Shown: positions 1 through 64,000 of the stretch, piece by piece
Layout: every line of letters begins with the position of its first letter
Position numbering within the stretch: position 1 is the stretch's first letter
NCBI RefSeq assembly: GCF_000787575.1
Contig: NW_012236519.1
Coordinates: 516,256 to 580,255, forward strand
DNA length: 64,000 bases
Direction: 5' to 3'
Source: Acytostelium subglobosum LB1
Taxonomy: Eukaryota; Evosea; Eumycetozoa; Acytosteliales; Acytosteliaceae
Notes under the pieces: model-generated
What the model saw: only the letters and a program-made list of their open reading frames with translations
What the model was told of the DNA's origin: nothing
Database searches by the model: none
Made by a program: the position numbers and the translations under genes

Positions 1-3
1 TGT

Positions 4-426
4 CTAATATGAATTGAGCCCAAAGCGTAATCGTAGTCTGTAGAAATTGCTTGGAGGTATAACCAACTCTCCCTTGATATTCGTGGTCACCATCCCCTCA
101 ATCTTGTGTTTGATGCAGAGTTGATTGAGATCCTCTAACGACAACAAATGAGGGCTATTCTCGTCTAGCTCTAATTGGAGTTGAGACAAGAGGGGCTGAT
201 CGCACCAGAGTTAGAACATATATACGATATTATATTATCGCAACATGATACAAACCTCAAGAAACATCCAGAGAGCATCATTGTATTCATTTCGCGTCTT
301 GGTAGCTGCCAAGATGGTTTGAGTCTTGACGTCTCTAATGTTGATGTTACTAGTGAATGTATTCTTTGGTCGCTTTGTCTCATTCTCCTCTTGAGATGAG
401 GAGGTCAATACACGCTTCTTCTCCAT
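4..426 (-). CDS. Unidentified small protein, two exons (120 aa)
   Basis: Exon 1 is 426-256 and exon 2 is 195-4, separated by a 60-nt GT-AG intron with a TTCTAAC branch-like site. Both exons join in phase 0. The protein starts MEKKRVLTSS, has a polar Lys/Ser/Glu-rich N-terminus (about residues 1-35) and then a region that looks helical and mixed-charge (ALWMFLE, LLSLEDLNQL), ending near a basic RLRLRFGL stretch. No signal peptide or membrane segment is visible. I do not recognise the family. It is divergently arranged to the first oxygenase gene across a 340-bp interval. The gene model is supported by splice-site quality and frame continuity only. Confidence 0.6.
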
Positions 427-766
427 TATATATAGTCATGTAATAATATAGTAATGTATGAATGAACAACAAATAATATAATACTCAACACACAATGATC
501 ACCACCATCAGAAGGTAGGTCAGGCTAATAATAAATGATTTATGGGACTCTAAAAATGAAATAATTCAAAGTTGCTAAATGCTATGCCTCATTGTATGGT
601 GACAAGAGAAGCTGTCTACCCACGGTATTTCCTTTTTAAGATATTGGTCAACAAGATCTAGTTTATTTGTTCAATCTGCTCAGTCACATACATCATCAGT
701 TATACCTTCAACCAACCAATCAATTATACATGAATACATTCTTTTACATATATTACCAACAAGAGG
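427..766. promoter_or_regulatory. Divergent intergenic region between the small gene and oxygenase copy A
   Basis: AT-rich stretch with no open frame of note. It must hold the promoters of both flanking genes. I see no copy of the CATTGG/CCAATG dyad found before copies B and D. Confidence 0.4.
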
Positions 767-3700
767 ATGAAGATAAGGTATAATCAGGAGTTGGGAGTGT
801 TGGAGAATGCGTTGGTGGAATGTAAGATTGGTGTGATGTTCCTGTGCAAGGGTGAGACTGAGTTGCCAATGCCAAGGATCGAGATCAAGGATGTCGGTGT
901 GCTCTCATTCCCAGTGCCACAAGTGCAGATACAGAGTATGATTGAACGAGCAACACGTGCACCATTTGGTAGAGGAACAGAGACCATCACAGACCTCAAT
1001 GTGCGACGTGTCTGGCAGATACAGAACACAGACATCAACATCACTGGCAAGCCATTTCAAACATTCTTCACAAGCATCACCAACAGCATCAAGGAGTCGA
1101 TGGGTCTCACCAACGATACAGTAACAGCAGAGTTGTACAAGTTGTTGGTCTATGACAAAGGCAGCTTCTTCCTGCCACATCGTGACTCTGAGAAGGCTGA
1201 CAACATGTTTGGAACACTCGTGTTGTCATTGCCATGTCCACATCGAGGTGGTGACCTGGTGATCAATCATTCAGGTCGTGATGAAGTGGTATCATTGGAG
1301 AATGACTCAATGTCAACGATCAAATGGACAGCATTCTTTGCCGATTGTAGACATGAAGTCAAGCCAGTCACTGAAGGCAATCGAGTGTGTCTCGTTTACA
1401 ACCTGTTGAGATCAGGTGGTCGCAACGTGCAGATCAATGCAGCATCAGAACCAATCACTCAAGCATTCAATCAAGTGTTTGGTCGTGTCAATAACGATGA
1501 CGCCAACAACAACGACAACAACTATTATCAATCAAACCTCAAGACCACCACTAGTGTTGCATCTACATCCAATGTATTTGATGATGATGATGAATATATC
1601 TATGAAGATGAAGATGAAGATGATGCTATCTCAACATCAAACATCCCAGAGAAGTTGGTATATTCACTTGATCACGTCTACTCCAAGTCCAACTTCACTT
1701 TGGAATCACTCAAGGGCAACGATGCCACACTAGCCCGCACACTACTCGCCTTTTCCAACGAGTCTATGATCAAGCTAGGTCTTGCATTCATTCAAATTTG
1801 GGAGTAAGTATCAACAAATCAATCATTATACATACATACTGTGTATTAACATACCCTACCTAGACATGGACCACTGGACCATAGTGATGATTATGATGAG
1901 ACTAAGGTGCCAAGCGATACCAAGATCATTCTGAAGGATGTCAAAGATATGGAGACTGGAGCAATAATTGAACGCGATATACGTCTTAGAACCAAGGAGA
2001 TCATGCCAAGTGGATGCATCGACGATCTCAGACCATACTTTGAGGAGGCACATGAGGACACTGGTAAGTTGTGGACACTTGAAAGTTATCATTTGATTGT
2101 GATATCTAACCTTTGTCACTCATTCATTCATTCTTTCATACATTGATAGGCAATGAAGGAGCATCATTTGAAAGATTGTATAGACATTCAGCTATTGTAA
2201 TATGGACCAGTGAGTCCATGGGCAAGTTCACAATGGTCGTGTCACCAGATGTGGCATTGGAGATATTGGAGAAAGAGGTGGCCAAACTTGGTGGCATAGA
2301 TGCCAATCCACTGGTGACTCAAGAGTTGTTTGTCCAAATGATCAAATCACTTGTGAGGGTACCAACAACATCTTATCATATCACCAAGATACTACAACTA
2401 TTGTCAACAATCAAGAATGATCAATACCTTCCAAAGATACTTCATGCACTGTTTGAATCACTTGGCAGACTGTACTGTACTGTGATACACCAGGATACAT
2501 TCATGGAACTGTTGCTCAATAGTCCATCGTGGACCCACGAGTCCATGGGAGGAGTAATGAAAACATTTGTGTCCATGGCCCCGCAGACAGCCCTACTTGA
2601 CCTGTTGGCCAAGTTGTTGGAAGTGAGTGCACCACCAACAAGTTTGCATCATGACAAGTTCGCAATGCTGATCAATATGACCGATCAACTTTCCAATCGA
2701 CTGGATACCATAGAGCAGATCGACCAACTCATATCAATCATCCAACATCCAAAATTCAATCGAGATCGCGAAACAATCCTCATTGGTGTAACATCTGCCG
2801 CTTACAAGATCATAATACAAGAATCAATCAAGGCCAAGGGCGCACACATATGGGTCCCACCAACCAAGTTCAGCACAACAATCTCAAAGGTAGATGCATG
2901 GTACAAATCACTCAGGGATGGCAATGCACCTGTCTACGTGAATGATTATTTGCTCAGCTCAATGTATACAACTGCTCAAGAGCTTGTTTCCAAAAATTAT
3001 TGGTCCATGGACTATGAAGATGTACTGTCCTCACTTCATAAAGTAGAGTCAATCAATGCAGCTCATCCAGAATGGATCGTTGAGAGCACGCACTATCAAT
3101 CATTCCTAAACAATTTGATCAATTACAAGTGGACAAACAACAACAACAACAACAACAACAATATTCAACAAGTCAACTTTGAATTGGTATCCAACAATTT
3201 ATATTCTATTTGGCGACTGGTTCATCCTCACGACTCAATCATCAAAGACTTTATCAACAAGATCTGCACCAGAATGTCAAAAGACCAGATAGTATACCTT
3301 AACCAACCACCCCCAAGTGGCTTCCCATCACTCATTCACATCAGATTGTTGGGACTCTTGCACAAAGACTACGCTGACTCTCCTCACTATGCTACGTTAT
3401 GGGACAATGTCGCCAGGACCAACAAGAAGATGGCAAAGACCAAGCCCGACATAACAAACAACAAGATCGTAGTTGATCAGAAATGTACTTGTGAAAAATG
3501 CAAATGGATGTACAAATTCCTTCAATCAAAAGAGATTAGACTGGAGATGTACATATCGGGCCATGTTGAGGAAATGGCTAAAGAGTTCCCAATAGATGTA
3601 GTGAGAACAGGTTCCTTTTTGGTGCTGACCAAGACCGCTGCCAACTTACAAGAGATAATGAACAAATATTATGATGCTGTCAAAATCTGTCATAGTCTTC

Positions 3701-3828
3701 TACAGATCAAACCTGCCACAAACAACAACAACAACATGTTGTTGACGACAGTGGATGTTGACTCAATACTCAATGATATTGTCAACACAACGCCCGCGCC
3801 TCAAGTCTATCCACACACAATTATTTAA
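767..3828 (+). CDS. 2-oxoglutarate/Fe(II) oxygenase fusion protein, array copy A (971 aa)
   Basis: Exons 767-1803, 1864-2063 and 2150-3828; the introns are in phases 2 and 1 and the frame closes exactly. Residues about 30-215 form a 2OG-Fe(II) oxygenase (prolyl-4-hydroxylase-like, P4Hc-type) core: HRD at 138-140 supplies the first His and Asp ligands, H196 in CRHEVKP the distal His, and R206 in NRVCLVYNL the likely 2-oxoglutarate contact. A 54-residue acidic/Asn-rich linker separates this from the motif PEKLVYSLDHVYS. Exon 2 encodes a short conserved segment (KDVKDMETG, EIMP, ending EDTGNEG). Exon 3 encodes about 550 residues, probably mainly helical, with YRHSAIVIW near its start, a CxCxxC motif (CTCEKC) and a terminal PAPQVYPH. 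The oxygenase fold and ligands are clear. Substrate is unknown, and hydroxylation of a protein is only a family-level guess. There is no signal peptide, so it is probably cytosolic or nuclear. Confidence 0.85.
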
Positions 3829-4153
3829 TTATTTATAGATTATTTATCCAAAGTCAGTAGTTTATTTCCAGAACCATAAAATATCCAGTTTTTTGATCGT
3901 TGAACAAATTTTTGTTGAATCTGGTCAATCTGTTCCCAGAAATGATAAATACATACAGATAAAATGATATAGATACTAGATAGGTTGAGTCCTCATTTGG
4001 ACATTGGCCATAAACCAATGTACCAGATTAGACAAGTGGTAATTATTCAAAGAAAGATCTCGAGACAATGTCTATGTATACGTACTCATTACAAAGTCAC
4101 ATCATCATTATCTCAAATATACATATACATATACATATACATATACCAAGAGG
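3829..4153 (+). promoter_or_regulatory. Copy A/B intergenic region with CATTGG/CCAATG dyad
   Basis: CATTGG at 4002-4007 and CCAATG at 4015-4020 form an inverted repeat about 135 bp before the copy B start. The segment 4009-4031 (CATAAACCAATG then ACCAGATTAG) recurs almost unchanged before copy C at 7540-7563. A short ATATAC repeat follows. Confidence 0.5.
4117..4146 (+). repeat. (ATATAC)5 microsatellite in the copy B leader
   Basis: Five perfect copies of ATATAC end eight bases before the copy B start codon, so the repeat probably lies in the 5' leader. Confidence 0.8.
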
Positions 4154-7100
4154 ATGAAGATAAGATATAATCAGATGTTGGGTGTGTTGGAGAAGGCTTT
4201 GGCACCATGTAAGAAGGGTGCTATGTTCTTGTGCAAGGGTGAGACTGAGTTGCCAATGCCAAGGATCGAAGTGAAGGATGTTGGTCTGCTCTCATACCCA
4301 GTGCCACCAGTACAGATACAAAGTATGATTGAACGAGCCACTCGTGCACCTTATGGCAAAGGAACAGAGACCATCACAGACCTCAATGTGAGACGTGTCT
4401 GGCAGATACAGAACACAGACATCAACATCACTGGCAAGCCATTTCAAACATTCTTCACAAGCATCACCAACAGCATCAAGGAGTCGATGGGTCTCACCAA
4501 CGATACAGTAACAGCAGAGTTGTACAAGTTGTTGGTCTATGACAAAGGCAGCTTCTTCCTGCCACATCGTGACTCTGAGAAGGCTGACAACATGTTTGGA
4601 ACACTCGTGTTGTCATTGCCATGTCCACATCGAGGTGGTGACCTTGTTGTCAATCATTCAGGTCGTGATGAAGTGGTGTCATTGGAGAATGACTCAATGT
4701 CAACGATCAAATGGACAGCATTCTTTGCTGACTGTCAACATGAAGTCAAGCCAGTCACTGAAGGCAATCGAGTGTGTCTCGTTTACAACCTGTTGAGATC
4801 AGGTGGCACCAAAGTGGAGATCAACGCAGCATATGAGCCCATCACTAAAGCATTCAATCAAGTATTTGGTATTGGACATGATGAAGTCAATGATGATGAC
4901 ACAGTGGATGACGAGAACACGGCCACGTTGGACGAGGATCAAAAGAGTGACGATGAATCAGATGATGAAGACAATGACGATGTTCAATCAGATGTAAAGA
5001 TTACCAAGAAAGCCAGGACATCTCTGACAACCAACACAACAACCCAAGTTGATGTGCAAGAAGAGGATGATGACAATGACAATGAAAACAATGAGGATGA
5101 AGATGTTGATGTTGATAACGATGAGGATGATGATGATGATGATAATGTATATGAAGACAAAGACCAGGATGACAATGATGAGGAAGACATGAATAGCAAG
5201 GGCAATCATATCCCAGAGAAGTTGGTATATTCTCTTGAACATGTATACTCCAAGTCCAACTTCACGTTGGAGTCTCTCAAGGGCAGTGACGCAACATTGG
5301 CACGAACATTACAAGCCTTTGCCAATGAGTCCCATATCAAACTGGGTCTGGCATTCATTCAAATCAGGGAGTAAGTATCAATATCTACTCAACATGGATG
5401 TTCATACTAACATTATTTATTTATTAAGAGCTGGACCATGTGAATCACCTGGATATTGTAATGAGAAACACATATCATCAAGAACATCGATCATACTTAA
5501 AGATGTCAAAGATATGGAGACTGGCTCGATCATTTCAGAGGAGATACGGCTTAGGACCAAGGAGATCATGCCACGTGGATGCATCAACAAACTCAAACCA
5601 TACTTTGAGGAGACAAGGGAGGCAACAGGTAAGATTGAGTACATTCTATGTACAAGCTCACTCACTCAATCATTCAATCAACTTTAGGAAATGAAGGTGG
5701 ATCATTCGAGAGACTATACAGACAATCAGCCATTGTAATATGGAGTACTTTGTCTACGGGCAAGTTCACAATGGTGGAATCAGTGGATGTTGTGTTTGAG
5801 ATATTGGAGAATGAGTTGACCAAACTTGGAAGCATAGATGCCAACCCTAAGGCAACTCAAGAGTTGTTCATTCAAATGATCAGGTCACTAGATAGTCATC
5901 CAAAGAAACCAGACCATATCACCAAGATCCTCCAACTATTATCAACAATCAAGGATGGTCAATATCTTCCAAAGATATTACAAACATTGTTGGAAACAAC
6001 TGGTGTACTTTATTGCACTGAAATGCATCAGAATGCATTCTTGGAACTATTCCTCAGAACACCATCAATGACTTACGAGTCTATGGACGAGATATTGAAG
6101 ACATTCAGCAATGCAGTCCTTGAAGGTTCATTGTTGGGCATGTTGGACAAGTTGTTGGAGATGTTTGCTCCCGAGACAAGCATTCATCATGATAAGTGCA
6201 CTCTGCTTCCAAAGTTTGTCGATCAATTTATCGATCGATTGGACAAAATAGAATATATTGACAGACTAGTATCAATCATACAACATCCAATAATCGACGA
6301 ACTTAGACATCTCCAGGACAAGATATCATCATTGGCAAGCCATCTACTCATTCCAAAATTCATCCCAATTCCAAACACAAGATATAATGTCGTTCAACCA
6401 AACCAGAGTTTCAGCACAACCATCTCAATGGTGGATACAATGTCCAAACAACTCAAAGATGGCACAGCACTTTTCTTCGTGAACGACACATTGCTGAGCC
6501 AGATGTACACAAACGCCTTCAAAATTATCATCGACAATAGATCATACTTTGACTATTCAATGATACTTCCAATGCTTCCAGTCATTGAACAACTCAATGT
6601 GGCCCATCCAGAATGGTTGGCTGACGACGAGAACAAGTATTATCAATCATACCTCAAGAAGTTGATTGACTACAAGTTGGAAAACTCTAATGAGACGATT
6701 TCCAACAATCTTTATTCAATCTGGAGAGCTGTGCATGCTGAGGACTCAATCATCAAAGCTTTCATCGCCAAGATATGTATCAAAGTGATCAGAATTCGAA
6801 AGATTCTAACCAGATTGCTTGGACTCTTGCACAACGAGTTTGCCGACTCGCCACACTACGCCACATTATGGGATCAAGTTGCCAAAAGCATTTTGAAGCA
6901 GGCCAAGACCAAGCCAGACACAACAGACAACAAGTTCGATATTGCAGTCGATTGTGATTGTGACGATTGTGGGGGAATCAAGAAATTCCTTATATCCAAT
7001 GAGACCAAGCTGAACCTGTACGTGTCCAAGTGGGATTGTAGTCTTGACCATGTTATTGAGATGACTGAAGACCTCCCACTTGAAAGAAAGGCAACGAGAT

Positions 7101-7381
7101 ATCCATACTGCTCACTAGAGTTGACCAAAACAGAGGAAGGTAAACAAGAGTTATTGGATATGTACAATCAAGCTGTCAACATATGTCATAGTCTGGTCAA
7201 GATACCTCCTTCAAACATATCCAACTTGGACAATGCTGGTGACCTTGACGCAATGAATGCCATAGTCAACTCGACTCCTGCACCACAAGTCTATCCACAC
7301 GACATGCCACCCAAGACTCCACCAATGGTTTTAGATGAGCCAATGGAAGACGATGATAATGATGATGATCAAGAACCATAA
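4154..7381 (+). CDS. 2-oxoglutarate/Fe(II) oxygenase fusion protein, array copy B (1036 aa)
   Basis: Exons 4154-5370, 5429-5628 and 5688-7381, with the same intron positions and phases as copy A. The catalytic HRD (138-140), distal His (196) and Arg (206) are intact. It has the longest linker of the array, 114 residues between NQVFG and PEKLVY, dominated by Asp/Glu runs but interrupted by a basic NLS-like patch (KITKKARTS). The C-terminal module keeps YRQSAIVIW, CxCxxC (CDCDDC) and PAPQVYPH, and ends in an extra acidic tail. Bases 4392-4644 are identical to 1005-1257 of copy A, silent positions included. Same uncertainty about substrate as copy A. Confidence 0.85.
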
Positions 7382-7662
7382 AATATCCAGCTTACCCTAT
7401 TTTTGGTGAATGATAATGAAGCTAGTGATGGCGATCATTCATTCAATCACCCAAAGCGTGTACATATATAAACATACAGATAACATAATTATTACATGAT
7501 GTAGCGATCAGTTACTCCTTTGAGAATCAGATAAAGGGTCATTAAACCAATGAACCAGATTAGCAATCACATTCAGATCTAGACTAACAGCACTCTTTAA
7601 ATACAGCCACAAAGTAACATCATCATTGTCATCATCTTTATCATCAACAAACATACTTAAAT
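7382..7662 (+). promoter_or_regulatory. Copy B/C intergenic region with shared promoter block
   Basis: Bases 7540-7563 match 4009-4031 upstream of copy B, including CCAATG and ACCAGATTAG, at a comparable distance (about 110 bp) from the start codon. One arm of the dyad is degraded here (CATTAA in place of CATTGG). Confidence 0.45.
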
Positions 7663-10600
7663 ATGTATAAACTTATAGATCCACAAAATAATAAGATAGA
7701 TTGTAAATATAACAAGGAGTTGGGAGTGTTGGAGAAGGAGTTGGCTCAGTTTAAGAAGGGCGCGATGTTCCTGTGCAAGGGTGAGGCGGAGTTGCCAATG
7801 CCAAGGATCGAGGTGAAGGATGTTGGTGTGCTCTCATACCCAGTGAGACAGGATCAGTTGCAAAGTATGATTGAACGAGCAACACGTGCACCATTTGGTA
7901 AAGGAACAGAGACAATCACAGACCTCAATGTGAGACGTGTCTGGCAGATACAGAACACAGACATCAACATCACTGGTGATTACTTTGAAACCTACTTCAA
8001 CACCATCACCAACAGCATCAAGGAATCATTGGGTCTGACCAAAGAGGTGGTGACAGCCGAGTTGTACAAGTTGTTGGTCTATGACAAAGGCAGCTTCTTC
8101 CTGCCACATCGTGACTCTGAGAAGGCTGACAAAATGTTTGGAACACTCGTGTTGTCATTGCCATGTCCACATCGAGGTGGTGACCTTGTTGTCAATCATT
8201 CAGGTCGTGATGAAGTGGTATCATTGGAGAATGACTCAATGTCAGCAATCAAATGGACAGCATTCTTTGCTGACTGTCAACATGAAGTCAAACCAGTCAC
8301 TGAAGGAAATCGAGTGTGTCTCGTTTACAACCTGCTGAGATCAGGTGGCACCAAAGTGGACATCAATACAGAACCAGAACCAATCACTCAAGCACTCAAT
8401 CAAGTGTTTGGTCGTGTCGATGAGTCCAATCTCAAGCGCAAAGATGTTGAAGAGAGCGAGGAGCGAGATGGAGATACCGAGGACAAAGTCATCAAGATGG
8501 CCAAGACATCAACAACTACAAGCAAGACTACCAGAGTTGATAATGAGGATGGAGATGATGATGACAAAGACCAGGAGGCAGAAGAAGTCTTTATCCCTGA
8601 GAAATTGGTTTATACGCTTGAACACGTGTACTCAAAGTCCAACTTCACTTTGGAGTCACTCAAAGGTTGTGATGCAACACTGGCGCGAACATTGCAAGCC
8701 TTTGCCGAGGAGTGCCAAATCAAACTCGGTCTGGCATTCATATATGTTACAGAGTAAGTACATATACCTATTCAACTAAGTGATGTAACTAATCATAGCG
8801 TTCATGTCATGGTTGGAACAGAACTGGAGGTTGCGAAGATGGTGGATATCTTGATCCAGACTCGACCAAATTCAGATTGATGAATGTAAAGGACTTGGTG
8901 ACTGGGGCCATGCTGGAGGAGACAATGCCTCTAGACACCAGAGAGATCATGCCTAATGGATGTCTGGACAAGATAAAACCATACTCTGAGGAGGCCCATG
9001 AGGCAACAGGTAGGTTTAGATTACTTCATAAGCCAATGTATGTTTATTGACCTCCTCATCACTCATAGGCAATGAAGGTGCATCATACGAGAGACAGTAT
9101 AGACAATCAGCCATTGTGATATGGAGTACAGAATCAATGGGCAAGTTCACGATGGTACTCTCAAAGGAGGTCGCGTTCAAAATACTCGAGAAGGAGTTGT
9201 CCAAACTTGGAAATGTGGATGCCAACCCTTTGGCGACACACGACCTGTTCATTCAAATGACCAAGTCATTGTTCAGATTGAAACCAACATCAGAGTTTGT
9301 CACCAAGATGCTTGGACTGCTATGCTCAATCAAGTCTGATCAATACCTTCCCAAGATGATGTTGGCCATGCTCGAGACCACTGGAAGCCTCTATCAAACT
9401 GGAATGCATCAGGATGCATTCTTTGAACTGTTGCTCCAACGGTCTTCAATGAATCAAGAGAACATTGACAGTGTGATGTCATCATTCTTTGCAGTTGTCC
9501 CAGTAAGAGCTGCACTTGACATGATGATCAAGCTATTAGATGTTATCAGTTATACACCTGACACACTCGATCATATTGCTGGAGCCACATTGCTCCCCAA
9601 GTTGGCCAATCAGATCATCAACAGACTGGATGCAGTGGAACTGTGCGAAATTATGATCAGCACCGTCCAACAACAAAAGGTGTTTGATGGACAACGACAA
9701 CAACTACTGGACAAGTTGGTATCGGTCGCTCAAGAACTCCTCATGCCCAAGAGTGATGAAATGAGATGGTCTGATTATTTCTCCAAACATTGGTCTCGCT
9801 TCCACAAAGACCTCAAACAACCAACTGTGACATTCGACACGATCATTTCAAAGATTGAGAGTCTGGAATCATCACTGGGTGATGGCAATGCGCCAATCTA
9901 TGTCACCGACTCATTTCTTTGCCAAATGTACACACAGGCATTCAAGGTTGCTACTAAAGGAAGCAATCTTGACTACATTCTGCCAGTCCAACCAAACATT
10001 GAACGACTCAATGCTGCGCACCCCTCTTGGGTAGCCAACAACCCCTCCTACGATGAGATGCTCAAGATGATGATCGACTACAGGTACGATTCCAAAGATG
10101 GTGACCACAATCAAACGGCCAACAAACTTTATGCATTATGGAGGTTGGTGCATGCCCATCCAGGAACACTCATATTCGACTATGTCACCAACATAGATGG
10201 CTTAAAACCGAGGGATCATTACTACAACCATGCCAAAGACATCCCTATCGACGCACTTGTATTATTGTTGGGACTCCTGCACACTGAGTTTGGAAACTCT
10301 CCCCATTACACCACTCTTTGGGATAATGTTACCAAGACACTCAAAAGCAGGATAGTGATCAGGCACGATGCAGACCCCAATTTCAAAGTCTACATAAATT
10401 GTACATGCGACACCTGCCAAGACCTGGTCAGCTTCCTCCAATCCAAACATGTATTCACGAAGATTTCTGTCTACACAGATAGAATGGATCATTTCCTAAA
10501 GGAGGCAGCAAACTTCAAGCTTGAGGTTAGCAAGGGTTACTTTAATACTTTAGAGTTAAAAAAGACCAGCGGATTCTATGAGGTCAAGTTGGACCACCAC

Positions 10601-10765
10601 AATGCCGATATCAATAGGTGTCACTGTCTCTTCCAATTGAGGCCCCCAAACAGAGATGAGGTACTCAGAGATGTCATCTGCTTGAAACCTGCACCAGAAG
10701 TCTATCCACACACCTTGGCAAAGGTAATCACACCCATCACACCAACCCTACGACTCAGACGATGA
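7663..10765 (+). CDS. 2-oxoglutarate/Fe(II) oxygenase fusion protein, array copy C (991 aa)
   Basis: Exons 7663-8753, 8822-9009 and 9069-10765. The N-terminus is about 11 residues longer than in A and B, which moves the catalytic residues to about H149, D151, H207 and R217. The linker is 61 residues with a basic patch (KMAKTSTTTSK) and an acidic end. The acceptor at 8820-8821 was chosen because it alone gives frame continuity into the conserved KDLVTG...EIMPNG segment, and it replaces the start of exon 2 with a different short sequence (TGGCEDGGY). The C-terminal module carries YRQSAIVIW, CTCDTC and PAPEVYPHTLAK. The C-terminal modules of C and D look closer to each other than to A and B, suggesting two sub-lineages. 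Confidence 0.85.
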
Positions 10766-10874
10766 ATACTAGTTGGTTATCTGGCACCATTATATTTACT
10801 AAGTTAATTAAGTGTTTATTAAATAAGTTTGTTACCGATTATATCCATCTAATGTCTGTTTATTTAGGACTTGA

Positions 10875-12007
10875 TTATTGAGCGCACAGCATGCGGGACT
10901 CAATGTCGAAGGGAAACTGTGGAAAGATGTTCATGGTGGATTGATGTGTTTGTAAATCGGTGGAATAGACTAGGTAGATAATTGAAGTGTCTTTCTGATT
11001 CACAACTAATGAAACAATGTAACCGGATTGATCAAACGCAAACTGAGCATTGGTGTTGGTTTCCACTTTAAACACTCTCTTGAACTTCTTGGCGCTAATG
11101 TCCAGTACGCCAATTTCAATGTGTTTGTCCTGTTGGATGCAGGCATACAATGTAGACTGATACATATAGAGCTGTTGAACACTGCCGCCGATCATATCCA
11201 GGTAATATGGTATCTCCACGTATTCAAATGTCTTGGTCTTCAACGAGTATATGCCTATTGGCAACGAGAAGATTGGGATGCCGGTAAAGATCGACACATT
11301 GTATCCATACAGATAGTACAAATGAGTTGTACTGTCATATTGGCCATAAGCATATAACATGCATTTGTTACCTTTAAATGGAATGTTCACACTGATTGAT
11401 GTGGTATGTATGTCATTCATACAAGGGATGAGTTGTTAGAGGATTATAGCATAACATTAATAATTGGCACGGTAGTGTTCTTCTTACACTGATTGATTGT
11501 TCAGATCAAAGATTGCGAGGTTTGACACTGAGGTATTGTCGCAATAGGTGGCCAATGCCAGTCCACTTTCAAGGTCTACAGAGTTGACTTGATAGATGAT
11601 AAAACCATCGTTTGCCAACTCTTCATTGAACATAGCCTTTGTCGTCAGTTCTCCAGTCTGTCTGGTCAGATTGAATTGTTAATAATGATGAGCACCTGTA
11701 GGATATTGTCCTATCAATCAATCAATCATACCTGACCGTTAAAGATGGATATAGACATGTCCGTACCAAGCCCTTGGACCATGACCATGTAATCATTGCC
11801 GGAGCATTGGAGGAGGTCGACGACGAATGGGCTCACCTGGTTCTGTATTAGTTGGCCAGAAGTAAAGTTGAAAAGAGTGAAATTGCCATTTGTGATACAT
11901 CTGAATGTCGACAATGTAGTTGGGCGGGAATCAATGCAGGATGACTGTGACCAAAACAACACCAACGACAACAACAACATCCACGATACTCTATGTTGTG
12001 TTATCAT
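10875..12007 (-). CDS. Predicted secreted protein, possibly beta-propeller-like (320 aa)
   Basis: Exons 12007-11732, 11657-11488 and 11391-10875 on the minus strand. Junctions are in phases 0 and 2, and the frame closes at 963 nt. Residues about 9-24 (WMLLLSLVLFWSQSSC) form a clear signal-peptide core. The rest is rich in beta-type, aromatic segments (YLYGYNVSIF, IYLVYSTDLQ) resembling irregular propeller blades, with no transmembrane helix or GPI signal at the C-terminus. I cannot name the family. It lies inside the oxygenase array in the opposite orientation, between copies C and D, and shows no similarity to them. Its presence there implies an insertion or an array duplication around an older gene. 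Confidence 0.6.
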
Positions 12008-12317
12008 GATTAGATTGAGATGAGTGAGTGAGTGAGTGAGTAAGTGAGTATATTATATATTCGTTGATTTTAAACAATAAGGTATATAATTCATTGAGAT
12101 ACAAGTACTTGTTGTATAGTAGTAGGGTAGTCTGATGAGGGAGAGATATGACTTGAAGACAAGTAAGAACATTCCTTGGAATGACATCTGAACCTTTGAC
12201 ATTGAAAGTAATTGGATACCTTCCAAGAGCAGGATTAATTAACATTTTTGATTGGTTTGGAAAGTCGTCAGGCCCAGCAACATCGTAAAAGTTGGGCGAA
12301 ACTTCATCCCCACTTGA
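11991..12317 (-). pseudogene. Possible orphan coding fragment
   Basis: An open frame on the minus strand runs from just after a stop at 12318-12320 for more than 80 codons. It includes a coding-like stretch (SPNFYDVAGPDDFPNQ, NPALGRYPITFNVKG) before degrading into repeat-derived residues. There is an internal ATG at 12245 but no splice-supported link to the gene starting at 12007. It could be a gene remnant, an unrecognised exon or chance. Confidence 0.2.
12021..12050. repeat. (TGAG)n tetranucleotide repeat
   Basis: Tandem TGAG/AGTG units directly upstream of the minus-strand gene start at 12007. Confidence 0.7.
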
Positions 12318-12527
12318 TCATTGTATCACATCAGTTGAAACAGATAAACATAGACAGATAACTGAGCCACTCCATATGGAGGAGAAGGCATAGTAGCTAG
12401 ATGAAGGATGTTTATCATTGGTACATACCAATGAATGGATGAATGAACAACAGATTTAAATCTGGGGATCTTGATGACTCACATCATCATCATCAACGTC
12501 AACATCAACATATATTACTTACCTACT

Positions 12528-12528
<1 letters not shown>

Positions 12529-12558
<30 letters not shown>
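12529..12558 (+). repeat. (CAA)10 tract in the copy D leader
   Basis: Ten uninterrupted CAA triplets lie just upstream of the copy D start. They are probably transcribed but untranslated. Confidence 0.75.
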
Positions 12559-12569
12559 ACAAATGAATA

Positions 12570-15502
12570 ATGGTATACCGCACAGTCAAGATAGATTATA
12601 ATAAGGTATTGGGAGTGTTGGAGAAGGCTTTGAAACAATGTAAGACGAGTACAATGTTCCTGTGCAAGGGTGAGACTGAGTTGCCAATGCCAAGGATCGA
12701 GGTGAAGGATGTTGGTCTGCTCTCATACCCAGTGCCACCAGTACAGATTCAGAGTATGATTGAACGAGCCACTCGTGCACCATTTGGCAAAGGAACAGAG
12801 ACCATCACAGACCTCAATGTGAGACGTGTCTGGCAGATACAAAACAAGTATATCAACATCACAGGCAAGCACTATCAAACCTACTTCAACTCAATCACCA
12901 AGAGTATCAAGGAATCAATGGGTCTGACCAACGAGGTAGTGACAGCAGAGTTATACAAGTTGTTGGTCTATGACAAAGGCAGCTTCTTCCTGCCACATCG
13001 TGACTCTGAGAAGGCTGACAACATGTTTGGAACACTCGTGTTGTCACTGCCATGTCCTCATCGAGGTGGTGACCTGGTTGTCAATCATTCAGGTCGTGAT
13101 GAAGTGGTGTCATTGGAGAATGACTCAATGTCAGCAATCAAATGGACAGCATTCTTTGCTGATTGTCAACATGAAGTCAAGCCAGTCACTGAAGGATGTC
13201 GTGTTTGTCTCGTTTACAACCTGTTGAGATCTGGTGGTACCAACGTGGACATCAACGTTGATTCAGAATCAATCACTCAAGCATTCAATCAAGTGTTTGG
13301 TCGGTTCACCAAAAAGCCCAGTCATATCCCAGAGAAACTGGTTTATACACTTGAGCATGTCTACTCCCTTTCCAACTTCACATTGGAGTCACTAAAGGGC
13401 AGTGACGCAACATTGGCACGCACCTTACAGGCCTTTTCCAACGAGGCCCAGATCAGACTTGGTCTGGCATTCCTTCTCATCACAGAGTAAGTCGTTCATT
13501 ACAATTTCATTGATCAAACAATGATCATGACTCTAACAAGCTCATGTGGTAAAGGGAAGGAATATACGAATATGATGAAGATCCAAGTAGTACCACAATC
13601 ATATTGAATGATGTCAAAGACCTTGAGACTGGAACAATACTTGAGAAGAACATGCCCCTTGACAACGGTGAGATCATGCCCGATCGATGTCTGGACAAGA
13701 TCAAACCATACTCAAAGGAGGCCCAAGAGGCAACGGGCAATGAGGGTGCTTCATATGATCGACTATATAGACGATCGGCGATTGTGATATGGAGTACAGA
13801 GACCTTGGGCAAGTTCACAATGGTACTCTCAAAGGAACATGCATTCGATACATTGGAGAAGGAGTTGTCCAAACTCGGAGGAGTGGACGCCAACCCACAA
13901 TCAACACACGATCTGTTCATTCAAATGACCAAGTCATTGTACAGAGTTCGTCCAACATCAGAGTTTGTCTCCAAGATGCTTGAACTGCTGTGTTCAATCA
14001 AGTCTGATCAATACCTTCCCAAGATGATGTTGGCCATGCTCGAGACCACTGGAAGCCTCTATCAAACTGGAATGCACCAGGATGCATTCATGGAACTGTT
14101 GCTCAAAAGGCCTTCAATGAATCATGAGAACATTGACAGTGTGATGTCATTTGCATCTGTCGTCCCAGTGGGTGATGGCATGGACATGTTGATCAAGTTG
14201 TTGGACATTATCAATCATACTCCCCAAATGCGATCAACAACACTATTCCCCAAGATGGCCCAACAACTTATCAAACGATTGAATAATGTCCAACAATGTG
14301 ACACACTCATCAGTATAATCCAGCAACAGAAAGTGTTTGATGGACAACGACAACAACTCCTGGACAAGCTAATAGTTGTCGCTCAAGGACATCTCATGCC
14401 CGATCATCAAAAGATCAGATGGACCAGAGATTCAATCAAGGATACCGAAGTCACATTGGCCACGTTGATAACAAATATTGAGAGTCTCTTCAAGACACTT
14501 GGCGAGGGACAAGCTCCCATATACATCAACGAATCATTCCTTGGTCAAATGTACAAGAAGATATTCGATGATATCAAAACATGGAGAAGCCTTGACATTG
14601 AATGTCTTCTGCCAGCCTTGCCAATCATTAATCGTATCAACTTGGTATATCCATACTTGGTAATGGAGAACAATGACTATGACTCGATGCTCAAGAACCT
14701 CATTGAATACAAGTATAAATACGATATGACAGACGACAATCTAGCAGCGAACAAACTATATTCAATCTGGAAGTTGGTGCGTGGCAATGATTCACTCCTC
14801 ACAGCCTTTGTCAACAATATCTGTGGACTCAAGAAGCCAACATCAATGTATGATACGGATAAGCCTATCGAGTTCCCATCTGGAACACTCATATTGTTGC
14901 TTGGACATCTGTACCCTGAGTTTGTCAGCACAACACAATACATATCACTCTGGGATCACGTGACCAAGGAGAACTTGCACAAGACAATGAAGAAGCCCGA
15001 CATTGACGACCCCAGTATAGAGGTCAAGTGGCATTGTTCATGTGTGTCGTGTTCAAAGGTGACTGATTTCCTCCGTTCAATGGACACATCCTTGAAGATG
15101 ACGGTCTCGAAATTCCTCGACCAGAAGAATGTGATGATCATGGTGGATCGATTCAAACTGGATAAAAAGATTCTAAAGGATTCCAATGAGGAGGAAGAGG
15201 AGGAGGATGATGGAGATGGTGCGACCACTATATTATTGACAAAGTCCAATGATTTCCAACAACTCAAGTTGAACATATACAATGATGCCATCAACATCTG
15301 TCACAGTCTATTCCAGATCAGGCCGGCCAACAGCGACTATCTACTCACTAGTGTGATCAACAAATTCCCTGCGCCCGAAGTCTATCCACACACTTTAGCC
15401 AAGATCATAACGATCCCTGAACCTCCAAATGAAGTTAAATCAGAAGATGATGATGATTATGATGATGATGATGATGAAGTTGGTGAAGATGAAGTTGATT
15501 AA
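12570..15502 (+). CDS. 2-oxoglutarate/Fe(II) oxygenase fusion protein, array copy D (954 aa), second intron lost
   Basis: Exons 12570-13486 and 13555-15502. The second intron of copies A, B, C and E is absent: the sequence reads straight through EATGNEGAS. Catalytic residues are about H143, D145, H201 and R211. The linker is reduced to nine residues (RFTKKPSHI) with no acidic tract. The C-terminal module keeps YRRSAIVIW, CSCVSC and PAPEVYPHTLAK, and adds acidic runs near 15190 and at the C-terminus. An out-of-frame ATG at 12563 overlaps the chosen start. I chose 12570 because it leads in frame into the conserved IDYNKVLGVLEKAL. Confidence 0.85.
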
Positions 15503-15633
15503 TTAATTAATTGCAAATAAATGATGTTCAATCTCTTCCAAAATTGGTAAAGTGGTTAGAGTCCACTCGGTCGAATTACTGATCATGTGATCAATCACAA
15601 ACACATATATATATACACAAAAGAGAGAGAGAT

Positions 15634-18600
15634 ATGATTATACAGTATAATAATAATAATAAAGAGTTGGAGAAGGCTTTGGCACAATGTAAGAAGGGTG
15701 CTATGTTCATGTGCAAGGGTGAAGCTGATTTGCCAATGCCGAGGATTGATGTGAGGGATGTGGCCGACCCACTGTCATTTCCAGTGAGACAGGATCAGTT
15801 GCAGGGTATGATCGAACATGCTACACGTGCACCTTATGGCAAAGGAACAGAGACGATCACAGACCTCAATGTGCGACGTGTCTGGCAGATACAGAACACA
15901 GACATCACCATCACGAGCAATCATTTCCAGACATTCATGAGTGGCGTGATCAGCGTCATCAAGGAGTCGATGGCATTGGTGAACGAGACAGTGACAGCAG
16001 AGTTGTACAAGTTGTTGGTCTATGACAAAGGCAGCTTCTTCCTGCCACATCGTGACTCTGAGAAGGCTGACAACATGTTTGGAACACTCGTGTTGTCGTT
16101 GCCATGTCCACAACGAGGTGGTGACCTGGTGATCAATCACTCAGGTCGTGATGAAGTGGTGTCATTGGAGAATGACTCGATATCCACGATCAAATGGACA
16201 GCATTCTTTGCTGATTGTCAACACGAAGTCAAGCCAGTCACTGAAGGCAATCGAGTGTGTCTCGTTTACAACCTGTTGAGATCAGGTGGCAAGAAACTGG
16301 ACATCAGCATAGCATCCTCTTCATCCATCATCCAAGGATTCAAACAAGTCTTTGGTGGTGCTGATGCGGAGATGGAGATGAAGGACGACCACATGGATTC
16401 CGAGGATGATGATGAAGATGATGAGGATGACGTCAAGATCGTCAAGAAGTCCAAGACATCGACAACAACAAACATAACAACCAAAGTTGACAGTGATCAA
16501 TCAGATGACGAAGATAGTGATGGTGATGATGGTGGCGGCGGTGTTGGTGATGGTGAAGGTGAAGTTGATCTCATACCCAAGAAGTTGGTGTATTGCCTTG
16601 ATCATGTATACTCTATTGCCAACTTCACTTTGGAGTCACTCAAGAGCAGTGATATATCATTGGCGCGTACATTATTGACTCTTGCCGATGAATGCAACAT
16701 CAAACTTGGTCTGGCATTCATTCATATCAAGGAGTAAGTACCATACATACATCACTCATTCATCAATCATTCAATCATTCACTCACTCATTCCCTCGTCC
16801 ACTCAAGATCTGGAGACTGCATGGATGGCGAGTTATTTGGTATAAATAAATCGAGTATCATATTGAATGATGTCAAGGACCTTGAGACTGGTACCATCCT
16901 CGAGCAAACAATGCCCCTTCATCATAATGAGATCATGCCATCTGGTTGTCTCGACAACATCCGTCCATACTCTGACGAGACCAAAGAAGCAACAGGTATG
17001 ATACCCATTCAATCAATCAATCATTTTCATACTAACATACACATGTGCACCCAACAGGTAATGAAGGTGGAACGTATGAGAGGCAGTACAGACGATCAGT
17101 GATAGTGGCATGGAGCCAAGCGATCATGGGCAAGTTCACAATGATCATTTCAACTGATGTCGCTTTGAAAGTGATGACCACAGAGTTGGCCAAGCTTGGA
17201 GGCATCGATGCCAACCCAAAGGCAACACATGATCTGTTTGATCAAATGTTCAAATCGTTGAACAGAGTGACCATCACACCGGACCACGTTTCCAAGATGC
17301 TGGGACTATTCCAATCAATCAAGAATGATCAATACCTTCCCAAACTACTTCAATACTTCTTTGTGTATGCTGGAAACCAAGTCACTGGATCTGATGCTCA
17401 TTTGGATGTCATCCAGGAACTATTGCTAAAGAGACCGTCAATGAACAAGGACGACACGATGCTTATGATGATGACTGGTTTCATGTCACTTGTTACTCAG
17501 GATGTGGCTCAGACTATGATGTCCAGGTTGTTGTCGTACGTGACATCTTCCCCAGAGGACACGCGACTGAACGACATATTGCCCATACTGGCCAATCAGC
17601 TCACAAGAAGTTTGGACACGATCGAGCAATGTGACAAACTTATCAACATGGTCCAACATCATTCATTGTTTGATGACGATAGACAAGAGATATTGGATGC
17701 GATATCATTGGTCGCTGGTGAACTACTCGTTCCAAAGATGCCCAAGTCTGATCGATCGTGGCCAGGAAGATCAGTCGTTGCCAAACCGCGCAAAGGTCAG
17801 ACCTTGAATACCATCACCAATATCGAGCGATTGGCCAAGTTGCTGAGTGAGGGCATAGCTCCAATATACGTGACCGACTCAATACTATGCAATATGTACA
17901 ATCAGGTACTTAGAATCATTGATGTCCAACGAGATGGCACTGGCCTAGGTGAGGAGGAGCTCATGGCCTCGATGCCCATCATGGAGAGGATCCATACAGC
18001 GCACCCTGAATGGATCAAGAATCAACACTACACTGGTGTGCTACAACTTTTGATCGATCATAAGCCTATCGACCAAGAGGGCGCACATCTGTATATGATC
18101 TGGAGGATCATGGTCCAAGATGGTGGCCGCCACCTCCAGTTGTTTGTCAACAAACTCTGTGGTGGCGTCACATCGAGCGCGCTCCTCAACTTGCTCAAAC
18201 TTCTGCACGCCAATGAGTTTGCTGCCGCCAACTCGAGCACCAACACACACTACGCGACACTCTGGGTATATCTCACCAAGATCAACATCACGCTGGCAAA
18301 GACCAAGCCCACAGGCAACCAATTATGCGTCATCATGCCAACATGTCAATGTAGCAACTGCAAGAAGATGGCTACATTCCTGAGTTCACAGAATACGGTC
18401 CAGGAGTTCTCATTCGACACCCGTGACAATCGTAGTCATCTTGAGTCCGTTGCCAGCAGGTACAGCCTGGGACAAGTGTATGGCAGAGGTCGGCACCCAC
18501 AGCCATTGACCGTGAAGAAGACCCCCGCCAACATTGCCGAATCACTAAACAGGTATAACGAGGCGGTCATCATTTGTCATGGTCTGTCACCGATCAGACC

Positions 18601-18733
18601 TGAGGCTGCAGCAGCAGGACCGACTGGTGACATTCTCAATGAGGTGATCAATGGCACGCCCATGCCAATTGTTGCCAACGTGGACGAAGAGGATGAGGAG
18701 GAAGACGATGGTGATGTGGAAGTCATACGCTAG
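15634..18733 (+). CDS. 2-oxoglutarate/Fe(II) oxygenase fusion protein, array copy E (987 aa)
   Basis: Exons 15634-16733, 16808-16995 and 17058-18733, with intron phases as in copies A to C. Catalytic residues are about H139, D141, H197 and R207. The 73-residue linker has acidic and Gly-rich runs around a basic patch (KIVKKSKTS). It is the most diverged C-terminal module: YRRSVIVAW, CQCSNC and a more Ala/Gly-rich sequence. The terminal PAPxVYPH motif of the other four is lost, replaced by TPMPIVAN and an acidic tail. Only 131 bp separate it from copy D, so it may rely on a short promoter or on read-through from D. Confidence 0.85.
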
Positions 18734-19180
18734 CCCATAATTATTTTGTCTCGAGATATATGCATGGACCATGTCTGCATGCCAGAGGGGTGCGAATGGG
18801 CACCCTTGAACAGGCTCTTCCCCCACGTGTTGTTCCAAACTGACAACCCGACACCCACCACAAACACCAAAAATAAAAAGTTTGATCGTTTTTGTGATCA
18901 AAGATTCGTTTTTGGGGTTATTTATTGGGGCCGGTTTACCTGTCTACAGACAGATATCTGTTATGACTGAGACTGATGGCGGGCGCTTTGTTCAACGTGA
19001 AGAACGTCCAAACGTCATCACACATCATACCCTACCCTTACATATCACTCCTGAGTCTGCGATATGTCATGCGATCTATTTAATGATGACACACATCATC
19101 AGAGTCTGACTCTTCATAATAATCATATATTTATTTTAACCAAACTACAAACATACAGATAAATAATTATAATAATAATA
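18734..19180 (+). promoter_or_regulatory. Upstream region of surface gene 1 with TTTGATC/GATCAAA dyad
   Basis: TTTGATC at 18881-18887 and GATCAAA at 18896-18902 are separated by 8 bp and followed by TTCGTTTTTGGGG. The same dyad, spacing and flank recur before the next paralogue at 21799-21820, so this is a likely shared regulatory element. Confidence 0.5.
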
Positions 19181-21595
19181 ATGTTTTCAAAGAGTTTGAG
19201 TCTACTTCTTATCCTGAGTTTGTCACTCTTTATCTCCACTTGTAAGCAATTCTCACCCATTCTCATCAACTAGCTCACTCCATCACTCACGACTGACTCA
19301 CTTTAATCAATCATCCAAAAAGGTAATGGAGCTATAGTTGTGACAGCAATCGACTATGCTGGTACATTTGCTAATATGGGTGCTACTGGAATGACTGGAA
19401 CCACTGCCATGTACATAAGGAGAGCTGACAACTCCGTATATGCACTCGGTATCGCACAATTGAGCACTTTTGGAGCAAAAATCACCTATGGCTCCGATGT
19501 CCCATTGCACGGAACACTCGTTGCCACACAGGGTGGCACAGACTATGATATCGCCTTGTGGGGCGCCTCTCAAATCATCAAGACCTCGGCAATTTCCACT
19601 GCTGGCGGTCCGATCACTATTGTCGGAGCCCTCTTCCAGAACGACCCAGCCATCAACCAACTCAGCCAACTTGTTGTCCTTATCCCACCCAATACTGTTT
19701 CGTTCATTGTCACCGCCACTCAAATGAACACAGAAACCATGTCCATCTTCAACATCAGCTACGCTGAGTCCCACCCCGTCGGTATCAATTGCATTCAAGG
19801 AATGACAACAACTGCCAACATCTACCCTGATGGAGACTACAGCCAATCTGTCACATGGGCCAAGAGAAGGAACCTCTTTACTTTCGGTGTTCAATGTATG
19901 TCATGGTACTTTATTGATTGATTGATTGAATGATCAATGTCTGGAATGATCCCATGCTGACACTCCTCCTCCATCACATGCCAACCAATATAGCACCTAG
20001 CATGGCCTCGTACCTGTTGGTTAATTCCGGAAATTCGATCCAAATTTCTGGCAACAACTATGGTTGTGATATTAACAAGGTTGTTGTCAAGTTGGCCGGT
20101 ATCCAATTGACAGTCACCACATTTGTCGACCATTACTCTTTCACGGCAACTCTTCCCAAGGCTTCATCTGCCGTCTTTGATACCACCGGTCTCTCAGTCC
20201 CAGGCACCAAGTCTCTAACCATTGCCATCAGTGGTCTAACCATGCCAGCTCAGCCAATTATTATCGGTATGCATCACCTTTAAACCTGAGCAATCAACTT
20301 CAAACTAACCTAATCAATCAATCAATCAATCATGTTTAGCTCCATTCATCACCTCTGTTACCAGTGTTCAGAGTGTCACAGGAGGAAGAGTGACCATCAC
20401 TGGAAGCAACTTGAGCACAAGGAATGCTGACAACTCGACTGTTGCATACACCATTATGATGGGCACCATTGCTTGTGCCGTCGATCCAGAGATGGAGGTC
20501 GTGTCCAACAGACTGACCTGTATCATGCCAAGTGCCGAGTACTCGGATGCCTATCAACCCCTTGCCGTCAAGGTCACCATCAACAATGTTGCATCAAGCG
20601 GCGACGTCTCCTTCAACTACATCGTTCCATCTTTCACCTCTGAGCCATTCCAATTCGGCCAGGTGATCATCATCAGAGGCGAGAGTATGGGTAGCTTTGA
20701 GACCATGCAGGTCTCGTTGGGCGGGGTGAACACCTCGTTCGCCGCCACCATCCTGCGTGAGGCCAGCCAGATTTTGGTCCTGCCAATCGCTTCCACCCCA
20801 CTCGGCGAGCCACAGACTGTTTTGGTGAGCAATGGAGTAAACCTTGTCGACTCTGATGTCACACTCCAACCGACCAACATGACTGTGTCCAACGTCAGCC
20901 TGCCAGTCTCTGGTGGCAGTGTTAACATCACTTGGTCGCCAGTCGAAATGATGAACAATGTGGACAAGGAAGACATTATCGTCCCCCAATGCATCGAGTA
21001 CGACTGGTCCGTCGCCGGAGATATGATCATCTGTCAGTTGCCAGCCGGTACCGGACTCAACCAGCCACTCACCATCACAGTGTACAACGTTACCGCGTTC
21101 ACTGGTTCATTCAGCTATTTGTCGCCAGTTCTCCGCAACGTCAGCAGCGTTGGCAAGGATGGAGGTGTGATCACCATCACTGGTGACAACTTCTTCCCAA
21201 CAGACAATGTTGCCGTCGTCATTGGCGACATTACCTGCAAGAATGTCAATGTGACCGATGAGCACACCATCACCTGCTCGATCGAGAAGGCCGACCTCCC
21301 CTCCACCCTGCCCACTGGCGAGCAAGAGATCAAGGTCACCATCGGAGAGCAAGAGGTCAAGGCTCCAGTGTTCACATTCACTCAGCCAACCAACCCAACC
21401 ACCTCCACTACCTCCACTACCTCCTCCACTACCACCACTTCCCCAACTACCACCACCTCTACCTCTACCTCTACCTCTACTACTTCATCTACCACTACCA
21501 CTACCACTGCCAACCCAAGCTCAGCAAACCGTCTCATGAATGGAATGATCTTCACAATCTCCGCAAGCCTAATCGGCATGTTGTTGATTGCCTAA
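19181..21595 (+). CDS. GPI-anchored IPT/TIG-domain surface protein 1 (720 aa)
   Basis: Exons 19181-19241, 19323-19895, 19994-20266 and 20340-21595; all junctions are phase 1 and the frame closes. It has a signal peptide (about residues 1-20, SLLLILSLSLFIS), a roughly 190-residue N-terminal domain encoded by one exon, then about four or five immunoglobulin-like IPT/TIG repeats (GGRVTITGSNL, GGVITITGDNF). A Thr/Ser/Pro stalk of about 45 residues follows, then a C-terminal hydrophobic tail preceded by small residues, typical of a GPI-anchor signal. Dictyostelid proteins of this layout (contact site A, Tgr family) act in cell-cell adhesion and recognition. Adhesion here is inference. C-ending codons dominate, suggesting high expression. 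Tandem with the next gene. Confidence 0.85.
21395..21515 (+). repeat. Thr/Ser stalk-coding low-complexity tract
   Basis: Repeated ACTACC, ACCACC and TCTACC units encode the mucin-like stalk of surface protein 1. The same tract in the paralogue (about 24145-24200) is less than half as long. Confidence 0.7.
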
Positions 21596-21952
21596 TCATC
21601 ATCATATCCTCAAGTTATAAAATAAACACCATTTACATTGAATTGGTAATATTATTGATTGATCTAGTGATTGGAATTCCAAATGGTATACTAGAACTCT
21701 CCAAACATAGTTGGAACTAGTTGGGCGAGGCAGCGTGTTGGGTTACACACCCTTTCCCAACATGGTCCCCCAAGAGTGTCACAAAAAGGGTACAAGTGTT
21801 TGATCGATTTTGTGATCAAATTCGTTTGTGGGCCAAAAGATATCTTTGTTGTACAACTCCAAGAACAACCAAACGACATCAACCTCGGACTCTTGTTAAC
21901 TGTTAACAGTCTATCAATTTCATAAGGTTACTTATTTACAAATATACAGATA
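21596..21952 (+). promoter_or_regulatory. Upstream region of surface gene 2 with the shared dyad
   Basis: Contains TTTGATC at 21799-21805 and GATCAAA at 21814-21820, flanked by TTCGTTTGTGGG, matching the element upstream of surface gene 1. A second inverted repeat, GTTGGG (21737-21742) and CCCAAC (21756-21761), lies upstream. Confidence 0.5.
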
Positions 21953-24284
21953 ATGACATCAAATTATACAAGTGTTTTTCTTATCCTGAGCTTGTCTCTA
22001 ATACTACTCTTTGTTTCATCTTGTAAGTATAAAATTACACTTGATCACTCAATGAATGAATGAATGAATGACTCACTCAATCAATCAAATTAAATAGGTG
22101 ATGGACAAATAGTTGTAACTGCAATTGATTATGCTGCTAATTATGCTAATATTGCAGCCACTGGATTGTTGGGAACTACTGCAATGTCTATTAGGAGAGC
22201 TGATAACAACGCCATTTATGCACTTGGTGTTGATCAAGTGCATGCATTGGGTGCCAGGGTAACCTTTGGCACTGATGCTCCTTTGCATGGAACACTAATT
22301 GCAACACAAGGTGGCCAACCAAAAGATATCTGTCCATGGGCCATATCAGCAATGGTAAAGACATCAGCACTACCTACAGCTGGTGGACCCTTAACCATTA
22401 CTGGTGCCTTCTTCCAAAATGACCCCACCATCAATCAACTTAGCGAGGTCGTTGCACTTGGTACTGCAACTCCAATCTTCCTTGTCACTGCCACACAAAT
22501 GAACACTGATTCGACTGCCATCTTCAACATCAGCTATCCTGACCTCCACCCAGTCGGTATCAACTGCCTACAAGGACTATCAAACAGCGCTGAGTTCTAC
22601 CCTGATGGAGACTATGGCCAGAACACCCAATGGGCAAAAAGGAAGAACCTCTTCACCTTCAATATTCAACGTATGTCAAGTGATCATTATGATTGATCGA
22701 GGTCTGGAATGATCCCATATTGACCCCCAACACACCCAAACATAGCCCCAACTATCACAACACTCCAACTTATATTAACTGGAACAGTGATCAACATCAA
22801 TGGTAACAACTTTGGTTGTGACATTTCAAAGGTTGTTGTTAAGTTGAACAAGATATCATTGCCAATTGTCAAGTTGGTCGATCATTACACTATACAGGTC
22901 AGTCTGCCCAATGCCACCTCCAACTACTTTGACGCAACAGCTCTCTCAATGCCAGGCAACAAGTCACTAACAATGACAATCAGTGGTCTTGGCGGCAACA
23001 TGGTTGCTCAAAAATTAACAATCAGTAAGTATAGTGATTGATGGAACACAATCAATCACTCACTCACTCACTCAATCAAACATTTTAGTGCCATTTACTA
23101 TATCTGTTACCAGAGTTAGTATGATCATGGGAGGAAGAGTGACCATCATTGGAAGTAATTTGAGCACAAGGAATGTTGATAACTCAACTGTGGCATACAC
23201 CATTATGATGGGCTCATTGACCTGTGCAGTCGATCCACTTATGGAGGTAGTGTCCAACCAACTCACCTGCATCATGCCAAGTGCCACATACGCTCAAGCT
23301 GAGCAATACATGCCAGTCGTCGTCACAATCAATGGTGTGTCATCAATTGGCAACATAGCATTTAGCTACATCCAGCCCTCTTTGACCTTCCAACCATTCC
23401 AATTCGGCCAACAGATTGTAATTAGTGGCAAGGATATGGGTACCCTTGATACCATGCAGGTCGAGTTCAATGGAGTGAACAGCACATTCTCTACCACCCT
23501 CCAGCGTGATGATGGCACTCAGATCATGTTGCTTCCAGTCCCAGCATTGGTCCCACTTGGTGAGCCTAAGCCATTGAACACGATGAACAATGGACAGTCT
23601 ATAGTCGAGGCAGAAATATCAATTCGAGAGATGAACATCACCTTGTCCAACACCACCATGCCCGTCACTGGAGGTTTGGTTATCATCACTGGTGCACCAG
23701 TTGGACTGTTCAAGCCGATGATCATCAATGATATTGGTGTCCCTCAATGCAAGTCCATCGAATGGATTGAAGACCCACCAAAGATCAGCTGTCAATTGCA
23801 AGGTGGCAGTGGTCTCAACATGCCACTCACAGTCACCTTGTACAATGTTACAGCACTCACGACTACATTCAGTTATTTATCACCAGTACTATACAGTGCA
23901 AGCAGCATTGGCCAAAATGGAGGTGTGATCACAATCATTGGTGATAACTTTGCCCAAGTTAATGATCTGGCCGTGGTCATTGGTGGCATCACATGCAAGA
24001 ATGTCCAAGTAACCGATGAGCACACCATCACATGCTCTATCCACAAACAAGACTTGCCATCAACATTGCCAACTGGTGAACAAGTGGTCAAGGTCACAAT
24101 GGGACAACAAGATGTTCTTGCTGCATTGTTCACATTCACTCAGCCACCACCAACTACCACATCCACTACCTCCACTACCTCTTCAACAACGACCACAGGT
24201 AATCCAAGCTCGGCAGACCGTCTCGTGAACAGTATCATGTTCACAATTGTCATAAGCCTTATTATTAGCATGATGTTGCTCTAA
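21953..24284 (+). CDS. GPI-anchored IPT/TIG-domain surface protein 2 (705 aa)
   Basis: Exons 21953-22022, 22098-22670, 22746-23024 and 23089-24284, with intron positions and phases matching surface gene 1; exon 2 is 573 nt in both. It has a signal peptide (FLILSLSLILLFVSS), an N-terminal domain, IPT/TIG repeats (GGRVTIIGSNL, GGVITIIGDNF), a short Thr/Ser stalk and a C-terminal hydrophobic GPI-type tail. It is clearly a tandem duplicate of its neighbour but uses more A/T-ending codons, suggesting lower expression or relaxed codon selection. Role in adhesion is inferred from architecture. Confidence 0.85.
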
Positions 24285-24669
24285 CTTAATTATATTTTAT
24301 TATGGAATACATAAACAAGTACATTAATTGTTTACAACTATCCTACAAAGTGTCATCAATCAATCCCACAAAGGGGAGTGTGGGTTTGATCTCCCCATGT
24401 GATTGGTGGTTTGTGAGATAAGTGTGGGTTTTGATTCCCATTTTCAAGGATTTGATGGAGAAAGAGAGATAGTTGATAAAACACACACATAACAACTCTT
24501 AAGTTAATGACACATCTAACTTCATCATTATAACATCAACCTATCTATGTATATATATAACATAATCATTAATTAATACATACATACTATTACTATCAAT
24601 AAACTACTAGATAGTAACAATCGACATTTGTACATAACATCGATAAAGACTGAACAATCAAACATAACA
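24285..24669. other. Intergenic region
   Basis: Contains two imperfect copies of a GTGTGGGTTTGAT(C/T)-like segment (about 24378 and 24432). No gene recognised. Confidence 0.4.
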
Positions 24670-26879
24670 ATGTCTTGGAGCAGGTGTAGCATCAATGGCA
24701 ACAAGTCAATGCCTGTGAGGTGTGCACATTCATCTGTCACAATAGCTTCAACAAACTCTATATATACATTCGGTGGATGGGATGGTGCACAGGTGTTGGA
24801 GGATTTGATCAGATTCGATATAGGTATGATCATACATACGTCAATGACTTGTTTGATTGATTGATAGATTAGAGATGTTAACCATTATGACCTTTAGACA
24901 CATCATCATGGGACTTCCCTCTACCTGTCAATGGCAAGAAGCCATCAAAGAGAGCAGGTCACAGCTGTACCAGACTATCAAACGACACAAGCTTTATCAT
25001 CTTTGGTGGATCAGATGGTGAACACTACAACTCTGATGTCTACCTCTTTGACATTGGTATGTGATGTCATGTTATGGTCACACTCATACTTCATACTAAT
25101 CGTTGAACGACGACTCAAACAGATAAGATGCAATGGAGTGAGATACAGACAACTGGAACGATACCACAGTCTAGGTCTAGACATAGTGCCACACTGGTAC
25201 AGGGACAGAACAAAGTATATATATTTGGAGGATCAGATGGCCATGGCATATCAAACTCACTCTATGTACTGGATGTCCTGACGTGGAAGTGGTCCATTCC
25301 CAACTGTATCGGTGATCCACCACCCGCGACATGGGGACACACTTCCTTCCTCTACAACAACTGTCTATACTTCTATGGTGGATGCTTGGGCGACTCAATG
25401 TCTGGCAACATGAACATCCTTAACCTATGTACGCATGCTCATCAACATGCCATCACTCACTCTCAATCATTCATTCACTAACTCAATCAATCAATGTAGC
25501 CAATCATGAATGGAAAGTGAATGTAAAGGTTGATGTCGAGGCTGGTGGAGTAGCACCTGTGAGCAGAGCAGGCCACTCGTGCACATTGTATAAAGACAGA
25601 GCGATTGTGTTTGGTGGCGCCACAGACAATGATAAGATACTCAATGATACGTTTGTCTTGGACATTGAGGCAATGTCATGGAAGAAGTTCTCTGGCGACA
25701 ATACACCGACGTTACGATGCGCTCACACTGTCGAGCATGTAAATAATAGGTTCTACATATTCGGAGGCAGCGATGGCAAGCACTACTTCAAGGACATATC
25801 GATACTGGACGCCGACAAGGTCATTGCCAAGATTGAACAGGCACCCAAGAAGAGAGTGCGACTAAGACCCATCAAGAACTCGAATGATCCTGCTCCATTG
25901 ACCTCATCATCAGACAACACAACGACTTTGACATCATCGACAACTACTACTACTACATCCAATACAAAGACATCACCTTCCAACTCCTCAACAACATCCA
26001 ACAACAATGTATCTTCGTCCGCCAAGCATGCCAACACTGCAGTCACCAACTCCACGCCATCGCCAGCATCAAGTACCAATGGTGTTGGTCATAATGAACC
26101 GTATCAACCTCCATCATCAAGAGGCAACACCAACAATTCATTGAACAATAGCAACAACAAGGTCAACAACAGCAACAACAACAACAACAATCATGCACCA
26201 GCCCCTCCACAGCCACCATTATCAAAGAGTCAAACCAGTCTAAAGATCATTCCTCCATCGCCACCCATTCGCTCAACTCCTCCTCCTCCACAACCAATGC
26301 CATCCAAGTTGAAGAAAGCTGCAACTCCATCCCCTACAGCTGCCCCAATCATCATTGAACCAAGGATCCAGAAGCCAAAGCGTAAGTGTGTCGACAGTCA
26401 CAGTGATCACTGATTGATTGTGGCACTAACAATGACATGTCATCACCATCACACTCTACACAGAGATCATTGAATGGCTACAAAGTATCAACTTGTCAAA
26501 GTATGAGAGCAACTTTATTCAGAATGGAATCACTCTTGATATCTTGGACTACCTGACAGAGCAACACCTGATTGATGACCTCAAGATTCCAACATTGGGC
26601 GCTCGTCTAAAGATACTCAACTGCATTCAGCTGGAGAAGGCCAAACAGCTGGCCAAACACAAAGAGAGAGATGAGAAGGAGGTACTGAGGGAATCGATCG
26701 AGAGTCTCAAGGTGATGGCCGACTCGCTCTCAGCCTCTGTCCAAACACTCAGCATGTCATTGAAGCCGACGCCAACCCATACCTCCTATCAGAACGGACA
26801 CACCAGTCCCAATCTGATGGGAATGAACAATGGACGAGGACGCAGAGGGTCCAATGCCTTTGAGCATCCATTCAAATGA
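24670..26879 (+). CDS. Kelch-repeat protein with C-terminal SAM domain (638 aa)
   Basis: Exons 24670-24823, 24898-25056, 25123-25428, 25500-26381 and 26464-26879; all four junctions are phase 1. Kelch repeats fill roughly residues 5-270, seen as repeated FGG(W/S)DG and (Y/F)FGG motifs followed by W and a hydrophobic DI/DV pair. These should form a beta-propeller for protein binding. A Ser/Thr/Asn/Pro-rich linker (about 280-500) carries proline-rich SH3-type runs. A SAM domain follows (IIEWLQSINLSKYESNF ... LGARLKILNCI), then a short coiled-coil-like, basic tail. Kelch-SAM combinations act as scaffolds. The partner is unknown. Confidence 0.85.
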
Positions 26880-26986
26880 TAATAAACATCACATCGACGA
26901 CGGACAGCGCGTTGGCATTACCTGTTCCTGTATCTATCTGTACTATAAATATAGATTATTTATTATAACGTAGGTTCATTGAACCC

Positions 26987-28434
26987 TTAGCCTAGCTTCC
27001 ATATCTTGATGATGTCATCTACACCTCCAGTGGCAATATGTGGATTGTGCGAGCAGAAGTCTAAGCAGGAGATGAAATGTGAATGTGCTTCGTTGATTGT
27101 CTTGATACATCTTCCCTGTGCAATGTCCCAAACTCTGATGGTCTTGTCATCTCCAACACTGATCAAGTACTTTCCACATGGATGGAATTTAATGGCCCTT
27201 ACCCAATTGTCGTGTCCAATCTATATTGTTTGATTGTGTGGATGGATGTATGAGTGATTGATTGATTGATTGATGATTTGATTCCCGTCGACGACTTACA
27301 TATGTGGCTAAGCAACGACCTGTTGCCAACTCCCAAATCTTAATAGTCTTGTCTCTGGAACCTGTTGCTAAATATCCTGCCTGTCCAAATGATGTGCCAC
27401 CTGCACCTGCCTTGGCTTTTGACTTGCCCTCTGCGGTGGACATGAGCGAGCCTGGAATCTCAACGATGTTCTCTGGTGAATAGGCCAGACACTCGACAAC
27501 GTGGCTGTGCTCTCTGAATGTGAGCAGACACTCGCCCTTGACGATGCTCCATACACGTGCCGTCTGGTCGTTGGAGCACGAGGCAATGCTGGTGCCATCC
27601 TCGCTGACGATCAGCTTGCGCACCCAGTCCTCGTGGCCCGTCAGAGTCTTTGTGCAGTAGCCCGTGGCCGTCTCCCAGACCTTGATGGATTTGTCACGCG
27701 ATGAGCTGACCAGCTGGTCGCCCGACGGCAGAAATCGCACGCAGCTGACATTGTGATCGTGTCCGTGTAGCGTCTTGAGACAGTCGTACGTCTGGAAGTC
27801 CCAGATCTTGATGGTGAGGTCTGCAGAGCACGAGGCCATCAGGTTTCCAGTCTTGTCAAAGTCGATGTCCTGCACGGCGTTGGTGTGTCCTTTCAGAGTT
27901 CGTTCAAAGTCTCCGCTGTCAAAGTCGTAGACGCGCATGGTGGCGTCCTCCGAGGCCGAGACGATCACTGAGTACATTGGATGGAAGCGCACAGCGTTGA
28001 TGCAGTTCCTATGTCCGGTGAGCGTGTGTTTCTCTGGCTGGCGGGGCAGCGCGTCTTCTTTTCCTCGTCGTGCCTGGCCTCCACCGCGTCCGCCATTGTT
28101 CAGCTCCTCCTCCAGTTGCTTGACCTTTGCTTCCAGTTCGCCAATCTTTTTATTTAGCCTGATCACTGATGTCCACTTCTTCTCTAGTAGTCCCTTTGCC
28201 GTGGCGTCCACCTCGCCAACCTTTGCCTCTTTGGCAAACTCATCTGCACTAGTCTTATATTCGAATGTGGACAAATAATCTAGTATAGCTTGATTACTGG
28301 TTTGATTGATTGATTGATGATTGTTACAAGAGTGTCAGTGTATCCTGTCCCTGTACTCATGCGCCTATCATGACCTGTCTTTCCGCTGTTTGATGCACCT
28401 ACAGTTGATCCTTTTGTTGTTTTGTCAATACCAT
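26987..28434 (-). CDS. lis1: LIS1 (lissencephaly-1 / PAF-AH 1b regulatory subunit) homologue (420 aa)
   Basis: Exons 28434-28403, 28296-27300 and 27220-26987, junction phases 2 and 0. A 32-nt first exon supplies [10 protein letters not shown], completing the LisH dimerisation motif (residues about 7-39, [15 protein letters not shown]). A coiled coil (about 52-82, [19 protein letters not shown]) and seven WD40 repeats follow (e.g. [34 protein letters not shown]). Length matches the family (about 410-420 aa). LIS1 binds dynein and controls microtubule-motor function, nuclear positioning and centrosome attachment. A Gly/Arg-rich insert ([13 protein letters not shown]) separates coiled coil and propeller. 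No defect is seen. Confidence 0.95.
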
Positions 28435-29443
28435 TGTTGATTGATGGCTGTCTGCCTGCTGTTGTACACCTATGTAGTTGTTGATGGGTCGCGAACCAAA
28501 CTAAGAGTCTCCTCTTCTATATATTTCTCTCTCTGTCTCTTTCCTTTAAAGTACAATTACTGGTATCTAGTACTGCTGCTGTTGTTGGTAGTTTGTATTA
28601 GTACTAAGTTCACAGTGAGTAGTAACGGTTGTGATTGATTGATTGTAAATATTTATAATATGGTTGTGATTGATTGATTGATTGATTATGCAAGTGAGTA
28701 GTAGGCGCGAATGATGTTATGAGTGTGTTGAGGTGGTATTTGTTGTGTGTGTACGTGTGTGAGAAGATGTTTGTGTTGTTGCTGTTGAAGTGTGTGTCGC
28801 TTGTCGTGTTGAGAGTGAAGTGGTGCGTGTGTGTGTATGTGTTTGAGGTGTTATATATCTCTTTCACTCATTCACTCACACAACCTTAATGAGTCCTTCA
28901 CTCTCTTTGTCAAGTTTCCAAGGATGAACAAACCTACCTAACCAAAAATAATAAGGACCTGTTATGATGAAATAGCTAAAGTAATATAATATAACAGTAA
29001 ATATATATGTGTGTATATAATTTATATATATGATGATGATGATGGTTGACCTATCACCTGACAACGGTTGTCTGTTTCTCTCTCTTTCGCAGCAACTAAA
29101 GACCAATGGTGGGTGGTGCTCAGTGGTATCTCATGGAAAGGTTGGTGGAGTAATAAAAAAATAAATAACTGGATGGGTCTGAATGGTGTGGGTGACGCAA
29201 GTCAATTCAAAATTCAAATCTGCTTTCAACGACCAAATTTGAACTTCATCTTCATCTCTGATTCAATACTAAGTTTATGGGTCTGATCATGATTGGGACA
29301 ACTATCTCAATCAATGCATTTGCCAACGATTGACAATCAACTCCTTTAATACTTTTATTATTACATATACACATACATATAATATACTTTACGATTATTG
29401 CAACAGTGTCATTGTTGCATTATTGGAATAGATTACATTAACA
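28435..29443. other. Divergent intergenic region LIS1/LSM8
   Basis: About 1 kb of AT-rich sequence with GT- and GATT-rich low complexity (28640-28860) and a GATGATGATG tract near 29030. No gene recognised. Promoters of both flanking genes must lie here. Confidence 0.4.
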
Positions 29444-29957
29444 ATGTCGATGGTAGAGCAGTTTGTAAAGAGTATGATGATGTACTTTCTGAATGATTGA
29501 TTGATTGATTGAATAGATACTTACTAACTATTACATATGTATATAGAGAGAGTACTCGTACTGACAGTTGATGGGAGAAGTATTGTTGTAAGTACACTAC
29601 TTATTAACTTGATCAAACGTTTAGATCCTGATCAATCAATCAAACAATCAACCAAACATAGGGTACATTGATAGGCTTGGACCAGATGATCAACATAGTA
29701 CTTGAACAGTGTCATCAGAGGATATATTCAGAGGAAGGAGTCAAGGAGTTCAATCTAGGTGTTCATATTATAAGAGGTGATGATGTGTATGTTGTTACTT
29801 CCTTAGTGCGCTCGCTGATTGATTGACGGAGATTAACCATCAACTTCCACTTACACATCTACTTAGTGCAATCATTGGCGAGATTGAGAAGGACCTTGAT
29901 GATAATCTCAACCTAAAAGATATACATGCTGCTCCAATGAAGCCAATCGTTCACTAA
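29444..29957 (+). CDS. lsm8: U6 snRNA-associated Sm-like protein LSM8 (94 aa)
   Basis: Four small exons: 29444-29471, 29547-29587, 29662-29786 and 29867-29957 (285 nt, frame closes). The protein reads MSMVEQFVKKRVLVLTVDGR, then GTLIGLDQMINIVL and LGVHIIRGDDVAIIGEI. These are the Sm1 and Sm2 motifs (DGR, IRGD), and the C-terminus is close to LSM8 (AAPMKPIVH). LSM8 defines the nuclear LSM2-8 ring that binds the U6 snRNA 3' end and works in splicing. No exon exceeds 125 nt, so the gene is easily missed by ORF-based annotation. Family assignment is firm because of the LSM8-specific C-terminus. Confidence 0.93.
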
Positions 29958-30325
29958 TCTAGGTACTCTCATCCACGTGCATCAACGACCCTTGAGTGGC
30001 GATTCGAAACAACGCTGGGTCGGGGGCACCTCCATATCGATGTGACAGGCATACGACCTCTTGGTCTCATTCACAAGTCAATCAAACAGTAGTCCATGGT
30101 TTGATACATCACCTTTAACACCTGCATCAGCGTGAGTGCACTCACCAGCAGACACATAATGCCCGTCCAACCAATGCCCCAACAACATCAACATCATCAA
30201 CATCAACTCAAGAATGAACGAATGAATGAATGAATGAAGATGGAAAGATAGATAGTATACATAGATCATTTGGGTTTATTCATTCTATTCGTTTCGCGAT
30301 GTCTGGCATGAAGGCCAGCCTATGA
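29958..30325. other. Convergent intergenic region
   Basis: 3' flank of LSM8 and of the large surface-protein gene. A (AATG)n stretch lies near 30217-30240. Nothing else recognised. Confidence 0.4.
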
Positions 30326-33300
30326 TCACAGTATGGTCATCTTGGTTTTGGATTTGCCATGACCAAGACGGTATCTGATCAACCACTTGTGTCTCACCCA
30401 GTAGCCAACGCCAACTGCTACCAGTATCGTGCCACAGACTACACCAACAACCACACCAATGATCACGCCGGTGGACAATCCTCCGTTGCCACCACCGCGC
30501 TTGCCACAGACGTCGACACGCGAGTTTGGATCCATCAGCAACTGGAAGTCTGGATCGATCACGACACGATCGTTGTACTGGGGAACGTAGGTGGCGACAC
30601 GCATGTTGATCTGGCCTGTGGCCGAATCGTTGCCAATCACGCGGTTGTTTAGCACGGCTGGGCGGCCGTCCACAACTCCATTCTTGAGGAACCTGGCGTA
30701 CAGGATGTTGTCATTGAAACGCAGCTGCAGCCAACTGATCTCGAAATCGCCGCCAATCACTCCAAGCTTCTGGTCGGATGTCGAACAGGATGTGATGGCC
30801 GAGTCGTTGTTGGACATGCCGCCCGAGAAGACGACGCGGAGCGAGTTGAGACTGGTGTTGAATCGGTAGGATGACAGAGTAATGGTGTACTTGAGTGAGG
30901 ATGGCGACAGGAAGATTGTCTGGTTGGCAAACTGCACCTGGCCGCCTTGGGTGCCATACAGGTCGATGGTGACGTTGATCACGGTGGCCGTGTCCTTGAG
31001 ATTGGTGCTGTACATGTACCTGGTCACCTGGTCATTGGATGAGCTGCTGAAGCGCCAGTCAGCCAGTGTGTAGGACTTGAAGACGTCGCCAGTAGCCGAT
31101 ATCTCCTCGACTGCAATGACATTGACAAAACTCTGCGTCTTGGCGATGACTGTGGCGTTGGCACTAGAGTCATCAGTCGAAGTGATGACCATTGTTGGCT
31201 GGTCTGTGGCGGCTTGTGCATCGACCTTGTTGTTGGGCTTGAACATGCAGTCGCTGCCCGTCCACTCAATAGAACAGTTGCAGCCAAATGGTGTGCACTG
31301 TCCATTGCCGCCACAGGGTGGCGTGCCTGGACATGGAGGTGGCGGTGCAACGTATGTTTTGTTTGTGATGATCAAGTCCTTTGTGTAGACTGTGCCAACT
31401 TGTAGTTTGAAGTAACACTGAGCTGCATTCAACACAATGTTACTCTTGGACAAGTCAAAGTCGACGATGAACGCCCCGGTCAGCTTGCTTGGCGTCAAGA
31501 CATGCACTTTGCCTCCATCACGACAATCGAGTATACCCTTGATCACACTGATGTCCTGGCCCAAGGCATCGCCATACACTGTGAGTGCGTTGGTGAATGA
31601 TCCTTGGGTGCTGTACACGGTGGGCACATCAATGATCTTGGTGTCCAGCATGTACTGCAAGCCGTTGGCCTTGAGGTCGCCAGACGAGTATCCATTGAAG
31701 TTGCTAATGGCGTCGATCAGGCCGTGCACGGACAGGAGCAAACCACCGTATCCAAAGCCAGCTGGGATGTCGACCACTGCGCTAAAGTTCATCAGTGAGT
31801 CATAGTTTAGAATGGAGGTCTCCACGGTCAGTACGTCGAATGACATTGACGTGAGGTAGACGACTGGCGCGTGAATCGAGTGTAATCCTGCGTTGCCAGT
31901 ATCCTCGATTGAGACATTGAACTGGTATCTACGGTTGGGCACCAACGGGGTGATGGTGAACGTCTTGAGGGTGGGTGGCTGGGTGTCCACGATGTTTGGA
32001 CAGGTGATGGTGACGTTATCCAGACGGCCGCCCAGCGGACTCACAGGGAACGTCGTGCCATACCTGTCATAGGTGACATTGTTTCCAAAGATGTCGGTTG
32101 TGATCATCGAGGAAATGTAGTATGTCTGGGACTTGCAGGCTGGCGCGATGTTGACTGTGGCAGACATAGATCCGTTGACCAGACCGAACGTGAATGTGGT
32201 GGGATCAGCTGTTGATGCAATGACCACATACAGGTTCTCTAGCATGGCGAGACGATCAACTACAAAGTCCCAACGTATCTCGCCTCCTGAGCCGCTGCTC
32301 AAGTCAATAGTCGGGCTGGCAGATGTTGCGTTGACCTTCATTGCCCTCACATCAAAGGTGTAGCCTGAGCCCTGGTAGGAGACATTGTGGATGGCCTTGA
32401 GCGTGGTGAAGTCGATGTCCTTGTTGATCAGGAAGAATGGGACATCCTTGCCGACGGGGTAGCCACTATAATCGATCTTGATCTGGAACAGTTGGGAGGT
32501 GCCCTCCAACTCTCCGCTGGTCGGGGTGTTGATGCTACCGTATTGATTGAGTGTGCCATAAGCGTTAAGCATCAACAACTGAGGTTGCCAATTCTTCATG
32601 TCCCATGAAGGGTCTGGATTTGTCAAGTTGAAGTACAGCGATGCAGACTTGTCCCAGTAGAATATAATATATGCTTGGGTAATGTTGAATACATCCACTG
32701 TTGTTTGATTGATTGATTGAGAGTTAGTGAGTGAGCGAGTGATTGGAATAGTTCCTGTTATTGGTGATTTGACATACGCTTGGGATAGAAGTTGGGGAAT
32801 GGTGTGGAGTCAACCATGAGGTTGTCGCCAATGGTGTAGACGCGTGTGTTGCCAGAGAAGTCCGCCACGGATACAGTATATATGGGGTCGAATAGGTTGA
32901 GCGAGATCACCAGGTCAAACTCAACTCGAGTGAAGTTGACGTTATACTTTGACATGCTGGCACCCTTTAGACAGTAGTGATCGATGTTGAGCTCTCTCAC
33001 ACCAGACATATCATCGATGACCACTGCCTTGATACGCACCAAGTTGGGGTCGATCGTCTTGTAGGTGAACGAGCTGAGATATGGGCCCTGGCTGTCCTTG
33101 ATCGAGGACGCGTCCAGTGGCAGTTGTGCAGAGTTGAGAACAGTCGCGCCATTGGTGAACTGCAGCTTGAATGGGTTCTTCATGAATGGAGGCTCAAGCA
33201 ACGTGTTGGTGTAGGTGTACGATGCTGTAGTTCCACTGCCAAAGCCATATGGATACTCAATTGGCGACGTTGGTGCCAACATGTTGGTCAATGTGTCCAT

Positions 33301-34700
33301 TTGTTGGAAGATAGAGTATCCAAGTGGAGTGTATCCCTTGTTGAAAAAGAGATCCAAGGCGATTGGTGATGAGTTGGTCGAGATATAGCTCGTCGGGTTC
33401 GTTGAGATTGTCGGTGTGCCAGTGACCCAAGTGATAGGAGTGATAAGCTTGGTGGCCACCATTGTGTTGGAGGTGGACGTCATGCTCATCAATGTCACAG
33501 TGCATGGGAACACTGATGTTGGACCAAACACATAGTATGTTGGGTTTTGACCTGTACCTGCGACATGGACCATCGTGGCAGCACAATCCAACACCAATGG
33601 CATGTCAGCACAAGATGGATTAGCATTATTTACCACATCGATCTGGAATCCAGAGTAGCTAACCCCACCAATATTCGATTGATACTCAGTCCCCAAGTCC
33701 ATCCTACTTGTGGTCATGGATCCACCATCACATGCTAATATTGATTGATTGAGGGAGGGAGGGAAAGAGTAAGATGGATTTGTCCAAGTCTGATCACGTG
33801 ACTATCGCCGCAGACACGTGATAATACTTACTTGCCAGGTTATATATTGGTGCGATTGGGAAGGTGAATACAGAGCTTCCAGGTTGAGTTGAGTTCATCT
33901 TTATGGTCATCGATGTGGTCCAACCTGCTTGAGTGGTGACACTGATCACAACCTTGAATATCTTGGTTATGTTGGGAAATGATGCCTGAGCTACATCATA
34001 TATGTTGCACTTAATGTTGACGGTCAATGGTGTCACCTCACACATCATTGAGCTGGCCGTTAGCAATGTTGGCCAATCAACATATTGCACAATCTGTTTC
34101 TGATCCTGTAGTACAATTAGGCTTCCATGTATCTTAGCAGGACCCATGCTACCTCCTACTATCTCTGTAATAGATTGATTGATTGATTGAGTGTGAGTGA
34201 TTGGAATAGTTCCACCGAGTGATTGTGTGATTGATTGGAATCGTTCCACGAGATAACTTACTTGTGCAATTGAAGGTGTTGACGACGATGGCTGGCTGAT
34301 TGCCATTCTCAAACCTGACGTCGATCGAGACGTTGACGAGGGTGGTGCTTGCAAGGACACTAGCCTCATTGAATCGCCATGCTGAGCATGTGCTGCAGTT
34401 GTAGCCGTAGGGCAAGTCGATCTTTACAGCGTCATTACCATTCATAGAGACGCCATCTAGTAAGCCAACGGCATTTGGGAAGCCTGCTGAATTGATGATC
34501 ACAGATAATTTGAAGTAACATGCATTTGTCGTGTCTTCTGTGAACGACTGGTTCACGGGCAGATAATAACTAACCAATGGATTTGGTGTTGATTGGGCTT
34601 GTGTGATTCCAAACTCTAAGGATGTTACCAACATCATAAACAAACAGACATGTGTCATCATCATTTTTGATGTGATTGTTGATGTTGATGGTCGGGCCAT
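30326..34700 (-). CDS. Large type I membrane glycoprotein with EGF-like domain (1366 aa)
   Basis: Exons 34700-34262, 34164-33832, 33734-32778 and 32697-30326; all junctions are phase 1 and the frame closes at 4101 nt. It has a signal peptide (hydrophobic CLFMMLVTSL), a long Asn-glycosylation-rich beta-type ectodomain, and one EGF-like module at about 1032-1060 (CPGTPPCGGNGQC ... CNCSIEWTGSDC). The motif INMRVATYVPQYNDRVVIDP precedes a transmembrane helix at about 1321-1344 and a 22-residue basic tail. The layout recalls the dictyostelid ComC/EGF-type surface proteins, known only in broad terms, and a cell-surface or signalling role is inference. The start could instead be one of the later in-frame Met codons (MMMTHVC), which would shorten the signal-peptide n-region. 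Confidence 0.8.
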
Positions 34701-36221
34701 TATGGGCACGTGTGTGAACGTGATTAATGAGTGGGAGAGTGATTGATTGATTGATTGATTGATCAACTGATCAAGTGATCGAGTGATCGTAGTGATACTA
34801 AGTTTAAAAGAATAGTATTATTGGATTGAATGATGATGAATGAATGATTGTCTGTGTCTTGGTCCAATTCCAAGCGATGTGCTTGTGCTGTGAATGAATG
34901 AATGAGACTTGGTCTTCAAACTCTGACTGGTCCAATTCTATTTAGAACGGTTGCTACGGATCACTCCGGGTTGGACAGTGCAATGCTGTGCCAGTGAGGA
35001 AGCCTCCCAGATTTGAATTCTTTGATCAACTTTTTCATCGAGCTGGCCCTTAGACTCAACAGGTATTCACACATTACCGGCTGTGGTTCATCACCTCAAC
35101 ACACCCAAACAAAACCTCCAAGAGTCTGATGGGCTACCTCGGTTTTTATGTCGATCGATCACATTTTCTCACCACTATGATCAATAAAAATAACAGAAAG
35201 TTGGTCATGTGATGTCATTAGACTGTGAAAGTAAAGTGGTTTTATCACTTGACCTAGACCAGAGTAATTTCCTTACGAGTATCCAGAAACATTAGAATCA
35301 TTCAACGAACTACTTACTTACTTACTCACTGAATACGGACCGAACCGGTCCACACCTTTATGTGATCAAGGTTACAAAGTCTATCTGTTCAGAGGGAACA
35401 TAACAAGAATGATTGAATGGATGAATGAAAGTTTCGGAAGTTAGAAGGGGATGATAACAAACCATGGGTGACCCTGAGTGAGGTCACTTTCCTACTTTGA
35501 CCACACTTATTCTTAAGTTCATTGGTCATCGAGATTCGCCTAACAACAGGATTCTAATCATACTGCCTAGGCCTATCCCTGTCCTGCTCCATTTGCTCAT
35601 CTTGGTAAACTAGTACCCTGGGTATTTCAACACAATGGACCAATCAAGCCAAGTAAATTGCTCTACAGGAGGACCACTTTGCTTATTTTGGACATAATCC
35701 AAACTTTAATTTATTTTTATCACAACAACAACAATAACATCATCATCATTGTTGTTGAGTTGTATGTGTGTTAGTATTGGATGATGATTGATTAGAGTGG
35801 TCTGAAAGTAATGGAGGAGTGCGACTTTGGGGGTGAGCATTAAAGTGTGTCTATCTGAGCTGGAAGTGCGAATGAGTTCGCTGGTGTGAAAGGGTGGGGG
35901 TAAAGTAAATGTCCTCCATCTTGCTTCAGCATCTCAGGCGTCTGCTTTGTTGGTTAGTATGTATCATTCATTCATTCATTCTTTCATTCATTCTTTCAAG
36001 CCAGGCAGTCAGTCAGTCAACATCTTATTCCTCTTATTAATGTGTGTTTGGTAATAATAACACATCAATCAATCAATCCAATACAATACAATCCAATCCA
36101 ATCAAATAGTACAACTTGTCTTATCCCTATCTCTCCTTATATTATAACAACATAAATATATATATTAAACAAATAGATCTTAATAGACCATCAATCAAAC
36201 AATCATATAAACATAGATAGG
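34701..36221. other. Divergent intergenic region, 1.5 kb
   Basis: A CAAT/ATTG tract at 34741-34763 and other low complexity. No open frame with coding character, no RNA gene recognised. It holds the promoters of the EGF-type protein gene and of calcineurin A. Confidence 0.4.
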
Positions 36222-38274
36222 ATGTCAGCAACAACACAGAATGCTCCAACTACACCAACTCCGATGGATGGTGTACAACATGCAATTTCACAACAACAGC
36301 ATCAACATCCAAAGACTGTAGAAAAGAATAAGGTACGCCATCAAATTGATTGGACGATGAGATGACGATACAATCTGACCCGATCTCAATCCGATCCGTG
36401 GTGATTGTTGAACTTAAACTAACATACTGTCCATGTGATCATCACTTTGTAGTCGACTGCAGATCCACAGAGCAAGTCACCAGCAACTGGATCACCAAGT
36501 ACTGGCCGTGCAAAGTTACAATGGACAAAGTCTCAGCAGGATTTGAAACTGCCAACGGTGGATCGTGTGGTGTCCACCGTCAAGTATCCACGTGCAGAAC
36601 CACTCGATCACAATGTCCTCTTCAATCCAGACAACACAATCAATTTGGTGAAGCTCCAGGAGCACTTCTACAATGAGGGCCGTCTTCATCATATTGACAT
36701 CAAGGAGATTGTGGAGCGAGCTGCCGAGATATTGGAGAAGGAGCCGACATTGGTATGTGTCGATGCGCCTATCACAGTGTGCGGCGATGTACATGGCCAG
36801 TTCTACGACCTGATCAAGATATTCGAGAGCGACATTGGAGGCAACCCAGCCACCACCAACTATCTGTTCCTGGGCGACTATGTCGATCGTGGATACTTCT
36901 CAATGGAGGTCATCCTCTATCTCTACTCTTGCAAGATCAACTATCCAAAGACATTCCACATGCTACGTGGTAACCATGAGTGCAGACATCTTACCGACTA
37001 CTTTACATTCAAGGAAGAGTGTAAGTAATGATTGGTTTATTGATTGATTGATTGATTGATCTAACACGACCATCTATCATCAGGTCTACACAAGTACTCT
37101 GAGGAGATATATGACTTTATCACAGAGTCATTCAATGCATTGCCTTTGGCGGCACTGATGAATGGCAAGTTTCTCTGTGTCCATGGTGGACTATCTCCAG
37201 ACATCAAGAATGTAAGTTGTCAACTTGACAAAGACATTATCATCTTGCTAATGAACTACCAATCCAATAGCTTGATGATATAAACAATATAGATAGATTT
37301 AAGGAGCCTCCATCAACAGGCCCAATGTGCGACCTGTTGTGGGCAGACCCAATGGAGGAGTTCAATGCTGATGTCCGTGAGCACTTTGTGCCAAATGAAG
37401 TCAGAGGTTGTTCATACTCATACAGCTACAGAGCGGTGTGCGCATTCCTACAGAACAACAAACTGCTGTCTGTCATAAGAGCACATGAGGCTCAGAACAC
37501 TGGATACAAGATGCATCTTCAGAATGACGCCACTGGATTCCCAGCAGTAATCACCCTATTCTCTGCTCCAAACTACTTGGATGCATACAACAACAAGGGG
37601 GCAGTATTAAGGTATGTGTCGTCCACACCTTGATTGGAATGGAACAATCCCAACTAACATCCATCAATCATAGATACGAGAACAATGTTATGAATATTAG
37701 ACAGTTCAATAGTAGTCCACATCCATATTGGTTGCCAAACTTTATGGATGTATTCTCTTGGTCAATGCCATTCGTCTCGGAGAAGGTGGCCGAGATGTTG
37801 TTGGTGTTGCTCAATCTGTGCGATGACGAGGAGGCTGAGCGCCAGGAGAGCACAAAGGTGGTGGACGTCGAAGAGGAAAAGCGCAAGCAAATGCTACGTG
37901 CCAAGGTGCGTTCCGTGTCAAAGATAATGCGCATGTTTACAATCCTGCGACAGGAGAGAGAGACGATCATGATGATCAAGAGCTTCACGCCGTCCAGGAC
38001 CATCCCCCAGGGTCTGCTCACAGAGGGTCCCGACGCGCTCAAGAAGGCTCTGGGCGACTTTGCCAAGGCCAGAAGAATGGACTTGGTCAACGAGAAGCGA
38101 CCGCCCGTGTTGGATCGCGTTAACAGTCGTGGTGAGCTGCTGAGAATGAACAGTCGTGGCGAGCTCTTCCGTATCAACAGTCGTGGTGAGTTGTTTAGAA
38201 GCAACTCCTATGCTGATCTAAAGCCTCCAACTGGTCCACAAGAGACAATCCACGTTACGGAAGCCAAATCATAG
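36222..38274 (+). CDS. canA: Calcineurin A, Ca2+/calmodulin-dependent protein phosphatase catalytic subunit (582 aa)
   Basis: Exons 36222-36332, 36453-37020, 37084-37211, 37271-37611 and 37674-38274, junction phases 0, 1, 0 and 2. A Gln/Thr/Pro-rich N-terminal extension (about 1-80) precedes the metallophosphatase core with GDVHGQ (148-153), GDYVDRG (178-184) and RGNHE (about 209-213). The calcineurin B-binding helix ([19 protein letters not shown]), the calmodulin-binding region ([17 protein letters not shown]) and the autoinhibitory segment ([13 protein letters not shown]) follow. The tail ends in tandem NSRGELxR repeats. It dephosphorylates Ser/Thr proteins in Ca2+ signalling, such as stress and developmental responses. 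Core and regulatory regions are complete. Confidence 0.95.
38119..38210 (+). repeat. Tandem octapeptide-coding repeat in the calcineurin A tail
   Basis: Three and a half copies of a 24-nt unit encoding NSRGEL(L/F)R with a variable eighth residue (M, I, S). The copies differ at the nucleotide level, so the repeat is not brand new. Confidence 0.8.
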
Positions 38275-39798
38275 ATGACCCATTCTCTGTCGACAGAAGA
38301 CAACATCAAGAACAATAACCAGAGTGTATATAACAATCAATCAATCACATTCCAATCAATCAATCAATCAATCAAACCTCAATCATGATGAGAGTACCTG
38401 AAGATACATGTATATAGATAGAGATAGAGGGGACAAGATAAATACCCTCTATCTAGCATTAACAACACAACAAGAATACCACCCATTCCATTCAATTTCC
38501 ATCAACATAATACATAACAACAAACCATCAAACCAACCAATAAAGGAGAAGACAATACCAACAAGGGGTCACACGTGTGGACGAATCAAGAGTTTCTTAC
38601 TTAAATTGTTGATCCGATGGTCGACAGTCGCTCGCCACAGAGGACAAGAGCTGTCGTCAACAGAGCTTCGATGAAGTCAAACAAAGATTGCGACAATCAC
38701 TGATCTCGGTAAACGATCTTTGCATCGATGGCACTCGTTCGTCGAGGCGCAACCAATCAAATCACTTGAGCTAAGCAACTAAGTCCATCATCATCATCAT
38801 GTGTACAAGTGTCTATCTAACAGTGTCAGTGTGTTTGTGTGTTGTCTGATGATTCGTCTAGGGGTAAGTGTAAGTGGGGTGTCGTCTGTGTGTGTGAAAT
38901 CGTGTGAAGACCATTCTCATAACCAATCCAAGCAATGAAATGAACATTGACACACTAAGGGGTATCTAGATCTAGAGACATCCCCAAGCAAATGTCATTC
39001 AATGTGGCCCACGCGTGAACAGTTAGGAACAAAAACTTATTGACTTACTCACTTACATCTCGTCGTCCATCCAAGTAATTTATAACCCTTGGGTACGAGA
39101 GAGATAGTGAGATGGTGTGTATCCAATTCAAACCCTTTTGAGATGAGCGGAGATTTGCCTCGGTTGCCTCTCAATTCAGATGAAAGAATCCCGCACGCCC
39201 GGTGCAAGCCTATTGGCGCCTCGTCCAGTCGCAAGTGTGGTTGGGGGGTGCGACCGAATAAATTGATTGCTGTTGCGGGGCGGCAGCGGTCGTCTCTGCA
39301 TGCCCGCCTTGGTCAATCAGTCACGTCGATTGCCTTCCTTCGTTTGTTTGATTGAAAGTGTATGAGAGTGGTTGGAGGGATGGTTGGTGGGGTTGTTGGT
39401 GTCAGACACGCTAACCCTACTCAACTTCACTGCAATGCTCTCTAAAGGGGCTCGTGTGGGCGCGGGCCAAAGCCTAAGGGCCTATCATCCCTCCCTTTTT
39501 AATTATATACAAATATATATATTTTAATATCTTGTATCTCCTTTGATAGCCAAATGACCTATCAGGTGAGATAACATTTGTGTGTGATGGGCGGGTTGGT
39601 TGGTTGGTGACTGAATGACCAAGTTGACAAGTGGGCGGTGATAGTGTTAGTGACCGGACAGCTAGGAGACGGTGGGTGCTAGGACAGCCACCACCGCAAG
39701 CTTCATAATGTCATCTGGTAACAGCATTCCAATCCAAGATATACTATCTCTATAACAAATATATACATACATATAATATATTTATACACACATTCACA
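38275..39798. other. Intergenic region, 1.5 kb, with a GC-rich patch
   Basis: Mostly AT-rich, but about 39170-39330 is unusually GC-rich for intergenic DNA here and has no convincing open frame. It could be a non-coding RNA gene or a remnant; I could not assign it. Confidence 0.3.
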
Positions 39799-40679
39799 AT
39801 GAACAAGCTCATTATTGTTGCTCTTATTGCTTTGGTGTCTGTCGCAAGTGCTTGCTCCAACACCCAATACAAGACTGCTGCCCCAGTATGTATACCTTCA
39901 ACACACCCATCAATCAATCAGTCAAAGAAATAGCGACGGCTCGTCTGGCACCCCCAACTCCTCACTTCATACTTACATACAATAACTTGATACACATTCA
40001 ATAGGTCATCGTCAAGACTCTTGCTGATTTGACTCAACAGGAGCGTACCCTCCATGAGACCAAGATGCAGGAGATCATTGATCTGTCCCACAAGTTGGTC
40101 GCCGCTGGCCAAATCACCGCCATCTTCACCGCCTCGATCGTCGACCCAGCAACCGGAAAGACCCTCTGTATGACTGGCAACAACGGTGCCCGTGCCTCAA
40201 TTCTGCACGGAGAGACCAACGTCATCCTCAACTGCTCCGACACCTACCCAGGCCGCTCATGGAAGGACCATTACCTGTACACCACCGGTGAGCCATGCCC
40301 AATGTGCCAGTCCGCCATTATGTGGTCCGGCTTCCAGAAGGTCATCTACGCCACCAGCATCAAGACCCTCTACTGTGACAAGTGCATGACCCAGATCCTC
40401 ATCGACTCGAACGTCGTCACCGGATACGGCTACGGTCTCGAGACCTACAACGCCGCATACACTCCACTGGAGATCATCGGAGGTGTGCTCGCCAACGTCA
40501 CCGACAACACCGTCTTTGAGAACTACTGTGTCAACAAGACATTCTGGACCTCCAAGACCCCACTGTGCAATGCCGACTACAACCCCAAGGGATGCAGCTC
40601 TGCCATCGCCCTCGGAAGCAACATGTACATGACCGTCTTTGTTGCCCTCGTTGCCCTGATTGCTTCGCTCGCTCTTTAA
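39799..40679 (+). CDS. Secreted, probably GPI-anchored cytidine/guanine-deaminase-fold enzyme (253 aa)
   Basis: Exons 39799-39885 and 40005-40679, phase 0. The N-terminal signal peptide (LIIVALIALVSVASAC) is encoded mostly by exon 1. The CMP/dCMP-deaminase zinc site is intact: H97-G-E99 (HGE) and P-C127-P-M-C130 (GEPCPMCQSAIMW). The EPCPMC block resembles the guanine deaminase/TadA branch more than cytidine deaminases. The C-terminus (GCSSAIALGSN then TVFVALVALIASLAL) looks like a GPI-anchor signal. The enzyme would therefore hydrolyse an amino group from an extracellular purine, pterin or related substrate. The substrate is not shown by the sequence. Strong C-ending codon bias implies high expression. 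Confidence 0.85.
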
Positions 40680-41008
40680 ATTAAAAGTAAATTAAAACTA
40701 TATAGGTATATCGATTACGTAACAATCATCAGTTTAAGATTCCCATTGCAATGTGAGTTATTAATTGGTGTGTGGATGACTTCCATCACAGTCAACTGGA
40801 CATTCCAGTGTATACACTGGATTCAAAGGTTTTGGTTCAATTTTGAACCAAGGTAATCACAATCTAATGGAAAAGTGATGGAAAATTGATTGGGTTGATC
40901 ACAGTACCTACCTTCCTCTATTTATATAATACAATTTAACCATGGTTATGTAAAGACCAAACCAAACCATTAAACAATCAAGTATACAAATAATAATCAT
41001 ATATTAAT
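40680..41008. other. Intergenic region with two palindromes
   Basis: A perfect 16-bp palindrome, CCAGTGTATACACTGG, lies at 40805-40820. A hairpin with 8-bp arms (TTGGTTCA/TGAACCAA) and a 4-base loop lies at 40832-40851. They could act as regulatory sites for the gene at 41009 or in 3' end formation of the deaminase mRNA. Confidence 0.5.
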
Positions 41009-41313
41009 ATGTCTCCAATAAATAGAAATTCTGTACTTTATGGTATTGGAGCAGGAGTTTTAACAGCAGCAGGCTTTTATTTATTTGCTCCAGTTTTAGT
41101 TGTTTATACTGGTTTCACATCAGTTGGTATCTCAGCAGGCTCAACTGCCTCGGGTATCATGTCAACCATTGGTACCACAGCCATTGTCCAACTCTACAGA
41201 GTATCGGTGCAACAGGCACAATTGCACTAAAATCTGCATTCCTAGCAGGAGGTACTGCTGGTGTAGTAACAGGTGTAGCACATCAAGCCACCAGACCAGA
41301 CAAATCAAATTGA
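41009..41313 (+). pseudogene. ISG12/IFI6-family small membrane protein, frame-broken near 41190
   Basis: Frame 1 from the ATG at 41009 encodes a hydrophobic Gly/Ala/Ser-rich protein (GIGAGVLTAAGFYLF, VGISAGSTASGIMS) typical of the ISG12/IFI6-16 family. After about residue 60 frame 1 leaves the family pattern, while another frame from 41191 to the stop at 41311-41313 gives the expected continuation (TLQSIGATGTIAL, AGGTAGVVTGVA). No GT-AG intron fits between them. One base appears to be missing, by assembly error, recent mutation or, least likely, ribosomal frameshifting. Family members sit in mitochondrial or ER membranes in animals. The role here is unknown. Confidence 0.65.
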
Positions 41314-41687
41314 TTGATAGATCAATCACTGGTAGTCCAACATCTGGATCGCTTTCATACATTATTCAAATCAATAAATCCATGACTTCTTTGACATCCT
41401 CATTAATGAATTATTTCAAGTTGTCAACTTAGGATTGATTCCTTTTGTACTTATTGTTATCACAATTCATTGTATCTATCTACCTGGTAGATTGTTTGTT
41501 GTGATCATCAGGTGATCAACACCAATCTTATGACAAGAATTTTTAAAAGATTTTAATAATTTTGACTGTTTTGACATGGGATGGGCCATTGTTGTCTCAC
41601 TCCTCGTCTGGGGCATTGAGGACATCGAGTTCGACTTGAACAATTTAGTATCACTCACTCATTCCATTTCTCTTAAACTCTTCAAAT

Positions 41688-41735
41688 ACATACAAACATA
41701 CATACAAACATACAAACATACATACATACATATTT
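41688..41735. repeat. (ACATACAA)n-type microsatellite
   Basis: Alternating CATA and CAAA units form a tandem low-complexity tract with no coding signal. Confidence 0.7.
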
Positions 41736-42353
41736 ATTACAAGACATACAGCAACAAAAAAACAAAGAGACATAAATACAAACATAAACATTACAAACAA
41801 GACAACAGAAAACCAAACAAACATATACAGGAGATTAGTGAGAAGGGAAGGAGAGATAGACTGTGTGTAGACGACCAAACACACCCGACCCCAACACTCT
41901 AAACAGAACAAAACAGATAGATTGGATTCATTGATTCATTGATTGATTGATTGATTGTAACAGTCTGAAGAATACAGGTAGGTTCCCATTAGCTAGTTAG
42001 CCCCTAGCATGCATCGACAACAACATCAACAGCAGCATCATCATCAACAACAACAACAACAACAACTCTGCGCGATCCAACCTCGCAAACCCCTCACACA
42101 TTCATATTACTTATGTGTGTTTGTGTTTGTGTTTGTTGAAGGTAGTGTGTTTGTTAGTGTGTGTGTTACCGCGGCCACAGCCACAGCCACACAGGCGAGC
42201 CGCGGGTAAAAGAGGGTTCACCCTCTGGCGATGAGAGTAGTCAAAGTCACACCCTTGATCGCATTGTCGCCACCCATCTAGATCATCATTGAACTACCTC
42301 TATTTATAACATATATATATAATCCTATATACATTACATGGATTAAAGGATGG

Positions 42354-42354
42354 N
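42354..42354. other. Ambiguous base N
   Basis: The only non-ACGT base in the window, inside a GGATGGATGG repeat. It marks an uncertain base call or assembly join. Confidence 0.95.
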
Positions 42355-43820
42355 ATGGATGGATGGATAGTTGGATGGACTAGACTGGACGTCAACATCA
42401 ACACCAACACACACACATATAACACATTTATACTATACATCATCATCATCATCATCAACATCAACATCAACAACCTCATACACTTGATTATTGTGAACAA
42501 CAGGGGAAAGCCATTCTCCACAAAGTGTGTAGATTGTAACATCGCGTACAGCCACCATCCATCAAATTACAACAACATTGTAGAGTGTAGTTGTTTGTAG
42601 TGTGTTCTCCGTCACTTTACAATGATCGTTGATTGTTGTTACAGGATGTTTGGTTGGTTTGTTGTTGTAGTTGTTGGTTGGGTGTGATCTTTAATTGAAT
42701 CACCAACAATAACAATCGTTGGTTGGATAGTTGATGATGACAACAGTATCCCCTCTTCTTCTCCTCCCCCAACAACCATCATCCATCAGATAGGGAGTGA
42801 GAGAGACAGTGAGGAGGGTGTAGGGCTTAGGCCATGTATACATACACACACATATATACATATATTAAGAGAGAGTTGTTATAAACACTATTATTATTCT
42901 CTCTCTCTCTTTTATAACTCCAACTCAGTTCTCAGACCATCCATCCATCCAACTCCATCCATTCAATTCATCGCAATCACTTATGTGATGATCATTTTGA
43001 TCTATCTCAATCAGTCATCCAATCAGTCAGTCACATTCACAACAACATCAACAACAACAGCAGCAGCAGCAATAGCAGTAATAGCAGTTAGTCAACGCTT
43101 CAAATCATACGGTCAATCACTTTCAATTCATTCATTATAGCAATATCAATCATCATACAGTCAATCAATCAAATACCAATCTCTGTTGTTGTTGCGCATG
43201 ACACTGAAATAATATCAACTTTACGATTTGTGTCATTCCTGCAGCAGACGTCAATCAAAGCGAAACGAAACGAGATTCTTCTTGGAACATCACCACGCAA
43301 TCAGTCAATCAAACAATCAATCATTCCATTCCATCCCCGCTTCAGTTTCGGGTCTCGACCTATCCTCCTCATTCACATTCATTGTTGAACATAATATCCA
43401 AAGTTGGACAATCACAATCAATCATATATATATATATATTTACATTTGTATTTGTAGTAGTTAGTAATATTAGTTAATAGTTAGTTAATAGTTAGTTTAT
43501 TATTATTGGTTGTATGTTGGTCGTTGGTTAATACAACAACACGACTACATATACACCAAGTGTAGAGATAATTCACAAAATTGACACTCTCAACCATCTT
43601 TGTCATTGCACCATTGGTCATTGGCTTCTGCTTGACCAATCTCTATCTATTCTCCCAAATACGTGTACATGTCGTGCTCTATCATCACTTCAATCGCCAC
43701 TGTAGCAATAGCAACAAACATTCCTCATCCTCCTCTTCAGGAGGTTCATCATCATCTTCATCACATAACAAACACAACAACAACAATAACAACAACAAGA
43801 AGAAGAAGAAAAAGAAGATC

Positions 43821-46148
43821 ATGAATCAATCCCAACAACATAATATTAACAATAACATTACTACCAACACCGACAACGATAATAATAATAATAATAACAA
43901 CGATAATAATAACGATGATAATAGCAGCATGCTCAAGAGAAAGATATCGAGATCACCGTCTTCGTCACCACCTGGTGGCAGCTCAGACCTACTTAGTAAA
44001 GCTGTGGCGGCAAAACGCAAGTCCAAGCATCAGAAGGATGCCAAGCATGCGTCAAAGTCCCCAAAGCCAACGCTCGAACCAACGCTCTCATTCAAGAAAC
44101 CAAAGAAGAATAAGGGTGGGAGTTCTGCTGAGCAGTCGCCCAAGCATCAGGCACAGTCTTCCTCTTCCAGCAGTGCGGTCAATGGCACCAATGACGCGCC
44201 AATTGTAATTTGTCTCGACGCTGAGACTATACAACAAGTTCCTGCTGGCAGCAACAACAACTCCAACAATACTACCACCTCTTCCACCATCACAAACAAC
44301 AACGACCAACAACCGATCATCAACATAGCCAACGAACCGACGACCACTTCACCGCAACACCCTCTACCACCCAGTCAACAGCGGACTGATACAACAACAG
44401 CCACAGCAACCGACCAAGGAGTGCGATAATATCTTTGCCAATCAAAGCAATGAGTTCATCCCATTGCTGAGTAGCAGTAGTATCAGTAATAATGTACAAA
44501 CAGAGCAACAACCACAACAACCATCGACGCCACAGCAGCAGCATCGCGAGAAGCATCAGGATCAGATGTCGATCGTCCCCGACAGAGACGGCGCAGCGCA
44601 GCGCCTGTCCAATCAGGCACTGCAGAGGCAATCTGGCAAGAGGACTCCACACGACAAGCAGATTGCCAATCTGACGCCGCCTCTCTGGTGCCAAGGCTTC
44701 TGCCGCCCTCAGGACCTGACCGTGCTCGAGCTCGAGCAGGAGCTGGACCTATTCTACAAGTGGCTGGCGCCCAATCGTTACGAGAACCAGCTACGACAGT
44801 TGATCGTCAATGAGATCGAGGCGATCGTCACAAAGAGGTGGCCCAAGGCCAAGGTCATTGTGTTTGGCTCGTTCTCGACCGACCTGTGCATACCATCGAG
44901 CGACATTGATATCCAGGTGTCGGGCATCAACGATGGTCAGCCAGCATACTCGGACCCCATACGCGAGATGCACTCCATCCTCCTCAAGAGCTACCAGAAC
45001 ACCTTCACCAACATCCGATTAATTGCGGGTGCCAAGGTGCCCATCATCAAGTTTGTTCACCGCGAGTCTTGGTACAACGTTGACATTTGCTTCGACACGC
45101 CCAATGGAGTCGAGAACACTGGCATTGTCAAGATGTATCTCAAGGTATGTATAGTGTAGTGCGCCACAAACAGCAACAAGCAGCATACTAACAATCCAAC
45201 CAAATGCAGAAATACAAATCAATGAAGCTACTCCTCCTGCTGTTGAAGTACTTCTTGTTCCAGAACAACTTGAATGAGACTTACACAGGTGGCATTGGCT
45301 CGTACGCCCTGGCGTTGATGGTGGCCAGCTTCATCCAAATGCGACACATCCCTTATGATCAGCGCGTCGTGACACGCAAGTCCAAGCCAATCGACGAGAA
45401 GGATCGACGCCACGCTGGCGAGGACACTGACTATGGCGCAATGCTATTGGAGTTCTTCCAGCTCTATGGCCAGTCGTTCCAGTACAGCCGTCATGGAATC
45501 TGTCTGACCAACGGCGGCTTCTACTTCCAGAAGGAGGAGCAGTTTGGCACGTACCTTACGCTGCGCGACCCACACGACGCCAACAACGACGTTGGCAGGA
45601 ACAGCTTCAACATCTCCTTCATCCGCGGTGTCTTTACCAATGCCTTTGTTCGCATGGTCTCGAACGACTTGCTCAAGGACAAGTACGCCAACCACCAGTT
45701 CCCAACCGTCTTGTCACGCATTATCGAGGAGAGACTCGTCGAGCAACAGGCCAAAGATCGCAACAATGTGCTCCGCTTGGCAAAGTCACTGGAGACAGCG
45801 AACAAGTTGCCAGCAATCACCTCTCAGTCATCCTTGGCATCGTCACCCATCCTTGTTGGCAACGGTGGCTACATCGACGCCGACACAGTCACAGTCAGCA
45901 GCATCAGTGGCAACAACGGCAACAACAGCAGCAAAGACTTTGTAAATATCAACTCATCCTCCTCGACATCCTCCGACGACTTCTCCTCGGAGGAGTCCAT
46001 TCACTCTGGCAACGAATCTGGCTCGGACGTCCAAAGCGCCTCTTTCGACTCTGACTACTTCTGCTCGTCAGAGTCTGGCTCCGAGTCTGAGGAGGACTCT
46101 TCAACCTCCTCCGTTTCCGCTCAATCGACCAATTTGTACGGCTGGTGA
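43821..46148 (+). CDS. TRF4/PAPD5-type non-canonical poly(A) polymerase (DNA polymerase sigma family), about 712 aa
   Basis: Model: exons 43821-44204, 44329-45144 and 45210-46148. The second junction is a clear phase 0 intron. The first is uncertain: the N-terminal frame and the catalytic frame do not match, and I reconcile them with a 124-nt GT-AG intron that closes in phase 0, or a 1-nt indel near 44380. The N-terminus is Asn/Ser-rich and low complexity with a Lys-rich patch. The catalytic domain shows GS (308-309), DID (320-322) and a third Asp in YNVDICFD. The PAP-associated region follows (TGGIGSYALALMVASF, YGAMLLEFFQLYG, NDVGRNSFN). The C-terminus is Ser/Glu-rich. Family members add short poly(A) tails to nuclear RNAs to promote exosome decay (TRAMP complex). 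Confidence 0.82.
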
Positions 46149-46595
46149 CAACCGTGCAAACAACTATTCCATTCAATCCATACATACATACATCAATACG
46201 ACCGCTACTACCTACTACCAACTCATACATAATAGATATAGATAGATAGTAATCAAACGAATAACGAAACAAACAATGGCCTTGTCCTGCCTTTGGCTGG
46301 CAGGCAAGGTACCAACCATATACACATTCAACAAACCAGCGACAGACCTACTACCATCTTCACGTCAACCAACCCAACATACAGCAGCACTTATTCTCTG
46401 GTACACAATCACAACATGCATACATCAGTCAAGCAACAGCAATCCATCCAATCAATCATTCCATCTACCATCAACATGATCATCCTCTTGGAAATAAAGA
46501 TACAGCCAACACTGGCTGCATGCATTTATTGTGATATATATATTTGAAGGCTATGTTTGATTGATTGATTGATCAGACGACATGGTCCACTTAAC
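46149..46595. other. Convergent intergenic region
   Basis: 3' flanks of the nucleotidyltransferase and triosephosphate isomerase genes. CAAT-type and TATA-type low complexity; no gene recognised. Confidence 0.4.
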
Positions 46596-47579
46596 TTACA
46601 AAGAGGACTTGGGATGAGCGGTGGAGACAATGGTGACAAAGTCAGCAGCGACCAGAGAGGCACCTCCGACGAGGAATCCATCAATGTCGGTCTCCTTGGA
46701 GAGCTCGGCACAGTTGGAGGCAGACACAGAGCCTCCGTAGATGACACGGGTGTCGCCAGCGACCGCAGCACTGACGTTGGAGCTTAACCACGAACGGATG
46801 AACTTGTGAGCGTCCTGGGCTTGTTGGGGAGTGGCAACGACACCGGTGCCAATGGCCCACACTGGCTCGTAGGCAATGACCACACGAGTCCAGTTTGGCA
46901 CGCTGGTGAGAACTGCGCTGAGTTGTTGGGCGATCACATCGTTGGTCTTGCCCGACTGTCTGTCAGAGAGCTGCTCGCCAATGCAGAAGATGACGGAGAG
47001 ACCACCATCAATGACGGCCTTGACCTTCTTGGCAATGAACTCATCGCTCTCGCCAAAGACCTTGCGGCGCTCAGAGTGACCAATGATGACCCACTCGAGT
47101 CCGATGTCCTTGCACATACCAACAGAGATCTCACCAGTGAAGGCGCCCGAGGCATTGCTGTGGCAGTTCTGAGCGGCAACCTTAATACGTGGGTTGACAA
47201 GACCCTGTGCCAGAGTAAGATAGATTGATGGTGGTGAGACGATTACATCTATTGATCATAATCATTGATTGATTGATTGAGATGATTGATTGAGGAGTAT
47301 GATTGAGTAAGTCAAGATGATTAGAGAGCTAGCTAATGTAATAAGTTTGACTTACCAACAACCTCTTGTGATGGCAATGTAGCAGTGTTCATGTGACTCA
47401 AGATGTTCTGAATGGACTCTTTAGTTCCATTCTGTTATCATTCCAGTGTATCATAGTGAATCGGGTCGGGGATATTGTAAGTTGATTGATTGATTGATTG
47501 ATTGAACCTGTCAATCTAATGTCGTTTGAGTCATGCCTACCATCTTGTAGTTTCCTCCAACAAAGAATCTTCTTGTCAT
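46596..47579 (-). CDS. tpiA: Triosephosphate isomerase (255 aa)
   Basis: Exons 47579-47541, 47431-47356 and 47248-46596. A naive reading would start exon 3 later, but acceptor 47250-47249 restores the family segment VIVSPPSIYLTLAQG and closes the frame at 768 nt. Catalytic residues are intact: N10 and K12 in FVGGNYKMNG, His in IGHSERRKVFGESDE, Glu in AYEPVWAIGTG, with phosphate-loop sequence YGGSVSASN and GGASL. It interconverts dihydroxyacetone phosphate and glyceraldehyde-3-phosphate in glycolysis, in the cytosol. Length is normal. C-rich codon choice in exon 3 fits a highly expressed enzyme. Confidence 0.96.
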
Positions 47580-47843
47580 TTTATATGTTAGTTAGTTATT
47601 ATGTGTATGTGTAAGTATATTAAACAGATAACTTAATGTAGAAGTATGAAATTGAATGAATGTTCATTCAGCAACACCATGTTCGGGACCTAGAGGTCTC
47701 CCCGAATTGCAACTTCAGTTTCCTTTTCTGTCTCATCATGACATGTCCCCAAACTCTTCATTCAAGATAGATAGTTATATAACTTAACTTGTACAGGTGA
47801 CTCGGACATCGTATATGTTATGTTTATGTATAATTTTAAAAGA

Positions 47844-49075
47844 TTAGAAACAAAGAAGTTTCTTTCGAACACCATCTTTGTTGTTGTTCTCGGCATCTGC
47901 TCCACTCTTGGTGTCAACACCACTGCCAGTATGATTGGCACCAGATGATCGTTTATCGAATGTAGTCATTGACTTATCGTTACCTGTGCCATTGGAATTG
48001 GGTCCTGTTGCTCTCGGCTTCAAGATGACCAACTCCTCCACTGTCAATATGCACTCGAGTGCATGTACGAAGCAAGCATATATCAATGCGCCCGTTGGAT
48101 GTTGTACAAACTTCAACATATTGAATACAATCGATGGTACAATGATACATGATATAGAGAATGACAATATAATAGTTATAATCAACAACTAAATTGATTG
48201 AATAACGAAGTTGGTATGTTAGTATGATTGAGTGACATGCTTGGTTCGCGAACTACTACTACTTACCTTTCGAAGTGTTGCCTTCTTCTTCTCTTTGTTG
48301 GTTTGTAGTTTTGAGATGCGCTTGTAGAGTAGGGTGCCGTAGATGACGAAGCCAATACCGATGGTGACAGACGCCATGGTGAGGTAGATGTTGAATGTCA
48401 ATGAGATGATTTGTGAGACGCTTCTACTGAACTTGAGTAGGTTGGATAGTACTCCAGCAACTTCGAATCCAAACCATATACCATTGCAAACGATGAATGC
48501 TGCCTTTGTCTTTGGTATGAATATATTTCCACTCTCTACACTTGATACACTATGATATGTTCCTGCCCAATACAACAAGAACAATTGATACGATGTGAAC
48601 AACAAGTACAACGGGAAGTTATACAAGAATATCGACAATGCATATGGGAATATATCAATATTCGACCATGGATCAACTGAGAAGTATATTATACGCACTG
48701 GATATTTAAATGGAATAATTAGTCAATGATCAGTCAAACATGGAATAATATTATGTACTTACAAATGGCGAATGCAAGGATTACCAAGTGATTGATGGCT
48801 TTGAGTTTGAATCCTACTTTGCCATGACTCCATAGATGGAATGATTTGTAGGTATTTACAATTATGTACAATGTGAGAAGGATGAATGAGATGAGGAAGA
48901 ATAATCGGAATGCAGTGAAGCTGTTGCCAAGTATCTCTGTGAATGGTGTTGAGCAGTTTGAGCCAGACACATATCCATTGCAGTGACAAATATTCTGTAT
49001 ACACTCTCCAAGATTGTTACAATCCTCATTGGTCAGACATGCAAAGTCTCCAGATGAAGATGTCTCAAAGGCCAT
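47844..49075 (-). CDS. Seven-transmembrane protein with N-terminal EGF-like module (362 aa)
   Basis: Exons 49075-48763, 48697-48267 and 48188-47844, junction phases 1 and 0. Residues about 12-42 carry six cysteines in an EGF-like arrangement (CLTNEDC, CIQNICHCNG). Seven hydrophobic helices follow (RLFFLISFILLTLYIIV; LVILAFAICLRIIYF; a Tyr/Phe-rich third; IVCNGIWFGFEVAGVL; IYLTMASVTIGIGFVIYG; IITIILSFSISCIIV; ALIYACFVHALECIL). The cytosolic tail is polar and Ser/Asn/Lys-rich. Topology suggests an extracellular N-terminus without a cleaved signal. It resembles THH1/TOM1/TOM3-like or other 7TM families only loosely. Receptor function is possible but unproven. Confidence 0.75.
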
Positions 49076-50728
49076 TTTACTTCTTAAATCTGATCGATCG
49101 AGATATATGAGTGCTGTGTGTGTGTATGTGATTATGAATGATTATTGATCAATCATTCAATCTGGAAATCCACGGGTAATGGTAATGGTTGTATTATTTG
49201 TAGTAGTTGTAACTCTCTCTCTATTTGTTGTAGTTGTAATAATAATATATTTGGTGTTGGTCGATGATGATGATGAAGGTGATGATGTGATTGATTGATT
49301 GGAGATGGTTTGTTGGATAGATAATGAATGAATGGATGATGGATGATGGATTGATGATGTGATATAATATAATGTATATTAATAACACTTAATAATAAGT
49401 GTTTGATTGATTGATTGATTGGTTGGTAAGACCTACTATGGTCGATCAACCGACTAATTGTGGGACCTGATTGATTGATAGAGTGAGTGTATTAATTGTA
49501 GTAATAGTAGTAGTAGTAGTACCTGTATATAAATATATTAATGTGAGTATTAAATTTATCAGGTGATGTTGATCAAGTCGACGGATGGATTGGTTCTTCC
49601 TCTGAGGATAATGAATGGCTTAGGGGGATGGGTGGTGGATTGATGGTTGGAGGGTGGTATTATTATTACAAAGATAACGGTAATATTAACAAAGACATAA
49701 TGTGTTGTGTGTGTGTGATTGTATATCTATGTGTGGATGGATGGAAGTGGTATGAATGATAGTGTTAGTTCACACATCACAATCATACCCACACACTTAC
49801 ACACATACACACAATTATTATTAACCATCATATTCATTCATTCATTTATTCATGACTAACCAACCACCATTATCATTTGAATAATACAACAACAATACAA
49901 CACAATGGTCGTTAACATAAAAAGACGCAATGTTATAATGATGTTGTTGATGTTGTGTATTATTATTAGTTTCCAACCAACTTGTCCAAAAAAAACTGTC
50001 ATTTGATTTGTCGACTAATGAATGATAGTGGACGGCATCGATCAAATTAAACGACACACATGTACAGTGGGGGGCATAAATCTTCAAACACGATTGATTT
50101 AAGGGTGTGTGTGTGTGTGTGGTAATGAGTTGAGGTGTGTGAGTGAGAGATGATCATCACCCAGGTTATGGATGATCACCATGGAGATCTGAAACTACTA
50201 CAGAGATACACTTACTTCATTTATGACAAGGTCCCTAGTGTTGTTAATTAACTAGGTGGATGGATGGATGGATGGTTGATGGTGTCAGACGAAGGATGAT
50301 GTAAAGTGAAGTCACACACTGATACAACAACCCTGTTGATCTCTTGTCTAAGGTATGTATGCAGGTAGGCAAAGATATATATATACCACACTCGGAGTCC
50401 GACTGATCATCGTGTAGTGATTTTGTGTGATTGATTGATTGAATAAATGATTGAGTTAATGAATGAATGAAAGATGTGAGTGTGATCCAATGTCTTGCTG
50501 TACATTGTTCATTCACCAACTCCATCCCCAGTCCCAGTCTGTTCGCAACATCTTTCATTTCAAATCAAACATTGCATTTCCCATCTTAATATATATTTGT
50601 ATAACTTCATCATTCAATCATTCAATCAATCACTCTTTGTATATATACCTATCTAACAGTGAATTGTGATCACTACTACTTGTATATTCATTCAATCAAT
50701 CATTCAAAATACATATAACTCTTAAGCA
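49076..50728. other. Intergenic region, 1.65 kb
   Basis: Dense simple sequence: GATGATG (49265-49300), ATTG tracts, AGT triplets near 49505, (GT)n at 50105-50120, GGAT repeats near 50255. No coding signal recognised. It separates two divergent genes. Confidence 0.4.
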
Positions 50729-52255
50729 ATGATGGAATCAAACAGATTGCAAGCCCAGAACGTGGGCATCTTAGCCATGGAAATATACTTCCCAAGCACA
50801 TACGTCTCTCAGTCTGAGTTAGGTATGTGTACCAACACTCTATCTATCCACCCATCGATCAATCACTCACTCAATCCCTCAATCATACAACAGAGACATT
50901 CGACGGTATCCCAGAGGGCAAGTACACAAAGGGATTGGGCCAGACAAACATGGCTTGCGTTGGTGATAGAGAGGATATTGTGTCGATGGCATTGAACTCG
51001 GTGACATTGCTCATGTCCAAGAATAATGTGCCATACACAAAGATTGGTAGGATGGAGGTCGGCACTGAGACCATCATTGATAAGTCAAAGTCGATCAAGA
51101 CGCATCTGATGTCGCTGTTCCAGGAGCATGGCAACACGAGCATTGAGGGAATCGACACGTTCAACGCATGCTATGGTGGCACGTCCGCTTTGTTCAACAG
51201 CGTTCAGTGGATGGAGAGCAGCTATTGGGATGGTCGCTACGCGCTCGTCATCACTGGAGACATTGCCGTCTATGCCAAGGGCCCTGCTCGTCCCACTGGT
51301 GGCGCCGGTGTCGTTGCCATTCTGGTCGGCCCCAACGCACCACTCGTCATGGAGCAAGGTCTGCGCGGCACTCACATGGAGAACGTCTATGATTTCTACA
51401 AGCCCGACGGCAAGAGCGAGTATCCCTACGTCGATGGCAAGCTGTCGATCGAGTGCTACTTCCGTGCACTGGATATCTGTTACGCCAACTACAAGGCGGC
51501 GTTCGAGAGGAAGCATAACACTCCATTCTCCATGGACAACGTCGACTACAGCGTACTGCACTCTCCATTTGGCCGCTTGGTGCAAAAGTCTTTCGGCAGG
51601 ATGTACTTCAACGACTACGTGCTGGCTGGCGGGCCAGCCGACCCCAACCACAGGATGAAGTCGCACTTCCAGGAGTTCGATTCCATTGGTCTGGGAAAGG
51701 AGTCGTATGCCAACCCCAAGCTCGAGCAGGCTGTGCTCAAGATCTCTGAACAAGACTACAATTCCAAGGTGGCGCCAGCTTCCACCCTGCCAAAGGAGCT
51801 TGGCAACTGTTACAGTGGCTCGGTCTATGCCGGCATCCTGTCACTGCTCACCAATGTCGAGCAGTTGGACAACAAGCGTATCCTGATCTTCTCCTATGGC
51901 TCTGGTCTGGCCGCCTCATTCTTCTCGTTCAGGGGTAACGGAGCAGCCCAGAATCCCGACTTCCCCTCGACAACCAACATTGGCAAGATCGCCAACATCA
52001 CTCAGCGTCTTGCCGACAGAACCAAGATCACTCCTGAGGAGTTCACAAAGGTAAGGACATCCATTAATGTAATCAATCCTTACACATTACTAATACATTA
52101 CACCATCATCGTCAATCCAGAAACTTCAATACAGAGAGGACAATTGTACTAAATCAGCCTATACTCCAGCCGACACAACCGATGGCATTGCGGCTGGACA
52201 TTACTACCTAGACAGAGTGGATGACAAGCTCATCAGACATTACTCCAAGAAGTGA
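50729..52255 (+). CDS. hgsA: Hydroxymethylglutaryl-CoA synthase (461 aa)
   Basis: Exons 50729-50822, 50894-52050 and 52121-52255, phases 1 and 0. It starts MMESNRLQAQNVGILAMEIY. The catalytic Cys is about residue 124 in DTFNACYGG, the general-base Glu lies in GRMEVGTETI, and the His lies in HSPFGRLVQKSF, as in the thiolase-fold HMG-CoA synthases. It condenses acetyl-CoA with acetoacetyl-CoA to give HMG-CoA, the committed entry to the mevalonate pathway (sterols, isoprenoids, dictyostelid cytokinin precursors). There is no mitochondrial presequence, so it is probably the cytosolic form. Length is normal. Confidence 0.96.
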
Positions 52256-52453
52256 GGAAGTATGTATGATGCAATGTGGCGATGAATGGCCAGGCGAGTT
52301 ACTACGCTGCTCGCCTGTCGACTACACTCAATGCGCAGAACCCAATAAACAGGTTGGAGATATGTCGACTGTAATGTAATGTAATGTTATGTGCGTAGAA
52401 GGAGTGAACACAGGTCTAGACCCTTGTTTATAAATATATATTTGATTGATGGT

Positions 52454-53998
52454 CTATTGTTTGGCAGTTCCTGCAACATCAATTGGTGCATCCAATCGTA
52501 TTGGCGTTGAGGGGCAACAATGATAGTTGTCGGCAAAGATGTTGGCGACGCGAATACCTAGACCATCGATGTTCCTGGTGTTCTCAAGGTTGGCGAGCAC
52601 AGACACGACCACTCCATTGTTTGGCAGGATCACAAGGACACTGCTGCCGCCTACCGCTCCACCAGTATGATAGACGATCTTCTCCTTCAACGACACCATC
52701 TCGTTGGGATTGGATGAAGTGGACGACCTGTGGCCATGGCTGCTGGGTCCTTGTGCGTGGGCATTGGGTACAATCACCCAACCAAGTCCGTATGCGAGCT
52801 CCTTTCCATCGTCCAACTTCTGTGGTGTGAATAGCTTCTCGAGAGTCGGACGTTTCACTAGGCGGCCACTGATGAGCGATGTACCAAACTTGCACAGATC
52901 CTGGGCGGTGGACACGAAGCCGCCGCCCGCCCATTTGTATGATGAGTTGGCATACTCTGCGTTTACCAACTGTGGGTTTGGCGATGGCCAGCTGTCCGAA
53001 GTCTCGCGGGGCTTCTCCACGATGAGCGCGTACTGCTTTGAGCGGTTGGTTATGATTTGGTCTGGATGGTCGCCAAAGGTGTCCATCATGCCAGAGGGAT
53101 CAAACACCCTGCGTCTCATAAAGGACAGGAACTCCTGTGAGGCAGCCTCTTCAATCACTGTTCCTAGAGCAGTGTAGCCAAAGGTTGTGTAGTTGAAGCT
53201 TTGGCCGGGTCGGGCATCGGGTCCAACCCACGGACTCTCCTTGAAGATGTCCATCGGGTGAGGATGTCCTTTGGGATTGTCCGACTTGGCCGAGACGTAC
53301 TTTTGGACGCTGTAGAACTCGGTTTGAGCCTTGCCCTTCATATAGTGACGGATACCACTCTGGTGACATGCGAGATGACGAACTGTGATGGGTACATCCG
53401 GATGATCGGGATGCGTTGGGAAGTGTGGAAGATACTTTTGAATCGGGTCGTTCAGGTCAAGCTTGCCCGAATCAACCAGTATGCCCATTGCCGATGAGGT
53501 CAACGACTTGGAGATGCTTGCGATCCTCATCTTTGTCGATGGCTGTACCTTGAGTCCATTCTCAACATCGCTATAGCCTAGCTCAGTGTGCCAGACAGTC
53601 TGACCGCGCACCATCACACAGACGGAGACACCAGGCACACAGGCCATCTCCTTCCACGCGATCACCTCCTTGTTGGCCAGTCGACCCGCCAATCGGGCTT
53701 GATCCTTGGTGATATAGCAATTGATCTGATCTTTAGTGTTTCCCCAAGTTGGGAAGTCCGGAGCTGACGTGTCGTCGTCATTCGCAGCATTGGCATTGGC
53801 TCTGGCGGATGTATCCAAACAGAGAGCAATAGAAGGTTGGAAGAAGATACGATCGGCAAGAGTAGCATACATCTTGCTAAAGAAGTAGGGGTTATCACCC
53901 TGTCTATGTTGTTGCATATTGCTAATGACATGATTGGTTGCGGCAAGGGAGACAATGGCACCTCCACCCATCACAACCCTATTGAATAAACGATTCAT
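52454..53998 (-). CDS. LACTB-like mitochondrial serine beta-lactamase-fold protein (514 aa)
   Basis: A single uninterrupted frame. The N-terminus (MNRLFNRVVMGGG) is basic and hydrophobic, compatible with mitochondrial targeting and a membrane anchor. The active-site motif S161-I-S-K164 lies in RIASISKSLTS, the Y-containing second motif in FNYTTFGYTALG, and the third motif is HTGG in VYHTGGAVGG. These are the class C beta-lactamase/penicillin-binding-protein motifs, and the SISKSLT context is characteristic of LACTB. Animal LACTB is a mitochondrial intermembrane-space protease that forms filaments. It is convergent with the HMG-CoA synthase gene (198-bp gap). Confidence 0.9.
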   Translation of the reverse strand: MNRLFNRVVMGGGAIVSLAATNHVISNMQQHRQGDNPYFFSKMYATLADRIFFQPSIALCLDTSARANANAANDDDTSAPDFPTWGNTKDQINCYITKDQARLAGRLANKEVIAWKEMACVPGVSVCVMVRGQTVWHTELGYSDVENGLKVQPSTKMRIASISKSLTSSAMGILVDSGKLDLNDPIQKYLPHFPTHPDHPDVPITVRHLACHQSGIRHYMKGKAQTEFYSVQKYVSAKSDNPKGHPHPMDIFKESPWVGPDARPGQSFNYTTFGYTALGTVIEEAASQEFLSFMRRRVFDPSGMMDTFGDHPDQIITNRSKQYALIVEKPRETSDSWPSPNPQLVNAEYANSSYKWAGGGFVSTAQDLCKFGTSLISGRLVKRPTLEKLFTPQKLDDGKELAYGLGWVIVPNAHAQGPSSHGHRSSTSSNPNEMVSLKEKIVYHTGGAVGGSSVLVILPNNGVVVSVLANLENTRNIDGLGIRVANIFADNYHCCPSTPIRLDAPIDVAGTAKQ

Positions 53999-54806
53999 TA
54001 TTCTACTGTCTGTCTGTCTTGCTCCTCCTATGCTGCTTATTGTGATAGGAGTATGATCGATTGATGATAATGTATGAGCGATATATGTGATAAAGTAGTT
54101 GTATCTTTATCTCGGTGTGATTGGATGTTTGATTGTGTGTGTGATCATACACACATTCTGATTGATCAGTGTGTGAAGCACTGATTGATGACCACTCACC
54201 CTACCCATACACACACAACTACCATTACATTACACCGAGATAGTTGGTCAGGTGGATGACTGTATGTCATAGGCCCCTATGATCATACGTCGGATGGGTC
54301 TGAGAGACATCGGCAAAGTATACTATAATAACATAAAATGATGTATCGGGTTGATGACTTTGTGACCTCCCATCAGATTGTATTGGCAATGTGTGGTCAC
54401 TCTCTCATACACTCCATTGAGCTTGCGATTTATTTATATATGATTGATGACTGATCAGTGGTATTGACAAATGAAATGGCATTGCATAGACGATGGTGCC
54501 TACACCGTACCGCCTTCCAAGACTTCTTTGGTTGTTGATGATCTGGAATGATGGATACTGGTAAATTAATGATTAAGTATGGGAAGGACTGATAAGGTGG
54601 TGATGGATCTTTAATTGCTTATATTTATTGAGTTGTACAAGGTCATATGTCTTATGTTAATTGACAGATCATGATGTAATTCTCCGTCGATCTTTCGACT
54701 ATATATTCTGGAGCTCGATATGCCAATCATGATTCATCCAACCAATTTAGTAACAAACATTTCCCTGGATTATTAATAATAATAATACTTTATCAACTAA
54801 ACAATA
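53999..54806. other. Divergent intergenic region
   Basis: AT-rich, with ACACAC runs (54145-54220). No gene recognised. Holds promoters of the LACTB-like and methyltransferase genes. Confidence 0.4.
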
Positions 54807-55661
54807 ATGATTGAAAACGAACAACAACAACAACAACAACAAACTCATGATGGAACTTCACACTTGTGGGGTGCAAACTCCACTTCTTACCATTCTACAA
54901 TGAAGGCTGTTGGATTCACTGCAGCCTATTGTACTGATGCATTGGACTTGACAATCGGAGAGAATCTAACAAAGCCATACAAGTTGTTGGATGTTGCCTG
55001 TGGTTATGGAGCCTTGACCATCCAGGCAGCTCAAAGAGTGTCCAAATCCGGTGGATCAATAGTTGGCGTTGATTTTGCACCCGGAATGTTGGAGCAACTC
55101 AAGAGGGAATCGCAAGGCCTGACCAACTTGACCGGAGAATGTATGAATGGAGAGGACCTCAAGATCGATGACAACACATTTGACTACTGCTACTCGGCAT
55201 TTGGACTCATTATCTTTGAGGATCGTGTCAAGGGACTGTCCGAACTCCATCGCGTTGTCAAGCCCAATGGTGAGATTGCCATCACTACCTGGCCATACGA
55301 TTGTGAGCTGTTCACTCTGATGAAGAGATCCTTCCGACGTGTTGTGGACTATGATATCCCAGACGAGGCATTCCAGAGGATCACACTGGGTGATGGAGAG
55401 TTCCTCCGCGAGCAATTCAAGAAGGCAGGATTCACCAAGCCACTCAAGGTCATTACCAAGATACATAACATGGATCTTCCTGTGAATGACATGATGAACT
55501 TCTTTGTTGGACATCCCTTGATCATGATGCTATCCACCTATCTACCAGAAGACAAGCACGACCAATTCCATCCAGCAATCCGTCAAGAGTTGAACCAAAT
55601 GTATCCAGATGGACACATGTGTCTCCCAGTGAGATGTGCCATTGCCATTGGTGAGAAGTAG
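54807..55661 (+). CDS. Class I SAM-dependent methyltransferase (284 aa)
   Basis: A single exon. After a short polyQ stretch (about residues 4-11), the Rossmann-type core shows motif I (LLDVACGYGALT, about 53-64), the acidic residue binding the SAM ribose (VGVDFAPGM), and DDNTFDYCYSAFGLIIF as the post-II segment, followed by LHRVVKPNGEIAITTWP. This is the UbiE/Methyltransf_11 type, usually acting on small molecules. The substrate is not evident. There is no signal peptide or membrane segment. Confidence 0.88.
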   Translation: MIENEQQQQQQQTHDGTSHLWGANSTSYHSTMKAVGFTAAYCTDALDLTIGENLTKPYKLLDVACGYGALTIQAAQRVSKSGGSIVGVDFAPGMLEQLKRESQGLTNLTGECMNGEDLKIDDNTFDYCYSAFGLIIFEDRVKGLSELHRVVKPNGEIAITTWPYDCELFTLMKRSFRRVVDYDIPDEAFQRITLGDGEFLREQFKKAGFTKPLKVITKIHNMDLPVNDMMNFFVGHPLIMMLSTYLPEDKHDQFHPAIRQELNQMYPDGHMCLPVRCAIAIGEK

Positions 55662-56086
55662 GATGTAAGTCTAGATGGAATGTTCTAGCCAAGTCTTGGC
55701 TATCTTGAAATAAATAATAATTGATGACTTGTCACACATAATCCAAGAATGAATTATGACGATTGTGTTGTGTGTGTGGGGGAATGAACATCATTGATAG
55801 TGTTGTTCACACACACACTATGGACCATGGTTTAATTTAGGCCTTTGACCACAAATGGAAAGTAGAGATCTGTTTGTTGGAAGGGGCAAGCCTTGAGACC
55901 TAGGTTATATGTTCAAATAACACAACATCCTTTATTGAACATCCTTTATTCTAAATCCATATTCATTCATTCATTGACATCATTTATTAGTATATTAGTA
56001 TTTATCAACCTTCAAATACAAGGACAAGGTATTCTACTTGGTTATTATTATTATTAGTTACAATCTGGAAGAGTTAGAGAGATAGA
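55662..56086. other. Intergenic region
   Basis: AT-rich flank with a GTGTGTGTGGGG and ACACACACAC pair near 55770-55820. No gene recognised. Confidence 0.4.
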
Positions 56087-59000
56087 ATGACAGAAGCACC
56101 AGAGAAAAAAAAGCATCCATTGCAATGGATGTCAAAGGAGAATCCAAGATTGGCACAAAGTACAGGTGGATTGACTGCTTTCCTAGAACATATGAGGAAG
56201 CATACCTTCTCTACCTCACAACCTCATTCAAAGCCTCGTTTGGTAAAAGAAGGTTCATTGCCAAAGTATGAATCGATTTTGTAGTCAAACAAGAAGTATG
56301 AAGAATGTCATATTAATCAATCATTCAACTTATAAATAATAGGATATCAATAGTAACACCTACTAAGGAGCATTTGAAACCTATTGAAGATGATGAGGCC
56401 AAGAAGAGAGCTGTGTTGTGGGCTGTCCTAGCTTCATACTTGCCAACAGACAAGTTCACATTGCAGAAGGAGTTTGTGAAGCATGTCGAGTATACCTTGG
56501 CACAAACCGAGCATGAAGCTAATGCCTTCTCAGGCTTTGAAGCATTGGCATTATGGTAAGTTCAATCAATCGATCTATCACTCAATCACTCAATCACTAA
56601 CAAGCATACTCAATCATGATGATTAGTACAAGAGATAGATTGATTGAGAGATGGAAGGACACTAGGTTGTACTTTAAACAACATGGAGTGAAGCAGGTAA
56701 ACTACCTGTCTTTGGAGTTCCTACTTGGAAGGTCACTTCAGAATGGTCTGATGTCGCTAGGCCTCGTTGGAAAGTACTCAGAGGCATTGATGGAGCTCGG
56801 TTACCATCTTGAAGACCTCTATGAAGAGGAGCATGACGCCGGTCTAGGCAATGGAGGTCTTGGTCGTCTGGCCGCTTGTTTCATGGACAGCCTTGCCACA
56901 ATGGACTACCCTGCATGTGGCTACGGTCTCCGTTACACCTACGGCATGTTCTTCCAGTCGGTGCAGGACGGAGAGCAGGTCGAGTTGCCCGACTACTGGC
57001 TCAACTATGGCTCGCCTTGGGAGATTGAGCGTCTGGACATCAACTACCAGATCTACTTTGGTGGCTACGTCGAGGAGAACACTGGCGAGGGCGGCAAGAA
57101 GGAGTTTGTGTGGAAGCCCGATGAGACTATCGTCGCAGTCGCCTTTGACTATCCGATCCCAGGCTACAACACATTCAACACGATCAATATTAGATTGTGG
57201 AGTGCCAAGCCATCTAATGAGTTTGATCTGGCCTCGTTCAACAAGGGTGACTACATTGGCTCGATCGAGGAGAAGCAGCGCAGTGAGAACATCACCAACC
57301 TACTCTACCCCAACGACAACACGATGCAGGGCAAGGAGTTGAGACTTCGCCAACAGTACTTCTTTGTCAGTGCCACCATCCAGGACATCGTGACGCACTT
57401 TAAGAACACGCACAAGAACTTTAAGGAGTTCCCAACAATGCATGCCATCCAGCTCAACGACACTCACCCGACCCTGGGCATCCCCGAGTTGATGAGAATC
57501 CTGATGGACGAGGAGGGACTATCCTGGGATGAGGCCTGGGACATCACCACCAAGACCTTCTCCTACACCAACCACACGGTCCTCCCTGAGGCCCTTGAGC
57601 GTTGGTCCGTCTCACTGTTTGAGAAGCTGCTGCCAAGACACCTCAGCATTATCTATGCTATCAATGAGTTCTTCTTGGACCAAGTGGAGGAGAAGTGGCC
57701 AGGACAGGGACAGATCAGAAGAGCCATGTCCATCATCGATGAGTCTGGCGGAAGAACCGTCCGTATGGCCTACCTGGCAATCGTTGGATCACACACCATC
57801 AATGGTGTTGCGGAGCTACACACCGAGTTGATCAAGTCTGATGTGTTCCCATTGTTCTACGAGATGTGGCCACACAAGTTCCAGAACAAGACCAACGGAG
57901 TGACGCCAAGAAGATGGATTCATCAGTGCAATCCACAGCTTAGCACCTTGATCACCAAGACATTGAGCACATCTCGTTGGGTCGTCAACCTAGACATCAT
58001 CAAGGATCTCAGGAAGCATGCCGATGATCCCCTGTTCCACAAGCAGTGGATGGACATCAAGAGAAACAACAAGATCAGGATGGCCAAGCTCATTGAGAAG
58101 GAGACCGAGATCGTCGTCAATGTCGATGCTCTGTTTGACGTGCATGTCAAGCGTTTCCATGAGTACAAGAGACAGTTGCTCAACATCCTGGGTGTGATCA
58201 ATCGCTACCTGGAGATCAAAGCCGGCAAGCCCAAGCAACCTAAGGTGGTGATCTTTGGAGGCAAGGCCGCGCCAGGCTACTTCATGGCCAAGCTCATCAT
58301 CAAACTGATCAACGATGTGGCCGCAGTCATCAACAATGACGCCCAAGTTGGCAACATGCTCAAGATCATATTCATTCCAAACTATGGAGTGTCAAACGCA
58401 GAGATCATTATTCCATCGTCCGATGTATCCGAACATATTTCGACGGCAGGCACAGAGGCCTCAGGTACCAGCAACATGAAGTTCTCAATGAATGGAGGCC
58501 TGATCATTGGCACACTGGACGGCGCCAACATTGAGATCCGTGAGGCCATTGGCAAGGAGAACATGTCCATCTTTGGCGCTGTGGCCAGTGAGATTGCCAA
58601 GATCCAGAAGGAGATCCATGAGGGCACGTTCAAGCCCGACACTCGCTGGCTCGATGTCATCACGGCCATCAAGAAGGGAATGTTTGCCAATGCAGCAGAG
58701 ATGCAGCCAATCTTGGACAGCATCACCAATGGCAGGGACAACTATATCCTGTCGTACGACTTTGTCTCCTACCTCGATGCGCAGAATCAGATCGATCAGG
58801 CCTACCAGGACAAACACAAGTGGGCCAAGATGTCAATTCTTGCATCCGCCGGCTGTGGCAAGTTCAGCTCCGATCGCTCCATTAGGGAGTACGCCGAGCA
58901 GATATGGCATGTTGAGCCATGTCGTCGCTCGGGACCAATCGCCGTGACCAACGAGGAGTACCAATCGATCACAAAGTCTCCAGTGGGAAGTCCATTCGAT

Positions 59001-59141
59001 AAGAACATGAGTCCGATGATTTCAGTCGAGAGATTGACGCCCAACCTGACACCAAAGGGCACAGGCGCACATCCTACCATCCACAAGGATGCCCTTTTGC
59101 CCAAGACAGTCATCAAAGGTTTCCAAGTCAATGAGTCTTGA
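56087..59141 (+). CDS. Glycogen phosphorylase (968 aa)
   Basis: Exons 56087-56265, 56343-56555 and 56627-59141, both junctions phase 2 (2907 nt). An N-terminal extension of about 100 residues precedes the GT35 core. Landmarks are YLSLEFLLGRSLQNGL, the Gly-rich NGGLGRLAACFMDS, and the pyridoxal phosphate lysine at about residue 748 in ASGTSNMKFSMNGG. The sequence ends in a Ser/Thr/Pro-rich extension of about 60 residues. The enzyme phosphorolyses glycogen to glucose-1-phosphate. Dictyostelids use two isoforms, in growth/early development and in culmination, but I cannot say which one this is. Extension residues may be regulatory phosphorylation sites (inference). Confidence 0.95.
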
Positions 59142-59439
59142 TTGATTGATTCTTTGATTGGATGGATGGGTCATCAATCATATTGTTATGCCATATCATT
59201 CCAAATGTATATATTTATAACTCCAAAAATATTAAATCATCAATAATGGATTGATTCCAATCAACCGAAAGTGCACACAACTTGATTGAATGTGTTTGGC
59301 GCGAAGTTGGGCTAATCACACTATTTGCTCAAACCCATAAACTTCAATTATTTTCATTCATTCTAACTTCAGCTGAGATATACAAGTAGGATAGAGATAC
59401 AGATACAGATACAATACAGATACTCAATCATCATCACTC
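59142..59439. other. Intergenic region
   Basis: AT-rich, contains GATACA repeats at 59394-59420 close to the next start codon. Nothing else recognised. Confidence 0.4.
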
Positions 59440-61111
59440 ATGAGTGTATTGCCAAAAGAGACTATCAAGGTTATTGCAGAATGTGTTGGTTTATCCAACT
59501 TGAACGATGAGATTGCAACTCAATTAGCATCAGATGTCGAATACAGAATAAGAGAGATTGCTCAAGTATGATTGATTGATTGATCGGATGAACGAAAGTG
59601 AATGATTGAATGATGATCACTAATATAACAAACGAAACGAAACGAAACAGGAATCAATCAAGTTCATGAAACATTCGAAACGAGAGTATCTGACGACAGA
59701 GGACATTAATCATGCGTTGAAGTTGAGGAATATAGAGGTGCTGTATGGTTATGGAGCGAGCGAACCACATAGGTTCTCAAAGGTACTCAGTCCAACACAG
59801 GCGATCTATTTCATACATGACAGGGAACTGTTGTTTCAAGATATATTGGCTCAGCCTCTGCCAAAGTGTCCGCGCGAACCCTCACTCGCCGCACATTGGC
59901 TGGCGCTGGAGGGCGTGCAGCCACTCATCCCGCAGAACCCTCCCCCTCAGAGCCAGTTCGACACATTCAACAAGAAGCTAAAGATGGATGGCACCGCCAA
60001 TGGCAGCGCATCAGGCGGCGCTGGCGGTAGTGGCAGCGGCAGTGGCAGTGGAGCAGTCTCGACCGTGACCAGCGAACCCCTACAGCCAGCTTCAACATCA
60101 ATCGATGGCGTACCATCGGCCATCGTCAAGCCGACCGTCAAGCACGTGTTGTCCAAGGAGATACAGATGTTCTACGAAAAGATCGTCAGCGCGGTCAAGG
60201 GCGACAATCAGGATCTGTTCGAGGCGGTGCTCGTCAGTCTCAAGCAAGACTCGTCGCTGCACCAGCTGCTGCCCTACTTCACCAACTTCATCTCGCTCCA
60301 GGTCACGCAGAACCTGACCGACCTCAACCTGCTGACGCGTCTGATGCGCATGTCACGCGCCATCCTCGAGTCGGAGCATCTCAAGGCCGAGTTCTATCTG
60401 CACCAGATGATGCCGCCTATCGTCACCTGTCTGGTCGGTCGCAAGCTGTGCCACTCGCCCAACGAGAATCACTGGCAGCTGCGGGACTACGTGGCCAACG
60501 TGCTGCAGCTCATCTGTCGCAAGTACGGCCAGGCCTACCCCACGCTACAGAGTCGTCTGACCAAGACGCTGACACAGACACTCTACGACACGAGCAAGCC
60601 ACTGACTACACATTATGGCGCGATCGTTGGACTGGCGGCACTAGGTCGCAACACCGTCCACAACATCCTCCTACCCTACGTTCCCAAATACTACAAACAA
60701 CTACTCGATCCAGAGTTACACAATGACTCCAATCCCGCCAAACAGTTTGAGGCTGAGCGAGTGTACAATGCATTGATGGTATGACCTGTCACACTCGTTC
60801 GCTCCACGACTCGCTCGATCAATCACTAACTCCATTCAAACAATCAACTCTATCAACTCACTCAGGTGGCTGTTGGAAACTACATGTCATGGCTTTCAGA
60901 AGGCGAGAACATATTGGCAGTGTTGGACATGGAGACACAGAGAGGCCCTGTGGCCTTTGACTACGACTCGATTCTAGCTACACTCAGAAAGGTGTACGCT
61001 GAGCTGTTTGATATCTTTGGCGAGAAGCTCATGGTGTATCTCAAGAGACAGGATGCGATGGACACGACCAACACTACAAACACAGCAAACAGTGTTATGG
61101 TCGAACAATAG
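59440..61111 (+). CDS. taf6: Transcription initiation factor TFIID subunit 6 (TAF6), 499 aa
   Basis: Exons 59440-59565, 59651-60778 and 60866-61111, all phase 0. The N-terminal histone-fold domain (about 1-70: LPKETIKVIAECVGL, DVEYRIREIAQ, KRKYLTTEDI-like HSKREYLTTEDINHAL) continues into the conserved VLYGYGASEPHRF. A Gly/Ser linker (GSASGGAGGSGSGSGSG) follows, then the HEAT-repeat TAF6 C-terminal domain (about 170-460: VLSKEIQMFYEKI, NENHWQLRDYVANVL, THYGAIVGLAALG). TAF6 pairs with TAF9 in TFIID and contacts core promoters. The first exon is short. Confidence 0.95.
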
Positions 61112-62140
61112 AACGAGTAGAATGGCATCCCCATTCCACTTTCATTCATGTAGCAGTAGCAACAACCAAGCAAGCAACAACAATGTGTCCTTTGTATCTT
61201 GGCATCATCATCCTTTGGTACACACTCATTCATTCATTCGTTCATTCAATCAATCGATAGATGTTGAGAAGACAATGATGACGTTGATGGCGATGGCAAT
61301 GATCGATCGCGAGATTGGATGGTAGATACAAGTGGCACATCAGTCTATAGATGTGGTGGCCAAGGGGTGATGGATGTTGATCTGGCTGATTAGAGCACCA
61401 ACAAGCCAAAACCTGTTACGGTAATACGATAACCTTGGACCCTGTCACTGCTCTAGAGGTAAGGATAGATGTGTGTTGCTGTATCAACTGCGAACAGAAC
61501 GACACTGCAATGCACTCACTTGTACACGTTTGGGATATGTATGCCAGCCACTGGCTACCGATGCCTGCCCCTCCATCCAGCCATCCAGCCTGTAGAGAAC
61601 TGAACAGGAACAACTACACATGTAGAGGGGCAGGCAGGCAAGCAGGCAGACAGGTAGACATGCAGACGAGCCACATTTAGAGTCTGGGGAGGTAGATGTA
61701 GAGATGTATAGATGATGATGGGTACACAACCTTTAATGTCGGGGTGCAACTAATCAGAGCTTGTCGTCTTTGCCCACACACACTCACTCACACATCAATA
61801 TAGAAAAGTGATTGACCGGCGATCAATCCATCACTTAGGCGCACTAAAGGATGGATGTTACTCATGCAACAACAGAATAGTGATCGATCACATTAGCTCC
61901 AGATTAATGCAGGAATGGATGGTTGGAGGATAGATGGGATGATTAGGTAGGGGCGTGTACCTGCCCAATCAACCATGTTTAATTAATTAGGTTGGTGAGT
62001 CTCTCCCATTATATCTCTCCTCTCTCATTCATTCATACTATCATTCTCATTCCCAATCCTATATTACCTAAAGCCATTAAGATAACTAAACTCTGCACTC
62101 CAATCAATCAATCAATCAATCAATCATACAATATAATATC
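61112..62140. other. Intergenic region
   Basis: Includes a GGCAGGCAGGCAAGCAGGCA run (about 61628-61650) and CAATCAAT tracts before the homeobox gene. No gene recognised. Confidence 0.4.
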
Positions 62141-63732
62141 ATGGAACAAGGTAATAACATGTTTGATCAATTACCAGCACCTGGAACTCAATCTAACATT
62201 CATTATCAATAGGTATCCAAACAATTGGAATCACTCCGATTCAGTACACCTACTACCAAACACCAACTGGAAGTTATTATGATGTTTATAGTCCATTAGA
62301 CTCTTCATCGTCCACCTCAGTCCTCTCACCGGCGTCCTCATGGCCTTCACCTCCACATCATTTCCAAGACCCGCATCCAAGCCATCTGATCCATGCCCAA
62401 CAAATGCCAGGCACACCAATGGGTGTGATCACTGTGCCTCCCAGATACCTCCAGCTGGGTGACTCCAATAACCAGAGCACGCCACCATCCTACATGTCTC
62501 CACCTCTTACTACCACACCTCCATTGCCATTGCCAATGACACCACTACCATCACCACCACCACTACCTATGTCCAGTCCAGAGCATCAATTGAAACTGGA
62601 ACAGATGGAGTCCAAACTGATCGAGTTCTTGACCACCTACAAGATGTCATTCATACATTGGAGAATGATGTCCTTTATGGGATACCTCTCTGTGTTCAAC
62701 TTCTTCCAAAACATCGCTCCAGCATCCAAGTACGCCAGTCTTCCAATTGACTTTAGTCTGAATCCATTCATGACCTGTCAGAAGATGGACAAGGTCACTG
62801 AGCCACAGTTCAAGGGTACCACCAAGGTCCTAGAGCACCTTTACCTCAAGGAGAACTACATCCTTGATGATCAATACCAGAGGAGAGTGAATGAGCAAAC
62901 CAAGATATTCCAACTAATGATGCATGTAAGTATCACTCAATTGGTTAACTCATTCGATCACTCGGTCAATCACTAACCCGCTCACTATATAGTGTCGTCC
63001 CCAATCCAACAATGAGATTGAGTCCAAGTACAATCAGATTAGATCAACATTCCATGTGATTAAGTCATTCCAGAAGACCAACACATGTGATACCCTGCTC
63101 AAGATACTCAAGATCTACGCCAAGAAACAAAAGAATAGAAGGATACTTACCGAAGCACAGGATCAGTCCATGAACACATGGTTCAAAGAACATGAGAAGG
63201 GTAAGTACTGCCATACCATCCATCATATCTCCGATCACTAACTCAATCAATGAATATAGATGAATGTGGACCATATCCAGATGACAATGAGAAGTCTATC
63301 CTGGGTGCCATGAACAATATGTCCAAGTCACAGCTGGATAATTGGTTCGGCAACAAGAGAATGAGAGACAAGTATAGGAAGAACTCATCTTCTGGTATCT
63401 CCTCCAACAGCAGCAACAACAACAATAACAATAGCATCAACAATGGAAGGGTAGTTGGCTATTGTTTGGACAACCCTGACCAGTGGAACAACTACCATCT
63501 AAACAACAACATCAGCAGGATTGAGGTCCCAACATATCAGTGCCAGGTCATCAAGGAGGAGGTGATTGAAACACCTGTCGATGACATCTTCATGGATGAA
63601 GTCGAGACCACCGATGAACTCATGGACGTTGATGAGTTTGACGACGATGAGGAGGATATGGATGAAGAGGATGAGGACGAGACCGATGAGGAGGTGGGTG
63701 AATTCTCCAGCGACGACACTGATGATGAATAG
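62141..63732 (+). CDS. TALE-class homeobox transcription factor (467 aa)
   Basis: Exons 62141-62150 (only 10 nt), 62213-62925, 62993-63200 and 63260-63732, phases 1, 0 and 1. The N-terminal half is Pro/Ser/Thr-rich, followed by a helical region (KLEQMESKLIEFLTTYK; EQTKIFQLMMH). The homeodomain is at about 300-365: LTEAQDQSMNTWFKEH, then the TALE three-residue loop with PYPDDNEK, and recognition helix SQLDNWFGNKRMRDKYRK with W, F, N51 and R53 in place. The WFGNKR sequence matches the PBC type. A low-complexity Asn tract and a long acidic tail end the protein. It is probably a nuclear developmental regulator (inference). Confidence 0.9.
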
Positions 63733-64000
63733 AAGATGTTCACCAAACTAGTCAATGCACTTTGGCAGCCAATACGAGTGAGCTCACATGTATATATCAA
63801 GGCTGCTGTTAGAAGAACTAAACCTTTAACTATCGTTTGTTTCCATCCATCCATTTGATTGATTGATGCTGACTGTGTCTTGATTGTTCGTTCGTTTGTT
63901 TGATAGTCTAACATATATTAGTAAGGTATTTATTTCAAGCGAGAATGGTGTAGCTGTCTCGCGCTGCTGCTGTATTGTTGCTGTAGCTGCTGTTGCTATA
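63733..64000. other. 3' flank of the homeobox gene
   Basis: AT-rich sequence ending in a GCTGCTGTTGCTG tract at the window edge. No gene recognised. Confidence 0.4.

Follow-up and report, generated by a model that had tools for sequence, protein, structure and literature searches.

The question raised by this locus of Acytostelium subglobosum is why neighbouring genes should join a nearly constant predicted oxygenase core to C-terminal modules that differ strongly from copy to copy, and what such proteins might act upon. The window, that is, the whole stretch of 64,000 nucleotides that was analysed (positions 516256-580255 of contig NW_012236519.1, here C43; G+C 0.40-0.49; genome searched, 30.7 Mb), carries five of these genes, g1-g5. 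Rebuilt splice models bear out the preliminary description of five intact genes of 954-1036 codons, with clean GT-AG splicing and one terminal stop in each, and positions 767 and 18733 are exactly the first ATG of g1 and the last stop of g5:

767-3828, plus strand: gene g1, 971 aa; exons 767-1803, 1864-2063 and 2150-3828
4154-7381, plus strand: gene g2, 1036 aa; exons 4154-5370, 5429-5628 and 5688-7381
7663-10765, plus strand: gene g3, 991 aa; exons 7663-8753, 8822-9009 and 9069-10765
12570-15502, plus strand: gene g4, 954 aa; exons 12570-13486 and 13555-15502; intron 2 absent
15634-18733, plus strand: gene g5, 987 aa; exons 15634-16733, 16808-16995 and 17058-18733

Exon 1 encodes the oxygenase core followed by a linker and a conserved 53-codon tail, the middle exon spans 188-200 bases, and the last exon encodes the long module; in g2 an alternative acceptor would place an exon start at 5697 and yield a protein of 1033 aa. 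A small middle exon had been ascribed to every copy, but it is separate in only four of the five, the middle segment of g4 being fused to the last exon. Among g1-g5, dN/dS is 0.17-0.64 for every pair with computable dS (five regions, linker left out), which argues that these are coding genes, under purifying selection in the measured parts, rather than chance ORFs; antisense ORFs of at least 100 aa within the core occur only in g1, g2 and g5. With residue differences among the five of 8-24% in the core and 46-64% in the module, repeated assembly of a single gene cannot account for the array, and such an artefact was ruled out. Inside the array, between g3 and g4, minus-strand ORFs at window positions 10875-12317 look like an unrelated gene, for which a Pfam match was sought in the piece 10875-11432 and none was found.

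The genes had initially been taken for a five-copy tandem array; all five are real, but they form the end of a larger array with 12 copies. Genome searches with core and module place 12 cores in one same-strand array on C43, from approximately 487.0 to 535.0 kb, of which the last five (g1-g5) lie within the window and seven more (c1-c7) upstream of it. Genome-wide, 15 cores were found, namely the 12 of the array, a dispersed copy, s244, at 244 kb of C43 and single copies on contigs C17 and C38, and the same 15 are recovered when a bacterial relative is used as query; these counts are lower bounds. A run of 1312 N at C43:514944-516255 ends exactly at the start of the window and may hide a portion of the array.

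The oxygenase cores of the window genes are located at the start of exon 1:

767-1483, plus strand: oxygenase core of g1, with residues H138, D140, H196 and R206; PF13640 match
4154-4870, plus strand: oxygenase core of g2, from its catalytic residues and alignment to g4
7663-8412, plus strand: oxygenase core of g3, from its catalytic residues and alignment to g4
12570-13301, plus strand: oxygenase core of g4, PF13640 match and catalytic residues
15634-16356, plus strand: oxygenase core of g5, PF13640 match and catalytic residues

The proposed 2OG-Fe(II) oxygenase identity is supported by PF13640 (2OG-FeII_Oxy_3), which scores 30.7-31.5 bits against a cut-off of 27 in all three first exons scanned (g1, g4 and g5); identity to the first exon of g4 is 86% for that of g2 and 83% for that of g3. 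The catalytic H, D, H and R, expected in all five, are indeed present in all five as HxD, a distal H and an R at +10, and are kept in 12 of the 15 genome copies. The cores thus share both the catalytic motif and the profile match with the PF13640 superfamily, although PF13640 covers only ~90 core residues. By family, a 2OG oxygenase core adopts a double-stranded beta-helix; the full-length model of a bacterial relative is strand-rich at 115-211, with low confidence (mean pLDDT 53.8, too poor for a fold search). In NCBIfam, the named families closest to the core are PKHD/YbiX-type Fe2+-dependent dioxygenases, all far below cut-off, as illustrated by the PKHD-type hydroxylases (NF003974; 25.7 bits against a cut-off of 143). 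Judged by their sequences, all five window genes probably encode active enzymes, and the likeliest reading is that these are Fe(II)/2OG protein hydroxylases.

The C-terminal module of ~550 residues was reported as unassignable, and it yields no match above limits in Pfam, NCBIfam, PHROGs or PDB sequences. Among the five last exons, nothing exceeds the Pfam cut-offs, neither the best match (DUF1687 in g5, E 0.0077, 17.1 bits against 27) nor any HEAT/ARM family, for which TAF6_C HEAT in g5 comes closest (E 0.16, 12.1 bits against 27.1). For three modules, no NCBIfam match lies above cut-off and no PHROGs match has E < 0.2 (best E 0.21), and comparison of the modules with PDB sequences gave a best E of 0.3 (g4), with no match using the profile. 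In the predicted structure of the module, 19 helices between residues 93 and 476 are followed by strands at 512-518, 536-540 and 556-562, and the pLDDT of this helix-to-strand span is mostly 75-90. The model suggests a helical HEAT-like solenoid with a small alpha/beta end domain that would start at a cysteine cluster; a VIA-align structure scan of this model returned helical solenoids only, at background Z and unspecific. The cluster has the form CxCxxC:

3484-3501, plus strand: CxCxxC of g1, in the last exon
6953-6970, plus strand: CxCxxC of g2, in the last exon
10400-10417, plus strand: CxCxxC of g3, in the last exon
15035-15052, plus strand: CxCxxC of g4, in the last exon
18344-18361, plus strand: CxCxxC of g5, in the last exon

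The description of this motif as invariant is accurate for the window genes (5/5) but not for the genome, where only 11 of the 15 copies carry it, the four without it being c4, c6, s244 and C38.

An architecture confined to dictyostelids was ruled out by full-length bacterial relatives of the same build. Bacterial proteins annotated as '2OG-Fe(II) oxygenase', such as WP_100923131.1 of Thiodictyon pTs485 and WP_225006078.1 of Bradyrhizobium barranii, have the full-length architecture seen in the amoeba, with a common order of core, post-core segment, GNEG segment at the module start, long module and Cys-cluster end region. The predicted architecture is thus neither dictyostelid-specific nor new; the new part is the expansion in the amoeba together with the two-rate evolution of the array genes. 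The bacterial relatives are ~750-800 aa long, compared with 954-1036 aa in the amoeba; each matching genome or record yielded a single one, some of them on plasmids, and no function was found for them beyond the annotation as '2OG-Fe(II) oxygenase'. Scanning bacterial genomes for patterns from the module alignment identified three loci in purple sulphur bacteria, each encoding a full-length protein, whereas the corresponding scan with the core alignment returned no relatives although relatives exist, indicating that the pattern-scan method misses some. In a same-phylum sample, matches were present in 9 of 398 genomes, including the centre genome (G003), one in each and two of the nine partial. 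Matches also occur in 23 of 72,556 plasmid records (Bradyrhizobium 13, Streptomyces 4, Microvirga 3 and three others), of which 12 are conjugative, 2 mobilizable and 9 non-mobilizable. A viral or phage link was rejected, no relatives having been found in phage records or viral contigs, an absence that is weak given the short seed patterns of the viral-contig scans and the failure of the core scan to recover the bacterial relatives.

A profile built from 11 bacterial rows (four of 15 proteins, L053-L056, were left out and the partial L059 and L060 were unused) was applied to a limited set made up of these proteins and control sequences. It matches the core of g1, g2, g3 and g5 with domain E-values of 1e-73 to 4e-78 and their stretch from behind the linker to the GNEG segment with 3e-29 to 3e-23, while in g4 the two merge into one domain (E 3e-111); five reversed control sequences gave no match. 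The Cys region is matched in all five proteins at E-values from 0.08 to 4e-6, the weakest being g1 and g4 (0.05-0.08). No match covers the middle of the module, and upon removal of the first 60 module residues the profile recognizes only g3 and g5 (2/5 modules), so that the long middle part can be called homologous by its position but not by its sequence. CxCxxC is present in 10 of the 11 bacterial rows, the exception being the Streptomyces row, which has Cx3CxxC and contains neither the string HRD nor CxCxxC. Another alignment, A3, misplaced the last exons and served for core comparison only.

The linker separating the core from the exon 1 tail had been portrayed as variable and acidic, which applies to four of the five window genes, while that of g4 has 8 residues and no D or E:

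1484-1642, plus strand: linker of g1, without the basic motif
4871-5209, plus strand: acidic linker of g2, 52 D/E of 113
8413-8592, plus strand: linker of g3
13302-13325, plus strand: linker of g4, 8 residues only
16357-16572, plus strand: linker of g5
5006-5044, plus strand: motif KKARTSLTTNTTT in the g2 linker, NLS-like
8494-8532, plus strand: motif KMAKTSTTTSKTT in the g3 linker, a variant outside K(K/R)x(K/R)
16444-16482, plus strand: motif KKSKTSTTTNITT in the g5 linker, NLS-like

In 11 of the 15 linkers, including that of the C38 copy, alignment by eye reveals K-[KRM]-[AS]-[KR]-[TI]-S and, after it, T-rich residues, around which the linkers are otherwise unalignable; a regular expression for the motif finds nine of these 11, misses c3 and C38 and adds a partial match in C17. 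K(K/R)x(K/R) constitutes a classical monopartite nuclear signal, and nine of the 11 motif copies fit it, c7 and g3 having KMAK instead; no such motif occurs in g1, g4 or the truncated s244. The basic motif may send many copies to the nucleus, a proposal that is weakened by the window genes themselves, only two of five of which fit K(K/R)x(K/R) (g1 and g4 are without the motif and g3 has a variant). No long acidic linker of this kind was seen in the three bacterial proteins aligned. A nuclear-type motif would also suit enzymes whose substrate is a nucleic acid or small molecule and not a protein, with the Cys cluster, which recurs in all five window genes and in nearly all bacterial rows, serving as a nucleic-acid-binding zinc site. 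This we consider improbable, given that all five proteins are acidic (pI 4.7-5.5), as are four of the five linkers, and that the best named neighbours of the core, albeit far below cut-off, are PKHD/YbiX-type dioxygenases.

Silent divergence separates the two ends of the proteins. Among g1-g5, dS is 0.19-0.49 in the core and 0.53-2.64 in the four remaining regions, apart from a single value of 3.52 and three saturated pairs in the last region. The step sits at the linker, inside exon 1, where the pooled pS rises from 0.26 in the core to 0.55 in the 53 codons after the linker, and the 100 bases before the start codon are only 44-63% identical. Mean pS in core and module is, respectively, 0.24 and 0.64 within c7 and g1-g5 (15 pairs), 0.41 and 0.65 between s244 and these six copies (6 pairs), 0.48 and 0.73 between c2, c3, c6 and the same six (18 pairs), and 0.66 and 0.74 between the C17 copy, on another contig, and nine array copies (9 pairs); the 11-copy module analyses leave out c1 and C38, which have no usable module row, and c4 and c5, which have partial rows. 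The dispersed s244 pairs with g4 as its sister in the module tree (support 100) as well as in the core tree (support 68), and in the module it is as far from g4 as g3 is (pS difference 0.016, interval -0.063 to 0.094), whereas in the core it is 1.7 times as far (difference 0.171, interval 0.076 to 0.270). Site-pattern conflict is 0.54 in the core but 0.40 in the module, even though the core is the less diverged, and among c7 and g1-g5 near core sites conflict less than far ones (P < 0.0005 for all sites; 0.007 and 0.015 for third positions). Because of the silent step at the linker, the partial escape of s244 and the conflicting core sites, we favour gene conversion, limited to the array and bounded by the start codon and the linker, as the process likely to homogenise the core.

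The low silent divergence of the core could instead reflect selection on codons or on an RNA element in the core, with the array evolving by ordinary birth and death. Codon bias is indeed stronger in the cores of c3-c7 and g1-g5 (ENC 39-46) than in those of s244, C17, C38, c1 and c2 (49-53), and s244 exhibits more silent but not more replacement change, a pattern that plain conversion does not predict. Moreover, an AU test rejects neither the core nor the module tree (0.065, 0.064), the main clades being common to both, and a run-length test for conversion tracts is not significant after correction. The PHI signal is likewise seen in the module, for all sites and for third positions with a 100-base window (P < 0.001), although with a 60-base window the module third positions give no signal (0.28). 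Selection on codons should not, however, end abruptly at a linker inside exon 1, nor does it sit easily with the strong bias that c4 and c6 keep despite damaged modules, or with the greater number of conflicting sites in the less divergent core. A further point against it is that the C17 copy, with its catalytic residues intact, shows no slowing, a comparison that is weakened by saturation of the module. We therefore regard codon or RNA-level selection as rather unlikely, but as the most serious competitor of conversion.

Outside the window, the copies include predicted pseudo-enzymes and broken genes. HxD is absent from c1, Q replaces the first H in c2, and C38 lacks the first H and the R; c1 also has stops in the module, the c4 module is cut short, and c6 combines a stop near the start of its core with a full-length module that lacks CxCxxC. 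An inverted fragment of c1 (C43:488543-489190) is 47% identical to the c2 module, and c1 possesses its own forward copy of the region as well. In s244 (C43:244086-247071), the core and a C-terminal piece point forward, but the middle segment and most of the module between them run in reverse, a layout that represents either an internal inversion or an assembly fault. The C38 copy (C38:43499-45601) comprises core and middle segment only, no module having been found after it, and is followed by a repeat ORF that is FNIP-like by eye. The C17 copy looks the least derived, because its ending, PHTLVLTKN-ASY, is close by eye to the bacterial PHTLxCTKNQASY.

Copy expansion, a uniform core with divergent modules and the presence of decayed copies could also mark a repertoire for defence or self-recognition, in which the solenoid would bind foreign or non-self proteins, the oxygenase would mark them and the copies would be kept variable. 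The sporadic bacterial relatives, some on plasmids, and a match of the core to a PADLOC model named '2OG' are in keeping with this, but the PADLOC match covers only the 2OG domain, and across six of the 23 plasmid neighbourhoods no constant partner gene was found, the gene standing alone. In addition, no positive selection on the module was seen (dN/dS never exceeds 0.64), a result that counts against an arms race, although divergence among the modules is too great for a sensitive test. A defence or self-recognition role thus appears improbable.

Aspartyl hydroxylase and the prolyl 3-hydroxylases likewise join a helical-repeat domain to a protein-acting 2OG oxygenase, with the repeat domain at the N-terminus of secretory proteins; they are absent from the PDB sequence matches. 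The C-terminal extra domain of OGFOD1/Tpa1 is a second beta-helix, whereas the amoeba module model consists mostly of helices. The ribosomal prolyl hydroxylase OGFOD1/Tpa1 (PMC4543633) is, like the predicted amoeba proteins, a eukaryotic 2OG oxygenase. No account of this solenoid-fused oxygenase family was found in the literature, as covered by titles and the opening lines of abstracts, and the words 'oxygenase', 'hydroxylase' and 'tandem' are absent from the main text of the A. subglobosum genome paper (PMC4334915). We suggest that the solenoid holds a protein partner on which the core hydroxylates a residue, and that gene conversion keeps re-copying the core between neighbours, such that the array members would share one chemistry. 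The indel-rich linker would stop conversion, allowing the docking solenoid of each copy to drift towards its own partner. That Fe(II)/2OG/O2 oxygenases with solenoid docking, many of them nuclear, a conversion-homogenised core and diversified docking jointly explain the locus is a possibility that we put forward tentatively. It is unlikely, though conceivable, that the array forms a modular modification repertoire that evolves new protein-hydroxylation targets quickly, perhaps in self or microbe recognition.

The array links a bacterial family annotated only by its catalytic domain to a large amoeba expansion, in which nature has varied the putative docking part and left the catalytic part almost unchanged. 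This makes it a convenient setting for tracking down the substrate of the whole family and for studying how oxygenases acquire new targets. Soon after the array, IPT/TIG-domain ORFs are located at window positions 20309-24284, and repeats that resemble them by eye adjoin the C38 copy. Further downstream, a gene with DUF7034, DUF7035 and ComC supersandwich domains is found on the minus strand at window positions 30326-32809.
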